From NCBI GenBank assembly GCA_001599295.1, contig BCGN01000004.1:1116346-1180345 (forward strand): a DNA stretch of 64,000 nt, read 5' to 3'. A program made the translations under genes and the position numbers. Of the stretch, positions 1 through 64,000 are shown piece by piece. Positions within the stretch are counted from its first letter, which is position 1; every line of letters starts with the position of its first letter. The stretch is from Sporopachydermia quercuum. Its lineage: Eukaryota > Ascomycota > Sporopachydermiomycetes > Sporopachydermiales > Sporopachydermiaceae. The notes under the pieces were generated by a model that worked only from the letters and a program-made list of their open reading frames with translations, made no database searches and was not told the origin of the DNA.

Positions 1-1
1 T

Positions 2-2398
2 GGTCTATCATATGGTATGATTATGTTTCCCATAGGTGCATCAGTATTCACTGATATGGGTCCCACAGGGTTATCAATGTTCTATGTTAGTTGTGTTGTA
101 TCCCAATTAGTTTATTCGCTAGGTGGATCAGCTTTTAAGTCAGGCATAGGATCTGAAATGATTGAAGTTACTCCTTTTTTCCACGGTATGGCTTTATCAA
201 TTCTAGATCAAATAGGTAAGAATAAATCCCATGAAGTAATAGCTACAACGATGGTTGCATTTGCTGTATCTTCTGTTGTCACAGGACTTGTTTTTTTCGC
301 TCTCGGAGCTGCTAGACTTGGCTCCTTGATAGGTTTCTTTCCTAGGCACATTCTTGTTGGATGTATTGGAGGTGTTGGTTGGTTTCTTGTAGTAACTGGA
401 GTGGAAGTGTCATCACGAATGAAAGGATCTATAGAATACAACTTAGATACGTTTCATTTTCTATTTTCTGATTGGACTGTCGTATTGAAATGGACATTAC
501 CTTTAATGGTTGCTGCCTTTCTTATGTTTATTCAAAAGTTCTCTCATAATGCTTTGGTTGTTCCTACATATTTCATTGCTGTTTTCCTCATCTTTCATAT
601 CATAATCTCAGCTGTTCCTATGTGGGATTTACCTTTAGCTAGAGATCATGGGTGGGTTTTCGAAGCACCAGCGTCAAATGAGCCTTGGTATGCGTTTTAT
701 TCTTTATATGATTTCTCTGCTGTACATTGGAATGTTTTACTCTCAATGGTACCTGATATGTTTGCCTTGACATTTTTTGGTATACTTCATGTACCTATTA
801 ATGTTCCTGCTTTAGCCGTGTCAATAGGAATGGACAATGTTGATGTTGATCGTGAATTAGTTGCACATGGTATATCTAATGCTCTTTCTGGTTTGTTAGG
901 CTCAGTACAGAATTATCTAGTATATACAAATTCTGTCTTGTTTATAAGGTCAGGAGCTGATTCTCGGCTGTCTGGCGTATTATTGGCTTTTGGTACTATG
1001 GGCGTTATGTTTGCAGGTCCTGTGGTAGTAGGATTTATTCCAGTTGTAGTTGTTGGTGCATTAATTTACCTCCTTGGAATTGAATTATTACAAGAAGCAT
1101 TAATTGACACTTGGGGGAAGCTTCATCCATTTGAATATTTCACTATTCTTGTAATAGTTTTCACAATGGGCGCTTGGGACTTTGTTTATGGTATACTTGT
1201 TGGTATACTACTTGCTTGTGTGTCATTTGTAGTAGGTGAATCAAGAAGAAGTGCTATTTCCGCTACTTACACGGGAACTGTGGCTAGATCAACTGTCCGA
1301 AGACATCCCTTGCAACAGAAATTTTTGAAAGAAGTGGGTAATCAAATCTATGTATTGAAGCTTTCAGGAACTATTTTTTTTGGTACCATCGTTGAAATTG
1401 AGAAGAAAGTGAGAGACTTATTTGAAGGATCATATTTCAATGAAAAACCAATCAGATATTTGGTACTTGATATGCAAAACGTAAAGGATATCGATTTCTC
1501 GGCAGCTGAAGCATTCATAAGATTCAAACGACTTGTTGCTTCTAAAAGCGCATTCCTTGTTATTTCCAGTGTGAAAGAAGGCACACCTGTACTAAATGGT
1601 TTAGAAGCAGTTGGCTTTTGGGAAGGTAGTCATGATGGTGTCGCTGTTGAATTGTTTGATGATTTAAATGCTGCTTTAGAATGGTGTGAAAATGAGTTCT
1701 TAACTACTTATTATAAGCATAGGGAATATCTAGCACGGGAGAAGAAGCTTATTCAAGGTGATAGCTCAGCACTTATATCCACATCTTCTGGTGGAACCCA
1801 GGCTCAAATTACTGGTGTTCCAACTGGTAGAAAACGTCTGATGTCTATTTTTGATATAACTGGTTCTCCTAGACATTCATTACTTCAAAAAGCAGCCACA
1901 ACCACAGTGAAAGAAGATTCTAAACTTGCTGCTAAATTACAAGAATATCAACAACCTTTACCGTTAATAATGACTGCATTTCAAACAATATCTGATAAAC
2001 CTGCAACTTTCTGGGCTGGTTTATGTCCTATTTTAACGAAAGAGACTATTCCTATGGGAACTACATTGTATAAATCTGCTGAGTCAGCAGGTAGATTCTA
2101 TTTCATAGAAACAGGTTTATTGCAAGCTGATTATGAACTAGAACAAGGCAAATTATATGAACCAATCTTGCCTGGTACTTGCGTGGGAGAGATGTTATTA
2201 GGTCAAGGCTTATTATCAAGCACGTTGAAAACTCAGAAAGAGAGTATTGTTTGGACATTGGATTTGGAGTCATTAGAGAAGCTAAGAAATAAAGAGGAAG
2301 GTTTGCTATTGGAGAATGAATTTCTGAGATGTGCCATAAAACTCTTAAATGAAAGATTCAATGCACTAACGGGATATGTTATGATATCTGCTGATTAG
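2..2398 (+). CDS. VSB1: SulP-family vacuolar transporter with STAS and cNMP-binding-like domains (5' partial)
   Basis: This resembles yeast Vsb1 (YGR125W), a vacuolar-membrane SulP-family protein linked to basic amino-acid storage. The frame is open to the left edge, and the first visible residues (GLSYGMIMFPIGASVF) lie inside the SulP fold, so the true start is outside the window. The first in-frame ATG at base 17 is internal. About ten hydrophobic segments fill residues 1-410. A STAS domain follows (LVLDMQNVKDIDFSAAEAF, about 475-500). A C-terminal cyclic-nucleotide-binding-like fold lies at about 665-790 (FYFIETGLL, PGTCVGEMLLG). The S. cerevisiae protein is about 1,036 residues, so roughly 240 N-terminal residues are missing. 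The next gene is convergent. Family assignment is firm; the transported substrate is inferred from the yeast orthologue. Confidence 0.85.
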   Translation, partial: GLSYGMIMFPIGASVFTDMGPTGLSMFYVSCVVSQLVYSLGGSAFKSGIGSEMIEVTPFFHGMALSILDQIGKNKSHEVIATTMVAFAVSSVVTGLVFFALGAARLGSLIGFFPRHILVGCIGGVGWFLVVTGVEVSSRMKGSIEYNLDTFHFLFSDWTVVLKWTLPLMVAAFLMFIQKFSHNALVVPTYFIAVFLIFHIIISAVPMWDLPLARDHGWVFEAPASNEPWYAFYSLYDFSAVHWNVLLSMVPDMFALTFFGILHVPINVPALAVSIGMDNVDVDRELVAHGISNALSGLLGSVQNYLVYTNSVLFIRSGADSRLSGVLLAFGTMGVMFAGPVVVGFIPVVVVGALIYLLGIELLQEALIDTWGKLHPFEYFTILVIVFTMGAWDFVYGILVGILLACVSFVVGESRRSAISATYTGTVARSTVRRHPLQQKFLKEVGNQIYVLKLSGTIFFGTIVEIEKKVRDLFEGSYFNEKPIRYLVLDMQNVKDIDFSAAEAFIRFKRLVASKSAFLVISSVKEGTPVLNGLEAVGFWEGSHDGVAVELFDDLNAALEWCENEFLTTYYKHREYLAREKKLIQGDSSALISTSSGGTQAQITGVPTGRKRLMSIFDITGSPRHSLLQKAATTTVKEDSKLAAKLQEYQQPLPLIMTAFQTISDKPATFWAGLCPILTKETIPMGTTLYKSAESAGRFYFIETGLLQADYELEQGKLYEPILPGTCVGEMLLGQGLLSSTLKTQKESIVWTLDLESLEKLRNKEEGLLLENEFLRCAIKLLNERFNALTGYVMISAD

Positions 2399-2958
2399 GA
2401 TTTGTTATAGTTATAGCATATGTGAAAGATAATTTATGATAGTAGATTTGGTACTATAATAATTATAAGGAAAACTAGAAAACAATAAGAAAGAAAGAGT
2501 TGCGATTGGAACTGGAATTAGTATTGGAATAAGGAAAATAACTGACAGATGTTTTGTTTATTACGCATGATGATATAATTACTATAGCATAATTACATAG
2601 TCGCATAGTCATAGATCTATGTACCGATGTAATAATGTGTTACGATATAAATATCCAACAGAAAACAAAAATATCCTAAACTTATATCCTTGCCTCCTTA
2701 ACGCTCTTCAACCTAAATTAAGAAGATATTACAATGCCAATATAATACTGAATTATTTATCTATTCAATTTAAACCTCATATATGCTAACAATCAAATAC
2801 CACCGAAACCATCACAGTTCTCTCAAAATGGCTGAAATTCACTGCCATCTATCCCCAACCAATCTAAATTACCGCTTCTCAATTACCATTGAATATTATC
2901 GCCTGCAAAACATCTATCCAATTCCATTGCATCCTTGCAAAATCCAGAAAGCTATTCA
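2399..2958. other. Convergent intergenic region, no gene seen
   Basis: AT-rich spacer between the 3' ends of the SulP gene and the tail-anchored protein gene. It has only short, unconserved reading frames and should hold both polyadenylation regions. No RNA gene or repeat was recognised. Confidence 0.6.
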
Positions 2959-4569
2959 TTAATGCAAAACCCATTTCATAATCCTTAATACCAAAAATAG
3001 AACAACTACAGAAATAAGAGCTAAGAATATGATGCCATTCCTCTTAGCATCTTTTTCTATGGATATGATCTTCCTCCGTTCTTGTTCTATGATCATTTCT
3101 TGGATTGTAGCCAACCGTTTCTTGTAATCATCCAATTGACCTGCGGCAGCATTCATACGACGTTCAAGTTCTTCAAGTTCTTTCAAATTCTCAGTTGCTT
3201 TCTGCAGTTTCTTTAGTTTTGCTTCAGATTTGGATTCAGTGAAACTAAGCTCAGTAGTCAAAGCTTTAACCATATTATCAGCCGTTCGACGTAAATATGA
3301 AATGTCATCAATTGCTTGTTTAAAAGTTGTCATATAAGCATTGTATCTTAATTCTGATTCGTTGATCTCCATTTTCACCTGGTTTTCAGCAAATGAAGAT
3401 GAGTTTTCAATTTCTTGATCAACTGATTCGATGTTGTTTTTTGATAATGTATAAAGAAACCCAAAAAGTCCTTCAGGCTGAGGACTGCTGAATGATTCAA
3501 ACCATTTTTTGCCGTCATCAAAATGCATGCTATCCTTTTCTAATAAAGTACGATTGATATTAGCTAAATTATAGTTCAGTACGTCTTCTTTGTTATTATT
3601 TGATTGAAAGCTCTTCTGAGTGCGTGCTTTATGCATGGATGGTCTTCTTTGAATTGGCTTTGTACGAGTATATGTAGGAGCAACAACTGAACTAGATATT
3701 GAATTGTTATCGTCTAAAAAAACACTGTTTCGGCGACTTGAAGCACTGTTTTGATAGAACTGTTTCACCAAAGGTGCTACCGTTTCATTCCCTTCGCTTT
3801 TTCTTAAGTTTTGACTTCTTGAACGAAATCGTTCGATTGAGTCACCATCAAAGGGTGTCAAACTATTGCGGGATAATGTTTGTTTTCCACTAACATCATC
3901 ATAAAGGGGAATCACTGCTATACTATCAGTATCAAAAAATACCCCTTTGGAGCTTTTCCGGCTGCTATTATTGCTACTGTTATTTCCGATATTGCTTACA
4001 TTCGTATTACTGAAATTGTCAATGGTATTTCCGCCAAAATGACCTTCAACTGTTGTTGGCGATATGGATCTCATTGAATGCTCACTTATTCTGTCATTCT
4101 CTGAGAAAGATTGCTTCCGTGATTTGTTTGAATAGCTGTCTTTAGCAATTGATGTCGGTTTTGATGTATAACTATCCCTTCTACCACTGGATTCTCTTCC
4201 TTTCTCTTTGTTGAGTTTTGCAGCCGTTTTCTGTAGCGAGTCCTGATTTGAGATTGACTTTGGAGAATTTTTCAAACTATTCAACCCAAAACTGCGTATT
4301 GCATTTGAGTTGCTCCTTAAATCCGGTGTTGGTAAGCTTGCGACTTTTTGGAGACCATTAGCTTCATTCCGAAAAAAACCTTCAGGTAGCTTTGATAGTT
4401 CCTTTGTTTTTTCTTTTAATTCCGCTAAAGATGCATTATACTCTTTTGGATTCTCGTCGGACCGTAATATCGTGGTTTTTGGTTTTCCTGAATCAGTAGG
4501 TGATGGTGGTGATATCACAACCTCTGGTTGAGGTACATGATGTTCCGGACCTTTGTTATTGAAGCTCAT
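2959..4569 (-). CDS. Tail-anchored coiled-coil protein, possibly Frt1/Frt2-like
   Basis: A 536-residue protein. Residues 1-370 are low-complexity, rich in Ser and Asn. A coiled coil spans about 430-505 (KLKKLQKATENLKELEELER and onward). A single hydrophobic segment ends the protein (about 511-530, IIFLALISVVVLFLVLRIMK), followed by only a few residues, so the protein is predicted to be tail-anchored in the ER or outer mitochondrial membrane. This layout resembles the yeast ER proteins Frt1/Hph1 and Frt2/Hph2, which are calcineurin substrates. PEVVIS near residue 16 vaguely resembles a PxIxIT docking motif. Similarity is architectural only, so no symbol is given. It is divergent from BOL3. Confidence 0.7.
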   Translation of the reverse strand: MSFNNKGPEHHVPQPEVVISPPSPTDSGKPKTTILRSDENPKEYNASLAELKEKTKELSKLPEGFFRNEANGLQKVASLPTPDLRSNSNAIRSFGLNSLKNSPKSISNQDSLQKTAAKLNKEKGRESSGRRDSYTSKPTSIAKDSYSNKSRKQSFSENDRISEHSMRSISPTTVEGHFGGNTIDNFSNTNVSNIGNNSSNNSSRKSSKGVFFDTDSIAVIPLYDDVSGKQTLSRNSLTPFDGDSIERFRSRSQNLRKSEGNETVAPLVKQFYQNSASSRRNSVFLDDNNSISSSVVAPTYTRTKPIQRRPSMHKARTQKSFQSNNNKEDVLNYNLANINRTLLEKDSMHFDDGKKWFESFSSPQPEGLFGFLYTLSKNNIESVDQEIENSSSFAENQVKMEINESELRYNAYMTTFKQAIDDISYLRRTADNMVKALTTELSFTESKSEAKLKKLQKATENLKELEELERRMNAAAGQLDDYKKRLATIQEMIIEQERRKIISIEKDAKRNGIIFLALISVVVLFLVLRIMKWVLH

Positions 4570-5310
4570 TGCAAATACAAATTATTCTGTTCCACTGAAT
4601 TACATCTCATGAGGTTCTTGAAGTTGTAATCTTATGTATATAATATATAATATCATGAAATGCTCATCCGCACTCAAACAACAGTCATCATATAGGCGTG
4701 CATGTCTAAACAAATCAGTATAGCAGAGTACAGTTGAGTACAGAACCATAGGATCTTACTCTCAGTATCCTCAGGTTACTGGTTGGAACGTTTTTTCGTA
4801 CAAAATTTTGGAATAGACTTCAATATTCAACCCTTCCGTTCCCAAACAACCACTATGAAACCAACTACCTTCTCCCATTATTGTTATTGCTACTTATCAG
4901 TCAGTTTTTAGTCAATCAATCAATTATTTGAATCACATGTGACAGACTCAGAATCATGTAAAGAGAAGCCGGGTAATGAGTTATTTCCCTTATAGGAAAT
5001 TAGAAATTTGTACTCCGATGGGGAATTTGTATGAGAAGTTGTATTACAAATACAAATTAATCTTTTGGATCTGCGATTTACCTAGCCATTAGACAGTTAA
5101 TACAAAGCTGAAAGGCTCATCATATGCTATTTATGTATATAATTACGGGATCAAGAAGGATCTTCTATTATCTTCTGAGTCAGATAAAGAGTGGAAAAAT
5201 TTAGGCCGAAGCGAATCGATCTGCTTGATTGTGACTAGAAAGGTTTTCAGTGAAGTAAAGGAAAGTCTAAGGTCTTGATATAATAGAGGTACTTATATGC
5301 AACAATTGTC
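4570..5310. promoter_or_regulatory. Divergent promoter region between the tail-anchored protein gene and BOL3
   Basis: A 740 bp spacer serving two divergent genes. A TATA-rich tract (tatatataatatataatatc) lies about 65 bp upstream of the minus-strand gene. No other factor site stands out, and no coding signal was seen. Confidence 0.45.
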
Positions 5311-5751
5311 ATGATGATGCGAATTACTAGTATGCAAACGAGCAGAAGCTTGCTACGGCAAGTGCCTAGAAGAATGCTGAGTTATGGCTCAATGCGAACT
5401 TTTAATCAAAACAGGCTGAAAGACGGACACCATGTAAATCTGACATCAAGCAGTATGTTACTAAATAGGTTGGGAGTACGAATGTATTCTGAATCAGCTG
5501 AAAATGCAGAAGCCTCCGGTATGGATAGTTATGAACAGCATATCTATGATATTTTACAAAAAGAGTTGGAACCTAAAGTTCTTGATGTACGGGATGTATC
5601 TGGCGGTTGTGGATCTATGTTCGCCATCACAGTATTCTCAGAAAAGTTCAAAGGAAAACCTATGGTGAAACAACATCGATTAGTGAACGAAATTTTAGCT
5701 GATGAGATTGCGAAATGGCATGGNCTCCAACTTCGAACTAAGGCTGTTTAA
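5311..5751 (+). CDS. BOL3: Mitochondrial BolA-like iron-sulfur assembly protein
   Basis: A 146-residue protein whose last 75 residues form a BolA domain: YEQHIYDILQKELEP, then VRDVSGGCGSMFAITVFSEKFKG, then the helix KQHRLVNEILADEIAKWH. The C-terminus (LQLRTKAV) matches the ending of yeast Bol3 (Aim1, YAL046C). The N-terminal 65 residues are rich in Arg and Ser with almost no acidic residues, as expected for a mitochondrial presequence. Bol3 acts with Nfu1 in late transfer of 4Fe-4S clusters to mitochondrial enzymes. Several ATGs cluster at the start (MMMRITSM), so the exact initiator is uncertain. The single N falls in GGN, which is glycine whatever the base. The gene starts a block syntenic with SPC72 and GEM1. 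Confidence 0.9.
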   Translation: MMMRITSMQTSRSLLRQVPRRMLSYGSMRTFNQNRLKDGHHVNLTSSSMLLNRLGVRMYSESAENAEASGMDSYEQHIYDILQKELEPKVLDVRDVSGGCGSMFAITVFSEKFKGKPMVKQHRLVNEILADEIAKWHXLQLRTKAV

Positions 5752-5999
5752 ATCTAGGATTATATTAATGGGATGATAATTGTATATATTACCGAATCTA
5801 ATGATAATACACAGAACTTTGTAAATAAGTTATTGTCATGAGTAGAACTCTCAGAAATCAATAGGTATCAATAAATGGATGTCATTGTACAACAATTATT
5901 AAATGAAAGTCCTAAAGCTTACGTAGGACGAATAAGCCTTATAAACTTTTATCCATTGTGTGTACGTAGTTATTTATGAAAGGATTGAATTAGCGTAAT

Positions 6000-8177
6000 T
6001 CACTCTACCACTTCCTCAGTTTCCTCTAAAACTATCTCCTTGATTTCTTCAATCACCATAGAGTTTTCGTCAGCAATTTCGGTAGGATCATATTCCTTAA
6101 GACCAAGAGCGGCAATCTGGCTCCTAACGGATTCTCTCCATGAGTTCCATTCAGACAACAATCTCTTTCGTAAAAGAATGATTTCTCTGGAGGCCGAATT
6201 GGCTTCCATAAGATCTTCTTCTTCGAATTTTCTGCTGTAATTTCTCAACTTCTTCGCGACTTCCTTCTTGTCTCCTTCTGTCAAAACGGAAGGAGGTCTT
6301 GGTCTCCATTGAAGAGCTTTGAACTTTTCAATCAATTCTTCGGAAACAATGTCTCCCTTGAGATCAAAGATCTTGTATCCATTTTCAATATTATGTCTCC
6401 AAGATGATGACCAAGTAGACAAATATCTTCCAGAAGGATCCCATGCAATGTCTGTTAGTCCATAAGCTTCGATGTTATGAATTAACTTAACGGAAGCGGC
6501 AACATCCTTTTCGGAGCTGTCTTTCTTCTCACTTGGAGTACCTTCGAAATCAAAGTCATAGAATTCAAGCTCACAACCACCAGAAGAACCCAAAGCACCA
6601 ACAACCAAAAATCGGCCTTTAGGAGACCAAACCAAAATATTAGAATGCTTCTCGGGAATGGTCTTGAAAGCCTTCCAACCATTCAATCCAGCAACAGTTT
6701 GTTGCTTGCTGGCTTTAGATATCTCGGGAGCATAGAAAGTAACAGTGTTTCTAATGGAAGCAGGGTTAACACCAGGTTGAACAACATCACTTCTAGAAAT
6801 AGTAGCAAATCTGTCACCATTGGTTTCCCAAGCAAATGAGCTTACTGTATCTTTTGTCTCTATAACTTCTAAAGGAATATCTTTTTCGTCGATTCTGAGT
6901 AATTCTAAATTCGTGTAAGTAGATTTCTTGGACTTTGTGTATCTAACAACCTTAACACACAAATATTTAGCAGCAGATTGCCAGAATATCTTACAATCTT
7001 GCACGTTGAATAGATTAACGGATCTAATGACTTTCTTAGAAGGAACTTCGAGAACACACATTCTAGCGGTTTGATTAGGTGTTTCAGGAGTCCAATAACA
7101 TAAAAGATGAGAATCAGGATCCTTGGAACCCTTCAAATGAACAGGTGCAGGTGCCCATTCAAATTCAATAATATCATCAATCTTGATAGACTTCTTATCA
7201 ACCAAAGACATAGTAGCAGATTCATAAATGGATAGTTGACCAGGTGTAATTCTAGCAAAGTATTTGTCATCGTGAGACCATTTGAATGGAGGCCAGGTCA
7301 GTTTTCTTTCTTTGATGCTGCTTGGAGGGATAGAGAATGATCTCAATTTTTCACCAGATCGAATATCAAAGATAATCAAATTCTTGCCCTCATCGGCCTC
7401 AGTGAAAGGAGGTTGATTCTGTAAAGGAGTAGGCGAGAAAGTAACAACATAGTTTTCCTTTGGTGAAAAGGCAAATCTTTTTACATCTGGATGGAAAAAT
7501 CTTTGTCTGACATCAAAATCTTGACCAGCCCAGCTTTGAATACCTTGCGGATGAATAGTAAAGAGATAAGTTCCCAATGGTGACCATTCACTGAATAATG
7601 TAGTCCAATGATCCTTCTTGATAACTTCTTGAGGGCCAGTAGTCTTATTGTTGTAGTAAACACCCAATTCTTCACCTTTGTATAAATAAAATTGATCTCT
7701 TCCATTATAATCGGCCAACCAACTTCTCAAATTACCCTTCTCAATATATGGTTCAATCTTGGGTTCTACGAATTCTTCGGTCAAGTGTTCATTCAAAACA
7801 TACTTTTCAATATCTGATAACTTGTTAACCGAAAGCCTATGTTTGACATCTAACTTCTTATGGTTCAGTTGTCTAACTGCTTGGATTGCACTTTCAGGTT
7901 CTTCATAATCAATGAAAACAAAACCTCTTGTTTTTCCATTCTCAACGGGAATGTAGAAACCATCTTCCTTGATTTTTCCTACTGAAGAAAATAGCTTCTT
8001 TAAAACTTTTGATAAAACTTCAACCTTTGATTCAGGGGCAACTGGGGCTCCATCAACAACAATGGCAGTTTCCAATCCTTCATCTAGTGTAACAGCATAC
8101 TTCTCTTCTAGATCACTGAAATCTAGCCCACTGACGTCGATTTCAACTTCGTCAATGTTAACTTCATCGGCAGTCAT
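6000..8177 (-). CDS. PRT1: Translation initiation factor eIF3 subunit b
   Basis: A 725-residue protein when started at the ATG at 8177 (MTADEVNIDEVEIDVSG), which aligns with the MTAE start region of yeast Prt1. The frame extends 10 codons further to 8207, but that extension (MFQVYQKFIE) looks like leader sequence. The N-terminal RRM lies at about 45-130 (GFVFIDYEEPESAIQAVRQL). A WD40-type beta-propeller fills the middle (YLFTIHPQGIQSWAGQDFDV, WSPKGRFLVVGALGSSGGCE, WDPSGRYLSTWSSSWRHNIE). The C-terminal helix (ALQWRPRPPS onward to an acidic tail) binds other eIF3 subunits. Prt1 scaffolds eIF3 on the 40S subunit. In S. cerevisiae PRT1 (YOR361C) is next to PRE10 (YOR362C). Here the same two minus-strand genes are separated by the SPC72-like gene. 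Confidence 0.97.
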   Translation of the reverse strand: MTADEVNIDEVEIDVSGLDFSDLEEKYAVTLDEGLETAIVVDGAPVAPESKVEVLSKVLKKLFSSVGKIKEDGFYIPVENGKTRGFVFIDYEEPESAIQAVRQLNHKKLDVKHRLSVNKLSDIEKYVLNEHLTEEFVEPKIEPYIEKGNLRSWLADYNGRDQFYLYKGEELGVYYNNKTTGPQEVIKKDHWTTLFSEWSPLGTYLFTIHPQGIQSWAGQDFDVRQRFFHPDVKRFAFSPKENYVVTFSPTPLQNQPPFTEADEGKNLIIFDIRSGEKLRSFSIPPSSIKERKLTWPPFKWSHDDKYFARITPGQLSIYESATMSLVDKKSIKIDDIIEFEWAPAPVHLKGSKDPDSHLLCYWTPETPNQTARMCVLEVPSKKVIRSVNLFNVQDCKIFWQSAAKYLCVKVVRYTKSKKSTYTNLELLRIDEKDIPLEVIETKDTVSSFAWETNGDRFATISRSDVVQPGVNPASIRNTVTFYAPEISKASKQQTVAGLNGWKAFKTIPEKHSNILVWSPKGRFLVVGALGSSGGCELEFYDFDFEGTPSEKKDSSEKDVAASVKLIHNIEAYGLTDIAWDPSGRYLSTWSSSWRHNIENGYKIFDLKGDIVSEELIEKFKALQWRPRPPSVLTEGDKKEVAKKLRNYSRKFEEEDLMEANSASREIILLRKRLLSEWNSWRESVRSQIAALGLKEYDPTEIADENSMVIEEIKEIVLEETEEVVE

Positions 8178-8649
8178 TTCAATAAATTTCTGATAAACCT
8201 GAAACAAAAACCAACAAATAGATACTTGTCTTCAATTCACCATATACTTGGAATCTACTGAAACTGTATGAGATATCAACTATCACGATATACTTTCTTT
8301 GAATCAGTAGTTCTTACTGTATTACTTTTAATGCTGACATGATCGACCTGAAAATTTTCCATTCTCAAAACAAATGTAAGTGCTGTAGTTTACCTCACGT
8401 CCTGCGTAATACTAAGCATGAGCTCCTTATTAGATCTTCACATCATAGTAATTACTGACCCTGGATTTGGGACGAATGTTATCTAGAATAATATTTGATG
8501 AAACTCATAAATCTTGCCTTATCTGAATATATAATCATTTATTATCATATAACAAATCAACTTTCATGAGCCCAGATGAAAAAGACTTAATTATGAATGC
8601 TATTTAATTGAATAGAAAAAGATAAAACAGAAAACTCTTTCACTGTTTT

Positions 8650-8655
8650 ACGCGT
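8650..8655. promoter_or_regulatory. MluI cell-cycle box (MCB), distal, upstream of SPC72
   Basis: ACGCGT, about 250 bp before the ATG at 8903. In budding yeasts this is the core site of the MBF (Mbp1-Swi6) factor that drives G1/S genes. A second copy lies 88 bp closer. Function is inferred. Confidence 0.5.
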
Positions 8656-8742
8656 TTTATGAATGTTTTGATGTTTTAAAGAATCATAGCTGGTTATTGG
8701 CGGTTTAAAGAGTGCAGAAAAGGTGTTTTGACACTGTACTTC

Positions 8743-8748
8743 ACGCGT
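8743..8748. promoter_or_regulatory. MluI cell-cycle box (MCB), proximal, upstream of SPC72
   Basis: ACGCGT in the context TCACGCGTTA, about 155 bp before the ATG at 8903. Paired with the distal copy it makes G1/S transcription of the coiled-coil gene plausible. Confidence 0.55.
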
Positions 8749-8902
8749 TACTCTTTTGTTCAATATTCATAATAACAAACAACCTGTTTTCTATTGGTAG
8801 CTTCTTGAGTATGGTTGAGTCAATTGACAAATTGGAGAACAAATGAAAACTGATGGATGGAATAGGAAGAAGTTATAGTTAATATTTCATGGTCTTTAAA
8901 GG

Positions 8903-11900
8903 ATGGCAGAACAACCACAATCATTAGGAGAAGCAATGTCTATACTGAAAGCCGCAGACTCACCAGATCGAGATCCGGAATCATCAAGTAGTGGAGTATC
9001 CGAAGCTGAAAATACTTTTTTCTCGGACGCTGCAATAGAAACTTCACCGGTGAGACCAAACATCAAGACTAATGTATCTTCTACTGATATTTTCAATATG
9101 TCATTTCCCATGTTAGGTTTGTTGGAATCAGGTGAACCACCTTTGATATCAACCCCAACTCCTGCTCGAACTTATTCGATGGCTGGTAAAAGCATCGAAT
9201 TAAGAAAACCTGTGAATATTGCCATATCAAGCTTTGAGCAGAACTCTTCCTTTAGTAGTTTACTGAAAATTTCACCAACAGAAGATACTCGAGACAATGG
9301 AAGCTTGGTAGTGGTGGGTGAAGATTTAGATGCTGATGCTGATGTTGAACCTCTCTCTGAAGTTGAAGGGGAACAAGCTACTGAAGGCAAATCCGATAAG
9401 AAAACTAATTATGATTATAAAAATAATGGAAGTCAATTATTTAAGGGAGAAAGTGGAGATGAAGTTGGTAGTATTGCTGATGTTGAAAGCTTTGGCACCG
9501 AAGCAAAAATTGATAATCACTCTGAATACGAAGATAAACAAGTTGAATCAAATAATTCATCGGAAAGTAAAGTGGAAAATGAAAGCGAACCTGAAACTGA
9601 CGATTTAATAGCAATAAATAGCACGTCTCTCGAAGATATAAACGCCAGTGCAAGATCTATACAAGCAATCCAATCTGATAGTGAAGTAGTTCAGCTAGAA
9701 TCATATGTCGAATCATCACCAGAGCCATCAATATCTGATGTCACAGGACATTCTGAAGCAGACTCATCTTTACAAGGATTAGATTCCGTAACTAATCCTC
9801 TAGGAGATGAGGTAGACGAGAATGAGCTGCAAAGACAACAATCAAATGAGATTAATATTGACACAGTGGAGAAACCAGTATTGCCAATTCCTGAGCAAAC
9901 ACCGATGAAATGGAGACAACAAGCTCAACCTTCTACGGCAATTAGAAGATCTCTGCGTAAATCATCTATTCAATCAAAGCTTAAAGGATTCAACAGTCAC
10001 TCAAAAGTCTCTTCTGTTTTCGATTCTTCAGAAATTAACCCTCAGAATGCAACTGGAAGTGTTACTGATTCCTATCAAATCAAAGAGCTACAAAAGAAAA
10101 TACATGGCTATCAAATACAGTATAAATTGATGGAAACTGTATTAAGAGATGCATTAGATGAAATTGGATTAAATGATTCCAACAGAAAAGAAGAGCTTGC
10201 TTTAAGAGTACCAATTGACAGCTCAGATTTGGCCTCACCAGATACTTCTAGAGTAGAATCACAAAGGATTCAAAAAGAAGTTGAGCTAGAACGGCAAAGA
10301 AGAAACATTATCACGTTAGAAACCATTATAGAGGAAATGAAAGTAAAACTTGCATACTTTCAGAAAGACATATCTACAAAAAATCAGAATATCATGCAAT
10401 TGGAGCTTTCTAATTTCAACCATAAGAAGATACAGGACATAATAATAACCGCATTGATTTCTGAAACTAAATCTGAGTGTGATATCGACCTATTTAATGA
10501 TGCGCAGACTAAAAGTTTCCTTTCTTTTTTTTTCTCAAGATGGAGTGAATTTTATACAATGTCCAAAAAGGTACAAGAATTAGAGGAGACACTGCTTAAA
10601 ACCCAGAATGATTCCAGGGATTTGATCTCATCACCCGGTGTTAAAGGAGTGTTTATATCTTTGAAAGAACATGACAAATTTAAGAATGCCCTTCATGAAC
10701 GTGATGTATTGCAAGAAGAACTTGAAGTTCAGACAATTAAAGTGGAACAACTAACAAACAAACTGAAAAGTTCTTCTGGCATTTCTTATGATGAATCTGA
10801 CGTTGATTTGGATGCTTTAGAAACGACACTAAGGAAAGAACTGGATTCTATAAAAGAAGGATTCCAACAAGAACTAAAGACAATGCAAGACGAAAACACT
10901 AAAGAAGTTAATGAATTAGTTGAAAGATTGAAAACTGAGTCAGAATTGAAAGTCCAGCATGAAATTGAAGTTTCAGCGTTACAGGAAAAATTCATTGAAC
11001 TTGAAAATCATGCTCTGGATAATGACCAGTTGTCTAAGAATGTTGATCAACTGCAGACTGAAATACAAGAATTAACAAAAGAACTCCAAGCTGCACAAAT
11101 GACTCAAGAGGAGACAGAAAGACAGAAATCAGAAATACAAAAGAACTACTTGCGTACTGTCAGAGAATTGGAAAGTCAGCACGAAGCACGAGTGGCTTTG
11201 GAAAACCAAATAAGTCTGATTTCTAAAGAGTTTAACAATTCTGTTAAACAGAAACAGGATGAAGCGAAGGAGGCAAAAAGTGGGTTCATTTCTGCAGTTG
11301 AAAAACAAAGAAGTCTTTTGGTAGAAAGAAATAAGCTGAAAGTTTTGTTAGACAAACGGGAGAAGGAAAAGAAATCTCTTGAGAGAAATTTAGAGATTTT
11401 AGCAGAGCAGTTAGCGAATCAGTCTAAGGATAATAAATTAAATGAAGAAGAACATGAGCAAGAGCANGAGGATCAAATTCTGTTATTAGAATCAAGAATC
11501 TTGACTTTTCAAAAAGGCCTCTGCAGTGTTTTCATTGAAATGCTTCAACAATTGAAAAATCATGCTGAGCCTATTGAATACAATAAAATCAAACAAAGAA
11601 TCAATGAACTGAATGGTCTACCTCCAATGAGCAGCGATACCTTGAAGTTAACGGATTCTGTCTCCAGTCGTTTAATTGAATTGATCAAAGCATTAGTTAA
11701 GCAAACAAATTCCTTGCAGAGACATAGTAATAGTACTGGGAAAGTTAGTGCTTCTATTGAATCTGATGCTGAGTCTGATGCTGAGTCTATCGTGAGCACT
11801 TCAAAAGAAATGAAACAAGAAACTTTGGCTCTTAGGCTTCAAGCTATGACAAAAAAATGGAAAAACGAAAGGGAAGCTAGAAAATCTGAAAACGAAAACT

Positions 11901-12013
11901 CAAAACTCAGACTCAAGGAATTAGAGGATGAAAATGATTCATTGAGATCAGCTTTAGATGAGCTGAAAACTAAACATGGTGTTTCCAACAAGATACTGAA
12001 TGAGTCTATGTAG
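8903..12013 (+). CDS. SPC72: Large coiled-coil spindle pole body protein, probable Spc72 (gamma-tubulin complex receptor)
   Basis: A 1,036-residue protein. Residues 1-340 are acidic, Ser-rich and disordered. A helical segment at about 391-421 (KELQKKIHGYQIQYKLMETV) loosely resembles a CM1 motif, the gamma-tubulin-complex-binding element. Long heptad-rich coiled coils run from about 450 to 860 and again at 965-1030. Sequence alone says only 'coiled-coil cytoskeletal protein'. The name rests on position: in S. cerevisiae AIM1/BOL3, SPC72 and GEM1 are consecutive and co-oriented (YAL046C, YAL047C, YAL048C), and this gene lies between BOL3 and GEM1 on the same strand. Spc72 recruits the gamma-tubulin complex to the outer plaque of the spindle pole body. 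This protein is longer than S. cerevisiae Spc72 (about 622 residues). Two MCB elements upstream suit cell-cycle expression. Another coiled-coil family remains possible. Confidence 0.7.
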   Translation: MAEQPQSLGEAMSILKAADSPDRDPESSSSGVSEAENTFFSDAAIETSPVRPNIKTNVSSTDIFNMSFPMLGLLESGEPPLISTPTPARTYSMAGKSIELRKPVNIAISSFEQNSSFSSLLKISPTEDTRDNGSLVVVGEDLDADADVEPLSEVEGEQATEGKSDKKTNYDYKNNGSQLFKGESGDEVGSIADVESFGTEAKIDNHSEYEDKQVESNNSSESKVENESEPETDDLIAINSTSLEDINASARSIQAIQSDSEVVQLESYVESSPEPSISDVTGHSEADSSLQGLDSVTNPLGDEVDENELQRQQSNEINIDTVEKPVLPIPEQTPMKWRQQAQPSTAIRRSLRKSSIQSKLKGFNSHSKVSSVFDSSEINPQNATGSVTDSYQIKELQKKIHGYQIQYKLMETVLRDALDEIGLNDSNRKEELALRVPIDSSDLASPDTSRVESQRIQKEVELERQRRNIITLETIIEEMKVKLAYFQKDISTKNQNIMQLELSNFNHKKIQDIIITALISETKSECDIDLFNDAQTKSFLSFFFSRWSEFYTMSKKVQELEETLLKTQNDSRDLISSPGVKGVFISLKEHDKFKNALHERDVLQEELEVQTIKVEQLTNKLKSSSGISYDESDVDLDALETTLRKELDSIKEGFQQELKTMQDENTKEVNELVERLKTESELKVQHEIEVSALQEKFIELENHALDNDQLSKNVDQLQTEIQELTKELQAAQMTQEETERQKSEIQKNYLRTVRELESQHEARVALENQISLISKEFNNSVKQKQDEAKEAKSGFISAVEKQRSLLVERNKLKVLLDKREKEKKSLERNLEILAEQLANQSKDNKLNEEEHEQEXEDQILLLESRILTFQKGLCSVFIEMLQQLKNHAEPIEYNKIKQRINELNGLPPMSSDTLKLTDSVSSRLIELIKALVKQTNSLQRHSNSTGKVSASIESDAESDAESIVSTSKEMKQETLALRLQAMTKKWKNEREARKSENENSKLRLKELEDENDSLRSALDELKTKHGVSNKILNESM

Positions 12014-12211
12014 TGTATATTAGGTGAGGTGGTGAAATCAGCTCCATATAATGCAATTTAATGAATATGTGGTAAACGAAGGAAGCAATTAACTTCTATG
12101 TAAGATGTAACTGAAGTAACGAATCTAGGCAGGCTCTTGGTGCAGAAAGTAATGTTTACATTGATTAAGGCTAACATGAATTAGAATAACTAACTATTTA
12201 GTCTAATTAAA

Positions 12212-13277
12212 TTAATCCTCCATTTCCTCATCTTCATCTTCCGAATCTTGTGCAAGTCTTATAGCTTCCAGTAATAAATCTTTAGGAACTTCTTGATGTT
12301 TACCATTTGTTTCGGAAACACTAACCCATGACATTTCTAATTCAAATTCTTTGTCCTTGTTGTCTTCATGAGCTAGATATATTATTCTTGCTGCTTCTTT
12401 AACCCCTTCTCTAACTGATATATTAGGTAAATCTAGTTTTTCTAATTCTGATTTGGCAGTTTGTCTACCTTTTCCAGTAGCAGCTCCCAAATAACCCCAG
12501 CAAACTCCGTTTGGTTCTACCATAAACAACTGAGGCCCATCTTCATCTACACCAGCAATAATACATGATACACCGTATGGTCTCAATGAACCGTGTAATG
12601 TGTGAAGTTGTACCATAGATGAAAGTTGATCGGCCAAGGAAGCAATGCCAATTGGCTCTTTGAATGTCGATCGGTAAGATTCTGCTGCTTCTCTTCCTGT
12701 ATTGACAAAATTCCTTCCATCAGGAAGAATACCAGAATATGTCTGAAATGTTAGAACACGATACCTAGCAACAACACTACTCCAAGAAGACACTCAATTG
12801 ATCAATTGATCCTCATTACAATACTTACAATGCCGGTATGTCTGTCAACAGTCTGAATACGCTTGTTACCGCCTGGACGAAGAAGTTTCGAAGTAATGAT
12901 TTTTTCCACCGCTAAAACAACACCATCTTTACATTTTATACCAACAGCTGTTCCTCCATTTTCAACTGCCTTTTGAGCGTATTCCACTTGGAATATCCGA
13001 CCATCTAGATAGAATCATGAATTAGTACCTCATCAGAACTACCAGGGCCAATCTTCACTTATCAAATATCAGATCACGATCGTTATAAAATAATGGAGTC
13101 ATNTAACTTACCAGGACTAAAGACACTGTTGGCTAAATCGTATCCTGTTCCAATAGATGTCTATTTATTGACATAGTTAGTAGCTCGTCACGGATACTTC
13201 AAGCAATTGTATGCTGCTAAGCTGTAATTAACTAGTCCAATCAAAAATTACTCCATGATTCAATCGATACTTACCAT
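12212..13277 (-). CDS. PRE10: Proteasome 20S subunit alpha-7, four exons
   Basis: Reconstructed exons are 13277-13275 (only the ATG), 13160-13112, 13004-12829 and 12742-12212, giving 252 residues in one frame. Introns are 114, 107 and 86 nt with GTAAGT-type donors; intron 1 has an exact TACTAAC at 13176-13182 on the minus strand. The joined protein begins [20 protein letters not shown], which is the alpha-subunit signature, and continues through [40 protein letters not shown] and an acidic tail (EDEDEEMED) typical of alpha-7. It forms part of the outer ring of the 20S core. The S. cerevisiae gene has no intron. It is convergent with SPC72 and divergent from GEM1. Confidence 0.95.
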
Positions 13278-13989
13278 TTTCAGTATCTATGTGTCTACTT
13301 TTCTCGTTGATAATTGGTTCCCAATTCACGTCCAATACACAATGTTTGATTCAATGATTTGTTGCAAGACACATACACAATCTTCAGTACAATACAATAC
13401 AATCAAATCCAATTCAATGCTAACAAAGACTGTTCTTCAAGCAAAATCTCAGTAATTTATCTGTATCTATCATATACTAAAGCCGTTTGCTGTACTACAA
13501 TAAGGGGTCAATTGATTGTGATCAGAGTTGTATTATTGTATTGGTGTGATGTTGTCAAACTGTCATCAAAATATAATAATGCCATTATATTATTTCAGAG
13601 TGTTTTGGCCACCGAAATAGAGGAGAAAAGTCAGAAATATAGAGTATGCACCTTCGTAAATTCTTACAGATGTCAACATGCACCTGCATGCTTTTGCATA
13701 TCATATGACTGTAATATTATTCTTTAATTCAACCTCTCGAGCCATTTGAGCCATCATTGTTAGCATGGGCTACCGCCAAGTGGCTTAACNGAATGGATCA
13801 ATTGATTGAAAGCGGACTATAGAACTAGTATCAGTGAGCTGATGATCGATTGATACAACCAGGTGAGCTTGTTACACTTTTTGTGATGATTTCCGTTTAT
13901 AGTTCAATTCATCATTACACGCAGTAGTCATTTGCATAGTGGGAAGCATATCANTATAGAGTAACCATAGATTGAGTGTTATTCTCGAA
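13278..13989. promoter_or_regulatory. Divergent promoter region PRE10/GEM1
   Basis: A 712 bp AT-rich spacer. Open frames here are short and unconserved. A near-match to the Rpn4 proteasome element is present but imperfect (see rejected items). Confidence 0.4.
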
Positions 13990-16343
13990 ATGTCAACAGA
14001 GTCGATCAGAATAGTAGTGTGTGGAGATGAAGGTAAGTTGATGTTTTGACAACGGGCTTTGGGCGTTTAGCCTGTCATTTGAGTTTTGAGTGTCCATTTA
14101 TGTAAATCAAAAAAAGCATTCTAACTAAGTATTACTTTAGGTGTGGGGAAATCAAGGTATGTTAGTGGATTAGCTCATCAGCAGTTGTTGCCTGAACTGC
14201 TATGAATTGGACCCATTGAATAAGATGTTATTTAAATTAATTGTCAGTGGCAGCTAACGAATCATTTTAGTCTTATAACATCGCTTGTAAAAGAGGCTTT
14301 CGTTCCTAATATCCAAAAAGTTTTACCCCCAATTACTATACCAAAAGACTATTCATCGCAGTTTGCACCTACCAACACTGTTCTAGTTGACACNTCATCT
14401 AGTCCACAAGATATATCAATTCTACAGAAAGAAATAAGGCAAGCGGATGTGATATGGCTTGTTTATTCGGATCAATACTCTTGCGAGAGAATATCTCTAT
14501 ATTGGATGGAAATGTTTAGATCCATGGGTGTCAATCTACCAGTTGTACTGTGTGCTAATAAATCTGATTTGATTCCGACCGAAGAAGGTAAGCGAGTTCT
14601 TTCCGATGAAATGATACCAATTTTGAAAGAATATAAGGAAATTGAATCTTGTATTAGAAGTTCGGCTAAAAACCACTATAACGTTAATGAAGCATTCTAT
14701 CTATGTCAAAGAGCAATTACACATCCAATTTCACCATTATTTGATTCAAAAGAAGGAAATCTCAAACCTTTAGCGGTTGCAGCTTTGAAAAGAATTTTTT
14801 CTCTGTGTGATAAAGATCAAGATGGGTTCCTTTCTGATTCAGAGTTAAGTGAACTGCAATCGAAATGCTTTAAGAAATCTTTAGAGAAAAATGAAATCAG
14901 TCACATAAAAAGNNCTATCAAGAAAGAGTTACAGCTTGATGATGAAACCATGGCAAAAGGTCTAAGTACTGAAGGGTTTATTTTGTTGAACAAACTATTT
15001 GCAGAAAAGGGAAGACATGAGACAACATGGGGTATCCTAAGAACGTTTCACTATACAGATTCTTTATCCTTGAACGATAAGTTCTTACATCCCAGATTTG
15101 ATGTACCTCCAAATGCCTCGGTAGAACTAAGTCCTGTGGGAAATAGATTTTTTGTAGATTTATTCTTGTTGTTTGACAAGGACAATGATGGTAGGCTCAA
15201 TGAAAATGAACTAGGAGCATTATTTCAACATACTCCAGGTATTCCTAAACTATGGAAAGACTCAGATTTCCCTAGAACTACTGTTAGCGATGAACAGGGC
15301 TATATTACACTACAAGGCTGGCTAGCTCAATGGAGTATGACAACTTTACTAGAATACAAAACAACATTGGCTTACTTAGCTTACTTGGGTTTTGAGTCTC
15401 AAGTTAAAGGAAAGACGACAACAGCAGCTTTGAAAGTTACGAAGCCATTGAGGAAAAAGCAAGTTGGAGGTAAAATATATAGAACGGATGTTTTGGATCG
15501 TACAGTCTTTAACTGTTTTGTCTTAGGTGCTAGTGGTAGCGGAAAGGTAAGCTTTAGATTTCTTGGTGTTTCGCTGATCTGATATGCTAATCTGATATAT
15601 GTACTCTTATGAATTTCATGAGAGTAATATTATTATTTATGGTAATACTAACAGAATTTCTAGTCGTTATTATTAGATTCATTCACTAATAGACCTTTAA
15701 CAGATTTGCATACACCTACGATCCATTCTAGAATGGTAGTAAATAGTGTTGAGATGCGAGAAGGTAAGCAGTGCTATATCATCGTATGTGAAGTGTTTGG
15801 ATGACTGTTACTTTGAAATTTAGTGTCCTTATTCATAATCTGAATACTAACTAATATATTTCATAGCTTGAAGAGTTAGGTGAACTAGAACCAGCGATTC
15901 TGGAGAATCCTCAACGGCTAGATGCATGCGACGTTTTATGCTATATATTTGATTCGTCAGACCCTGATTCATTTTCATATCTTGTTGAGTTGCGAGAAAA
16001 ATATCCCTACTTAGATCAGCTACCTTGTGTCTACGTTGCATCAAAAGCCGACTTAGATAGGCAACAACAACGTTCTGTTGTTCAACCTGATGTTTATACA
16101 AGACAACTGCATTTACAAGGACCATTACATGTCAGTGTGAAATGGGGATCCTCTTTAAATGAACTATTTGTTCAATTAGCTGAGGCAGCTCAGAGACCAA
16201 GAAGCTGTACTCCTGGTTTAGACGACCAACCCGAAAATCAAATTATGATACCGCCTATTTATATAGCAGGAGGAACAGCGGGACTCATAACATTGGTCAG
16301 TTTATGGATTTGGGGCAGCTCCAGAGCGCATTCATCTCGATAA
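13990..16343 (+). CDS. GEM1: Mitochondrial Rho GTPase (Miro), five exons
   Basis: Exons are 13990-14032, 14141-14156, 14271-15546, 15664-15783 and 15867-16343; joined they give 643 residues (yeast Gem1: 662). Introns are 108, 114, 117 and 83 nt; the last two have TACTAAC branch sites. The N-terminal GTPase P-loop is GDEGVGKSS at 12-20, with NKSD as a base-recognition motif. EF-hand loops are [12 protein letters not shown] (about 199-210) and [12 protein letters not shown] (about 322-333). The second GTPase P-loop is GASGSGK at 439-445, with ASKADLD. The C-terminal membrane anchor is at about 614-633 ([18 protein letters not shown]). Gem1 sits in the outer mitochondrial membrane and acts in mitochondrial morphology and ERMES contacts. 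Exon 2 is a 16-nt micro-exon. Confidence 0.95.
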
Positions 16344-16728
16344 TTACGGTGATAACACGTCATGGAATCATAAATCTAAAGGGCTATAAATTAAGTTAGA
16401 TAATACAAATATTAAATATAATACACAAGGTAATTAAGCCAACCTCAGTCATAACTCAAACTAGTATATTGAATGCTAAATATCCTTCCTAAATACATTA
16501 TAAAAAGACAAATCAACGTCCCAACGTAATATATGTATATGTTGATAATGATAATGATAATACGAATGCANTAATCATATTGAATTGCCATGTGCTTTCT
16601 GTAAACATGATTTATGAATAGCTCGTCTGAGCGTTCTATCGATCAGACGTTTATTGCGATAACCATAATGCTAATGCAGCTTCTAAATTGAATAGTAACT
16701 TAATGGTAAGTATATGCTTGTGTTGAAG
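16344..16728. other. Convergent spacer with a short GATAAT repeat
   Basis: The spacer between GEM1 and the orphan gene. Around 16,540-16,560 there are three tandem copies of a GATAAT-like unit. Nothing else was recognised. Confidence 0.5.
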
Positions 16729-17808
16729 TTATTCAGTCCTGCTGAAAAAACTTGAGAACTTCAAATACGATGTCGGACTGTCCCTTTCTGTCGATGGTGT
16801 GTTTGCTGTGGAAGTAGTAGGTGACTCGTTATCGGAAGAGTTTGAGGAATCGAATGACTTTATTTCCAATCCGATTGCTTGGGCCAATGTATCGGGAACA
16901 CAATGACCAAAAAAGATTCGTCCACTATTAGAATCAGTGGGAACAGATGTCTGAGGTTTTGAATTTGTCTTCATTCTCTTCCTTTCTCCATTATCATTGT
17001 CATCTATGGCGATTATACGCTGTGGTTTAGTTGCCGCTGCTATTATGTCTGTTGCTTTCTTTTGGATTTCTAATCTATAATTATTTTGAGTACTAGGTGC
17101 TTTAAGAAGTTTAGGCGGTAATTGAATGCTTGAGGGGCTATCTACCAGTTTATCTTGATTTATGGTTAAAAATGATACGATCGGTTTCATTTTGTCACGC
17201 CCATATTCTTTCGTTAGAGATAGTTGCACCACTTTCACTATTGATTTTAAACAAGTTTTGGTAACTCTACGTTTCCGTAATTCATTTGTAATTTTTGCTG
17301 ACAGTTCAAATAAGTCGTCCTGCTTCTTTAACGTTAATTTTCCCAAATATTCATTGATGAAAGATTCTGGAAATGCAACTCGTGCAATACGAGATATATA
17401 GAATAGATTTAGTAGTGGATACACATTGGACTTGTCGGATATACTTTGATCAACAAGATATTGCAGTATCTTCGTTATCAGTGATGTGATCTGAATTGTT
17501 GATTCACGTTTATTTGCACGTTTATTTGCACGTTTTCTGTATACTCTTCGCTTTCTCGTTTTTGTTTGAGTGGTTGTCTTACCGGCCTGCTTACCATCTC
17601 TATTATCCTTTATTGTTTCACTGCCTGTTGAAGCAGTGACACTGTCTGTATTCTTGGCTGTTGGGGTTCTTTTGCTTATATTTGATTTCCCATTTCTTTG
17701 TATATATTTAGATGAGAGTTTTACTGCAGGAGCACTGGGATGGATCTTGACCCGTCCTGAACCAACTGGTAACATTCGACTATTACTGTTATCAATAAGA
17801 GAGCTCAT
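16729..17808 (-). CDS. Uncharacterised basic protein
   Basis: A 359-residue uninterrupted frame that I do not recognise. The N-terminal third is basic and Ser/Thr-rich, with a cluster at about 85-101 (TRKRRVYRKRANKRANKRES) that would serve as a nuclear localisation signal. Residues about 104-240 look helical and folded (ITSLITKILQYLVDQSIS onward). The C-terminus is Ser/Thr-rich and acidic. Bases 17506-17529 hold two tandem copies of a 12-bp unit, encoding a KRAN duplication. The length, sensible composition and clean ATG support a real gene, probably nuclear. Its neighbours (GEM1 and RCE1) give no functional clue. Confidence 0.7.
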   Translation of the reverse strand: MSSLIDNSNSRMLPVGSGRVKIHPSAPAVKLSSKYIQRNGKSNISKRTPTAKNTDSVTASTGSETIKDNRDGKQAGKTTTQTKTRKRRVYRKRANKRANKRESTIQITSLITKILQYLVDQSISDKSNVYPLLNLFYISRIARVAFPESFINEYLGKLTLKKQDDLFELSAKITNELRKRRVTKTCLKSIVKVVQLSLTKEYGRDKMKPIVSFLTINQDKLVDSPSSIQLPPKLLKAPSTQNNYRLEIQKKATDIIAAATKPQRIIAIDDNDNGERKRMKTNSKPQTSVPTDSNSGRIFFGHCVPDTLAQAIGLEIKSFDSSNSSDNESPTTSTANTPSTERDSPTSYLKFSSFFSRTE

Positions 17809-19835
17809 TCTCCTCTTTAAACAGGGATCATCACCCTTTTAAGGCCCTACGACGAATGGGAATAAAGGAGGCACCAACAGTTATTACAGATCAATAGTGC
17901 TATCTCTAAAAGTAATTAATGACTTCAACCTTGCAAGTATCAGATAATCTATTGTCTTGATAGCATCAATGGTATCCAAAAGAAAAAATTAAAATACTGC
18001 CAGAAACTACTTCTAAATATGTTATTTACGTTTACGTTTGACATTGTTNCTGAATTCTGTTTGTTGATCTGAATGAGTTTGATGTTTATGTTTCATCTTT
18101 TCTTTTCTTTAGTCCGTGACATGTTGAGAAGCAAATCTGGGTTCTAAAGTGTACAGTTCAATCCGTAAATCTTTTATACGTAAGAATTAGAATATTGGAT
18201 TTGTAANAAGTTTTTGACTTAATTTTTAATATCGAGCAAAAANAGATACTCTTATAATCGACGTCCTTTCTCTAATTTTCAATTCATTCTTTTGTATCTA
18301 TCTTATCTTATCATTACACCAAATGTTTGACAAGTTAGCTCCTGAGGTTTGATGAATAAATCGAAAAAGAAAATGAGCATTTCTATAATTTTAGCCCATT
18401 CTTTTATCTCTTCCGGAATCGATGAAGGCTTACTTTTTCATTGGAAAGAAGCCTTAGGTCCGTTTACGAATACCCAACCATATAACCATATGATTCTCTT
18501 ACGAGAAGATATTCAGGTTTAATTTTTCATAAATTCTTTTTACTATCAGACTATGGAATGATTATAGATAATAATAAATAAAAAAAATAAAGTAAAAACG
18601 AGATAAGAATGAGACTTATGGAAGGAACAGCATCTCTATTGTTTGATTGTTTACTTCCCAATTAACTATTCAATGATATCCTTCCGTACAACAGCTTAGG
18701 AGAATAGGCCTTATTATATTTTTTGGTCATCTAGGATTCTCTCAAATAATCGAATCCTACTACATCGTACAACTCTGTGAGCGAGTATAGAGGTATTTGG
18801 TTGGTTGGGAACTATTCAACAATGCAGTNAAATACAGTAGAAGTTAGATTAATAAGGTATGTAAAGGGTTTTGGTTGCAACGAATTGCAACAAAAACGAT
18901 AAGATGAAGTTCCAGGGGTTATAACCTTCTGTGACAGGTATTGGAAATGGTTTGAATGGGTGATGGATCATTTGTTTGACGCTTTTTCTGTATTTATCGC
19001 AACAGGTCTTGATCCCTGATGTTACGTTTGATTGTACAAGCTGTAATTTCTCCTTTTTTATTAGGGTAATTGTATCTTACATTTAACTGAGGTACTAAAT
19101 TCATACTTGAATATGTGTTCAAATTATGTCGTATTATTATTATTAATTATCAAATTTCTCACTACGCGTTGACATCTGTGGATAAGTAATGCATTGTCAA
19201 TAGGCAAAAGATATGGCCACTAGAAAGTACCAACTTTACTATATATTCGTTCACTAGAAGCTCTAATTTANACTTGTGAAACTTCCTTGTTCTTCCCAAA
19301 ATTACTCCCTACACTTAGCTTCTATTCTTCTGAAGCTGATATATCTCTTCACTTCGTTTCATATTATTAGTGGACTTTATCGCTGTGTAGCTCAGACAAA
19401 CAAGAATGAAATAAAGGTGCGATTCTTGAATTGCAGATACATAATTAATGATTACGTAATAAACCATTAGGAAATATTGTATATCCGAATTGACTCTAGA
19501 CAACGACCTGATAAAACATATATGATGAATAGAGAAATTACGCGGCTTCCAATAAAAAAGGCATATGAGTTTTTGTACCAATTTTAAGAGGGTANGAAAT
19601 TAATAGACAACACAATTTAGGTGGGATGTAGATTCTAGCGTTCCCATTAATAGAGTATTAAGATTTTGATGCACTACCATTAGCAGCTTCTAAACTAGAT
19701 ATCAGCAAGCAGGATAGTTAAGCGGTTAGAGACTTCGATTAAGAAGAAGCCAGTGAATAGGACAATCGAATAATGCTCAATTGAGAAACATTTGCGGGAC
19801 GTACAAATTAAAGCGTATTATCATTATTTATCAAA
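17809..19835. other. Two-kilobase gene-poor interval
   Basis: No conserved protein or RNA gene was recognised. A 49-codon plus-strand frame at 18373-18522 (starts MSISIILAHSFISSG) has protein-like composition but no known relative; I do not call it a gene. A lone MluI box (ACGCGT) lies at 19164-19169, about 670 bp before RCE1. The rest is AT-rich with several N bases. It should include the upstream regions of the orphan gene and of RCE1. Confidence 0.5.
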
Positions 19836-20813
19836 ATGGTTGATTCATCAAAGTATACATACTCTTTCAACACATCTATTCTACTTGCATTCCTTCTGAC
19901 ATTTGTATATGTAGGGTCATTGTATACTCTTCGNTCAACTAGAGTTTCAACCGCCGTTTTCAGAAACGATGTTGAAGTTGTATATATGAGATGCATTGTG
20001 ATCTGTTTGGTGACACTCTTACTTATTGCATTAACACCGACGATTGTTTACGCCTTAGGTGGATCTAAAACATGGATCACAGCTTTTGCCTCGATGAGAG
20101 TGATAATCGGGTTATCTTTGAAGAAACGACAAGATATACCAGTGTTTAGTTTGATATCAGCAATAACAACATGCAATGATTTGATCAAAGTCATTATCCT
20201 TACAATGACTTTTTACTCGGGTTCGATATTGGAGAAATTCTTACTGAGTCATAGATTGCAACCGTGTAATACTTGGAATCACGTAACTGAGAACGTCAAT
20301 AAGATTAACGACAGTGTATTAGCATTTGTTCATCAGACTGATATGAACAACATATATCATTTACGAGACTATTTTATTGGACCACTTACTGAGGAGATTG
20401 TTTTCAGATCATGCCTCATGGCAGTTTCTCTGCCATCCAAACCGCCTGTCAGTTATCTACTTTTCATTACGCCGCTTTACTTTGGCGTTGCCCATATTCA
20501 TCATGCTTACAATTTATATCTGGAAGGAGTTCATTCAGTAAAAATGATAGTTTTCTCTACTGCTTTTCAGTTTCTCTATACATACTTGTTTGGGATTTAT
20601 GCCACTTTTCTCTTCCTTCGAACTGGCACCGTTTGGAGTTGTGTCTTAGCCCATATTGTTTGCAATTTATTTGGCGTTCCTTTTATAGGAAGAATACCTG
20701 GAAGTCTTTGGAAGACTTCGGTTTATTATTTCATTTTGGTTGGTGGGTTTGTCGCTTTTGGTTTTCTATTATTCCCACTTTCTGTCAGTGGACATTCGAT
20801 AATTCAGTGGTAG
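19836..20813 (+). CDS. RCE1: CAAX prenyl protease 2
   Basis: A 325-residue multi-pass membrane protein, close to yeast Rce1 (315). It carries the ABI/CPBP motifs: EEIVFR with the Glu pair at 186-187 and Arg at 191, FGVAHIHHAYN with His at 220, and a third motif AHIVCNLFGVP. These residues form the glutamate/histidine active site. Rce1 is an ER-membrane endopeptidase that removes the AAX tripeptide from farnesylated or geranylgeranylated proteins such as Ras and a-factor-type pheromones. About eight hydrophobic segments are visible. One N falls in codon 33, outside the catalytic motifs. Confidence 0.93.
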   Translation: MVDSSKYTYSFNTSILLAFLLTFVYVGSLYTLXSTRVSTAVFRNDVEVVYMRCIVICLVTLLLIALTPTIVYALGGSKTWITAFASMRVIIGLSLKKRQDIPVFSLISAITTCNDLIKVIILTMTFYSGSILEKFLLSHRLQPCNTWNHVTENVNKINDSVLAFVHQTDMNNIYHLRDYFIGPLTEEIVFRSCLMAVSLPSKPPVSYLLFITPLYFGVAHIHHAYNLYLEGVHSVKMIVFSTAFQFLYTYLFGIYATFLFLRTGTVWSCVLAHIVCNLFGVPFIGRIPGSLWKTSVYYFILVGGFVAFGFLLFPLSVSGHSIIQW

Positions 20814-21896
20814 ATCGGTTGGTATTTCTTATGTATTATAGTTAATGACATAGACTTGCTTTTTTTTGGTGACTACGAAGAGTTAGAATGAATGTATGAA
20901 TTGAATAAGTAGATTTTCTTGGTACATTGATTGTATATCGATCGACAATTGAGTGTTCTGCCTTGATTAGAATTAAATATGAAGAATCGATTATTTCATC
21001 TCTATTTTGCGTACAAGTAGTATTGAATGCTTCATCAGGGAGATGTTTGAGAAAAGGGGCTACAGCTAGTATAAACCAGTGCTTGATGATACCTCTTGAA
21101 TATTTCTTGTTATTGTAATAGGTGACTCAGCTTAGGCCTAAATCTATACTTATCTTCATAATTGAATGTTGTGTTATATTTGTGATACAAGCTCTGAGCA
21201 TCAAGCATGCAATTTGTTATACTTTGATTTTTTATCTCTTTTCACGCTATAATTTGATTCAAAACATATTATTCTTTTTTCTATNTTATTCCTTTCGTGA
21301 GGATATATTAATTTTGCTGCATCAATCAACGAAAACTAGTACCAAAAAAAAAATTCTTATTCATTTACTNTGCCCTTCCTCATCGCATCTCGNGTACTTA
21401 ACCGGTCAACTACTACTCTAATACCATGCACTTTCAACCTATCCATCTTATATATTACTATAAATATAGATACNGTTTGTAGTTATTATATTTCTATTAA
21501 TTTATAAACCATCAACGTTTCCTTCATCATAGGTTTTATTTATCTATTNAGTTCCCTTACTTCTTGTCATTTACATTGATCCGTTTCTCTATTTTTTCTC
21601 TTTGCATATGTTCAGAAATTAGCTTACCGCGTTATTAATTGTACGTTTCTTTTTTNTTGTTCCTTTTTTTTTTACACGCTAATGAAAATGAAGATCTAAT
21701 ATTTACTCTGTGGTGACAAGGTATTATTTTTACTTCAGAAATTTCTTCTACTATTTACTATACGATAGACAATTCACGTCATAAAGAAATTAAAGCTCAA
21801 TAATAGAGCGATCAAATCATTTCTTAAAACCCTGTAGTAGCAGTCGACTGACGCGTCATAGTACCAGCTACTCACTTCAAGCGTTAATAAATCACA
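20814..21896. promoter_or_regulatory. Intergenic region RCE1-RAD18, including the RAD18 promoter
   Basis: About 1.1 kb, AT-rich with pyrimidine runs (for example 21,665-21,673) and several N bases. Only short, hydrophobic, unconserved frames occur. A single MCB lies just before RAD18. Confidence 0.5.
21851..21856. promoter_or_regulatory. MluI cell-cycle box upstream of RAD18
   Basis: ACGCGT in the palindromic context TGACGCGTCA, 41 bp before the ATG. DNA-repair and replication genes in yeasts are often MBF targets. The short distance could also place it within the 5' leader. Confidence 0.45.
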
Positions 21897-23429
21897 ATGG
21901 AAATACCAGATCCTTCAGATTGGAAGGGAACAGCAGTACCAGGACTAGCGGAATTAGAGTCGTTATTATATTGCCATGTTTGCAAAGATTTTTTAAAAGC
22001 TCCAGTGATAACATCATGTAGTCATACCTTTTGTTCTCTATGTATTAGACGCCACCTCTCCACGGAGGCTATATGTCCAGTGTGTCGGGAACAACAATTG
22101 GAAGTTCAATTAAGAAAAAACACAGCAGTTGAGGATTTAGTAATCTGCTTTCAAAGAATACGGCNGGACTTATTGGCACTAGCTAAAGCTAAGGAAAACT
22201 GTCCTCAGAGCATTGATGACCATGAGAGTGATAGAGAGAAAGAAATTGATAATGACTATGAAAATGAAAATGGAAAGGTGCATGATGAAATAGAAGTCGA
22301 ATCTGATTCTTCTACAACTCACAAGGATATTTTATATGAAGTCAGATCTGCTGAGAAGAGAAAAGCCACAAGACAAGAGCGTCAGAAGCAGCCGCATGTG
22401 AATTGGGATAATTATGAAGATTCAACCGATAGTCTTGGAGAGAACAAAGACACTTCATTGATAATTTTATCAGACCAATCTGAATACGAAGATCCTGAAG
22501 ATAGTACATTCAACATAGATGAACATGAAAATAAGAAGCGGAAAGTAAAACAAATTAAGAATAGATCAGCTACTAAAACAAGTACATCATTTGCACCTTG
22601 TCCAATTTGTCATAAGATGTTCCCAATTAAAGATCTGGAAACCACCCATATTGACGAGTGTCTAAATAATTCTCAATTTTCCTCTGTCAATAATTCAACT
22701 AAATCTTCAAAACACTCAACTCAAGCTACATTATTACCTCAGAAACATCAAAAAGTGAAAACTAAACCAACTTATCGTTATGCACCTTCTAGTTCCTCTA
22801 CTACCAGTTCAACCACTATATCTAACGAACCAAAAAAGAAACTTTCCAAGATAAATTTTAATCTGCTGAAAGATTCCAAATTGAAAGACAAATTATCTCA
22901 ACTAGGACTACCGGTAAACGGGAATCGGACTTTACTTGAGAGAAGATATACTGAATGGTGTAGTTTATGGAATGCCAATTTAGATGCGAAAAATCCTCTT
23001 TCTGAGCGACAGTTGAAAAGAAACTTGAATGCTTGGGAGGACTCATTCAAGGCATCATTAGAAGGCTCCAAAGAAAAAAAAGATTTTGATGCAAAGGAAT
23101 GGGCTGAAAATTTCAATGGAGATTTCAAAGATTTGATAGAAAAAGCTCGGAAAGGGTTGCAACAAAATGGATCGGCCGAGGAAAATACTAGACCAAATGG
23201 TCGTAGCATTACCACAGATAGCTGTGTCAATGATGAGAATCAATCAGATAGCAATACCGTCACCAAAACAGATACGGGCTCCGTCGAATTAGGTCGTAAA
23301 TCAAATGCAAATCAAAATACTGACGATCAGAATACAAGTGACAATCAAAAAGTGATAGAGGATAAATCAACAAACATAGAGGAACTATTTCTACCGACAG
23401 AAATAATAAGTTCAAGTGAAGGTCCATAA
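21897..23429 (+). CDS. RAD18: E3 ubiquitin ligase Rad18 (PCNA ubiquitination)
   Basis: A 510-residue protein with the full Rad18 layout. The C3HC4 RING finger spans about 26-65 (CHVCKDFLKAPVITSCSHTF, then CSLCIRRH, CPVC). A UBZ4 zinc finger at about 239-260 has CPICHKMF and HIDEC. A SAP DNA-binding motif lies at about 326-360 (KDKLSQLGLPVNGNRTLLER). The helical region after it corresponds to the Rad6-binding segment. With Rad6 it monoubiquitinates PCNA at stalled forks and starts translesion synthesis. The C-terminal 110 residues are low-complexity. In S. cerevisiae RAD18 (YCR066W) is followed by SED4 and ATG15, as here by SEC12 and, one gene later, ATG15. Confidence 0.95.
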   Translation: MEIPDPSDWKGTAVPGLAELESLLYCHVCKDFLKAPVITSCSHTFCSLCIRRHLSTEAICPVCREQQLEVQLRKNTAVEDLVICFQRIRXDLLALAKAKENCPQSIDDHESDREKEIDNDYENENGKVHDEIEVESDSSTTHKDILYEVRSAEKRKATRQERQKQPHVNWDNYEDSTDSLGENKDTSLIILSDQSEYEDPEDSTFNIDEHENKKRKVKQIKNRSATKTSTSFAPCPICHKMFPIKDLETTHIDECLNNSQFSSVNNSTKSSKHSTQATLLPQKHQKVKTKPTYRYAPSSSSTTSSTTISNEPKKKLSKINFNLLKDSKLKDKLSQLGLPVNGNRTLLERRYTEWCSLWNANLDAKNPLSERQLKRNLNAWEDSFKASLEGSKEKKDFDAKEWAENFNGDFKDLIEKARKGLQQNGSAEENTRPNGRSITTDSCVNDENQSDSNTVTKTDTGSVELGRKSNANQNTDDQNTSDNQKVIEDKSTNIEELFLPTEIISSSEGP

Positions 23430-23570
23430 TTGAATGTTTAATTTGATAATTCATACTAGCATACTAACTTACATAATCATTTGCATTATAAGTAACATAA
23501 CATTAATTCAAATTCAGATATCTTCAAGAACTATTTACATTACTTCTTCGACAGAATCTCCGTCAGGATA

Positions 23571-25649
23571 TTATTGAGCATCTGGTGCTACTTCATCACC
23601 AATAAAATTTTCAATTGCATTAACTGCATCGACAATGTTCTTTGCTGCATCTACAATTTTTTCTTGTAACGGCGTTTCCTCNGATTGTTCAGCCTCAGAA
23701 TCAGCTTCAGGGACGGTCTCAGCATCAGCATCGGAATTAGCACCAGAATCAGTATCAGTTGTTTCTGGTTCCTTTTCAATACTGCTTTCTACTGTAGCTG
23801 TGTCATCAATAACAGTTTCTTCAGAAGCATCAATTTCTGAATCATCATTTACAAGAAAATCAGTTGAAGCTTGTTCCTGAGAATCAACAGATGTATCGGA
23901 TATCGTTTGAGTTTTGGTGACTGTTAATGTCAATGTTTCAGTTTCTTCCTCTTTTTTATCATTACCATCAACAGGCTCATCAACAGACTCCTCGACATTT
24001 TCAGCGTCTGCATTTTTGGAGGCAATGGTATATTCTTCGTCTTCTTTTTCATCCTGTTCTTTTTCTGCTTCTTTTCCCTCTTCTTCAGTTTCGTCGCTCC
24101 CCAAGATCAGTGTCTCTGTAGCTGTTTCATCCTCACTCTCTGTTTCCACAATCGACTCACTTGCCTCAGCCAGTTTCTTTGCTTCTTCCTTTAAAACTTC
24201 ATGCTCAATAACCTTTTCTGCTTCCATTTTATCAACAATAGACTCAGCAGCATACAATTTTTCATATATCTCTTCAAGAACAGATACATCTGTAGGTTCA
24301 ATCTGTATATGCAAATCACTCAGGACTTCCAACTCTTCTTGCTCAAGACCAGTTATAACTGGCTCTTCAACAGATGTCAAACTTGTTTTACCCAAAACNT
24401 TCAAATTCTTTGATTCAATGATTTCTATCAAATCATTGAGAAGCCTTTCTTTGGTAACCTTTTCAATGATGACTGCAAACAATACAATGAACAATACACT
24501 GAGAAGTGAATACACTAACGTGTCACGCGATTTATGAATGTCACCTGAAACAGGTAAACGGATCAGATTCAACGTATTGGCAGCAGAAGTAGATGCAAGT
24601 ATAGCGCCAGAAGGACTAAATGTTAATGAGGTGATGGCAAATGGATGGATATAATGGAAAATAGCTTCCTGTTTGAAAGTCGATGGATTGAGGAGTATAA
24701 TTGATATCGAAGATGTAGCAATTGCAATGAAATTAGGAGCGATGGATAAAGCCGTAACTCCTTTATCTTTCTTGGAGAAAACCCTTGTTCTAACAAACTT
24801 TTGACTTCTGATATCAACTTCGCCTAATGAAATTCCTCCTCCTGTACTATATGCAATAATGACTGAATTTTCGCCTTTAAACCTCATACGAGAAAACTTG
24901 CCCTTTGACCCCAATGTCTTTATTGATACTGAGGCTATTTGCTTCAATCGTTTTTCACTTTCAGTTAAATCATACACTTTCAGCTCAGTAGAGGTAAGAA
25001 CAGCCAGTTTTCCTTCCTGTGTTATATCTAAATCTGCAATAGAAGCATCCAATGTAAGATCAATGACAATTTCCTGGGGGGTATTAAAATTAAGGCAAAT
25101 TCTCAATTCTGCTTTATCGTCAGAAGAAGCAACTATCAAAGCACTTGCCACCGCAGGTTTCTCATCTCCTTGGTTATCAGATGAAAAATGTACCATTCTG
25201 ACAAATTTTTGATAAACAGAAGGGTCCTTTGACTTGAAAACCTGTAGAGATCCTATAGGTTTCAATTTGTAGTCATTACTATTCTTACCCTCACTTAAAC
25301 TATTGCTTCCCAGTTTCAGAATTCTCAAATGATCATTCTCACCTTTCTCAACCACAGCAGTATTTCGATTCACACCAGCAAGTAAGTTCTTACCAACCAG
25401 ATCAACATCCGCACTCATTACACAATCTTCATTTTCTTCAAACACATAATGTGACAAAACGCTAACTTTGGCATTTTGTTCTTCGTTGATACCAATGCTT
25501 GTGTCAATATCAAGAATCGTCACCTTATTCTTGACCCCATTTTTGCCTTCTCCACCACCACCAGCAACTAGTAGAACATTCTCCGAAAGAAACTGACTAC
25601 AGTATAGTGGATATTTCAAATCCGTGGTATTATCTGTTGATATCTTCAT
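23571..25649 (-). CDS. SEC12: Sec12-type Sar1 guanine-nucleotide exchange factor
   Basis: A 692-residue type II membrane protein. The cytosolic WD40 propeller spans about 1-370, including the potassium-binding-loop-like GGGGEGKNG near residue 31. A single transmembrane segment lies at about 378-396 (YSLLSVLFIVLFAVIIEKV). The roughly 295-residue lumenal tail is highly acidic (Glu/Asp/Ser/Thr), longer than in S. cerevisiae Sec12 (471 residues in total). It ends GDEVAPDAQ, without an HDEL-type signal. Sec12 activates Sar1 on the ER to start COPII coat assembly. This species has one gene here where S. cerevisiae has the SEC12/SED4 duplicate pair. The gene is divergent from the pyridoxal kinase, as SEC12 and BUD17 are in yeast. 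Confidence 0.92.
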   Translation of the reverse strand: MKISTDNTTDLKYPLYCSQFLSENVLLVAGGGGEGKNGVKNKVTILDIDTSIGINEEQNAKVSVLSHYVFEENEDCVMSADVDLVGKNLLAGVNRNTAVVEKGENDHLRILKLGSNSLSEGKNSNDYKLKPIGSLQVFKSKDPSVYQKFVRMVHFSSDNQGDEKPAVASALIVASSDDKAELRICLNFNTPQEIVIDLTLDASIADLDITQEGKLAVLTSTELKVYDLTESEKRLKQIASVSIKTLGSKGKFSRMRFKGENSVIIAYSTGGGISLGEVDIRSQKFVRTRVFSKKDKGVTALSIAPNFIAIATSSISIILLNPSTFKQEAIFHYIHPFAITSLTFSPSGAILASTSAANTLNLIRLPVSGDIHKSRDTLVYSLLSVLFIVLFAVIIEKVTKERLLNDLIEIIESKNLXVLGKTSLTSVEEPVITGLEQEELEVLSDLHIQIEPTDVSVLEEIYEKLYAAESIVDKMEAEKVIEHEVLKEEAKKLAEASESIVETESEDETATETLILGSDETEEEGKEAEKEQDEKEDEEYTIASKNADAENVEESVDEPVDGNDKKEEETETLTLTVTKTQTISDTSVDSQEQASTDFLVNDDSEIDASEETVIDDTATVESSIEKEPETTDTDSGANSDADAETVPEADSEAEQXEETPLQEKIVDAAKNIVDAVNAIENFIGDEVAPDAQ

Positions 25650-26313
25650 TATAACTATTGTGATATCGTTCCTAGTTCCCGTCTATGCAAACAAAGCCCT
25701 AGAAATCCTTAAATCTGTTTAAATGAATCAATCAGCCAGCCAATCAATCAATAACTCAATAATAAATTCCATTCAATGNACATGAATCAAACTCTGCAGA
25801 AATAAATCAATCAATTACCATACAAACTTGCTAATGTTAATTCCAATGNATTCATAGCCTTGTAATAGCTAATTATGGATGGTCTTAATCTAATCTCAAG
25901 CAGTACCCATCACCTTAATTGTGGAGATGGTGATGAAAAGAAAACCCGCATGACATGTAACCCCCCAAAAAAGAACCAGCTTTCAATTACAATGTATGGC
26001 CATAATGTAACTCGAAGCAGGGGTGTACAGGAGACGTTTGCGAAAGAAAAACCAAGGGTCATTCTAAAGATGATAANATCTCGAATACCCTTCATCTCTC
26101 ATTACGGCTGTAAGCTCAGATGAAAAGTTAGCGTTTATTGACTACCGAGAATATTGAAAAGGCTCCTCTTGCTTGTGCGTATGACGAGTAATCTGTAATA
26201 AATGATGGAAGGCAGTTATTAATGTGGAATGAGTTGATTGGAGCATGTACAGTACGATTTAGGAGCGTTTGAGCTTTTTGATTGGAGGAAAGAGATCGGA
26301 TTATACATAGGTA
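25650..26313. promoter_or_regulatory. Divergent promoter region SEC12/BUD17
   Basis: A 664 bp spacer. Runs of AATCAATCAAT-like repeats occur at about 25,725-25,815. Short frames here lack any similarity I recognise. Confidence 0.45.
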
Positions 26314-27186
26314 ATGACGAAAGATATACTGTGCATTCAGTCACATGTGTCACATGGATATGTTGGTAACAGAGCAGCTGCATTTCCTTTACAATATTTA
26401 GGATGGAATGTTGATGCGTTGAATACGGTACAGTTTTCAAATCATCCAGGCTACGGGAGATTTGGCGGATCAAGTTTTACTGGTGAAGAAATCGGGACTG
26501 TATATCAAGATGGATTGAAAAAAATTGGTCTGAAATTTGATGCTCTTATAACTGGTTATGTTAGAGACGAAGGAGGATTGAAAGCGATAGGAAAGATCGG
26601 TCGTGACTTACAAGAAGAAAAACAGGGCAAGCTTGTATGGTTATTAGATCCAGTTTTAGGCGATAATGGTAAACTATATGTACAGGAATCCATAATTCCT
26701 GTGTATAAAGAAATATTGAAGGCAGGTGGAGTATCAATAGTAACTCCTAATCAATTTGAAGCTCAAATACTTTCCGGCGTTGAGATTACTGATAGAGCAA
26801 GTTGCGAGAAAGCCATTTCGGTGCTACAGAATGAATTCAACATTCCAATTGTTGTCATCACATCGTGCGAGTGGGAAGGTAAACTGTATTGTCTAGCCAG
26901 CGATAGCAGAGTCAAAGGAAAAGTAATACACGACTTTGAAATAGAGAAATATCCCTGCGGCTTTGCTGGAAGTGGTGATCTGTTTGCTGCTCTTATTATT
27001 GACAAATTTTTCAAATATAATCAGTCCGATATTAAATCAACAATCGCCGACTGCTTGCAAATTATTGGTGAAGTATTGAAACTGTCGTATCAAAATCAGC
27101 TGGAACACAATAATAAACAAGGCATTGACTCAGTCTCTTATGTATATAAACTTTCTTTAATACAGTCAAAGCAATGGTTTGTATGA
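26314..27186 (+). CDS. BUD17: Pyridoxal kinase (Bud16/Bud17 family)
   Basis: A 290-residue ribokinase-fold enzyme. The N-terminus (ILCIQSHVSHGYVGNRAAAF, then ALNTVQFSNHPGY) is the pyridoxal kinase signature. DPVLGDNG at about 113-120 and GFAGSGDLFAAL at about 216-227 provide the ATP/Mg site and the catalytic Asp. It phosphorylates pyridoxal, pyridoxine or pyridoxamine at the 5' position. The symbol BUD17 is chosen over BUD16 because yeast BUD17 (YNR027W) is divergent from SEC12 (YNR026C), as here, and because the N-terminal motif reads ALNTVQFSNH. Confidence 0.9.
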   Translation: MTKDILCIQSHVSHGYVGNRAAAFPLQYLGWNVDALNTVQFSNHPGYGRFGGSSFTGEEIGTVYQDGLKKIGLKFDALITGYVRDEGGLKAIGKIGRDLQEEKQGKLVWLLDPVLGDNGKLYVQESIIPVYKEILKAGGVSIVTPNQFEAQILSGVEITDRASCEKAISVLQNEFNIPIVVITSCEWEGKLYCLASDSRVKGKVIHDFEIEKYPCGFAGSGDLFAALIIDKFFKYNQSDIKSTIADCLQIIGEVLKLSYQNQLEHNNKQGIDSVSYVYKLSLIQSKQWFV

Positions 27187-27583
27187 ACAATTGTTTTGAA
27201 TTATTAATTACCAAATATCCGTCTACTCCATTATCTACCTCACTATCGACTACTAATCCGTATCTCCCTGATTTCGTTTAATGATTACATAATACTATAA
27301 AACACACCCTCTTATGCAACATCATGCAGCTGCTTCAAAACCTTATTCTAAATGAAGTTAATCAGCACTAATCACCTTGCTAAATCCTTGGGTTAAATGA
27401 TATCATTCTTCCTGGTATTCACTATCATATAGTATATTGTTATTTAACCTAGTTCTTTTTTGTTCATTCAAACAAATCCTTAGCTCTTGTTTCTCGCTAT
27501 TCAAAGATTAAATACTTACCTTTCAATGGTTTCCTATAAAGGTTTAAACGACAATCTCCTCGTCTTTCTAAACCATTTCTATT
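27187..27583. promoter_or_regulatory. ATG15 upstream region
   Basis: A 397 bp AT-rich spacer between two co-oriented genes. No factor site was identified with confidence. Confidence 0.4.
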
Positions 27584-29554
27584 ATGTATAACCCATTCCA
27601 CAACATTGGCCACCAGGCGGCAGGTTATGAGAAACTGTCTCAGGAAAGTGATCGAAGCCAGAGACCTAGTAGAAGGAAATTCCGGGGTTTTCACATCATA
27701 CTCAGTTTACTGATAAGCTCTTCTATACTTTTTATATCTCTATGGCAAAATAAACGATACCTCAATGACCATAGTACCAGTGAATATCACCAGCACAAAC
27801 AACATGACCATCAAGAGCTATCGTCAGATGTACCCAACGAAAACTCAATCACATCAGAATTTGAATTCAGAGAAATCATATACAACCCAAACTGGTTAGC
27901 AGGTAGCAAAAGTGTTAATGACAAAGTGTCTAACTGGGATTTCTCTTCAGAGTTTCCAAGCATCCGAATCAAAGATCTCAATATAAGTCACGAGAAGTAT
28001 ATGCAATGGGCTAAAGATCATACAGATAGAATCCCAAATTTTTTTATACAATCAGACATTGATCCATTTACGACTAAACTGCAAATGCGTTCAAGTTTGG
28101 AGCCAGCCCTAGTACCAAATTATCAAAACTCTCTCAAGGATTACTTTACAACAATGTTAACTATTGAATCATCACCAGAGGAGAAGATAATGGCTCAAGA
28201 CTTCTTAGTTGAGTTCTCAGCAACAAATATGATTTTACCCAATGTTACTGATAAACTAACAATAGTTAATCTTGCTGTTATGTCAGCCGATGCTTATGTG
28301 ATTTCACCAGACGATGACTCATGGAATAATGTTATTGGAACTCCTGCTTTCAATGAAACTAGTAATGGATTTGGTTGGAATGCTACAGGAGTTAGAGGAC
28401 ATGTGTTTTCAACGAGTGATAACTCAACTGTGGTAATATCATATAAGGGAACCTCAGCAGCTTATCTGGATTCTGCAGGAGATACAGTTGACAACGACAA
28501 ACTGAATGACAATTTATTCTTTTCTTGTTGTTGCGCTAGAGTGAATTCTCTTTGGGCAACATCTTGTGACTGTTATGAGAAAGCATTTACTTGTAATCAA
28601 CCATGTTTAGAAGCAGAGTTGTTTCATAGGGATCATTACTATAAACATGCTTTACAAGTTTTCGAGCAAGTTAAAAGGAACTACCCCAATGCTCAGATTT
28701 GGCTAACAGGTCACTCTTTAGGTGGTGCTTTAGCGGCTTTAGTTGGAAGAACTTATGGCATTCCAGTTGTATCATTTGAAGCACCTGGTGAACTATTAGC
28801 TGCTAAAAGGTTACATTTACCTTTACCGCCATCGATTCCTTCTATAAGAGATAACATCTTTCATTTTGGCCATACTGCAGATCCTATATTTATGGGTGTA
28901 TGTAATGGAGCTTCATCAAGTTGTTCAATTGCTGGTTATGCTATGGAGAGTCAATGTCATTCAGGGTTAATTTGTGTTTATGATGTTGTGACAGACTACG
29001 GATGGCATGTAAATATGCTTAACCATCGTATTCATGTCGTGATTGATGATATTCTTGAGTTCTACAGCCAAGCGGCTCCTTGTTTAGTACCGCCTCCTTG
29101 TAAAGACTGTTTTGATTGGAATTACGTTTGGAAAAAGTTCACTGAACCATCAACTACTACAGATGCTACTGCAACTTCAACCTCAACTATCAGTTTGAAT
29201 CTCAGTAGTATATCGACAGAAACTTTCTCTACTCGTCCTTTACCATGTAAGAAGCGGAATTGGTACGGATGGTGTATTGAATATGGAACAGTTGATGAGT
29301 CAAGCTATAGTCTTATCACTCGTACTGATAACAGTAGTTATCAGTCTACAATTCCATCGACATGGGTGACAGCATCATTCACAGCATCAGCATCAGCATC
29401 GGCATCAGCAACCGTCTCTTTTCCAGAGCCAACATCCATAACATCACATATTGATTCTGAACCAACGGAAACACCTACAACTACATCATCAGAATCAACA
29501 GATTTTCAAGGTTGTAAGGGAAGAAATTGGGTCGGCTGGTGCACGAAATGGTAG
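27584..29554 (+). CDS. ATG15: Autophagic body phospholipase Atg15
   Basis: A 656-residue protein. A single N-terminal signal-anchor (IILSLLISSSILFISLW, about 37-53) follows a short cytosolic head. A lipase_3 domain carries GHSLGGALAAL with the nucleophile Ser at about 377. Asp and His partners are expected downstream, for example in HTADP and NHRIHVV. Several NxS/T sites suit a glycosylated lumenal domain. Atg15 reaches the vacuole through the multivesicular-body route and breaks down autophagic-body membranes. The C-terminal 130 residues are a Ser/Thr-rich linker bounded by two similar motifs, CKKRNWYGWC and CKGRNWVGWC, the latter ending the protein. The S. cerevisiae protein is 520 residues. 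RAD18 and ATG15 flank SED4 in yeast (YCR066W-YCR068W), matching this arrangement. Confidence 0.95.
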   Translation: MYNPFHNIGHQAAGYEKLSQESDRSQRPSRRKFRGFHIILSLLISSSILFISLWQNKRYLNDHSTSEYHQHKQHDHQELSSDVPNENSITSEFEFREIIYNPNWLAGSKSVNDKVSNWDFSSEFPSIRIKDLNISHEKYMQWAKDHTDRIPNFFIQSDIDPFTTKLQMRSSLEPALVPNYQNSLKDYFTTMLTIESSPEEKIMAQDFLVEFSATNMILPNVTDKLTIVNLAVMSADAYVISPDDDSWNNVIGTPAFNETSNGFGWNATGVRGHVFSTSDNSTVVISYKGTSAAYLDSAGDTVDNDKLNDNLFFSCCCARVNSLWATSCDCYEKAFTCNQPCLEAELFHRDHYYKHALQVFEQVKRNYPNAQIWLTGHSLGGALAALVGRTYGIPVVSFEAPGELLAAKRLHLPLPPSIPSIRDNIFHFGHTADPIFMGVCNGASSSCSIAGYAMESQCHSGLICVYDVVTDYGWHVNMLNHRIHVVIDDILEFYSQAAPCLVPPPCKDCFDWNYVWKKFTEPSTTTDATATSTSTISLNLSSISTETFSTRPLPCKKRNWYGWCIEYGTVDESSYSLITRTDNSSYQSTIPSTWVTASFTASASASASATVSFPEPTSITSHIDSEPTETPTTTSSESTDFQGCKGRNWVGWCTKW

Positions 29555-30186
29555 AAAAAGCTCTGTCATGTATTTGGGGGGATACACATTAGTTTTAATC
29601 AATGTCAGCATTCATCAAATATAATGGTTTGTATAAAACAACTCAACATAATGAATGCAATGATACAGACATAAATAATTGATATGCTGATAGTACAAAT
29701 CTCTTTTTCTTGTTTTTTCTTTTCTTTTCTTTTCTTTTACATTTTTCTTTTGCTAAGTGAACTTGGGCATTGTTCGGATTGAGGGTTCTAACTTTTATCT
29801 TTTTATTCTTTTGGCATTCCAATATTTCAATATTCTAATCATTTTCTGAAAGAATAATAATCAAATAGTGAATAATGGTTTTTATTGATTCATATTGTAT
29901 ACAGTTTACTTGATCTTCCACCCGGTATTCATGTTTCTTTTACTTATATTGCTCATATACTTTTAAAAGGATACAACAATTTATTTCTTAATAATGGCTA
30001 GTGCTTACTACTTATTTACTATATACATAAAACCACCATGAAATTCTACTCGATGGTTGATTATTTAAGCTCGACATTCAATTTCAGACACAATATTGCA
30101 GTGTTAATAGTCATTAGCTACTTAAAAGCAAAATAAAATCACTAAAATCACCTTCAGTTCCCTTGCTCCTAGTTTTGCTCATCTGT
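29555..30186. other. Convergent spacer with a CTTTT pyrimidine tract
   Basis: A 632 bp spacer between convergent genes. Bases 29713-29738 are a plus-strand pyrimidine tract with four tandem CTTTT units. No coding or RNA signal was seen. Confidence 0.5.
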
Positions 30187-31392
30187 TTATAATAATCTGA
30201 ATGACTCATACTCACCATCGCTTCTTCTAAGTTTCAACTCCATCTTCAGTATTTGCAAATGTTTTCTGTGCTCATTATCTAAAGCAGCTTCAAAGCTAAC
30301 TAAACCATCAATACTTTTGAGTGTCAAATGACCTGCATTAGAAACACTAGAAGCCCCTGTCGTACTGCCACTACTAGATTTTTTCTCATCAATAGGGTGA
30401 ATATCATCGGAGCCTGAGACTATTTGATTTACTAATTGCTCGGTATGTACATGCTTTGAATTAGAAACATCAACATCTCCTTTAACAATGACAACATATT
30501 CACCAGCAGTTTCTTTCTTGTCAATACTTAAAGGAGCAGGGATCTCATGGTAGGATGGTTTATTCATTAAATCAGTAATGTTTGGTCGTTGATTGCCAGT
30601 AGCTTTCAACTCTTTNAGAGATAAAGGAGGTCTCAGCTTTTTGATTGCTGATTTGATAGAGTTTATTTTCCTTCTATCAAATGAAATAAATGGGGCTTCT
30701 TTACTAATAGTAATACCCCAGAATGACGGATCAATCTCTTCAATTCTTATCTCAATCTTTTCAAAGCTGTCTCCTTTNACATATAAAGGCAAACCAAATA
30801 AATCCTTCATTATATGATTTGTTGATAACTTTTCCAGCAGTTTCACTTCTAGTAATTCTTTTATATCATCAACATCAAGTTCGTACTTGCTTGGTGTTCT
30901 TTTACTTCTCCACATATAAAACGGGAAAAATACTTTACCTTGACTGAGTAAACTGTTTTCATTATGTTGATAATCCAGATAGTTGAAACCAACTGCTCCT
31001 ATTACCACAATGGTACCACCTGCTGCCAATATACCAATTAATACACTTTTCCATGGTGAGCTAGATGATGACCCATTCGCTGATTCAATGTTTTTGAGGA
31101 TAGCTCTATTTATCTCGGATTGAACCCACTCTGGAGGTATCTTACCATTCCCCTTAGAAGTGTACTTAATTCGTTGGTTTCCGAATGAATAATCTGTAGG
31201 TTTCGATTTCCAAGAATAAATCGACCTCTTCGAACATAATGCTCCCTTTTTTTCATTGTATAGTAAAGTGCTATTTCCAGCATACCTACTGTTTATCAAT
31301 TGACTCACACAGCGGGCGCTACTAGATGATGAATGTGATGCATACGCATGGTTCAACAAGCACCTGCTTTTACTTAGACAATTGATCATCAT
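30187..31392 (-). CDS. Predicted mitochondrial inner-membrane protein of unknown function
   Basis: A 401-residue protein that I do not recognise. The first 70 residues are rich in Arg, Ser, Cys and Lys and poor in acidic residues, as in a mitochondrial presequence. One transmembrane segment lies at about 115-134 (VLIGILAAGGTIVVIGAVGF). The segment after it (about 165-275) looks folded, with a motif EIRIEEIDPSFWGITI. The C-terminus is mixed, with a polar Ser/Gly linker. This topology (presequence, one membrane span, intermembrane or matrix domain) fits an inner-membrane assembly factor, but that is inference. Two N bases lie in codons in the middle of the gene. It is transcribed in the same direction as LIG4, which lies upstream. 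Confidence 0.7.
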   Translation of the reverse strand: MMINCLSKSRCLLNHAYASHSSSSSARCVSQLINSRYAGNSTLLYNEKKGALCSKRSIYSWKSKPTDYSFGNQRIKYTSKGNGKIPPEWVQSEINRAILKNIESANGSSSSSPWKSVLIGILAAGGTIVVIGAVGFNYLDYQHNENSLLSQGKVFFPFYMWRSKRTPSKYELDVDDIKELLEVKLLEKLSTNHIMKDLFGLPLYXKGDSFEKIEIRIEEIDPSFWGITISKEAPFISFDRRKINSIKSAIKKLRPPLSXKELKATGNQRPNITDLMNKPSYHEIPAPLSIDKKETAGEYVVIVKGDVDVSNSKHVHTEQLVNQIVSGSDDIHPIDEKKSSSGSTTGASSVSNAGHLTLKSIDGLVSFEAALDNEHRKHLQILKMELKLRRSDGEYESFRLL

Positions 31393-32104
31393 AATGTTGG
31401 TAATTGATAAACAGTACTAAAACCTGTCTAATAATATGTATGAATATATCAATCTATTACTTCATCAAGATAACAAAAGCCCCTGCCTTCTCTCAGAACT
31501 GGTCAAGTCGTGCTCTTGATGATAACAAGAAGGATGGTATAAGAGCAATCAGTGCTTCACAAGAGGAGAGTAAGCTTTAGAATAGTAAACTCGCTAATTG
31601 AACTATCGAACAAACAGCTTTCTCAATACATCTACTGGTTTGATTTATTGCTTGATAATGAGTTATTACAATAATAGTACAACGAATTAGTTACAGATAT
31701 ATTATGTTGTCTATCAGTTGAGTAGCTATTTATTTGTCTAGAATGTGCCTGGATAAAGTTTGATTGGAGAGCATGGCAAGAGAGGGCATCTGAGAGATTC
31801 ATATATTGTGCATGATGGTGCATGAGTTTGCAGGAAAGTGGAATATTTATTCTGTGCGATTTCCCAGATATTGAACCTGCCAGTATTATACATCTATAGC
31901 AACATAAGGACTGAACGAAATTGATTATTTCTTGATTATGTTATCTTAAGCCTACGAACCATGTGAATAGTAACATGTATAACTATGCAGGGCATAGTAA
32001 GGTACCAAATCTTAAAGAGTATCAACCAGTATCAAACTGATAACAATTACTAGAAATACCATAACTATTATTAAACGTTGTCCTAACATAAACTAATACG
32101 TCAC
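31393..32104. other. Spacer between LIG4 3' end and the mitochondrial protein gene
   Basis: A 712 bp AT-rich stretch acting as the LIG4 terminator region and the promoter of the downstream minus-strand gene. No recognisable feature was found. Confidence 0.4.
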
Positions 32105-35100
32105 TCATATAACAGGAAAGTTTTCCTCTGCTAATCTTGTAAAGTTTTCGTAACATTGGATTGCCCATTCAGAAGTAACTAATCGAGCAGGCCTCTTCCG
32201 TCTAGTATGACAATATGTTTGTTAGTTATCAGTCTTCTGAGGATCGTTCAGTCAGTCAAAGAACAAAAATATTAATATTAATTCAAGTAAAATATAACTT
32301 ACAATGCTTCAATTTGCCTGATTAGAGGTAGCCTTGATGAATTTGAATCTGAAATCACTACTGACAATAAATCATTATGAATAGTACTCGTAATATTGGC
32401 TCCCATGAACTGACAACAACGAGCAGCTTTTTCCAGCCGGAAATCCTTCTCAAACAATTCCGACTGGGAAGGCAAACCTTTTCTCTGTTCCTCATTCAAA
32501 TTAAAATTCTTCTCCGCTTGGCTGTTGAAATCAGTAAACACGGTTAATCCTCGCAAAGGCAATACATCATGTAATAAATCTGATATTTCAGTATCTAACA
32601 CAGTTTTACTAACAGTCTTATCAGTTAGCTCAATCCTCTTCAACAATTCACTTAACTCATCCATATTTACAGCAAGAGTGTAACTATCCCCAAACTTGTC
32701 AACATGATTTTGAGCAGCTTTCATTGTTTCCTCTCTTGCAAAATGATAATGGGTAGGCTCTATTGGAATCATCATCTTCCTAGATATACAATCTAAAATC
32801 CAACAAGGTTTCACTATATCATAAGTGCCCTTTCTAATCAGCGTAACTGCTTTCACAACATTTAAATCGGATATAATGAACAATTGCTCGCCAGGTGCTA
32901 ATCTAACATTGGGACTATATGCCAATGTCCCACCGTTTCTCACAACAAGTTTCTCAATATCTTTCAGGAACATTCTTTTAGGTTTGACCATATCAGATAA
33001 AATATCTGAAAAAACACACAAATAGCTTGTTAGTATTAATACAGCCTGATTTTAGTATGAGTTTATGGACAGAAATTGCTCACCCGAAGTTGCATTTCAT
33101 CTTCCATTCATAGGTCATACAATTAAGAATAACAGTACTTACAAAAATAATGACCTTGGAAAATAAATGTTTCTTTCCATTTACTAGCATCCTCCTTCCC
33201 TTTATAATCAACTACTTTATATTCTTTCTTTCTTTTCTTCATCTGCTTTCTTCTATTCTCCGGTATCTCGGCCGAGTTCTCTTCATGCTTTGTTTCTACT
33301 TCATTTCTTAACNAAATGAACTCTGCAATATTAATAAAATCACATTCAGTTAGTAAGGTTTTTAACCATAACGCTTTATCCATAGCAGAATTAAACACGT
33401 CACAGCCATCATACAATTAATAAATAACATACCAGAATATGACAAACAAGACTTCCAATCTTTATCTTCTCTTATTTTCCTAAACCTTGGGAATCTCAAA
33501 CTCATTCCAGATCTATATTGTGAGCTATAAATCACTTGAGATGCTTTAATTTCTATGACTATACTATCCATTGGTTTGATCCAAACGTCAGGTCGTTCGT
33601 AATTATTATTTGGGCCGGCTAACTCCATATATTGATTAACTTCTAAATTGGCATCCCATTTATGCCATTTACCTTCGGTTAAATGTTGAATTCTCGAATA
33701 ATCAACAACAGAAAATCCTCCCCCTACTTTACAAAATGACCAAAACTTATTATAATCACTACTATATTCATCANCACTTGCTCGCACCCCACATAAGAAA
33801 CTCGCAAGTTTTCTGCTACGGCTTCCCTGTCCATAAAAGCCTCCAATGATACATAAATCTAAATTCTCACCGTATTCTTCCATATATTCCGGTTTCACTT
33901 TGATCCAATCATCATTTCTTTCATTCACCTTATATTTACTCAAAGGATTCTTTATAACCAGGCCCTCGCATGACATTTCAACTATTTTCTTTAAATTGTC
34001 ATAGATTTCATCTGGTTTAGTAGCAATAGTAAAAGGAAGAACTTTCAAATAACCTTCTTTATCCTTTAGGATTCTTCTTAATGCTGCTTTCCTATCTCTA
34101 AGGGCATAGTTAACCAAAGGCTTATCATTCAAATAGACTAAATCAAATGCAATAAACATTGGTCTAGTCATACCGGCATCGAGACTTTCTTGAATAGCAG
34201 CAGTTTTCAAAGTACCAAAAGGGATAATCAAATCGTTTTCTGGATCATAAGCGACCATTTCTCCATCAATAATACAGTTTCTTACATTTGGTAGGAAAGC
34301 ATCTGTTAAATGCTTTGTTAAACTGCCATTTTTATCATCTAAGCTACTGCCATACAGATAAGAGTAATCTTTTGCCTTTCTACTCCAGAATACAAACTTG
34401 GCACCATAATTATCCATATGAAGTTGAATTCTTTCTCCGTCTATTTTCTCTTCCATATAGAATCCACTTTCCGGCATTTTGGAAACCATTTTACTATAGG
34501 AGTANTTCTGAAATTGTGCAAGTTGTGGTTGAAAACAAGACATGAGGGATACTTCTTGACGTTTTGGTGATAATGTGATTTCCGGATTGTATAATTCGTA
34601 GCACACTCGTTTCAGATTTGATGTCACATTGAATAGCCCCATAGCTTCAGGATGGAATAAGTTGAGAAATGTTCTCTCTGATGCACCTAAATGCATAACT
34701 AAAACAATAAATAGTTAGTAGCGAAGAGATGAATAGGTAGCAAATTAGCAGTACTTACATTTGAGAATGATATTGATTAACCATTTCATCTCATCTACAT
34801 TCATATTATCGTAAAACCATTTTAATACTTCTAGTTGATCATTACTATAATAAACATAAAATGTTAGTTCAAATAAACCGAGTCTTCCCTTGATTTATGC
34901 CAATTAAATTTCAATTTCCATTTCCGCGAAAAGATTAGTTTGATATGAGGTATGCAAGTGAAACCAAGAGGATCCGCCAGAAGCTCAAGCTCCAATCATA
35001 ACATATCATTGCTGTTCTTTTTCTCTTTCTCTACCTCCCAGCAAGCTGAGAAGGCAATTTCTAAACCTCTAAAAGCTGGCTTATTGTGGAAACTTTCATT

Positions 35101-35960
35101 TATCTTGATGATACGAAATATCCTTCCTCAAACATACCTTTTAGCCGAAGCACTCAATTTATCCAAACCATCATTGACATCATCTATTGTAAGGGATCCA
35201 TATTCGAATTTAGTAGAACGTTTTCTTATAACCTNGTAGCATCTTTCAGCGAAATTACCAGCGGACGATTTATTTCCTTGCTTCCAATTTTGAATCGCTT
35301 TTCCATCAGCACTATCAACAGGTATATTGACCAACTAAAAACAAAGAAATTCATTCTGTTAGAACTAGAGTACACGAGAATATGAACAGATCAACTTTCC
35401 GGCTTTTATTCACATTAATACATTTATCCCTATGAACTTACTTTAATTATAAGCTTACCAAGTGCATTTTCCTTCAAACCATACATCTGTCTTTCTCTAT
35501 CTTTCTGAATAACAGCATTATTAATATCAACCATATAGCTATCAACCATGTCTAATTGAGAGATTCAACTCTAACTATTTAAACTTACATCTGGCATAAC
35601 TGATTTGATTAGTCGGTCAGAATCCCCACTTTTTTATCAAAATTCCTTCTTTTCCATCTATCTATACTTAAATGAAGTTCTCATTCACGAAAAAATGATA
35701 TACATACTCAGTCTAAAAAAAGGATAGAAATTCTCCCCAACTTCTTTCCTCCACTTATCATAAAACTTTATGATGATTTCCTTTTTCATCTCATTTGGCT
35801 TCTTCTTAGTAATTTTACTGAGCTTTTGGAAATCCTTCTTTAAAGGAAAAAATAAGTCAGTGATTAGTACACTGAACGGTAATGGAGCACCATGGTTCTT
35901 TGGAATGTATGCTAAATCAACAGCTTCAGGTTCTTCTACTTTCACCTTAGTTTGTTCCAT
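32105..35960 (-). CDS. LIG4: DNA ligase IV, nine exons
   Basis: Exons are 35960-35708, 35599-35589 (11 nt), 35504-35442, 35334-35138, 34844-34759, 34698-33433, 33322-33143, 33005-32303 and 32201-32105. Joined, they give 951 residues in one frame. The eight introns measure 60-293 nt, with GTAAGT or GTATGT donors and mostly TACTAAC-like branch sites. The N-terminal helical DNA-binding domain contains RLIMPDKDRERQMYG. The adenylation domain holds EEKIDGER with the catalytic Lys at about 288 (Lys282 in yeast). EGLVIKNP and WIKVKPEYMEEYG are the distal nucleotidyltransferase motifs. Tandem BRCT domains form the C-terminus, split over exons 8 and 9 (FYILSDMV; RLVTSEWAIQCY). It seals breaks in non-homologous end joining together with an Lif1/XRCC4 partner. 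S. cerevisiae DNL4 has no intron and is next to TSR3, as here. Confidence 0.96.
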
Positions 35961-36892
35961 TTGAGATCTTTGCCTTTATTATAAAGAATGACATATAATA
36001 TATTAAATGTTTAGAAACACTAGCAGTAGAAACCTGTTAAAAATTGCTAACAGATGAGTGTCAGAATGTATAAACGAACAATACTTCAATGGTTGCAATA
36101 GTGCACATTTCTGAGACTGATTAGGGATGGGTCCATCTAAGCAGAAGAAACAAAACTAGAGCCAAAACCTGAAAATTATATGCATGAGTCTCTAACTTTC
36201 TCCTAGAATTACTCCTTCCGTATTAGTCTTATTTTAGCTATTCAACTAAGATGACCAGGAAGAAAAAGCTGATAATGAAATTATAAGGGAAAGGAAGACA
36301 AAACATAAAAACGATGAACAGAGGTTGGAAATAAGGTTGTATATATGTTTAAAGTTCATGTAGCTAAATGCAGGTACGTCAAATCATAGAATAGAAGGAG
36401 TGGGGACTGTCTTTTCTGTTAATGAAGAAGACGACAGTAGGCGATTAGATAGAGATGGAAAAACGCCGATATGTTTAGATCAGGGGATATAATTTAAATC
36501 TTCAAGCTTTGAAATAAAATCTCATCTAATGCTTTCAATGCAAGTACGAAACTGGTGCCTGCATTGTAGCTCTAATGTAATTAATTATCATCAAGGCAAT
36601 ATTTAAGGTTTGGTGGGAGCAGCTTGACATACATAACCAGGAAGCCTGGCAAGTCGTTAATTATTTGTTTATTTGTTCTCATACAAAAAACACTGAAATA
36701 GGATAAGTTCTGGGATAAACAATCATGAAATGAGTTTTGAGATATTCGCTTGGTTTGTTTTATTTCAGTAACCATACATATATATGAAGCGAGTAATGCG
36801 CTCCTCAAGTACTTGACACTGAACGTCAACTAGTAAACCACTTATACTTTATAATACATGAATATATCTATATGAAATCCTTTTTGCTATTA
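35961..36892. other. Spacer between TSR3 3' end and the LIG4 start
   Basis: A 932 bp AT-rich region that should hold the LIG4 promoter. Short frames are unconserved. No MCB or other clear site was seen. Confidence 0.4.
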
Positions 36893-38013
36893 TTATAGTG
36901 ATACGTTTTGAATCTTTTGTGCCAGTTCTGTCTCTTCGGCTTCATTAGAGTATTCATGGGTTTCATTATCATCCTCATCTTTTTCCTTTCGCTCGCCTTC
37001 TTCCTCTTCCTTTTCCTTTTCCTCTTGCTCTTGCTCTTGCTCTTGCTCTTGCTCTTGCTCTTGCTCTTGCTCTTGCTCTTGCTCTTGCTCTTGCTCTTCA
37101 CTATCGCTCACTTGCATGCGATTTGTATTTCCTTGCATCCAAATATCTTCATCTTGATTAGTCCTTTTTCGTTCTTCAAATTCCTCATCTAATTTTTGCA
37201 ACCATGCAGCTTCCGCTTCTTTCACACTATCACTATCAGTACATTGCTGATACACTTCAATCAGTTCTCTATTGATTTCTAAAAATGATGGTCCATACGA
37301 AAAATGAGACAATAACTCTTCTGCCCATTCTAAATGTCCTACAATAGCAAAACATGCTGCTAATGCCTCAACACAATTTAACCTCCAGGGCTTTCCGTAA
37401 TTTACTGTATTAGCAGCAACTAGATACGGCACTGAAAAGTACAGGTTAGTAATCCCATATTAGTCAATCAATCCGAACCTCCATCGCTAATATTTGTTCC
37501 CCAGTATTCGAAATCAAACATACGTAGTCTTTCATGTTTACCTCCAATTTTTGAAAAAGGAATTTCTTCCAATCTTGCCCATGAACATTCAACCACTGCT
37601 GCACCTGACTCTTCAACTACTGGTCGATCGTCAGGACAAACCACTCCTTTACCGTTAGGACTAAATTTATATTGTTAGCATCGCCTTTCAAGTGCTGTTT
37701 TCTTGCACATTTATAATAAATAACCCATTATTAAGTAATCCTTCACTTACGTAACAATAATTCCCTGAAATTTCTGTCCAACTCTCAAAGATCTAATCAA
37801 ACCAAGTCTCTCTAATTTCTTACCACTACATCGTTTGGGATCACACTGATCAAAATCCCACATCGCCAGCTTCACAGGAAATTTTTGCCCACCCACTCCG
37901 GATCCGTGATGTTTTGTTTCTCTTTGTTTTCTTCCATGATGGTGTCCTCCTCCGGCTCCTTTTNCTTTGCCTGTTTTATGACTTTCATGTTCCTTATTCT
38001 TACCCTTAGCCAT
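36893..38013 (-). CDS. TSR3: 18S rRNA aminocarboxypropyltransferase, three exons
   Basis: Exons are 38013-37751, 37660-37524 and 37431-36893, giving 312 residues; the introns are 90 and 92 nt with GCTAAC and TACTAAC branch sites. The start MAKGKNKEHE matches yeast Tsr3. The conserved core includes KLAMWDFDQCDPKRCSGKKL, LIRSLRVGQKFQGIIV and YGKPWRLNCVEALAACFAIV. Tsr3 transfers the aminocarboxypropyl group from S-adenosylmethionine to the hypermodified pseudouridine of 18S rRNA in late 40S maturation. The exon 2/3 junction splits a CTG codon at a conserved Leu (HERLLPYLVAAN), supporting standard decoding. The tail carries a 12-copy hexanucleotide repeat. Yeast TSR3 (YOR006C) is next to DNL4 and SGT2. 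Confidence 0.95.
37025..37096 (-). repeat. Hexanucleotide microsatellite encoding Glu-Gln repeats in TSR3
   Basis: Twelve perfect tandem copies of TTGCTC on the plus strand (GAGCAA on the coding strand), in frame within TSR3 exon 3, giving alternating Glu-Gln at about residues 246-269. It is likely length-polymorphic. It lies after the catalytic domain in an acidic disordered tail. Confidence 0.95.
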
Positions 38014-38692
38014 GATTCCTGAACTCTGAAACCACCCAAATTGCAATAAATTTTCAAACTTCTTAAATGATTTCTATCAAATCAGTAGGGATCTCATATC
38101 CGGCATCATTTGCTCTCCGTCACGGTCAATAGAGATCTTNACATCGTACAATAAACTCTCCATTCATAAACCTCCATCTGCATGATCACATCACTTTCCT
38201 TTAGAGATAAATTTCACTGTCCGAGAACAAATTTTCATTTGTATGTAAGTGTCCGAATCATAATTGTCGTCCCAAAATACCACAAATTTATCATGTGATA
38301 AACTCTGGNCAACGGAATCCTAGTGACAAAAGGGATCGATATAACAATAAGTAGATGGCCTAAATAGATAGGCCCTTACATTTAACTCTATCATTAATTT
38401 AATATCGTATCAGACGATTAGAAGAAAACTAGTAAATCACATAGTTGAAGCTATTGAGATAAAGCGTCAATAATTTTAAACTACTGAAAGAACCACAGAA
38501 TAACTATTGACTCGTACGTACATCGAATTATAGTTCTAAATTTCTATCTGTTAATCATCTAAGGGGCACAGATCTTCTCATCACGTTATGTGTATTTGCA
38601 AATCAATGGACACACATATCAGTTGTCAGTAAACCATGAATATTGAAAACCCTTAGAAATTATAGAGACTATATCTAGTATAATAGTCCAAT
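38014..38692. promoter_or_regulatory. Divergent promoter region TSR3/VRL1
   Basis: A 679 bp AT-rich spacer between divergent genes. No specific site was recognised. Confidence 0.4.
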
Positions 38693-41600
38693 ATGACAAT
38701 CGAGCCGATGGGTCGAGGGGCGGTTCAGTTTATGAACCCATTTCTTAACCAGGTGTTTAACAATCCAGACCCATGGTCAAGCACCAGCAAATCATACATT
38801 CAAGCTTTGAGANATAACCCAGAGAGTTATGTTATTCTGGTACCATCATCGGCCATTTTACTGTTTTATGATGAGAGTATTTCTAAAAGNAAGTACGAGA
38901 GGTTATGTCAAAATGAAGATTTCATCTTATCTCATATAATAAAGATTCCTTCACCTTTGGGTCCTAAACCACCAAGTCATCTTGGCGTCAAAAACGGTAA
39001 GGCTTATAATACGTTGAACAACAAGATTCTTGCTGTTAATGGTGATACAATATATGATGTCTCTGGTTATAGAAGAAGTGTGACTGCTAAAATTGTCGAT
39101 GAAATACTTCTAACGTCTCAAACACCATATTTCCCTGCAAATGCTAAATTCATGGTGCTGGTCGTTTCCAGGCCATTTATAGGCAAACCAATAGCAAGAG
39201 AAGAAACAGATTTTGGTGGAATTCCTATGAGTTATCTGTTTAATAAGTACGATTTGATGTTCCTGGGTCCAAATCATGAACTGGAGGATACTAATTCCCA
39301 GAACAATCCATCAGTCAACAATAAGGCATATAATTCATCAACAACAGCTTCAACAATCTCAGCAAACTCAACAGAATCAGCTTCTCTCACTTCCTCCTTA
39401 ACATCAGTGGATCCCAAATATTCCACAAATAGCATTGATCCTATATCAAAACTTGGTAATGTTCCTCCTCTTGGTGATGTACTTACAAGATTCCCTTTCA
39501 TATCTCAACAGATAGGCAGCAGATTCTCTTCTTTATTCAAAAGGTTTACTTGTAAAAATATTGAAAACGAAATGGAGCTTATTGAATCTTTCAACAATTT
39601 GATCAGAAAAGCAATTGAAATATTCAGGTCTTTGGACTCTGCTGTAATTGTGGATCTGATATCAATAACAGGTTATTCTAAAGAAGATCTTGAACGATCA
39701 CTACATATATACATTGAAAATAACATATCAGACAAATTATGGAGGAAAATAGTAGAACTGAANACTGCTTCAAGAGATACTATGTTCCAGAACTATACAG
39801 ATAGACTTGATTACTTTGAAGATGACAAACTAAGAGCTCATCTACACAATATTAGCATTGGTCAAGTAGGACTACCAGATATGCATTATGAAAAGCTCCA
39901 AGAGCTTGAAAGAAGAGCAGTACTTGCAGTTAAAGAGTTCGAAGGTTTGAATAGAACCACAAACACTGATGCTAAATTGAAGATCATTTTCAACACATTA
40001 GACCTTCTGAATGACTCATCAGTAACTCCTTCGTCATCTTCAGCAACAGCCAAAGTGACTATATCATCTCTCGATGCTGATACGCTCATTGGACTGATGT
40101 TATTTGTTCTTTTACGTAGTGATGTTCCTGATTTGCATATTCATTTGTTTTATATAAAAACATTTGCATTTGATGACATTGAATCAGGTTCTATTGGCTA
40201 TGGATTGTCTACGTTTGAAGGTGTGCTATTTTACTTGGAGGATCAAGAGAATTTAAGTAGGCTGAGTCAAATATGTAAAGAAAACTTTGAGATATGGAAC
40301 ACTGTCAAAGAGGATGATTCTATAAGACTACAAAGAGCCTGGGAAAGTGGGCTTCGTTCACTTCTCACAAGTCAAGAATCTATGTTTTATATTAAAAATA
40401 AATCATTTGACAGCATTTTGATGGTAGCTATTCAGTTATCTAGTAAGAATGTTCTTCAAACACTTTTATCTCATTCAGAATTATTTCCCTATGGAAGAAT
40501 CATGTGCGAGAAAAGTCATACAACTGGTATGACTCTCTTATGTGCAGCGGTTCAATCAGGTGATGAAGAGTTAATTGATATGGTACTTGATGCTGTTGAT
40601 GATGCTCCTTTCGAAAGAAAGATTGCTTACTTCCGAGAAAAAGATATATATCAACGAACTATTGGTCATTATTTGTTCTACTACAGAGATGCGTTATATG
40701 AATTAGGATTGATGATTCAATGGGATGATAGAGATTTGAATGGTCAAACACCATTATTTGCTATATGTAGATCCTATGACCATGCTTACTATGATCAATT
40801 AGTATCGGAAGCGTTTATTATATGTGATACATGGTATAAAGAAGTTCTGGGAAGAAAAGGAATCGATTTATATGATCATGTTGATAATAAGGGTAATAGT
40901 ATTCTTCATGTGATTTTTACCACCAAAGCAGTTAAAACTGTATTGAAATATAGGGCAGATGTCAATGCTGTTAATAACAAAGGTATAACCCCATTGATGA
41001 TTTACTCAAAATATGCTCGTATAGAAGCCATGAAGGCATTGTGCGCAACGAATGAAGTCGATTTTGACAAAAGAGATCTTAAAGGTTTAACAGCTTTGGA
41101 TATAGCCAAAAATACCCAAGTACAAGAAGCTATAGATGAAATTTACTTGTTCAACTACGCACCAGTAATAGATGGTAAACGATTGGCTGGCGTTATTAGG
41201 CCTATTTTCATTAATGGCCAATTACAATTAGTTGTGAAAAGTATTATGATGAATTTAGATCATCAGTCAAATGGTAAGCCATCCATAGTATCTGCACCAC
41301 CATTAGATGAATCTAAATATAATAATGGTTATTATAATCATTATTTGAATAATGAAAAGAAACTATTTTCTGTTACAAGATCTATTGCTGATTTCCAGTT
41401 TCTTTGGAAATGGTTAAGATATGAGAACCCTTATTCTTGGATACCTACTATTGAAGAATCTTTAAGCTATAACGAATCAGTTAAGAGATTCCGGGGGAAA
41501 ACGCAGCATCACCAAGATATGGTGTTATTTCAGTTAGGATTACCATTCAAATTTTCAAGGAAGAAAATACAGGAATTGGCCAAAAGTCTCAATTCATTCC

Positions 41601-42571
41601 TATGGTTATTATTATATCATCCGGTATTTGGGTCTCATGAATTACTATGGGAGTTTCTAATAGTGCAAGAACTAGATTTCAATCATTGTATCACCAGATG
41701 TAAACGGAAGCTATCAAATAACGAAGAAAAATATATGGGTTTAACATCTAGCACTAGAATTGATAGTAACGATAAACTAGAAGTATTACTGAATGGGTAT
41801 GGTGTTTTAGGTATTGAAGAGATATATGAAATGAATATGTTTGTTTCTCATTTCAGTGAAAGCTTGAATGATTTGATTATCAAAGTACGACAGCTTTTAA
41901 GTATATCTGAAATGTATGTGACTAAAAGCTTTGATTTGGCTGAAAGTATATCTATTCTATGTCAAATCGGCGAACATATGAGTATATCTATCGATGGTAA
42001 AACTTCAAATGATAAAATGAACAAAGTATTCTTTGCACTTAAGAAGCTAAATGATAACATATCTCCAGCTTTAGGTCCTGACACGTTTTATAAATTGATA
42101 ATGTCAATCTCTGTTACTTGCACAACTGTGAAATTGAAATTGGATCAATTGAAAGAAACTGTCACTGATTATAGGCATGGTCTGGCTCAAGAGGAGCAAT
42201 ATAATAAAGCCTTATCGGAGATAAGCGGTGCTATAAAGAAGCAACAACAAGAATCTGAGATTGCAGATGCAAGTATTATCAATATGAAGAAACTTAATAT
42301 CGTGGGAACAATGAATGATACCAAAAGGAGGAAAGACGAACAAAAGATAAAGNAGGATTTAGCTGTAATATCAGAGAAGAAGATTAAGCAGTCGGCAATG
42401 ATTAGAAATTTGCATGAAACTGTAGCTGCGGAAATTGGTGAATTTTTTCGTGTTAAATCTGTATTTATCCGGGATGCAATAACAAAGAAAGCAGCATGTG
42501 AGATTAAAAACTTGAAGAGTAAACTGCTTTTTCAGGAAAGCTTATTAGAATCATATAGAAACTGGAATTAG
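38693..42571 (+). CDS. VRL1: VARP-like VPS9-domain protein with ankyrin repeats and PX-BAR region
   Basis: A 1,292-residue intact frame. A VPS9 Rab5-family GEF domain spans roughly 280-510 (TADTLIGLMLFVLLRSDVP-type region near 460-480). Ankyrin repeats cover about 560-820 (TLLCAAVQSGDEELIDMVLD; VNAVNNKGITPLMIYSKYAR; GLTALDIAKN). A PX-like domain lies at about 825-960 (FSVTRSIADFQFLWKWLRYE). The C-terminal 300 residues are helical and BAR-like. This is the layout of yeast Vrl1, which pairs with the sorting nexin Vin1 in the endosomal VINE coat. VRL1 is disrupted in the S. cerevisiae reference strain (YML003W/YML002W) but whole here. It is inserted between TSR3 and SGT2, which are adjacent in yeast. 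Confidence 0.88.
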   Translation: MTIEPMGRGAVQFMNPFLNQVFNNPDPWSSTSKSYIQALRXNPESYVILVPSSAILLFYDESISKXKYERLCQNEDFILSHIIKIPSPLGPKPPSHLGVKNGKAYNTLNNKILAVNGDTIYDVSGYRRSVTAKIVDEILLTSQTPYFPANAKFMVLVVSRPFIGKPIAREETDFGGIPMSYLFNKYDLMFLGPNHELEDTNSQNNPSVNNKAYNSSTTASTISANSTESASLTSSLTSVDPKYSTNSIDPISKLGNVPPLGDVLTRFPFISQQIGSRFSSLFKRFTCKNIENEMELIESFNNLIRKAIEIFRSLDSAVIVDLISITGYSKEDLERSLHIYIENNISDKLWRKIVELXTASRDTMFQNYTDRLDYFEDDKLRAHLHNISIGQVGLPDMHYEKLQELERRAVLAVKEFEGLNRTTNTDAKLKIIFNTLDLLNDSSVTPSSSSATAKVTISSLDADTLIGLMLFVLLRSDVPDLHIHLFYIKTFAFDDIESGSIGYGLSTFEGVLFYLEDQENLSRLSQICKENFEIWNTVKEDDSIRLQRAWESGLRSLLTSQESMFYIKNKSFDSILMVAIQLSSKNVLQTLLSHSELFPYGRIMCEKSHTTGMTLLCAAVQSGDEELIDMVLDAVDDAPFERKIAYFREKDIYQRTIGHYLFYYRDALYELGLMIQWDDRDLNGQTPLFAICRSYDHAYYDQLVSEAFIICDTWYKEVLGRKGIDLYDHVDNKGNSILHVIFTTKAVKTVLKYRADVNAVNNKGITPLMIYSKYARIEAMKALCATNEVDFDKRDLKGLTALDIAKNTQVQEAIDEIYLFNYAPVIDGKRLAGVIRPIFINGQLQLVVKSIMMNLDHQSNGKPSIVSAPPLDESKYNNGYYNHYLNNEKKLFSVTRSIADFQFLWKWLRYENPYSWIPTIEESLSYNESVKRFRGKTQHHQDMVLFQLGLPFKFSRKKIQELAKSLNSFLWLLLYHPVFGSHELLWEFLIVQELDFNHCITRCKRKLSNNEEKYMGLTSSTRIDSNDKLEVLLNGYGVLGIEEIYEMNMFVSHFSESLNDLIIKVRQLLSISEMYVTKSFDLAESISILCQIGEHMSISIDGKTSNDKMNKVFFALKKLNDNISPALGPDTFYKLIMSISVTCTTVKLKLDQLKETVTDYRHGLAQEEQYNKALSEISGAIKKQQQESEIADASIINMKKLNIVGTMNDTKRRKDEQKIKXDLAVISEKKIKQSAMIRNLHETVAAEIGEFFRVKSVFIRDAITKKAACEIKNLKSKLLFQESLLESYRNWN

Positions 42572-42879
42572 AATAGAGATAAATCAATGCTATGGTTCTG
42601 TGTAGGTATTACTATAAGGATCTACAAGCAAACAAATATTAATGTCATAAATTAAGGTGATGATCAAGTAAACATACATACATATAGAATTATAGATACA
42701 AGAAAAATTGATGAACCTAATGGCATTCATTATTGACCACTATTACCATTGTAAAAGATTGAAAAGGGCTTTCGGTGTGGACTTTTTAATAAACGATGAT
42801 GATACAATTCACGTATTAAACAGCTCTGCCAAACAAGAAAGCGTATCTGAAAACCAATATATTTCCTTATTGAAAATAA
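42572..42879. other. Short convergent spacer VRL1/SGT2
   Basis: A 308 bp AT-rich spacer between convergent genes. An open frame in it runs into the SGT2 antisense strand and is not considered real. Confidence 0.5.
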
Positions 42880-43851
42880 TTACTGAGGACTACCTCTTCC
42901 ACCGAGACCAAATTGCTGAGCCATTTGTTGAAGTTGAGGATCATTTAATAATGATTGCATAGCTGCTGGATTTGACATCATTTGTTGAGCGGCTTGCATT
43001 AATTGAGGGTTACTGAGTAAAGAGGCGAAATCGAAGCCGGGAGCTCCTCCTGCTCCACCTGCCCCACCGGCCCCACCAAACATTGAACCTAAAGCAGACA
43101 AATCAGGGAATCCACCAGCACCAGCTCCTGGACCAGCGGCTCTGTTTTCTGTTGAAGTTGAATCAATCTCAGTAGAAGGAGTAGGGTTAGAAGCACCTGA
43201 ATCAGCAAGTTCTTCAACACGTCTTTTAGCTGTTTCGTACCCTCTCTTCATGGCTTCAGAACAAGCATCACCTTCAACTTCCATACCCTTTTTATAAGCT
43301 TCCATTGATCCAGCAGCATCACCTAAAGCATATCTAGCAAGGCCTAATCTTGAGTAAGCCTTAGGATATCTAGGGTCGTGTTCTATAGCTTTTTGAGCAT
43401 CCTTAACGGCTAGTTCATGCTTTCTTAAAGAAGAATAAGCAGCAGCTCTATTAGATAAATAAACTGGGTTGGTTGGAACTAAAGCAATGGCTTCTGAATA
43501 CTTCTCAACAGCTTCTTCATATTTCTTTTGAGCCATAAGCTTGTTACCAGCGATCTTCAACTCATCAGCTTCAGCGGTCTTGTCAACTTCTGATTTCTCA
43601 ACTTTTACTGGTATTTCAACACTGTCACTAGCAGGTGTTTCATCCTTGCTATTACTTTCATAAGCAGCAAGTATATCGGTAAGGGATGTTGATTTGAGCT
43701 CATACGAATCAATATCACTTTCCTCCACATCGAAAACTTCAGTAATACAGTCGATAGCCACATCTAATGATTCAGCATCATCTGACTTCTTGGCTGCCTC
43801 TTTTAGAAAGTTGATAATAGCCACAGCTGTGGTCTTTTCATTAATAGCCAT
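42880..43851 (-). CDS. SGT2: TPR cochaperone Sgt2 of the GET pathway
   Basis: A 323-residue protein from the ATG at 43851 (MAINEKTTAVAIINFLKEAA), which matches the Sgt2 homodimerisation domain; an upstream in-frame ATG at 43893 adds 14 unlikely residues. A Get5-binding N-terminal domain covers about 1-75. Three TPR repeats follow at about 105-215 (AEELKIAGNKL-type start, NPVYLSNRAAAYSSLRKHEL, YPKAYSRLGLARYALGDAAG). The Gly/Ala/Met-rich and Asn-Pro C-terminus (LMQAAQQMMSNPAAMQSLLN) captures tail-anchored substrates and passes them to Get4/5-Get3. Yeast SGT2 (YOR007C) is next to TSR3. Confidence 0.95.
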   Translation of the reverse strand: MAINEKTTAVAIINFLKEAAKKSDDAESLDVAIDCITEVFDVEESDIDSYELKSTSLTDILAAYESNSKDETPASDSVEIPVKVEKSEVDKTAEADELKIAGNKLMAQKKYEEAVEKYSEAIALVPTNPVYLSNRAAAYSSLRKHELAVKDAQKAIEHDPRYPKAYSRLGLARYALGDAAGSMEAYKKGMEVEGDACSEAMKRGYETAKRRVEELADSGASNPTPSTEIDSTSTENRAAGPGAGAGGFPDLSALGSMFGGAGGAGGAGGAPGFDFASLLSNPQLMQAAQQMMSNPAAMQSLLNDPQLQQMAQQFGLGGRGSPQ

Positions 43852-45975
43852 CTTCAATAATATCTCTGATCTAGATCTACTAAGGCAATGCACTACTAAT
43901 ACAATACGTTCAATTAATCCTCAACAATTAAATAATTCACAACACAAATATATTGCTTCTAATATTTCTGATCGCTCAATCAACTCTCTTCTCTCTTACG
44001 TCTTCTCTGAATGTATATACAAGCATATATTCTGAACTGATCATCAAACATAATTTAAGCACACAGACCTATATCTGCGGACTGTGCTTGCCACGTTCAG
44101 GCAATTCACACTGATCTCCTGAAGGCCCCACTACTTTTCCTTTCCTTTTTGGTTTCAAGGTCAAGCTTCCCCTCTTTGGACAAACCACCCGAACACCTTA
44201 AATACATCATGTCTCACTCTATTACCCCAGAGTTTGCTGCTGGGATAAGATGGAGATTACAACGAATGACAGAGTGAGTGGTTAAAATCATTGTGAGCTG
44301 ATTGAACAGGGTCAAAGGAGCAAGCTTGAGTTTTTATTTTGGATTGGTAATTTAGTATATTGTGTGTAAGGGGAATTTCTTGAAAGGTAGCTGGATAAGA
44401 AGTGAAGAGAGGACATGTAAAAGTTGAGAAATTCATGAACAAACGGGAGTGGTACTGGATTTGTAGCTTGAGTATGATGAATAAAAAGACTTGCCCTTTC
44501 TCTCTTTTCCATTCACTCTGATTTTAACATTGATTGATAAGAGGATGTTTTTTTTTGCAAAGTTATTTTGAAGAGTAAATACCCATGCTAATGTCAACAA
44601 TTGATATCTCATACAAACTGATTTAGTTCACTTCATTCTTAATACCCACGGCATCACATTTTTTTACTAATATTAAGGTTGTAGACGGTTATTGACAATT
44701 TTCTTGCTGTTAGCGAAGGAAATGAGACCCAATTAGTAAGATGGTAAGGTAGGATGCCTTCTTGATGGTCATTTCAATGGATTGATTACATCTATTATGA
44801 ATAACAAAATTTTTAGAGCCCATTCCCAAGTAAAACGTCTGGCGGTTAAAGAATTAGCTTTCACTGACTGAATAAAGATGTGAAGCTATTGAATTTGAAA
44901 TTGAGCGGATTGATTCTGATGAAGGTAGATAGATGGTCACCAGGGTTAAAAAGAGGAAAGCGTTTAGAACTGTTAGTTCAATATTCATCCTGTATCCAAA
45001 GTTTCTAGTAACTTATATTACATTTTCACAATTTATATTGTCTACCTTCCTAAATACTGCCGCTGTTCTATGTCTATTTCTACCCAATAGCTCTAATATA
45101 TCAATTCTATGGACTATATGAATTTGACACTCCGCAACCTTTCTCATTTTTATATGCAGCGAATCTGTACAAAAATCTTAATTTCCGCAGTTAAAGATAT
45201 AAGGTTTGTTAAATATTTCCTATTTGAGGTATTCTCTATTATTGATAACTCAGAAAGTACCGGGCAATACATAGGAAATCAAGAACTCAAAATAAAAGTT
45301 GGAAATGGGCTAGTTCATCAAGTCTTATAAAAATCATTGAAAGAATCCCTCTTTTTCAATTTCTTANATAGAGAGAGTCATGTTGTTTGTTCTTCTCTGA
45401 TCTCCAGTTAGATTAACCTTAAGTAAAACGGCAACTAATAATTGAATAGGCAGGCTATCTCTTGGTTATATACTCCCCAAAAAGAACACTATAACTAGCA
45501 ATATTATTATTGCTTCTCTAAGTGTTAGTCAATAATTTGTCAATATTATCTGTGCTTATTTTTTCTTTCCTCATAACCTAGCTTTATCAGTTTTTCTATA
45601 CTAGTCGACAGATCAACAATGGAAATCAACTTACCTTTTGGCGCTAAGATTTCATCTAAAGTATTTAACGTTCTGGAATGAGTCAAATAGTGTAACCTTA
45701 TTTATTCCATAATTCAAAGTAAAAATTATAAAACCTACCAAAAATCTTACAAAGGAGTTNGTTCGTCCTGAAAAACCTTCATATTTAATTTTGCTAAAGG
45801 TGGATTTGGTCTTATTGAATAAATTGGAGTCAAAGTCCAAGTGAAGAGAAGATTCTGTTTGTTTGGTGCATCTTTTTGTAATCAAATTCTTGATTAATAA
45901 ATTGGGGAACTAATAACTGAAAATCTAGCATTTGTTTATTTGTTATAATCATCAACCGGAAAGACAATTTTCATC
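43852..45975. other. Gene-poor divergent interval SGT2/ARO8
   Basis: 2.1 kb between divergent genes. It contains several short hydrophobic frames (for example 44933-45121 and 45109-45330 on plus) with AT-driven composition and no known relative. A Gcn4-type site lies near ARO8. A spliced or unknown small gene cannot be excluded. Confidence 0.45.
45679..45685. promoter_or_regulatory. Gcn4-type site upstream of ARO8
   Basis: TGAGTCA, a perfect AP-1/Gcn4 heptamer, about 290 bp before the ARO8 start. Yeast ARO8 responds to general amino-acid control, so the position makes sense. Conservation across relatives would be the test. Confidence 0.5.
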
Positions 45976-47502
45976 ATGACAGTTGCGAAGGATTCCCAAT
46001 TGCCAAAGGCAAAGGATATGTCCCACCACTTATCTGTGGAGGCTCAATCCAGAAGATCATCACCATTGAAAACTGCATTCAAATACTTTAATAACCCCGA
46101 TATTGTTTTCTTAGGTGGTGGTTTACCTCTTTCAGATTATTTCCCATTCAAAGAGATTGATTTCCAAGCACCTAAACCACCATTTGCTGAAGGAATTTCC
46201 AAGGTCCCAAGTGGAGATGAAAAGAATGATGACACTGTTTTTGCATCAGTTCCTCGTTCATCAGACTTAGCCAAATCGACAATCTCACACAATGGATATG
46301 ATGATGTTTTGCTCAAGAACTCACTGCAATACGGCTTCACTGAAGGTCAACCAGCTTTAAGACAATTCATTTATGATCATACTAAATTGATCCACAATAT
46401 TCCTTACGAAGATTGGAATGTTGTTAGTACTGTTGGTAACACCCAAGCCTGGGATGCAACTCTTAGAACCTTCTGTTCTAGAGGTGAAACCATTCTCGTT
46501 GAAGAGTACTCTTTCTCCTCTGCTTTAGAAACTGCTCATGCTCAAGGTGTTACTTGTTTCCCTCTTCCTATGGATAATCATGGTATAATTCCTGAAAAGT
46601 TAGATGAAATTTTGNCCAACTGGAACTATAATGATGACAAATCAAACTTCCCTAAACTTTTATATACAATTCCTACTGGTCAAAACCCTACTGGCTCTAC
46701 TTTATCTTCTGAAAGAAGAAAGGCTATTTATGATGTCTGTTCCAAGTTTGACATTATCATTATTGAGGATGAACCATACTATTTCTTACAAATGGAAACT
46801 TACACCCAAGATGCAGAAGCTCGTGCTACTCAAGGTGTTGCTGATTCTAAAGAATTTTTGTCCTCTTTAGTCAAATCTTTTTTGAGCTTTGATGTAGATG
46901 GTAGAGTTCTTCGTTTAGACTCTTTCTCCAAGGTCATCGCCCCAGGTTCTCGTATTGGCTGGATTGTTGGTCAAGAAAAGCTCTTAGAACGCTTTGTTAG
47001 GTTACATGAAGTATCAATTCAAAGTCCTTCTGGTTTCGCTCAAAGTTCCATTCTGGGTTTATTGGCAAGATGGGGACAATCAGGTTACCTTGATTGGTTG
47101 ATTGGCCTTCGTAAGGAGTATACTCACAAAAGAGACGTTGCCATCGATGCTGTTCAAAACAATGTACCTAAATCAGTTGCTTCATGGGTTCCACCTACTG
47201 CTGGTATGTTTTTCACTGTTCAAATTGACGCATCAAAGCATCCTAATTTTGCTACTGAATTCAATTCCGATCCAGCAAAAGTTGAAGAAGCTATCTATGA
47301 AGTTGGTTTGAAGATTGGAACTTTGATGATTCCTGGTTCCTGGTTTGCAGTTTCTGAAAACACTGAACCTCCTCAAGAAATCGTTGTTAGTGATCCTAAC
47401 ATTATTTTCTTCCGAGGTACTTATGCAGCTGTACCATTGGACCAACTTGTCTTAGGTATTACGAGATTCGGTGAAGCAGTGAAGACTGTATATGGTTTAT
47501 AA
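45976..47502 (+). CDS. ARO8: Aromatic amino-acid aminotransferase I
   Basis: A 508-residue fold-type I PLP enzyme, the same size as yeast Aro8 (500). Visible signatures are KYFNNPDIVFLGGGLPLSDY near the start, GNTQAWDATLRTF, YTIPTGQNPTG, IIEDEPYYF, and DSFSKVIAPGSRIGW with the PLP-binding Lys at 319. A conserved Arg in the C-terminal FRGTYAAV or TRFGEA region should bind the substrate carboxylate. It interconverts phenylalanine, tyrosine and tryptophan with their oxo acids and contributes to lysine metabolism. The frame is uninterrupted. One N lies in a codon near residue 214. Confidence 0.95.
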   Translation: MTVAKDSQLPKAKDMSHHLSVEAQSRRSSPLKTAFKYFNNPDIVFLGGGLPLSDYFPFKEIDFQAPKPPFAEGISKVPSGDEKNDDTVFASVPRSSDLAKSTISHNGYDDVLLKNSLQYGFTEGQPALRQFIYDHTKLIHNIPYEDWNVVSTVGNTQAWDATLRTFCSRGETILVEEYSFSSALETAHAQGVTCFPLPMDNHGIIPEKLDEILXNWNYNDDKSNFPKLLYTIPTGQNPTGSTLSSERRKAIYDVCSKFDIIIIEDEPYYFLQMETYTQDAEARATQGVADSKEFLSSLVKSFLSFDVDGRVLRLDSFSKVIAPGSRIGWIVGQEKLLERFVRLHEVSIQSPSGFAQSSILGLLARWGQSGYLDWLIGLRKEYTHKRDVAIDAVQNNVPKSVASWVPPTAGMFFTVQIDASKHPNFATEFNSDPAKVEEAIYEVGLKIGTLMIPGSWFAVSENTEPPQEIVVSDPNIIFFRGTYAAVPLDQLVLGITRFGEAVKTVYGL

Positions 47503-48115
47503 ATTTGACAGTATGTACATAGTGATCTTTGTTTTAATACTAACAAATTGCTGTGATAAAAGTCCCGCCTAAGATTTGAGATAAATAATTGAATTCTGTC
47601 TACTACTTTATGGGTTTCAGCCTATTCTCTTTTCCTATCCAGTATAAATATTCTATAGACCCAATACGTGTATTATTGTTTTCTGGAAACTTAGACAGAA
47701 AGTGCTAATAACAATGCAGCTGGTAGTCTCGATTACTGTGATTCCAAACGATTCCAAACACTCTTATAAAACGATACCAAAGAGTTCGTCTGTTTACTAT
47801 TTACTATATACACTTATCATTCTGGTCATTCCACTCCCTTGCAAATCATTCTGGTAACTCATTTAATCAATCTTTCATTTTTTTCAGTGAGCAAAATTCA
47901 GAGCTCCTACCTCATTCTCCGATATTTTTCTCCCCATCAAATGAGACCTGAAGTTCACTTTTCATTCTCTATGAAGATGACAAATCGAATAGCATTGTTT
48001 AGTACTGTCTTTTATTCCTTCTCCCAATTTACCAGAGAACANAGAGATCACTAATTCAATCCAAGCATGAAACCAAACTAAATATTGTTCCCAAAGCCTT
48101 TGACGTACAAGTAAA
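47503..48115. promoter_or_regulatory. HIR1 upstream region
   Basis: A 613 bp spacer between co-oriented genes, AT-rich. No coding signal or confident regulatory site was seen. Confidence 0.4.
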
Positions 48116-51100
48116 ATGCATATTTTGAAGCTCCCGTGGCTCGGCCACAATGATGAGCACAGAGCTTTCGAAGTGTACTCAGTAAGCATATCAGGAGATG
48201 GGACACGATTGGCTTCAGGAGGACTTGATGGTAAAGTGAAGATATGGTCTACAAGTGACTCTGTATACTCAGAATTACCAAATGAAGAGAATAGCACAAA
48301 CAAACCCGAAGTTTTGAAAAAGCCATTGTGCAGCATGAGCACGCATACAGGTGCGGTTACAGTGGTTCGATTCTCACCTAATGGGAAATACCTAGCAACA
48401 GGATCTGATGATAGAGTGCTGTTGATATGGGAAAAAGATGAGGATTTTGTTAGATCGGAGTTTGGCTCAATGGGAGAAGAAGATATAGAACATTGGGCGG
48501 TAAGGAAACGTTTAGTTGGTCATGAGAATGATATTCAAGATATCGCATGGAGTCCGGACTCTAGTATGGTGGTGTCAGTTGGGTTAGATAGTTCAATTAT
48601 TGTTTGGAATGGGAATTCTTTCGAGAAAATCAAACAACTCAATATTCATCGGAGTTTAGTGAAGGGAGTTGTGTTTGATCCTGCCAATAAGTATTTTGCT
48701 ACAGCTTCTGACGATCGAACGGTTCGTATAATTAGATATCATAAGACATCTCCGACCGATATTACATTCACTCAGGAACATATTGTAAAGGATCCTTTCA
48801 CCAATTCACCACTTACTTCTTATTTCAAAAGACTTTCATGGTCTCCTGATGGAAGTTTTATTGCAGCACCTTCTGCAACAAATGGACCTGTTACCTCAGT
48901 ATCTATTATAAACAGAGGTAATTGGAGCACAGATGTTTCATTAATTGGTCATGATGCACCTTGTGATGTCACATGTTTTTCTCCAAGATTATACACAACT
49001 AAAAGATCAACTAAACTTGTTTTACCGGACAAACAGAAACGATTAAAGGAACCTATAATGAATCTAGTTGCAACTGGTGGTCAAGATTCTACACTCGCTA
49101 TATGGGCTACATCCAGCCCAGCACCTGTAATGGTGGCGAATGATTTGACCACGAAACCGATAACCGATATAACATGGTCTAATGATGGAAGGAATATTTT
49201 TGTTAGTTCCCTTGACGGATCAATCACTGCATTATGTTTCAATGATGGAGAATTAGGATATGTGATGTCAATGGAACAAAACGAAATCGAATTACATAAA
49301 TATGGTGGAAATAATGATTCATTGTCTTTTCCTGAATCAGTAGCTCAATTGTTATTAGAAGATAAAGCTACAAATGCTGAGAAGCAAGCAAATGAATCAC
49401 GAATGGATCAACTCATGTTAACAAACACTACTTCCATTGCTNGCTCGCCGACTATTAAGGATTCAACTGGTAACCCTGTCCACCCTATTTCAGGACCATC
49501 ATTGCCATCTCTGCATCAATCGTTAATTCCATCGGCTAGCAAAGTGATTGAACATGAACAAAAACATTCTGTCAAATTACAAGCTCAAAAAGTGTCGTTG
49601 ACTAAAGATGGTCGTAAGAGGGTTGCCCCACTGTTGGTTTCATCAGGGCCAAGTGTTAAGAGAGCAACTTTGGCAACTAAATCGACCTCAAAACTGTCAA
49701 AGGTATCTTCCTTCTCTTCTACTGACTCGGTAATTCCAACTTCTTGTGAAGGCTCCTCGCTGTTAACAAAGAAATCAACACTTAAGGCTAAGAAAGCAGA
49801 TTTATCCTATCCTTCTTACACTCTTCCAAGAAATGGATTACAAGTGATAGTTATGGGTCAAAGGAAAAGAGAACCGGTGAAAGAGGATTTTGAAGTAGCA
49901 GCTCAGCAGGATCAACACGATGAAACGGAAGAGAATCAAATCAATAAAATAAGAACAGTGACAAGAATTAATGATGATTTTCGAAATAGTAATGCAATTG
50001 ATGCTTCAAGTCTTACATTATCAATTTTCAAATCGAAAAACAAAGGAAATAGAGGCAAAACGATAGGAAAAAATAACAATTCAGCAGATAATNCTAACAT
50101 TGGCTTTATTCGTGATGCATTATACACTCCTGAAGTCATTTACTCTGAACCTAAGCTTAGAGGTGCCAAAAGGCTCGTATTCAAAAGTCAAGCCGCTTCA
50201 ATTACTGATGAGGCTAAGCAGTTTATCCCACTTACTTCTTTTCTAGAAGTAACAAACTTTGATGAGGACATTGATGGTACTACTGGAAATAACGATAACA
50301 ACCATAGTAATAGTTTTAATACTGGTAATAATAATAATAATAGCAGCACCGCTAATAATAGTAATAATGTCACTTCAGATCATTTAGAAGCTGCCAAGAT
50401 AGTTGGAATTAAAAACGGTAATGTTCAATTCACTAATTTTATTGGCAGCAATGTTATTCGAGCTGTTGGTATTGAAGGATCATTTTGGGCATTAGCAACT
50501 AATAAATCAGAGATTTATGTTTATTCTTCAAATGGGGCCCTTATGTTGCCTCCATTAGAATTAGATAGTTGCGGAATTGCAATTTTTGAAGCTAGAGGTA
50601 AATTTTTACTTGCTGTAACGAATAATGGACTAGTTCAATGCTGGAATATAAAACAGAGGATTGCGTTGTATGATGAATCTATTTCACTAGTGCCTATTAT
50701 TGATTCTGAAACATATCTCAATGTACCAGTTGGGTCTTCTGCCAAAGTTAATAAATTTGAGATAAATCGTAAGATTGTTTATGCTACAATCACTGAGAAA
50801 GGTGTGCCGATATTTCAACTTGATAATGGANATGTCTTTTGTTTCAATAATGATTTGCAATGTTGGTTGAGGATTGGGGATGAAGATCTTATGAACGATG
50901 AAATGATTGGATTTCACTCAACTTTGCTATCGTTTTTAATGGCTAGAAAGAGAAGGCTTTTGGATAAGAAGGACGGTGAGAATGATAATAATGGTGATGA
51001 TGATGAAGCAAAGAATGGTCATCATGAAGATAATGTGCCAAATGTTTCAACTAATAATATTGAGAACGATCATAAACAAGATTCCATCTATGATAAACGA

Positions 51101-51247
51101 TCAATGTTTCTGGAAAGAGTTATATCTTCACTTTGGTCATTAGACATGTCAGATTGCGAGGATATGAACAACATTAAGAAGGTCTATCGAACGTATCTAC
51201 AAAATAATAACATTGGAAACAAACTTGAAGAGCTGGAAAGCATTTAG
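48116..51247 (+). CDS. HIR1: HIR complex subunit Hir1 (histone chaperone, HIRA family)
   Basis: A 1,043-residue protein. It starts MHILKLPWLGHNDEHRAFEV, like yeast Hir1. Seven WD40 repeats occupy about 1-390 (LASGGLDGKVKIW; YLATGSDDRVLLIW; MVVSVGLDSSIIVW; ATGGQDSTLAIW). A B-domain-like segment near 560-585 is expected to contact Asf1. The HIRA C-terminal domain (about 765-1040) ends the protein. A poly-Asn/Ser stretch at about 725-755 is low-complexity. With Hir2, Hir3 and Hpc2 it deposits H3-H4 outside replication and represses histone genes. HIR1 is preferred over HIR2 because of its N-terminal sequence. Confidence 0.92.
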   Translation: MHILKLPWLGHNDEHRAFEVYSVSISGDGTRLASGGLDGKVKIWSTSDSVYSELPNEENSTNKPEVLKKPLCSMSTHTGAVTVVRFSPNGKYLATGSDDRVLLIWEKDEDFVRSEFGSMGEEDIEHWAVRKRLVGHENDIQDIAWSPDSSMVVSVGLDSSIIVWNGNSFEKIKQLNIHRSLVKGVVFDPANKYFATASDDRTVRIIRYHKTSPTDITFTQEHIVKDPFTNSPLTSYFKRLSWSPDGSFIAAPSATNGPVTSVSIINRGNWSTDVSLIGHDAPCDVTCFSPRLYTTKRSTKLVLPDKQKRLKEPIMNLVATGGQDSTLAIWATSSPAPVMVANDLTTKPITDITWSNDGRNIFVSSLDGSITALCFNDGELGYVMSMEQNEIELHKYGGNNDSLSFPESVAQLLLEDKATNAEKQANESRMDQLMLTNTTSIAXSPTIKDSTGNPVHPISGPSLPSLHQSLIPSASKVIEHEQKHSVKLQAQKVSLTKDGRKRVAPLLVSSGPSVKRATLATKSTSKLSKVSSFSSTDSVIPTSCEGSSLLTKKSTLKAKKADLSYPSYTLPRNGLQVIVMGQRKREPVKEDFEVAAQQDQHDETEENQINKIRTVTRINDDFRNSNAIDASSLTLSIFKSKNKGNRGKTIGKNNNSADNXNIGFIRDALYTPEVIYSEPKLRGAKRLVFKSQAASITDEAKQFIPLTSFLEVTNFDEDIDGTTGNNDNNHSNSFNTGNNNNNSSTANNSNNVTSDHLEAAKIVGIKNGNVQFTNFIGSNVIRAVGIEGSFWALATNKSEIYVYSSNGALMLPPLELDSCGIAIFEARGKFLLAVTNNGLVQCWNIKQRIALYDESISLVPIIDSETYLNVPVGSSAKVNKFEINRKIVYATITEKGVPIFQLDNGXVFCFNNDLQCWLRIGDEDLMNDEMIGFHSTLLSFLMARKRRLLDKKDGENDNNGDDDEAKNGHHEDNVPNVSTNNIENDHKQDSIYDKRSMFLERVISSLWSLDMSDCEDMNNIKKVYRTYLQNNNIGNKLEELESI

Positions 51248-51473
51248 TGTATAATATTTTATAGGGTATATATAAAGGCATATATAGTGTTTAAAAGATG
51301 TATTGAGACATCTGGTGTATTTTTAGTGANTTCAGTTTCATTATACTGAATAGGACTAAATAATTGTTTGTTCTACATTGTAAAAAAGGAGAAATGATCA
51401 GTTTCCACGTTTCATTCTTAAGCCTCAATATACATCATAATATACAAGATGATCTGTTCACAATCATATTTAT

Positions 51474-52448
51474 CTAGCGGTTCTGCCTCGTTTTGAGAAA
51501 TTTATTCAATTCTTTTGCCGGTAGTGCAATGCCCTCAGTATCCTTAGAGCAAACGAAACAGTTTGGAGATTTCCTGACTCGAGCAAGAAAACAGCTTTCG
51601 CAAAAGTAGTGATCGCAGCTGGTTTTAATAGGATCCTTATAATCAGATTTACATATCACGCATTTGAAAGGAACGTCTTTCAATGTTGGTGGGATCCCAT
51701 CATCATCATCTGCTTTATCCCCTTCCTGATGATGTTCATTTTCTGATATCTTTTTAGAGTTGATTTCCCATTCACGGTCAAGTTGCCATCCTGCCTTATA
51801 GTCTTCTCTTAAATGAAGGAACTTACAGGTATCACCATAACCACAATAGCCTGTTTGCTTATAATCTTTACAAACATCAGGTTGGTAATCCGTAACCATT
51901 GTGCTTCTTATGTTTGCTGCTGCCTTCATTGGACCAAATTTCTTCATTTTTGAGTTTTCTGTCTTGGTGATAAACTTCGCAATGCTCTGGTTCTTGCTTC
52001 CTTTATATACATTATCGAAATCAGAACTGTCATTATCGTCAATATTTGAATTTGCATCTTTTTCTTTTCTTGCTTGTTTTTCTAAAGCATCTTCCTCTAA
52101 AAGTCTATCATACTTGAAAGTGTCATGGTTTTCTTTTAATTCTATAGATTTTTCAGCTTCATATTGTATTCCTTTTGTTATTATACTGTTGTCGTTTGAT
52201 CTAGCTTTATCTTCTATCTTATTGTTAGCTGCATTGATTCCAACTACCTTGCGTTTCTTAAATACTATAGGTTTACTATTCAGTACGGAGCTTGAGTTCG
52301 AATCAAATTCATCTGATGAGATATCACTATCTGATTCCGAGTCTGATCTTGCAAAATCCCGGTTCGTTTTCTTAGGATCATTACCAGTAGATGCTATAAC
52401 TTGCTCGGTGCGATTTCCATTTCCCTTAATATTTCGCTTCTTGAACAT
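51474..52448 (-). CDS. CWC24: Pre-mRNA splicing factor Cwc24
   Basis: A 324-residue protein. A CCCH zinc finger (CKDYKQTGYCGYGDTCKFLH, spacing C-x8-C-x5-C-x3-H) sits at about 195-214. A RING finger follows at about 263-301 (CVICKSDYKDPIKTSCDHYF, then CESC, NCFVC). This combination, plus LREDYKAGWQLDREWE after the CCCH finger, is diagnostic of Cwc24/RNF113. It acts in the activated spliceosome near the 5' splice site before the first step. The N-terminal half is charged and disordered. It forms an identical neighbourhood with PEX30 and RPL38 in S. cerevisiae (YLR323C-YLR325C). Confidence 0.95.
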   Translation of the reverse strand: MFKKRNIKGNGNRTEQVIASTGNDPKKTNRDFARSDSESDSDISSDEFDSNSSSVLNSKPIVFKKRKVVGINAANNKIEDKARSNDNSIITKGIQYEAEKSIELKENHDTFKYDRLLEEDALEKQARKEKDANSNIDDNDSSDFDNVYKGSKNQSIAKFITKTENSKMKKFGPMKAAANIRSTMVTDYQPDVCKDYKQTGYCGYGDTCKFLHLREDYKAGWQLDREWEINSKKISENEHHQEGDKADDDDGIPPTLKDVPFKCVICKSDYKDPIKTSCDHYFCESCFLARVRKSPNCFVCSKDTEGIALPAKELNKFLKTRQNR

Positions 52449-53497
52449 ATTTACAGGATTTTAAATCTCCAGTCTAATTATGCTTCATATATTCTGTAAA
52501 AATCCTTCTTAATCTTATCTTTCCATCAATCCAAGGAGAATAAAAAAGCTCTATTCAACTATGCAAATTTCCATCACCACATATGCAGTGTAGCATTTCC
52601 AATTCCAATAGTGCCCGACTACAACAGAAAACCAATAAAAGCCCTTTCTGTAATATTTTGGTATCCGAAAAAGCTATACAGATCAAATAATCTTTGTCTT
52701 TTATCAAATCAATGAATAACAAATACTCCAACAGAGAGAAGATGCTTTCTAAGTAAGTGCGGAATTCCTTACAAGCTTCAATTCATATGTTGTCACGTGA
52801 GTGATTGATTTGCCGCTCGAACTTGATTATGTAATAAACAATCAGTATATTATTCTAATAGTGATTATGTGATCTATGATATGTTTCTGACGCAATAGAA
52901 ATTAACTTTATTTTAATTGTATCTAATGAGCCTAACTAATTTGCATGAAGAAGGAATCCAATTTATAGGCTTGTTCATTGATGAAAAGACCAAGAAACTG
53001 AGATATAATAAATATATTAGAATATTAGAACGAATCAAATTGTTTGGATGATATTAGAGGGAAGTGATGCACAGGTCCTTTAAACAGCGAGGAGTGTTCT
53101 ATTCATCAAGCTTGATATCATACTTATTTGAACTGAGCTGTCTGTGGCATTATCAACATTGAACCATTGTTTAGATTCGATCATTGACTGATGTATGACT
53201 GGATCAGAATCTACTTATCCTGAGTTAAGATTTTTGAAAACGTTCGGAAAGAATCGTTGATTGACTGAATTTGTAGTTGATTTAATATTGGAAGTCGTTC
53301 CTTGTTCAATAGTTTGACTCAATATTTGAGGTTACATGGTTGGACGTGAATTGCCCCAAAGAGAAAACTTAGCTTCGACTGTGTTAATCAAATAGAGTCT
53401 ATTTGTATATGTGTGGAGACAATTCATAATTGGTGGTTTTTTAATTGTAAAGAGATAAAAAGCACTGCTTGGAGCTAGATTTTCAGAGATAGAAAGT
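52449..53497. promoter_or_regulatory. Divergent promoter region CWC24/PEX30
   Basis: 1.05 kb, AT-rich. A TCACGTGA palindrome (Cbf1/Pho4-type E-box) lies at 52793-52800. No coding signal was seen. Confidence 0.45.
52793..52800. promoter_or_regulatory. TCACGTGA E-box
   Basis: An 8-bp palindrome that would bind Cbf1- or Pho4-type bHLH factors. It lies 345 bp before CWC24 and about 700 bp before PEX30, so its target is unclear. Confidence 0.35.
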
Positions 53498-55084
53498 ATG
53501 GCAGGAGGTACTTCTACTGCAGGATCCGTACAAGGTACTCCTGATGGATCTGCTGTAAAAGCTCGGTTCTCAGCGGCTGAAAATGTTGTTGATCCTTTAC
53601 GAAGGTCGAGCTTTCAATTTCCCTGTAGTACAGAACACGAAATGGACACTGATTCTACTTTAGACCTGACGGTGAAACGAGAAGACATACCAAAGAATGA
53701 TGGTGCTGATAGTTACATAAATGAGGAAACAGCATCAAACCCAGGGTCAGTTCAATCTAATCAATTTTCCATTGGAGCATCGCCATTATTATCGATAACC
53801 CCAGCAAGTATATCATCTGCATTAATGAAATCATATCCATATTTAATTGCAGCGGATAAAATATTGTCTATAATTACTTGGACAAATGACGATATATGGG
53901 TGAACATTGCTGGATTATGTATACTCATCTTCGGAGTATTGTACTGGTCAGTTATTGTTCAGTATGTAGGCCATCTTCTAGCTGTAGCATGTCTTTGGTG
54001 GTACATGGTCTTTGTAAGATCTATTGGTCAATATGAAAAAGAGAATGCCACCTTTGATTCGGTAGTGCAAGTTCTAAATTCTGTGTCTACAAGGATGGAC
54101 TTGTTGATATCGCCTATAAGTTTATTAGCCTTAACAGAAGATGATCTGAAGAGGTTCTTGTTCACTGTTTTATTTCTAACCCCTTTATTTCTTGTTGTAT
54201 CATTGTTACTTTTATCCCCTAAATCTTTAACATTATTGGGTTTAGTTTTCATATACACCTATCACTCAGAATGGGCTAGAGTAACAAGAGCTGTGACCTG
54301 GAGATCGAGATATATTCGTTTATTGACGTTCTACGTCACCGGATTTGACTTCACAGGGGTAGGTAATAAGTTGCACCAATCAAACTACTCTAGTCCATTG
54401 ACGAATTTCACCTCTCAACTACTAAATTCATCGTCAGCCGTTATCAAGAAAGCTATGACTTCCAATAAGCCGGTAAGGTTCACTTACTCGATATATGAAA
54501 ACCAAAGACGTTGGTTAGGTATTGGTTGGACATCTAATTTATTGTCCTATGAACGGGGTCCTTGGACAGATGAGTTTCTCAATGAGGTCTCTCCTCCAGA
54601 TTTATTCAAACTTCCTGATGTTGAAGGTTCTGGTATGAAATGGAGATGGATCGATCGAACTTGGAAACTGGATCTCACTAATGATGGATCATTAATCTTA
54701 CCTAATTCCAAAGTTAACCGTTTCACTGCTAATCCGAACAAAGATGATGGTTTTGTATATTATGATAACACATGGAAGAAAGCTTCATCTGAGGATTCAT
54801 TTTCAAAGTATACCAGAAGAAGGAGATGGGTCAGAGCGGCCGAATTGGTACCACTAAGTACGATATCTGAGAAAGAACCAGAAGAGATAGAAGCTAGCAC
54901 TACAACTAATGCAGCCACAAAAGAAATTGAGTCTGTTAAAACATCATTATCTGACTTATATGTCAATGAAATAAATAAAGCATTTGGAAGCTCGATTACG
55001 AATGCGAATCCGAATTCAAGTTCACCTACTGATTCCACTAGGAGAAAGAGCTTACGGTTCAGTGATGATATAAAAATTGATTGA
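53498..55084 (+). CDS. PEX30: Peroxisome/ER membrane protein of the Pex30/Pex31 (Pex23) family
   Basis: A 528-residue protein, close to yeast Pex30 (523). Hydrophobic segments at about 140-175 and 220-252 form the reticulon-like membrane region (ILIFGVLYWSVIVQYVGHLL). A dysferlin (DysF) domain follows at about 325-450, with its Trp-rich halves (YENQRRWLGIGW; WRWIDRTWKLD; YTRRRRWVRAAEL). The N-terminal 100 residues and the C-terminus are Ser-rich. Pex30-type proteins shape ER subdomains where pre-peroxisomal vesicles and lipid droplets bud. Pex31 is the yeast duplicate. The name Pex30 rests on synteny with CWC24 and RPL38. Confidence 0.9.
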   Translation: MAGGTSTAGSVQGTPDGSAVKARFSAAENVVDPLRRSSFQFPCSTEHEMDTDSTLDLTVKREDIPKNDGADSYINEETASNPGSVQSNQFSIGASPLLSITPASISSALMKSYPYLIAADKILSIITWTNDDIWVNIAGLCILIFGVLYWSVIVQYVGHLLAVACLWWYMVFVRSIGQYEKENATFDSVVQVLNSVSTRMDLLISPISLLALTEDDLKRFLFTVLFLTPLFLVVSLLLLSPKSLTLLGLVFIYTYHSEWARVTRAVTWRSRYIRLLTFYVTGFDFTGVGNKLHQSNYSSPLTNFTSQLLNSSSAVIKKAMTSNKPVRFTYSIYENQRRWLGIGWTSNLLSYERGPWTDEFLNEVSPPDLFKLPDVEGSGMKWRWIDRTWKLDLTNDGSLILPNSKVNRFTANPNKDDGFVYYDNTWKKASSEDSFSKYTRRRRWVRAAELVPLSTISEKEPEEIEASTTTNAATKEIESVKTSLSDLYVNEINKAFGSSITNANPNSSSPTDSTRRKSLRFSDDIKID

Positions 55085-55580
55085 AGCGACAATCTCATGT
55101 CTATTTATTTTTTGCATATATGGGTTATNAGATTTATCATAGGATACGAGTTTTACATATTTACCATTTACTGTAGTTCTTACTACTTGCTAATGCATCT
55201 TATGGGAACAACATATTTTCACTGTTTCCATAAGTTTGCTCTCCGGTATTCGAACCGGCCGGTTAGCATATATTAACAACATTCCTACACAGACCTTTCT
55301 TTCATAAGTACCTTGAAGAAAGACTATAGCTGGAATTACATTTCGTTTCTTCTTCTATTCAGATAACGAAGCAAAAACATTCGAGCAACCAATACTATTA
55401 TAATTTTTAAGGATTGGATGTCAATCATATGTTCTTTCGTAATTGAAAAACGGTTTGGAATAGTTTTGTAAATCATGTTGTAATTTTCTTACGGAATTTA
55501 TACTAATCAGTCACCTTTAAACCTTGCAAATTTTTATTGCGCAATTATTTTTTGATATTATATGTTGAATTGTAAATGAT
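55085..55580. other. Convergent spacer PEX30/RPL38 with a CCGG palindrome cluster
   Basis: A 496 bp AT-rich spacer apart from a GC-rich patch at 55243-55263 with three CCGG units, including the palindrome ACCGGCCGGT (55254-55263). No coding or tRNA structure could be drawn. Confidence 0.5.
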
Positions 55581-55886
55581 TTAGGCGGAGATTTCCTTGA
55601 CCTTCAAAGTAGGAGGCAAGCTTTGAACCAATTTGTTGGCCTTGTCAGCATCGTTAACAACCAAAGTGTACAACTTGGAGGAACCTCTGATCTTGAACTT
55701 GGTTTGCTTGTACTTCTTACCAGCGGCGTTGATCTTATTATTTCTCTTGATGATGGCGTTCTTGACGTCGGCTCTTCTAGCCAAGTCAATGAACTTCTTG
55801 ATATCCTTAATTTCTTGCTATAGCATACGTTAGTGTGAGCTCACTCATTGTATTGAGTTAATGAACGTCTTTCAACTTACAGCCAT
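55581..55886 (-). CDS. RPL38: 60S ribosomal protein eL38, two exons
   Basis: Exon 1 is 55886-55881 (ATG GCT) and exon 2 is 55817-55581, giving 80 residues. The 63-nt intron has a GTAAGT donor and CACTAAC branch site (55829-55835, minus strand). The joined start is MAQEIKDIKKFIDLARRADV, followed by KYKQTKFKIRGSSKLYTLVV and a conserved end LVQSLPPTLKV. S. cerevisiae RPL38 has no intron, whereas an intron right after the first codons is common in other yeast ribosomal-protein genes. Confidence 0.96.
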
Positions 55887-56481
55887 TGCGAATATATGTA
55901 CTGAGGTGTGTGTTTGTAGTTGATTGCAACTGGAAACCTCTAAATATGTNAATATATCTAAAATGTCTGTACTACACAATTGGTTTGAGATCTCTCCTGA
56001 TGCATTATTAGTACAGGTCTTATTCCCAATTTCCAGTATGGGATGGTTCAGTGAATCTCCAATTCTCCACTGTCCCAATCTAGTGCGTGAGTTGGTTCTT
56101 TTTGTAATTTCTTGTAGGTTATTTTTATCCACATAATTAGATTATTTTAATGTCCAGTTTTAGGTTGAAGCCCTTTAGATATACACGTGATTCTATTTTA
56201 TTTTTTGTCCGGATAACAGATTCAACTATTAGGACAATATATTCAGATATTGTTTCGGACTGTGTCCATTAAGCAAGACCCATTTTATAGGGTGTAACCT
56301 AACGAATATGGCGGTCCAACAAATCTTTCACTTTCAGGTTTTGTGTATGCTATCGTTATAATCAACAGTCCGGTTCTCGATACAATAAAATACAAGAATC
56401 ATTTGCTACAAGAATCAAATATCTTGTTTTTTGCCTTAGTTTTATTGACTGGTTTTTTCTCTTATAAAGGATATATCAATC
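55887..56481. promoter_or_regulatory. Divergent promoter region RPL38/MRP17
   Basis: A 595 bp spacer. Two candidate ribosomal-protein promoter elements are a CACGTG E-box at 56184-56189 (Cbf1-type) and, on the minus strand, ACACCCTA at 56288-56295 (Rap1/Tbf1-like). Both lie 300-410 bp upstream of the RPL38 start. Assignment is inferred from motif likeness only. Confidence 0.4.
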
Positions 56482-56904
56482 ATGTTGTACGAATTCGTTG
56501 GCATTGTCAGAAAACTGAGTACTCATTCGAATGAAGTCAAAGAGTAAGTGATGGTGAATGTTTAGGAAAAAGCTGTGATTAGAAGAGTTATTTTTAAAAA
56601 CATTTGAAACTAACATTAAAATAGTGTTTGCAAAACTATGGGCAAACTGATAATAGAAAATAGAGGTGTAGTGAGAAGAATAGAACGACTGCCAATGACA
56701 CAACTGCCAAGAATTGTTAAAAAGAATCAAGAGCGACATTTTCAAGGTGATCATTTCATAATACAGTTTGATGCGAGTGCTGCTGTCCAAAGGCAAGTTG
56801 TTAAAGCCATGATTTCGGATCCTCGATTGATTTATGGTAACGTTTTGAAGATCTCAGATTCCTCATTGAATGTTCCAATAGCGTTGAGATATTTCCAACG
56901 ATGA
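56482..56904 (+). CDS. MRP17: Mitochondrial small-subunit ribosomal protein bS6m, two exons
   Basis: Exons are 56482-56543 and 56625-56904; the 81-nt intron has a GTAAGT donor and an ACTAAC branch site. The protein has 113 residues. It starts MLYEFVGIVRKLS, like yeast Mrp17 (MLYELIGLVR), and continues GKLIIENRGVVRRI, KKNQERHFQGDHFIIQFDAS and AAVQRQVVKAMISDPRLI. It is the S6 component of the mitochondrial 37S subunit. Yeast Mrp17 is 131 residues, so the C-terminus is a little shorter here. In S. cerevisiae MRP17 lies next to DID4 (YKL003C and YKL002W). Confidence 0.94.
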
Positions 56905-57687
56905 TCAAGATACTTAACATACACCTCTCTAATGATTTATCAGCATCTTATCAATCATTCTATCAAATCGTTCATTCAAATCCTATNGACTAATGTTCTC
57001 ATTTCATTACTGTAGATTGTAGTTAGATCTATTTTTGTATATATCAATATATCATATCACCTTTAAGTTAATACTGTATTGATCATAGAATAATTACTAG
57101 TGCTTCCACAATGGTATCTACACCTTCGAAACCAAAGCTACGAAACGTGGCAAATCTCCAACCACATTCATCCATGTATTTCATTAATTCCAATTCATTA
57201 CCGTTGATTAAATCTACGTATTATGTCTAAGAGCTTATCTGGTCCTTTATATGTTAAAATATTGTTAATATTGTATTCAATAAACCAGTTCAATGATATC
57301 AATGATTGTATATATGAAGTTCCGAATTGAGACATGAGGTCCATTCATGGTATCTCCTCCTCGCGCATATGATGTGTATGTAATCTCAATAGTATCATAT
57401 AAGATAACAAAATACATTGCATATTCGAGTGTCGATTCTATGAGAATACTAGTTTATATTTATTATTTGTGCAGCAAACCGGTTTTCTTTCACTTCAATA
57501 AAGATTTGAAAATAGTGGATGTCAAGGAAGCTTTTAATTGAATTGAAAGCCACCGCATCTCAGATCGTACATCCACATACTATTGAATGATAAAGGATAA
57601 GTAGATCTTGTGGAGATAGGTAGACCTTGTCTTTTTAGCATTTGCACAGACAAATAATAAAAAAAACTGAACAGATATATTGATAAA
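56905..57687. other. MRP17-DID4 spacer, mostly featureless apart from the candidate small gene
   Basis: 783 bp, AT-rich. It includes the DID4 upstream region. The only coding-like signal is the minus-strand candidate at 57083-57335, described separately. Confidence 0.4.
57083..57335 (-). pseudogene. Small coding-like sequence split over two frames (unidentified)
   Basis: On the minus strand an ATG at 57335 opens a 45-codon frame (MSQFGTSYIQSLISLNWF; KGPDKLLDIIRRFNQR) ending in tandem stops TAA TGA. The +1 frame overlaps its end and continues about 43 codons (LINGNELELMKYMDECGW; RFATFRSFGFEGVDTIVEAL) to a TGA at 57083-57085. Both halves look more protein-like than the AT-rich surroundings. 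Options are a sequencing indel, a decayed gene, an unseen splice, or programmed +1 frameshifting at CGG-TAA-T. I do not recognise the family. It lies between MRP17 and DID4, where S. cerevisiae has nothing. Confidence 0.35.
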
Positions 57688-58790
57688 ATGAAATTGTTTG
57701 AAGGCATATTTGGGAAGAGTATGACAACCCAGGAAAGGTTGAGAAAGGTATGGATGGATTCAGAGTGTTTAGTCCTCTATCATTGTTTGCTATTTCACAG
57801 AGAAAGAAAGCAATAGTCTTAGTGTGGTCTTATTGTTCAATCGGCCTCACACTCTTAAGGAATAAACAAATCACTAACGTACTCAATTATTTGATTCTGT
57901 CCATAATAGCATCAAAGAGCCCTTGAGAGAACGCAGAGAGAGTTAGATAGAGAAAGAACAAAATTAGAGCAACAGGAGAAAAAGCTAATTGCTGATATTA
58001 AAAAGAATGCCAAAGCAGGTCAAATTGGTGCCTGCAAAATCCAAGCAAAGGATTTGGTTAGAACAAGAAAGTATGTGTTGGTTGCTTATTATTAGGAGTT
58101 ACTGTGTGAAGTAATGCATTGTTTTACGATTAATTTTAACTCTCAATCTTAGTTACATTAAGAAGTTCTATCAAATGAAAACTCAGTTGCAAGCAATTTC
58201 TTTAAGAATCCAGGTATGTTTGATCAGGTAGATTTCAATAAGCCAATATATAGAAGCCTGGTAGTTTCTTTTTTAGAAGGATTGAGCACTAACATTTGAA
58301 CATCTGATTTAGACTGTGAGAAGTAATGAGCAAATGATGCAGAGTATGAAAGGAGCTACAAGACTGTTGACATCAATGAATAGAAGCATGAATCTACCAT
58401 CATTGCAAAGAATAGCCATGGAATTTGAGAAGCAAAATGATATTATGGATCAACGTCAAGAAATGATGGACGATGCTATTGACGATGCCATGGGAGATGA
58501 GTTAGATGAGGAAGAAGAGTCTGAAGAGATTGTCAATCAAGTTCTAGATGAGATTGGAGTTGACCTCCGGAGCAATGTATGTTTAGGCTTGTCGTTTGAG
58601 AATAATGAGTGCTTTCCTTTATATGTTCTGTTAAAGCTGAGCTAAGCTAACATTCAAATTACAGCTTGTAGATGTTCCCACCAGTGTTTCGGCCGAGGCC
58701 AATAAGCCTCAGAAAGTTGCTCAAGCAATAGGTGGTGGGGATCCAGATGACGATGATTTACAAGCACGGTTGGATAGTTTGAAACGCTAA
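57688..58790 (+). CDS. DID4: ESCRT-III subunit Vps2/Did4 (CHMP2), five exons
   Basis: Exons are 57688-57747, 57910-58070, 58153-58213, 58313-58576 and 58665-58790, giving 223 residues (yeast 232). Introns are 162, 82, 99 and 88 nt. The first donor is GTATGG, slightly off consensus; the others are GTATGT. The protein starts MKLFEGIFGKSMTTQERLRK, then HQRALERTQRELDRE and the basic core of Snf7-family proteins, TVRSNEQMMQSMKGATRL, an acidic linker, and a C-terminal MIT-interacting motif (DDDDLQARLDSLKR) for Vps4 binding. It caps ESCRT-III filaments with Vps24 in multivesicular-body formation. S. cerevisiae DID4 also has an intron. Confidence 0.95.
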
Positions 58791-58984
58791 ATGTGTGTAC
58801 GCATTGTGTGCTCGTTGAGGTGATAGGCGTTAGTCGGTTACCATTAATTCAATTGTAAAAAGGTAGGTAAAAGCACATTTCCTAATAGATTGTTCTATCT
58901 CAACTGATGAAAACAATTGTTCAGCAAAACATGGAGTATAAACTGATGATAAATGAAATTTATAAGCTATGTAATGAAAGGAAT

Positions 58985-59581
58985 CTAGATCAACTTATTT
59001 TCTTCCAAATACTTCCCAATTTCTGCAACACATTCTTCAACAGTGTTCTCAGCAGTCTTTAAATGTATTTCAGCAGCTTCAGGGGCTTCGTATGGAGCTG
59101 AAATACCAGTAAACTCCTTGATGATGCCTTCTCTGGCCTTCTTATATAAACCTTTGGGATCTCTTTGCTCAACAACTTCTAAAGGAGCATCGACAAAGAC
59201 TTCAATGAAAGGCAAATTGTCCTTCTTATGTAAATCACGGGCCTTGTCTCTATCAACTCTGTAGGGGGAAATGAAAGAGGTAATGGCAACTGTGCAGCTG
59301 TCGTTGAATAATTTGGCAACCTCAGCAATTCTTCTGATATTTTCATTACGGTCGGCTTCAGAGAAACCCAAATCGTTGTTAAGTCCAAATCTGATATTGT
59401 CACCATCCAATCTGTAAGCACTTATCTTCTTTGATAGAAGATATTGTTCCAAAGCACAAGCGATGGTACTCTTTCCAGATGCTGATAAACCTGTGAGCCA
59501 AATAGTGAGACCACGTTGACCAGTCAATTCTTTTCGCTCTTGATGAGTCAAATTTGGGTGCCAAGTGATATTAGTAGCCAT
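58985..59581 (-). CDS. MET14: Adenylylsulfate (APS) kinase
   Basis: A 198-residue P-loop kinase, about the size of yeast Met14 (202). The Walker A motif GLSASGKST is at 31-39, followed by [20 protein letters not shown] and [32 protein letters not shown] and [12 protein letters not shown] complete the APS-kinase signature. It makes PAPS in sulfate assimilation. It is convergent with DID4, the same relation as in S. cerevisiae (YKL002W and YKL001C), where MET14 lies beside CEN11. Two Cbf1-type sites lie upstream. Confidence 0.97.
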
Positions 59582-59816
59582 TTTGTTCTATCCCTGAATA
59601 TGTCTATATCCGTTTCAAAGCTAAGATATTGTCTATAATCTAAGAAGTTGATAGTCAAGTTGTTTTATCATTTCGTGATCAATTACTTTGGTAGTAATTT
59701 AATGATCAGAAAGAAGCTTTCACTCTTTTGATAGATATGTTTTTCTATAACATCAATGAGTTTTTCACTTCGATTCTTACTGTCCGTTGCCGAGAGACTA
59801 GGAGGGACAATATTTT

Positions 59817-59824
59817 TCACGTGA
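59817..59824. promoter_or_regulatory. Cbf1-type site (TCACGTGA), proximal MET14
   Basis: A perfect TCACGTGA palindrome 236 bp upstream of the MET14 start. In S. cerevisiae MET14 is activated through TCACGTG by the Cbf1-Met4-Met28 complex. AAACTTTGG begins two bases after it, one base off a Met31/Met32 site (AAACTGTGG). Confidence 0.65.
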
Positions 59825-59941
59825 CAAACTTTGGTAAAAGTAAGCTCAGATCATCGTATGCCATTAATCAACTGGACAATTGCTTACCGGACAGCAAAGT
59901 TTTTTCATTGCTCGGGTTTGTGGAAAATGTATGAGAACATA

Positions 59942-59948
59942 TCACGTG
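59942..59948. promoter_or_regulatory. Cbf1-type site (TCACGTG), distal MET14
   Basis: TCACGTG about 360 bp upstream of the MET14 start and 118 bp beyond the proximal copy. Paired sites fit sulfur-starvation control. Confidence 0.6.
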
Positions 59949-60159
59949 CAGTATGTTTGATTGTAGATTAATGTAAGAATATGAGATGAGATAAGAATAT
60001 TAGGACAACGAATAGTAGCCGATAAGCAGAGTTGAATTAATTCAGATTGAGAAATACCATTAAATAGTTATCTAAGAAAAATGAAAAGCTTACAAAGTGA
60101 TCGGATTTTATACCACGTTAATACCCAAATATGCCATTACTTTCTTATATCTACACGAA

Positions 60160-61752
60160 CTATTTTGATGTTTCTTCAACTGATGCTACGCTTGATGGAA
60201 ACGACTCTTCATCGGATGATGGTGAATGCCACTCATCAAAAACGGAAGAAACAGTAGTGGATGACAATGAAGGACTATTCAGATTAGATTGCTGATCTGG
60301 AATAACCAATACAGGTCTTGATCTGGAATTAATGAGATTAGTAGATGTAGGAACTGGGTTGAAAATTGTTTGAGTTGTTGATAGACTTCGGTCTAATACG
60401 CTACCATTAACCTGGCTCGGTGATGCCGGCGCAATGAAGGATGCAGATGAGGATGAGGAAGTCGATCTTGCGTTATTCAACGGAAGAAGTTCAAACTCAT
60501 TCTCCATTAAATCATCGTCATCAAAATATAATGACTCTTCATCGGCCACATGCTGACTTAAATCCACAGATTTTCTGTACTTGTAAGAATTGACTAGCGA
60601 TGCAGTACTGCCATTGTTTGCTATGCCGTTTGCTTGCTGTAATGCGACCGTTGGCACAGTTGAGAATGTGTAATACTGCACTGTGTCGTAAGACCATCGG
60701 CAAAACTTGTCCATTTGCACAATTGGTAATTTATAGTAATACTTTGCATAGTTGAAAACAGTGTACGACAAAACAGCTCCGCCAATTAAATCAATGAAGT
60801 AATGATGCGTCAAATACATTGTACTCCACCAAATCCATAACTCGTATGCATAGAACAAAACAGAGAATCTTGGGAAAAGGTAAGAAAGGTATAAAACTTC
60901 CATTGTTGCACAACCTGAATGCAGAGAAGGAAATGCTCCAAAGACCATCGGTGAGGCTCCGAAGGTACTTGAATACATATTCACACCAATAATTTGATCG
61001 ATTCTTGCTAATCCGCCAGGAGACCCAGGCATAGAGTAATTGGCGGGCTCCAAACCATGAGAATTCTTATACCATGGAGGAGCAGAAGGACAGAGGATTT
61101 GAATTGTCACGCCAAAAAAATTCATAAATCCGAAAGCGAATGCATAATTTCTTAAGGTTGTTGGAGGCGCAAACAAAAAAATCACAAGAGCAACAACAAC
61201 TGGGGCAGAAAAGTGAATTATTCCATATGGTAACCAAGCTAAAATATCAAGCAACGGCATTTGAAGAGATGACAAAACATCGCTCAAATTACTGCCATAA
61301 AGAATGGTCTCTAAAGCAGGTAAAACACGTACTGAGATTGGGGGTCTCCAAGTACCAGGAATAAAGGAGCAGGAATAGAATAAAATTGCCCAGGTTATGA
61401 TGGGCAAAGCACCGAAGAAAAATTGTGATGTGATAGGTAGTAAAAATGCTGTCGTTAGCAAAGCTGCCAGAAGAAAACGGAAAATGAAAGGGGGATTATC
61501 CACAATGATGAATGAGAGCAATAACGACAAGCCCATTATGACGTATTGCAGATCCATAAGTTCCCACTCATGGGTCTTCAATCTCTTAATAGTTACAGAA
61601 ACATCAAAAGATAGTTCTAAGTCACCAATTGTGGCGCCTGGTGGTCGATCAGCTAGAAATATTTTCCGAAACTTCTTTACAACATATCTCTTGATGGACA
61701 TCATTTTCGATTCAAAGTTACGTGGTGTTATAAGTTTGTGTAGAAGTTGCAA
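60160..61752 (-). CDS. AUR1: Inositol phosphorylceramide synthase catalytic subunit
   Basis: A 530-residue multi-pass Golgi enzyme (yeast 401; Candida proteins near 470-500). LADRPPGATIGDLELSFDVS marks the N-terminus. Catalytic motifs are APPWYKNSHGLEPANYSM, FGAFPSLHSGCATMEVLY (His in PSLHSG) and STMYLTHHYFIDLIGGAVLS (His in the HHYFID motif). It transfers phosphoinositol from phosphatidylinositol to ceramide and is the target of aureobasidin A. The C-terminal 140 residues are cytosolic and Ser-rich. The start is uncertain: Met17 or Met18 (near 61704) would give an N-terminus closer to the yeast length. AUR1 belongs to the same four-gene neighbourhood in S. cerevisiae (YKL004W). Confidence 0.95.
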   Translation of the reverse strand: MQLLHKLITPRNFESKMMSIKRYVVKKFRKIFLADRPPGATIGDLELSFDVSVTIKRLKTHEWELMDLQYVIMGLSLLLSFIIVDNPPFIFRFLLAALLTTAFLLPITSQFFFGALPIITWAILFYSCSFIPGTWRPPISVRVLPALETILYGSNLSDVLSSLQMPLLDILAWLPYGIIHFSAPVVVALVIFLFAPPTTLRNYAFAFGFMNFFGVTIQILCPSAPPWYKNSHGLEPANYSMPGSPGGLARIDQIIGVNMYSSTFGASPMVFGAFPSLHSGCATMEVLYLSYLFPRFSVLFYAYELWIWWSTMYLTHHYFIDLIGGAVLSYTVFNYAKYYYKLPIVQMDKFCRWSYDTVQYYTFSTVPTVALQQANGIANNGSTASLVNSYKYRKSVDLSQHVADEESLYFDDDDLMENEFELLPLNNARSTSSSSSASFIAPASPSQVNGSVLDRSLSTTQTIFNPVPTSTNLINSRSRPVLVIPDQQSNLNSPSLSSTTVSSVFDEWHSPSSDEESFPSSVASVEETSK

Positions 61753-64000
61753 AAACGAAGATGTAACGTTTCTTCTAAATTTGCATGATAATAATCCTGC
61801 ACTTTCTATAACTCAACGCCAGGAAAATAACAGAAAAACTTTGTGATTGATTTGAATCGTTGTAATTGGCTTCCTGCCTTACTATGTGTCTTTGGTGTAA
61901 GAATTAGATAAGGCCCTTGTGAAATTCCGTTCACCCTAAGCTTTTTGGCAGCAATCCTAAGCTATAGACGAGATTTTGAAACAGTTAGACTGGCAACTGA
62001 CCAGTGAATAGCGTAACGAATGCAGTAAATATTGGAATTAGATGAGCTCACTGGAATATCCCTTTCGCTGGTAGTCGGTACACAAGATAACAATTCTATT
62101 GAATTCTGTGAGGTATGAGCTTTTTTTAATACTTTTAAGATTGAGACCAATTTCACTCTGTATGTATATCTTGCCTTTTCTTTTCTATTGGGCAACATGG
62201 AGAATGGTATCTGTAGAAATCAAAAGAGAGGAATTAAGTAAGTAAACAGAAACACAAGAGCAGAAAGAAAAATAAAGAGAGTTGAGTTTCTTTAAGAATT
62301 TGTCACGGAATCGTCTGCCGATAGAATCAAATGCAAGTAACGCCGTAAACCTTGACATAATTAGTATGAGGGAAAAGGGACGTTAACTCCAAACTAAAGT
62401 TACTGATCGCAGTTTACATATTTGACTAGGGCAAAATGTCATTTATCCCTTATAAAATATTTTAAAGTTTTGGTAAACATCTCTTAGGCCTGTATGACTT
62501 GCACTTTAACGAAATTCCATGACATATCTATCACTCACTCAAATACTTGATAAGTTGTTAGTTAAAGTTGTATGAAAGAGTATTGTTGATGTTCAACTTG
62601 AGGGCCTCGACACAATTTTATCTCTTCAGTTGTAAGTTTTAAAGAAGTACGTAAAAGCTAATATTCTAAATTAGAGCTAAATTTATTTGCAAGACTTCAG
62701 CGATATAAGAATCTCCTCACAAGGAACGCAGGTTGAGTTTGCTGAAATTGGTTTGGTGGTGCAAGAAGAATATTTCAATTGTCATGACAATTGAAAACTT
62801 TATGAGAATAAATTCTTAGTACGATATTTAGTTGATACGACTATTCCCAAAACCATGACTACTCATGGTATAAGCATTAGAAGAGAATACGAGGTATTTT
62901 ATCTCCGAAGGTTATCAATAGATGCGGTTCTATTGTAATTGAGTATGGAATGTAATCACTGAAGAGTAAGTACAGTGCTAAGTCAATTTATGTATAGAAG
63001 AGTAACAATACTTTTTATAAAAAGAACTTGTAAATAGTAGGAAGCTGTCCCGCGAAACACCCAGCAGAGGGTTAACGCTCGGATCAAATAGTGAAAAGAG
63101 TTCGCACCGGATGGTTCCTCATAATAACTGCACCGTGTACCGTTATCTCATCCTCTTTAGTGAAAGTAATATGGATATTATAAGTAACTTAAAATCGGAC
63201 TCTTGATAGTACTGAAAGATATCTATATCAATAAAAACCTGTTATCTTGTAAATATTACTTTTACAATTGCTATTCTTCTTGTCACGCAAGCATCTCGAG
63301 ATTCTCGGTAGGACATGTAGAAGATGTACCAGTAAGCATGTCATATCAGCAATCGCCTTGCTTTTACTCAATTTGTAGTTGGTGTGTTTATACTCAAATC
63401 GTGGGATTCTTACTTCTTGAAAGCTGTGATTGTTCTTATCTTTACAACTTCTCCTTTCGGGATACTGCTGTTCTTCCAAACTATCTATCCCATTGAAGAT
63501 CATGCCATGTTATATCATTGTACATTAAAATTTCTCCATCGCATTTTTATAATTATTATTACGTCATCGTTAAATAATTTTCTATCATTTATTTTATCAC
63601 GTAATCTGTAAAACGCCACTTCTCACTCAGGCGACTAAGGTATCGTTTCTCATTATCAACTACCTACCTTATATGATATTGAGCTATTTTGTTGATTATT
63701 CTATTTGTTGGCCACATAGATATATATGTATTGTTGATAAAATTGAATACTGACATTGTGCCTGATATAGATCAAAAATTTAGCGTATTAGCTGATAGTG
63801 TTAATATATCAACTGCTACTTCAATTGAGCTCTGACTTTATTTTCTCACTCTGGGCATCGATCAGTAAGGTGGGTTGATGTTGTTAGGATATTTACTGTA
63901 AATACGTTAGTTGTTGAAGCTATAGTTTCAATTTCTACATCTATTAGAATAGACAAAGATTACACACTCTGTAAATTTGGATCAAACTTTGTTGTAGTTT
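61753..64000. other. Gene-poor right end of window
   Basis: 2.25 kb without a gene I can support; frames up to 97 codons have AT-driven composition. A perfect 24-bp palindrome sits at 62773-62796. A slightly GC-richer patch at about 63,043-63,140 matches no tRNA. It presumably includes the AUR1 promoter and flanking DNA of a gene beyond the window. Confidence 0.5.
62773..62796. repeat. Perfect 24-bp palindrome
   Basis: The left half-site is TTTCAATTGTCA and the right half is its exact reverse complement, with no spacer. It can form a hairpin or be a dimeric protein site. No adjacent coding or terminator context explains it. Confidence 0.85.

Follow-up and report, generated by a model that had tools for sequence, protein, structure and literature searches.

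Five genes lie side by side at positions 5311–16343 of the analysed window, a 64,000-nucleotide stretch of draft yeast sequence, in the order BOL3(+), PRT1(-), SPC72(+), PRE10(-), and GEM1(+). They were identified from open reading frames, Pfam families, and searches against solved structures (Table 1). An initial annotation had proposed these five names, positions, order, and strands, and all are borne out by the reading frames, the Pfam and structure matches, and the spliced models described below. Intergenic spacers in the block are 248, 725, 198, and 712 bases long, and neighboring pairs are convergent and divergent by turns. The window contains 52 N, eight of them in the block, and no N run exceeds 2 bases; given runs this short, the gene order of the block involves no scaffold join across a gap. 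The left neighbor (2959–4569) is coiled-coil-like and has a hydrophobic stretch at its C-terminal end; the right neighbor (16729–17808) is an unnamed 359-aa gene without a meaningful Pfam family.

Table 1. Genes of the two interleaved blocks in the window, with the evidence for each name.
Gene	Positions	Strand	Product	Evidence
BOL3 (AIM1) ortholog	5311-5751	+	146 aa	BolA Pfam, BolA-like structures; one N at 5724
PRT1 (eIF3b) ortholog	6000-8177	-	725 aa, without intron	Pfam, eIF3b chains
SPC72 ortholog (supported)	8903-12013	+	1036 aa; gamma-tubulin complex receptor, CM1-MASC class	Mto2_bdg PF12808; match to presumed S. cerevisiae Spc72
PRE10 (20S proteasome alpha-7) ortholog	12212-13277	-	4 exons, 252 aa	Proteasome Pfam; PRE10-named chains; spliced model
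GEM1 (Miro GTPase) ortholog	13990-16343	+	5 exons, 643 aa	Pfam domains; structure match; spliced model
RAD18-like RING-SAP gene, first in second block	21897-23429	+		RING, SAP Pfam; name presumptive
SEC12/SED4 ortholog, second-block anchor	23571-25649	-		SEC12 structures 6x90, 4h5i, E 9e-29
Pyridoxal kinase, BUD16/BUD17 family (not separated)	26314-27186	+		Phos_pyr_kin Pfam; pyridoxal kinase structures, E 6.4e-45
ATG15-like lipase	27584-29554	+		Lipase_3 Pfam; name presumptive

The first gene of the block encodes a BolA domain (Pfam E 2.9e-14). Its best solved relatives are plant BolA2 (2mm9, 52.3 bits), BolA-like protein 3 (2ncl, 50.9 bits), and a RIKEN BolA-like protein (1v9j, 46.0 bits), compared with 27.7 bits for BolA-like protein 1 (5lci) and 26.8 bits for BolA-like protein 2 (5y4b). 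These scores lean toward BOL3 over another BolA, not decisively, and the assignment draws partly on the neighboring genes. The PRT1 product matches eIF3b chains with E-values down to 1.4e-208. By a count of printed identities, it is 40.9% identical to the 4uer chain, presumably from S. cerevisiae, and 47.2% identical to 4nox, presumably from Chaetomium. PRT1, the sole gene searched against plasmids, genome contigs, and viral contigs, had no match in them.

The coiled-coil gene had been named SPC72, and a profile comparison was the proposed check. The only Pfam family detected in the 1036-aa protein at E <= 0.1 is Mto2_bdg (PF12808), the Mto1/Spc72 C-terminal domain, at residues 978–1023 (E 8.6e-4). 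Its 20.0 bits fall just below the curated cut-off of 22.3. No solved-structure relative was found at E <= 0.1. Against a sequence taken as S. cerevisiae Spc72, blastp aligned 44 residues at 47.7% identity (E 5.4e-8) and gave a second, insignificant piece (E 0.28); full-length phmmer of the same pair was not significant. Aligned to the C-terminus of that sequence, the C-terminal region scores 108, whereas 2000 shuffles that preserve the heptads reach at most 77, and 25 other segments of the protein at most 55. A rival identity, Spc110/pericentrin, is disfavored: Mto2_bdg being the sole Pfam family at E <= 0.1, no C-terminal PACT domain was found.

The N-terminal CM1 motif is degenerate in Spc72, and Pfam Cnn_1N has no match in the 1036-aa protein at E <= 0.1; residues 387–415 align weakly with the presumed Spc72 sequence (score 40). 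The name SPC72 is therefore supported on its C-terminal side, through the Mto1/Spc72 domain and the 44-residue match, although CM1 was not found by Pfam; its support is one motif and gene position, not the whole protein. The length also differs from the 622 aa of S. cerevisiae Spc72. In its C-terminal MASC match, its being long, and its apparent coiled coil as judged by eye, the predicted protein resembles the Spc72/Mto1 CM1-MASC receptors as portrayed in PMC4034690 and PMC2989437, the former (Lin et al. 2014) placing Spc72 in the CM1-MASC class. Judging from the Pfam description and its position, PF12808 probably corresponds to the MASC region (compare Samejima et al.), so that the C-terminal MASC motif of these receptors appears here both as a sub-threshold PF12808 match and as the alignment scoring 108.

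PRE10 and GEM1 are each modelled with several introns. The PRE10 exons, on the minus strand, are 13277–13275, 13160–13112, 13004–12829, and 12742–12212, the first consisting of the ATG alone; those of GEM1, on the plus strand, are 13990–14032, 14141–14156, 14271–15546, 15664–15783, and 15867–16343, the second being only 16 bases long. Both spliced models are open from start to stop. PRE10 matches the Proteasome Pfam family (E 5.7e-33), and the best matches of its last exon are chains named PRE10 or alpha type-7 (E 4.7e-63). GEM1 contains the EF_assoc_1/2, EF-hand, and Ras families, and it matches the structure of Mitochondrial Rho GTPase 1 (9e2p, E 2.1e-80). Frameshifts or pseudogenes were considered for both genes and rejected: the breaks show donor, branch-point-like, and AG acceptor sites, and splicing at them yields full predicted proteins. 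Three introns in PRE10 and four in GEM1 are an unusual load among budding yeast genes.

Introns occur elsewhere in the window as well. TSR3 (38013–36893) has two modelled introns; three acceptors of the second preserve the frame, and the one chosen keeps a stretch taken to be conserved. The DNL4-like (32299–34714) and DID4-like (57600–58645) genes each consist of several frames and are probably intron-split. Neither the 11 copies of TACTAAC (6.7 expected) nor the 33 of GTATGT (28.1 expected) in the window is a signal by itself. The proteasome promoter element GGTGGCAAA has no exact copy in the window. There are 15 one-mismatch copies (9.3 expected); one of them, at 13605–13613, lies upstream of PRE10 and proves nothing.

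In S. cerevisiae, AIM1/BOL3, SPC72, and GEM1 are neighbors on one strand of chromosome I (YAL046C–YAL048C), and PRT1 and PRE10 are neighbors on one strand of chromosome XV (YOR361C–YOR362C). With these positions and strands, the genes of the two regions alternate along the block, and BOL3+ SPC72+ GEM1+ on the one side and PRT1- PRE10- on the other keep the order and strands of their tracks. If five genes are placed side by side with order and orientation random, 40 of the 3840 signed orders make both tracks collinear with the right strands, and 4 of the 3840 add alternation. The genes, their arrangement, and the intron models are read from the window, and the arrangement fits the two S. cerevisiae tracks as described. 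Perfect alternation had been put forward as the pattern expected after whole-genome duplication; this did not hold, since by simple arithmetic random loss from either copy yields alternation in only 2 of 32 retention patterns, making it an acceptable outcome and not a predicted one.

We take the chromosome I and XV regions to be duplicate blocks that share the OAF1/PIP2 pair: on chromosome I, OAF1 lies just past GEM1, and on chromosome XV, PIP2 lies just past PRE10. When OAF1 is aligned with PIP2, the tracks are oriented to each other as they are in the window. We also presume that the ancestral order in YGOB contains BOL3-PRT1-SPC72-PRE10-GEM1, and that PRT1, SPC72, PRE10, and GEM1 of Eremothecium gossypii are ADR399C–ADR402W, with ADR403C–ADR405C as the next numbers. 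In a table of PMC3737163, a single tandem cluster of Ashbya, ADR403C–ADR405C, has both OAF1 and PIP2 as its homologs in S. cerevisiae. No OAF1/PIP2-like gene adjoins GEM1 in the window, and both flanks differ from the S. cerevisiae neighbors on either track; the conserved stretch is therefore short. Term counts show no mention of SPC72, PRT1, or OAF1 in the body of Gordon et al. 2009 (PMC2675101), and passages of PMC5626484 and PMC3276169 contain nothing on the five-gene order.

A second interleaved block at 21897–29554 strengthens the reading of the five-gene order as older than the duplication. It merges what we take to be YCR066W-YCR067C-YCR068W with YNR026C-YNR027W, from chromosomes III and XIV, SED4 and SEC12 being presumably retained duplicates. 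The names of YCR067C (SED4) and YNR026C (SEC12) appear in PMC4824858. This block, the most telling of the further ones in the window, appears to follow the same logic as the five-gene block, with the addition of a retained duplicate pair as its anchor.

Across the whole window we listed 25 genes, 22 of which received provisional S. cerevisiae names, based in part on family membership. Counting as near pairs those genes within four places of each other in the window whose presumed S. cerevisiae numbers differ by 2 or less, there are 12, covering 17 of the 25 genes. This count is somewhat favored by the choice of BUD17 over BUD16, PEX30 over PEX31, and DID4 within its family, all named with the neighbors known. 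Random draws from the genome gave a mean of 0.044 near pairs and a maximum of 2, and shuffles of the same 22 genes a mean of 3.6 and a maximum of 11; none of the 20,000 trials of either kind reached 12. DNL4, TSR3, and SGT2 (presumably YOR005C–YOR007C) lie at 32299–43851, SGT2 being preceded by an inserted VPS9-ankyrin gene, and at 51474–55084 CWC24 and a PEX30-like gene are divergent neighbors, like YLR323C-YLR324W. The right end (55085–64000) holds DID4-, MET14-, and AUR1-like genes and gene-poor stretches. These three we take to be neighbors of CEN11; inverted repeats at 55–64 kb amount to six weak pairs, 70–77% complementary, with nothing centromere-like shown. A 401-aa gene at 30187–31392 has no meaningful Pfam family. 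Rfam gave no match in the window at gathering level, and a tRNA scan of the window with bacterial settings found no gene.

The reading of the order as ancient depends in part on where this yeast belongs. According to PMC10581693, U is strongly preferred at donor position +4 in Saccharomycetaceae and Saccharomycodaceae, whereas Phaffomycetaceae prefer A. Among the nine introns modelled in PRE10, GEM1, and TSR3, a small sample, position +4 is A in six and T in three. Together with the introns themselves and a PRT1 only 40.9% identical to the S. cerevisiae chain, this suggests a lineage outside Saccharomycetaceae and Saccharomycodaceae. Placement within Saccharomycetaceae, of the Lachancea or Kluyveromyces type, was considered and is unlikely for the same reasons.

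With the organisms of the chains as presumed, the S. cerevisiae chain is outscored by one that is not from a budding yeast in two of the three proteins compared: PRT1 (697.7 versus 578.5 bits) and, over different lengths, CWC24 (165.6 versus 149.3 bits). PRE10 shows the opposite, with 215.3 bits for the S. cerevisiae chain and 160.0 bits outside the budding yeasts. No chain among the MET14 structure matches was recognized as S. cerevisiae, and SEC12 was left out of the comparison, its structure matches being S. cerevisiae chains apart from a single weak match to a bacterial kinase. CTG makes up 99 of the 1126 leucine-type codons in 22 correctly framed gene stretches. In PRT1, the residue opposite CTG codon 104 is leucine in 4nox and phenylalanine in 4uer, and that opposite codon 293 is phenylalanine in 4nox and leucine in 4uer. 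Leucine is the natural reading of CTG, and CUG as serine or alanine was set aside.

From the intron signs and PRT1 identity, the block order would predate the duplication. BOL3-PRT1-SPC72-PRE10-GEM1 would have been present before the whole-genome duplication in the Saccharomyces ancestor, which would then have placed all five genes on both copies. The copy that is now chromosome I would have kept BOL3, SPC72, and GEM1, and the copy that is now chromosome XV PRT1 and PRE10. Because deletion leaves the survivors in place, each track would retain its order and strands, and the merged tracks would restore the order in the window, which the source yeast, lying outside the duplication, would simply have retained. 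Three points of this account are inference: the sister relation of the S. cerevisiae regions through duplication, the ancestral and not derived state of the order in the window, and the loss of alternate copies. We put the probability that the block retains an order predating the Saccharomyces duplication, with loss of alternate copies in S. cerevisiae, at roughly 0.88. The old interleaved order proposed by the initial annotation is the best explanation, helped by the second block and the signs of outside-family placement, although the step that makes the two regions sisters is a presumed one.

With that step presumed, the order might instead be ancestral while the S. cerevisiae genes were separated by ordinary rearrangements. 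Rearrangement would, however, have had to pick out every other gene while each group stayed whole, its order and orientation undisturbed, and the second block with its SEC12/SED4 pair (positions presumed) fits duplication directly; we consider this improbable. The block order could also have been assembled by later moves, at the price of coincidences. If the S. cerevisiae arrangement were the older one, PRT1 and PRE10 would have entered the BOL3-SPC72-GEM1 trio in the source lineage, and flanks unlike the S. cerevisiae neighbors on both sides do indicate rearrangement nearby. Such a history would nevertheless call for two insertions, both matching in order and strand two genes that neighbor each other elsewhere, and for a comparable coincidence at 21897–29554, which makes it more improbable still. 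An artefact of assembly is the natural suspicion for draft sequence with 52 N, but with eight N in the block, no run above 2 bases, and a collinear, strand-consistent interleaving that a random misjoin would not give, it is hardly credible.

Retention of an ancestral order by duplication and alternate loss elsewhere is a well-known phenomenon, and the interleaving of two regions belongs to the textbook case for the yeast duplication. The arrangement itself is real, and its interpretation is very probably right in the main point; the block adds a member to a known class, and its source yeast may be more distant than is usual for that class. Its possible novelty lies in interleaved order surviving in a distant lineage with introns. 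Every block of this type serves as an independent outgroup test of the pre-duplication genome as reconstructed. One retained outside the duplicated family indicates an order that predates the family, and conserved order can name fast-evolving genes, SPC72 among them, that are poorly identified by sequence alone.

Tentatively, at somewhat short of even odds, the source yeast would belong to an order far removed from the Saccharomyces group and would nevertheless have kept several pre-duplication stretches, 17 of the 25 listed genes falling into sets of S. cerevisiae neighbors (names and positions in part presumed). Portions of the ancestral order would then be traceable past the family, at a distance where synteny has been said nearly to vanish. 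Whether Dujon and Louis (PMC5499181) or Hession et al. 2025 (PMC12711049) provides the applicable account depends on the placement of this yeast.

The closest known parallel is the double conserved synteny described by Gordon, Byrne and Wolfe 2009 (PMC2675101), where the ancestor was reconstructed from 11 yeast species near S. cerevisiae. As there, two S. cerevisiae regions interleave, with order and orientation kept, along one region of unduplicated type; the window differs in looking like a more distant, intron-bearing lineage than those 11 species. Hession et al. report that two outgroup orders, Saccharomycodales and Phaffomycetales, share extensive synteny with the reconstructed ancestor around centromeres, which makes retention of an old order here plausible. 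The likeness is that outgroup orders keep local pre-duplication order; the difference is that those regions are centromeric, whereas the five-gene block has no known centromere tie.
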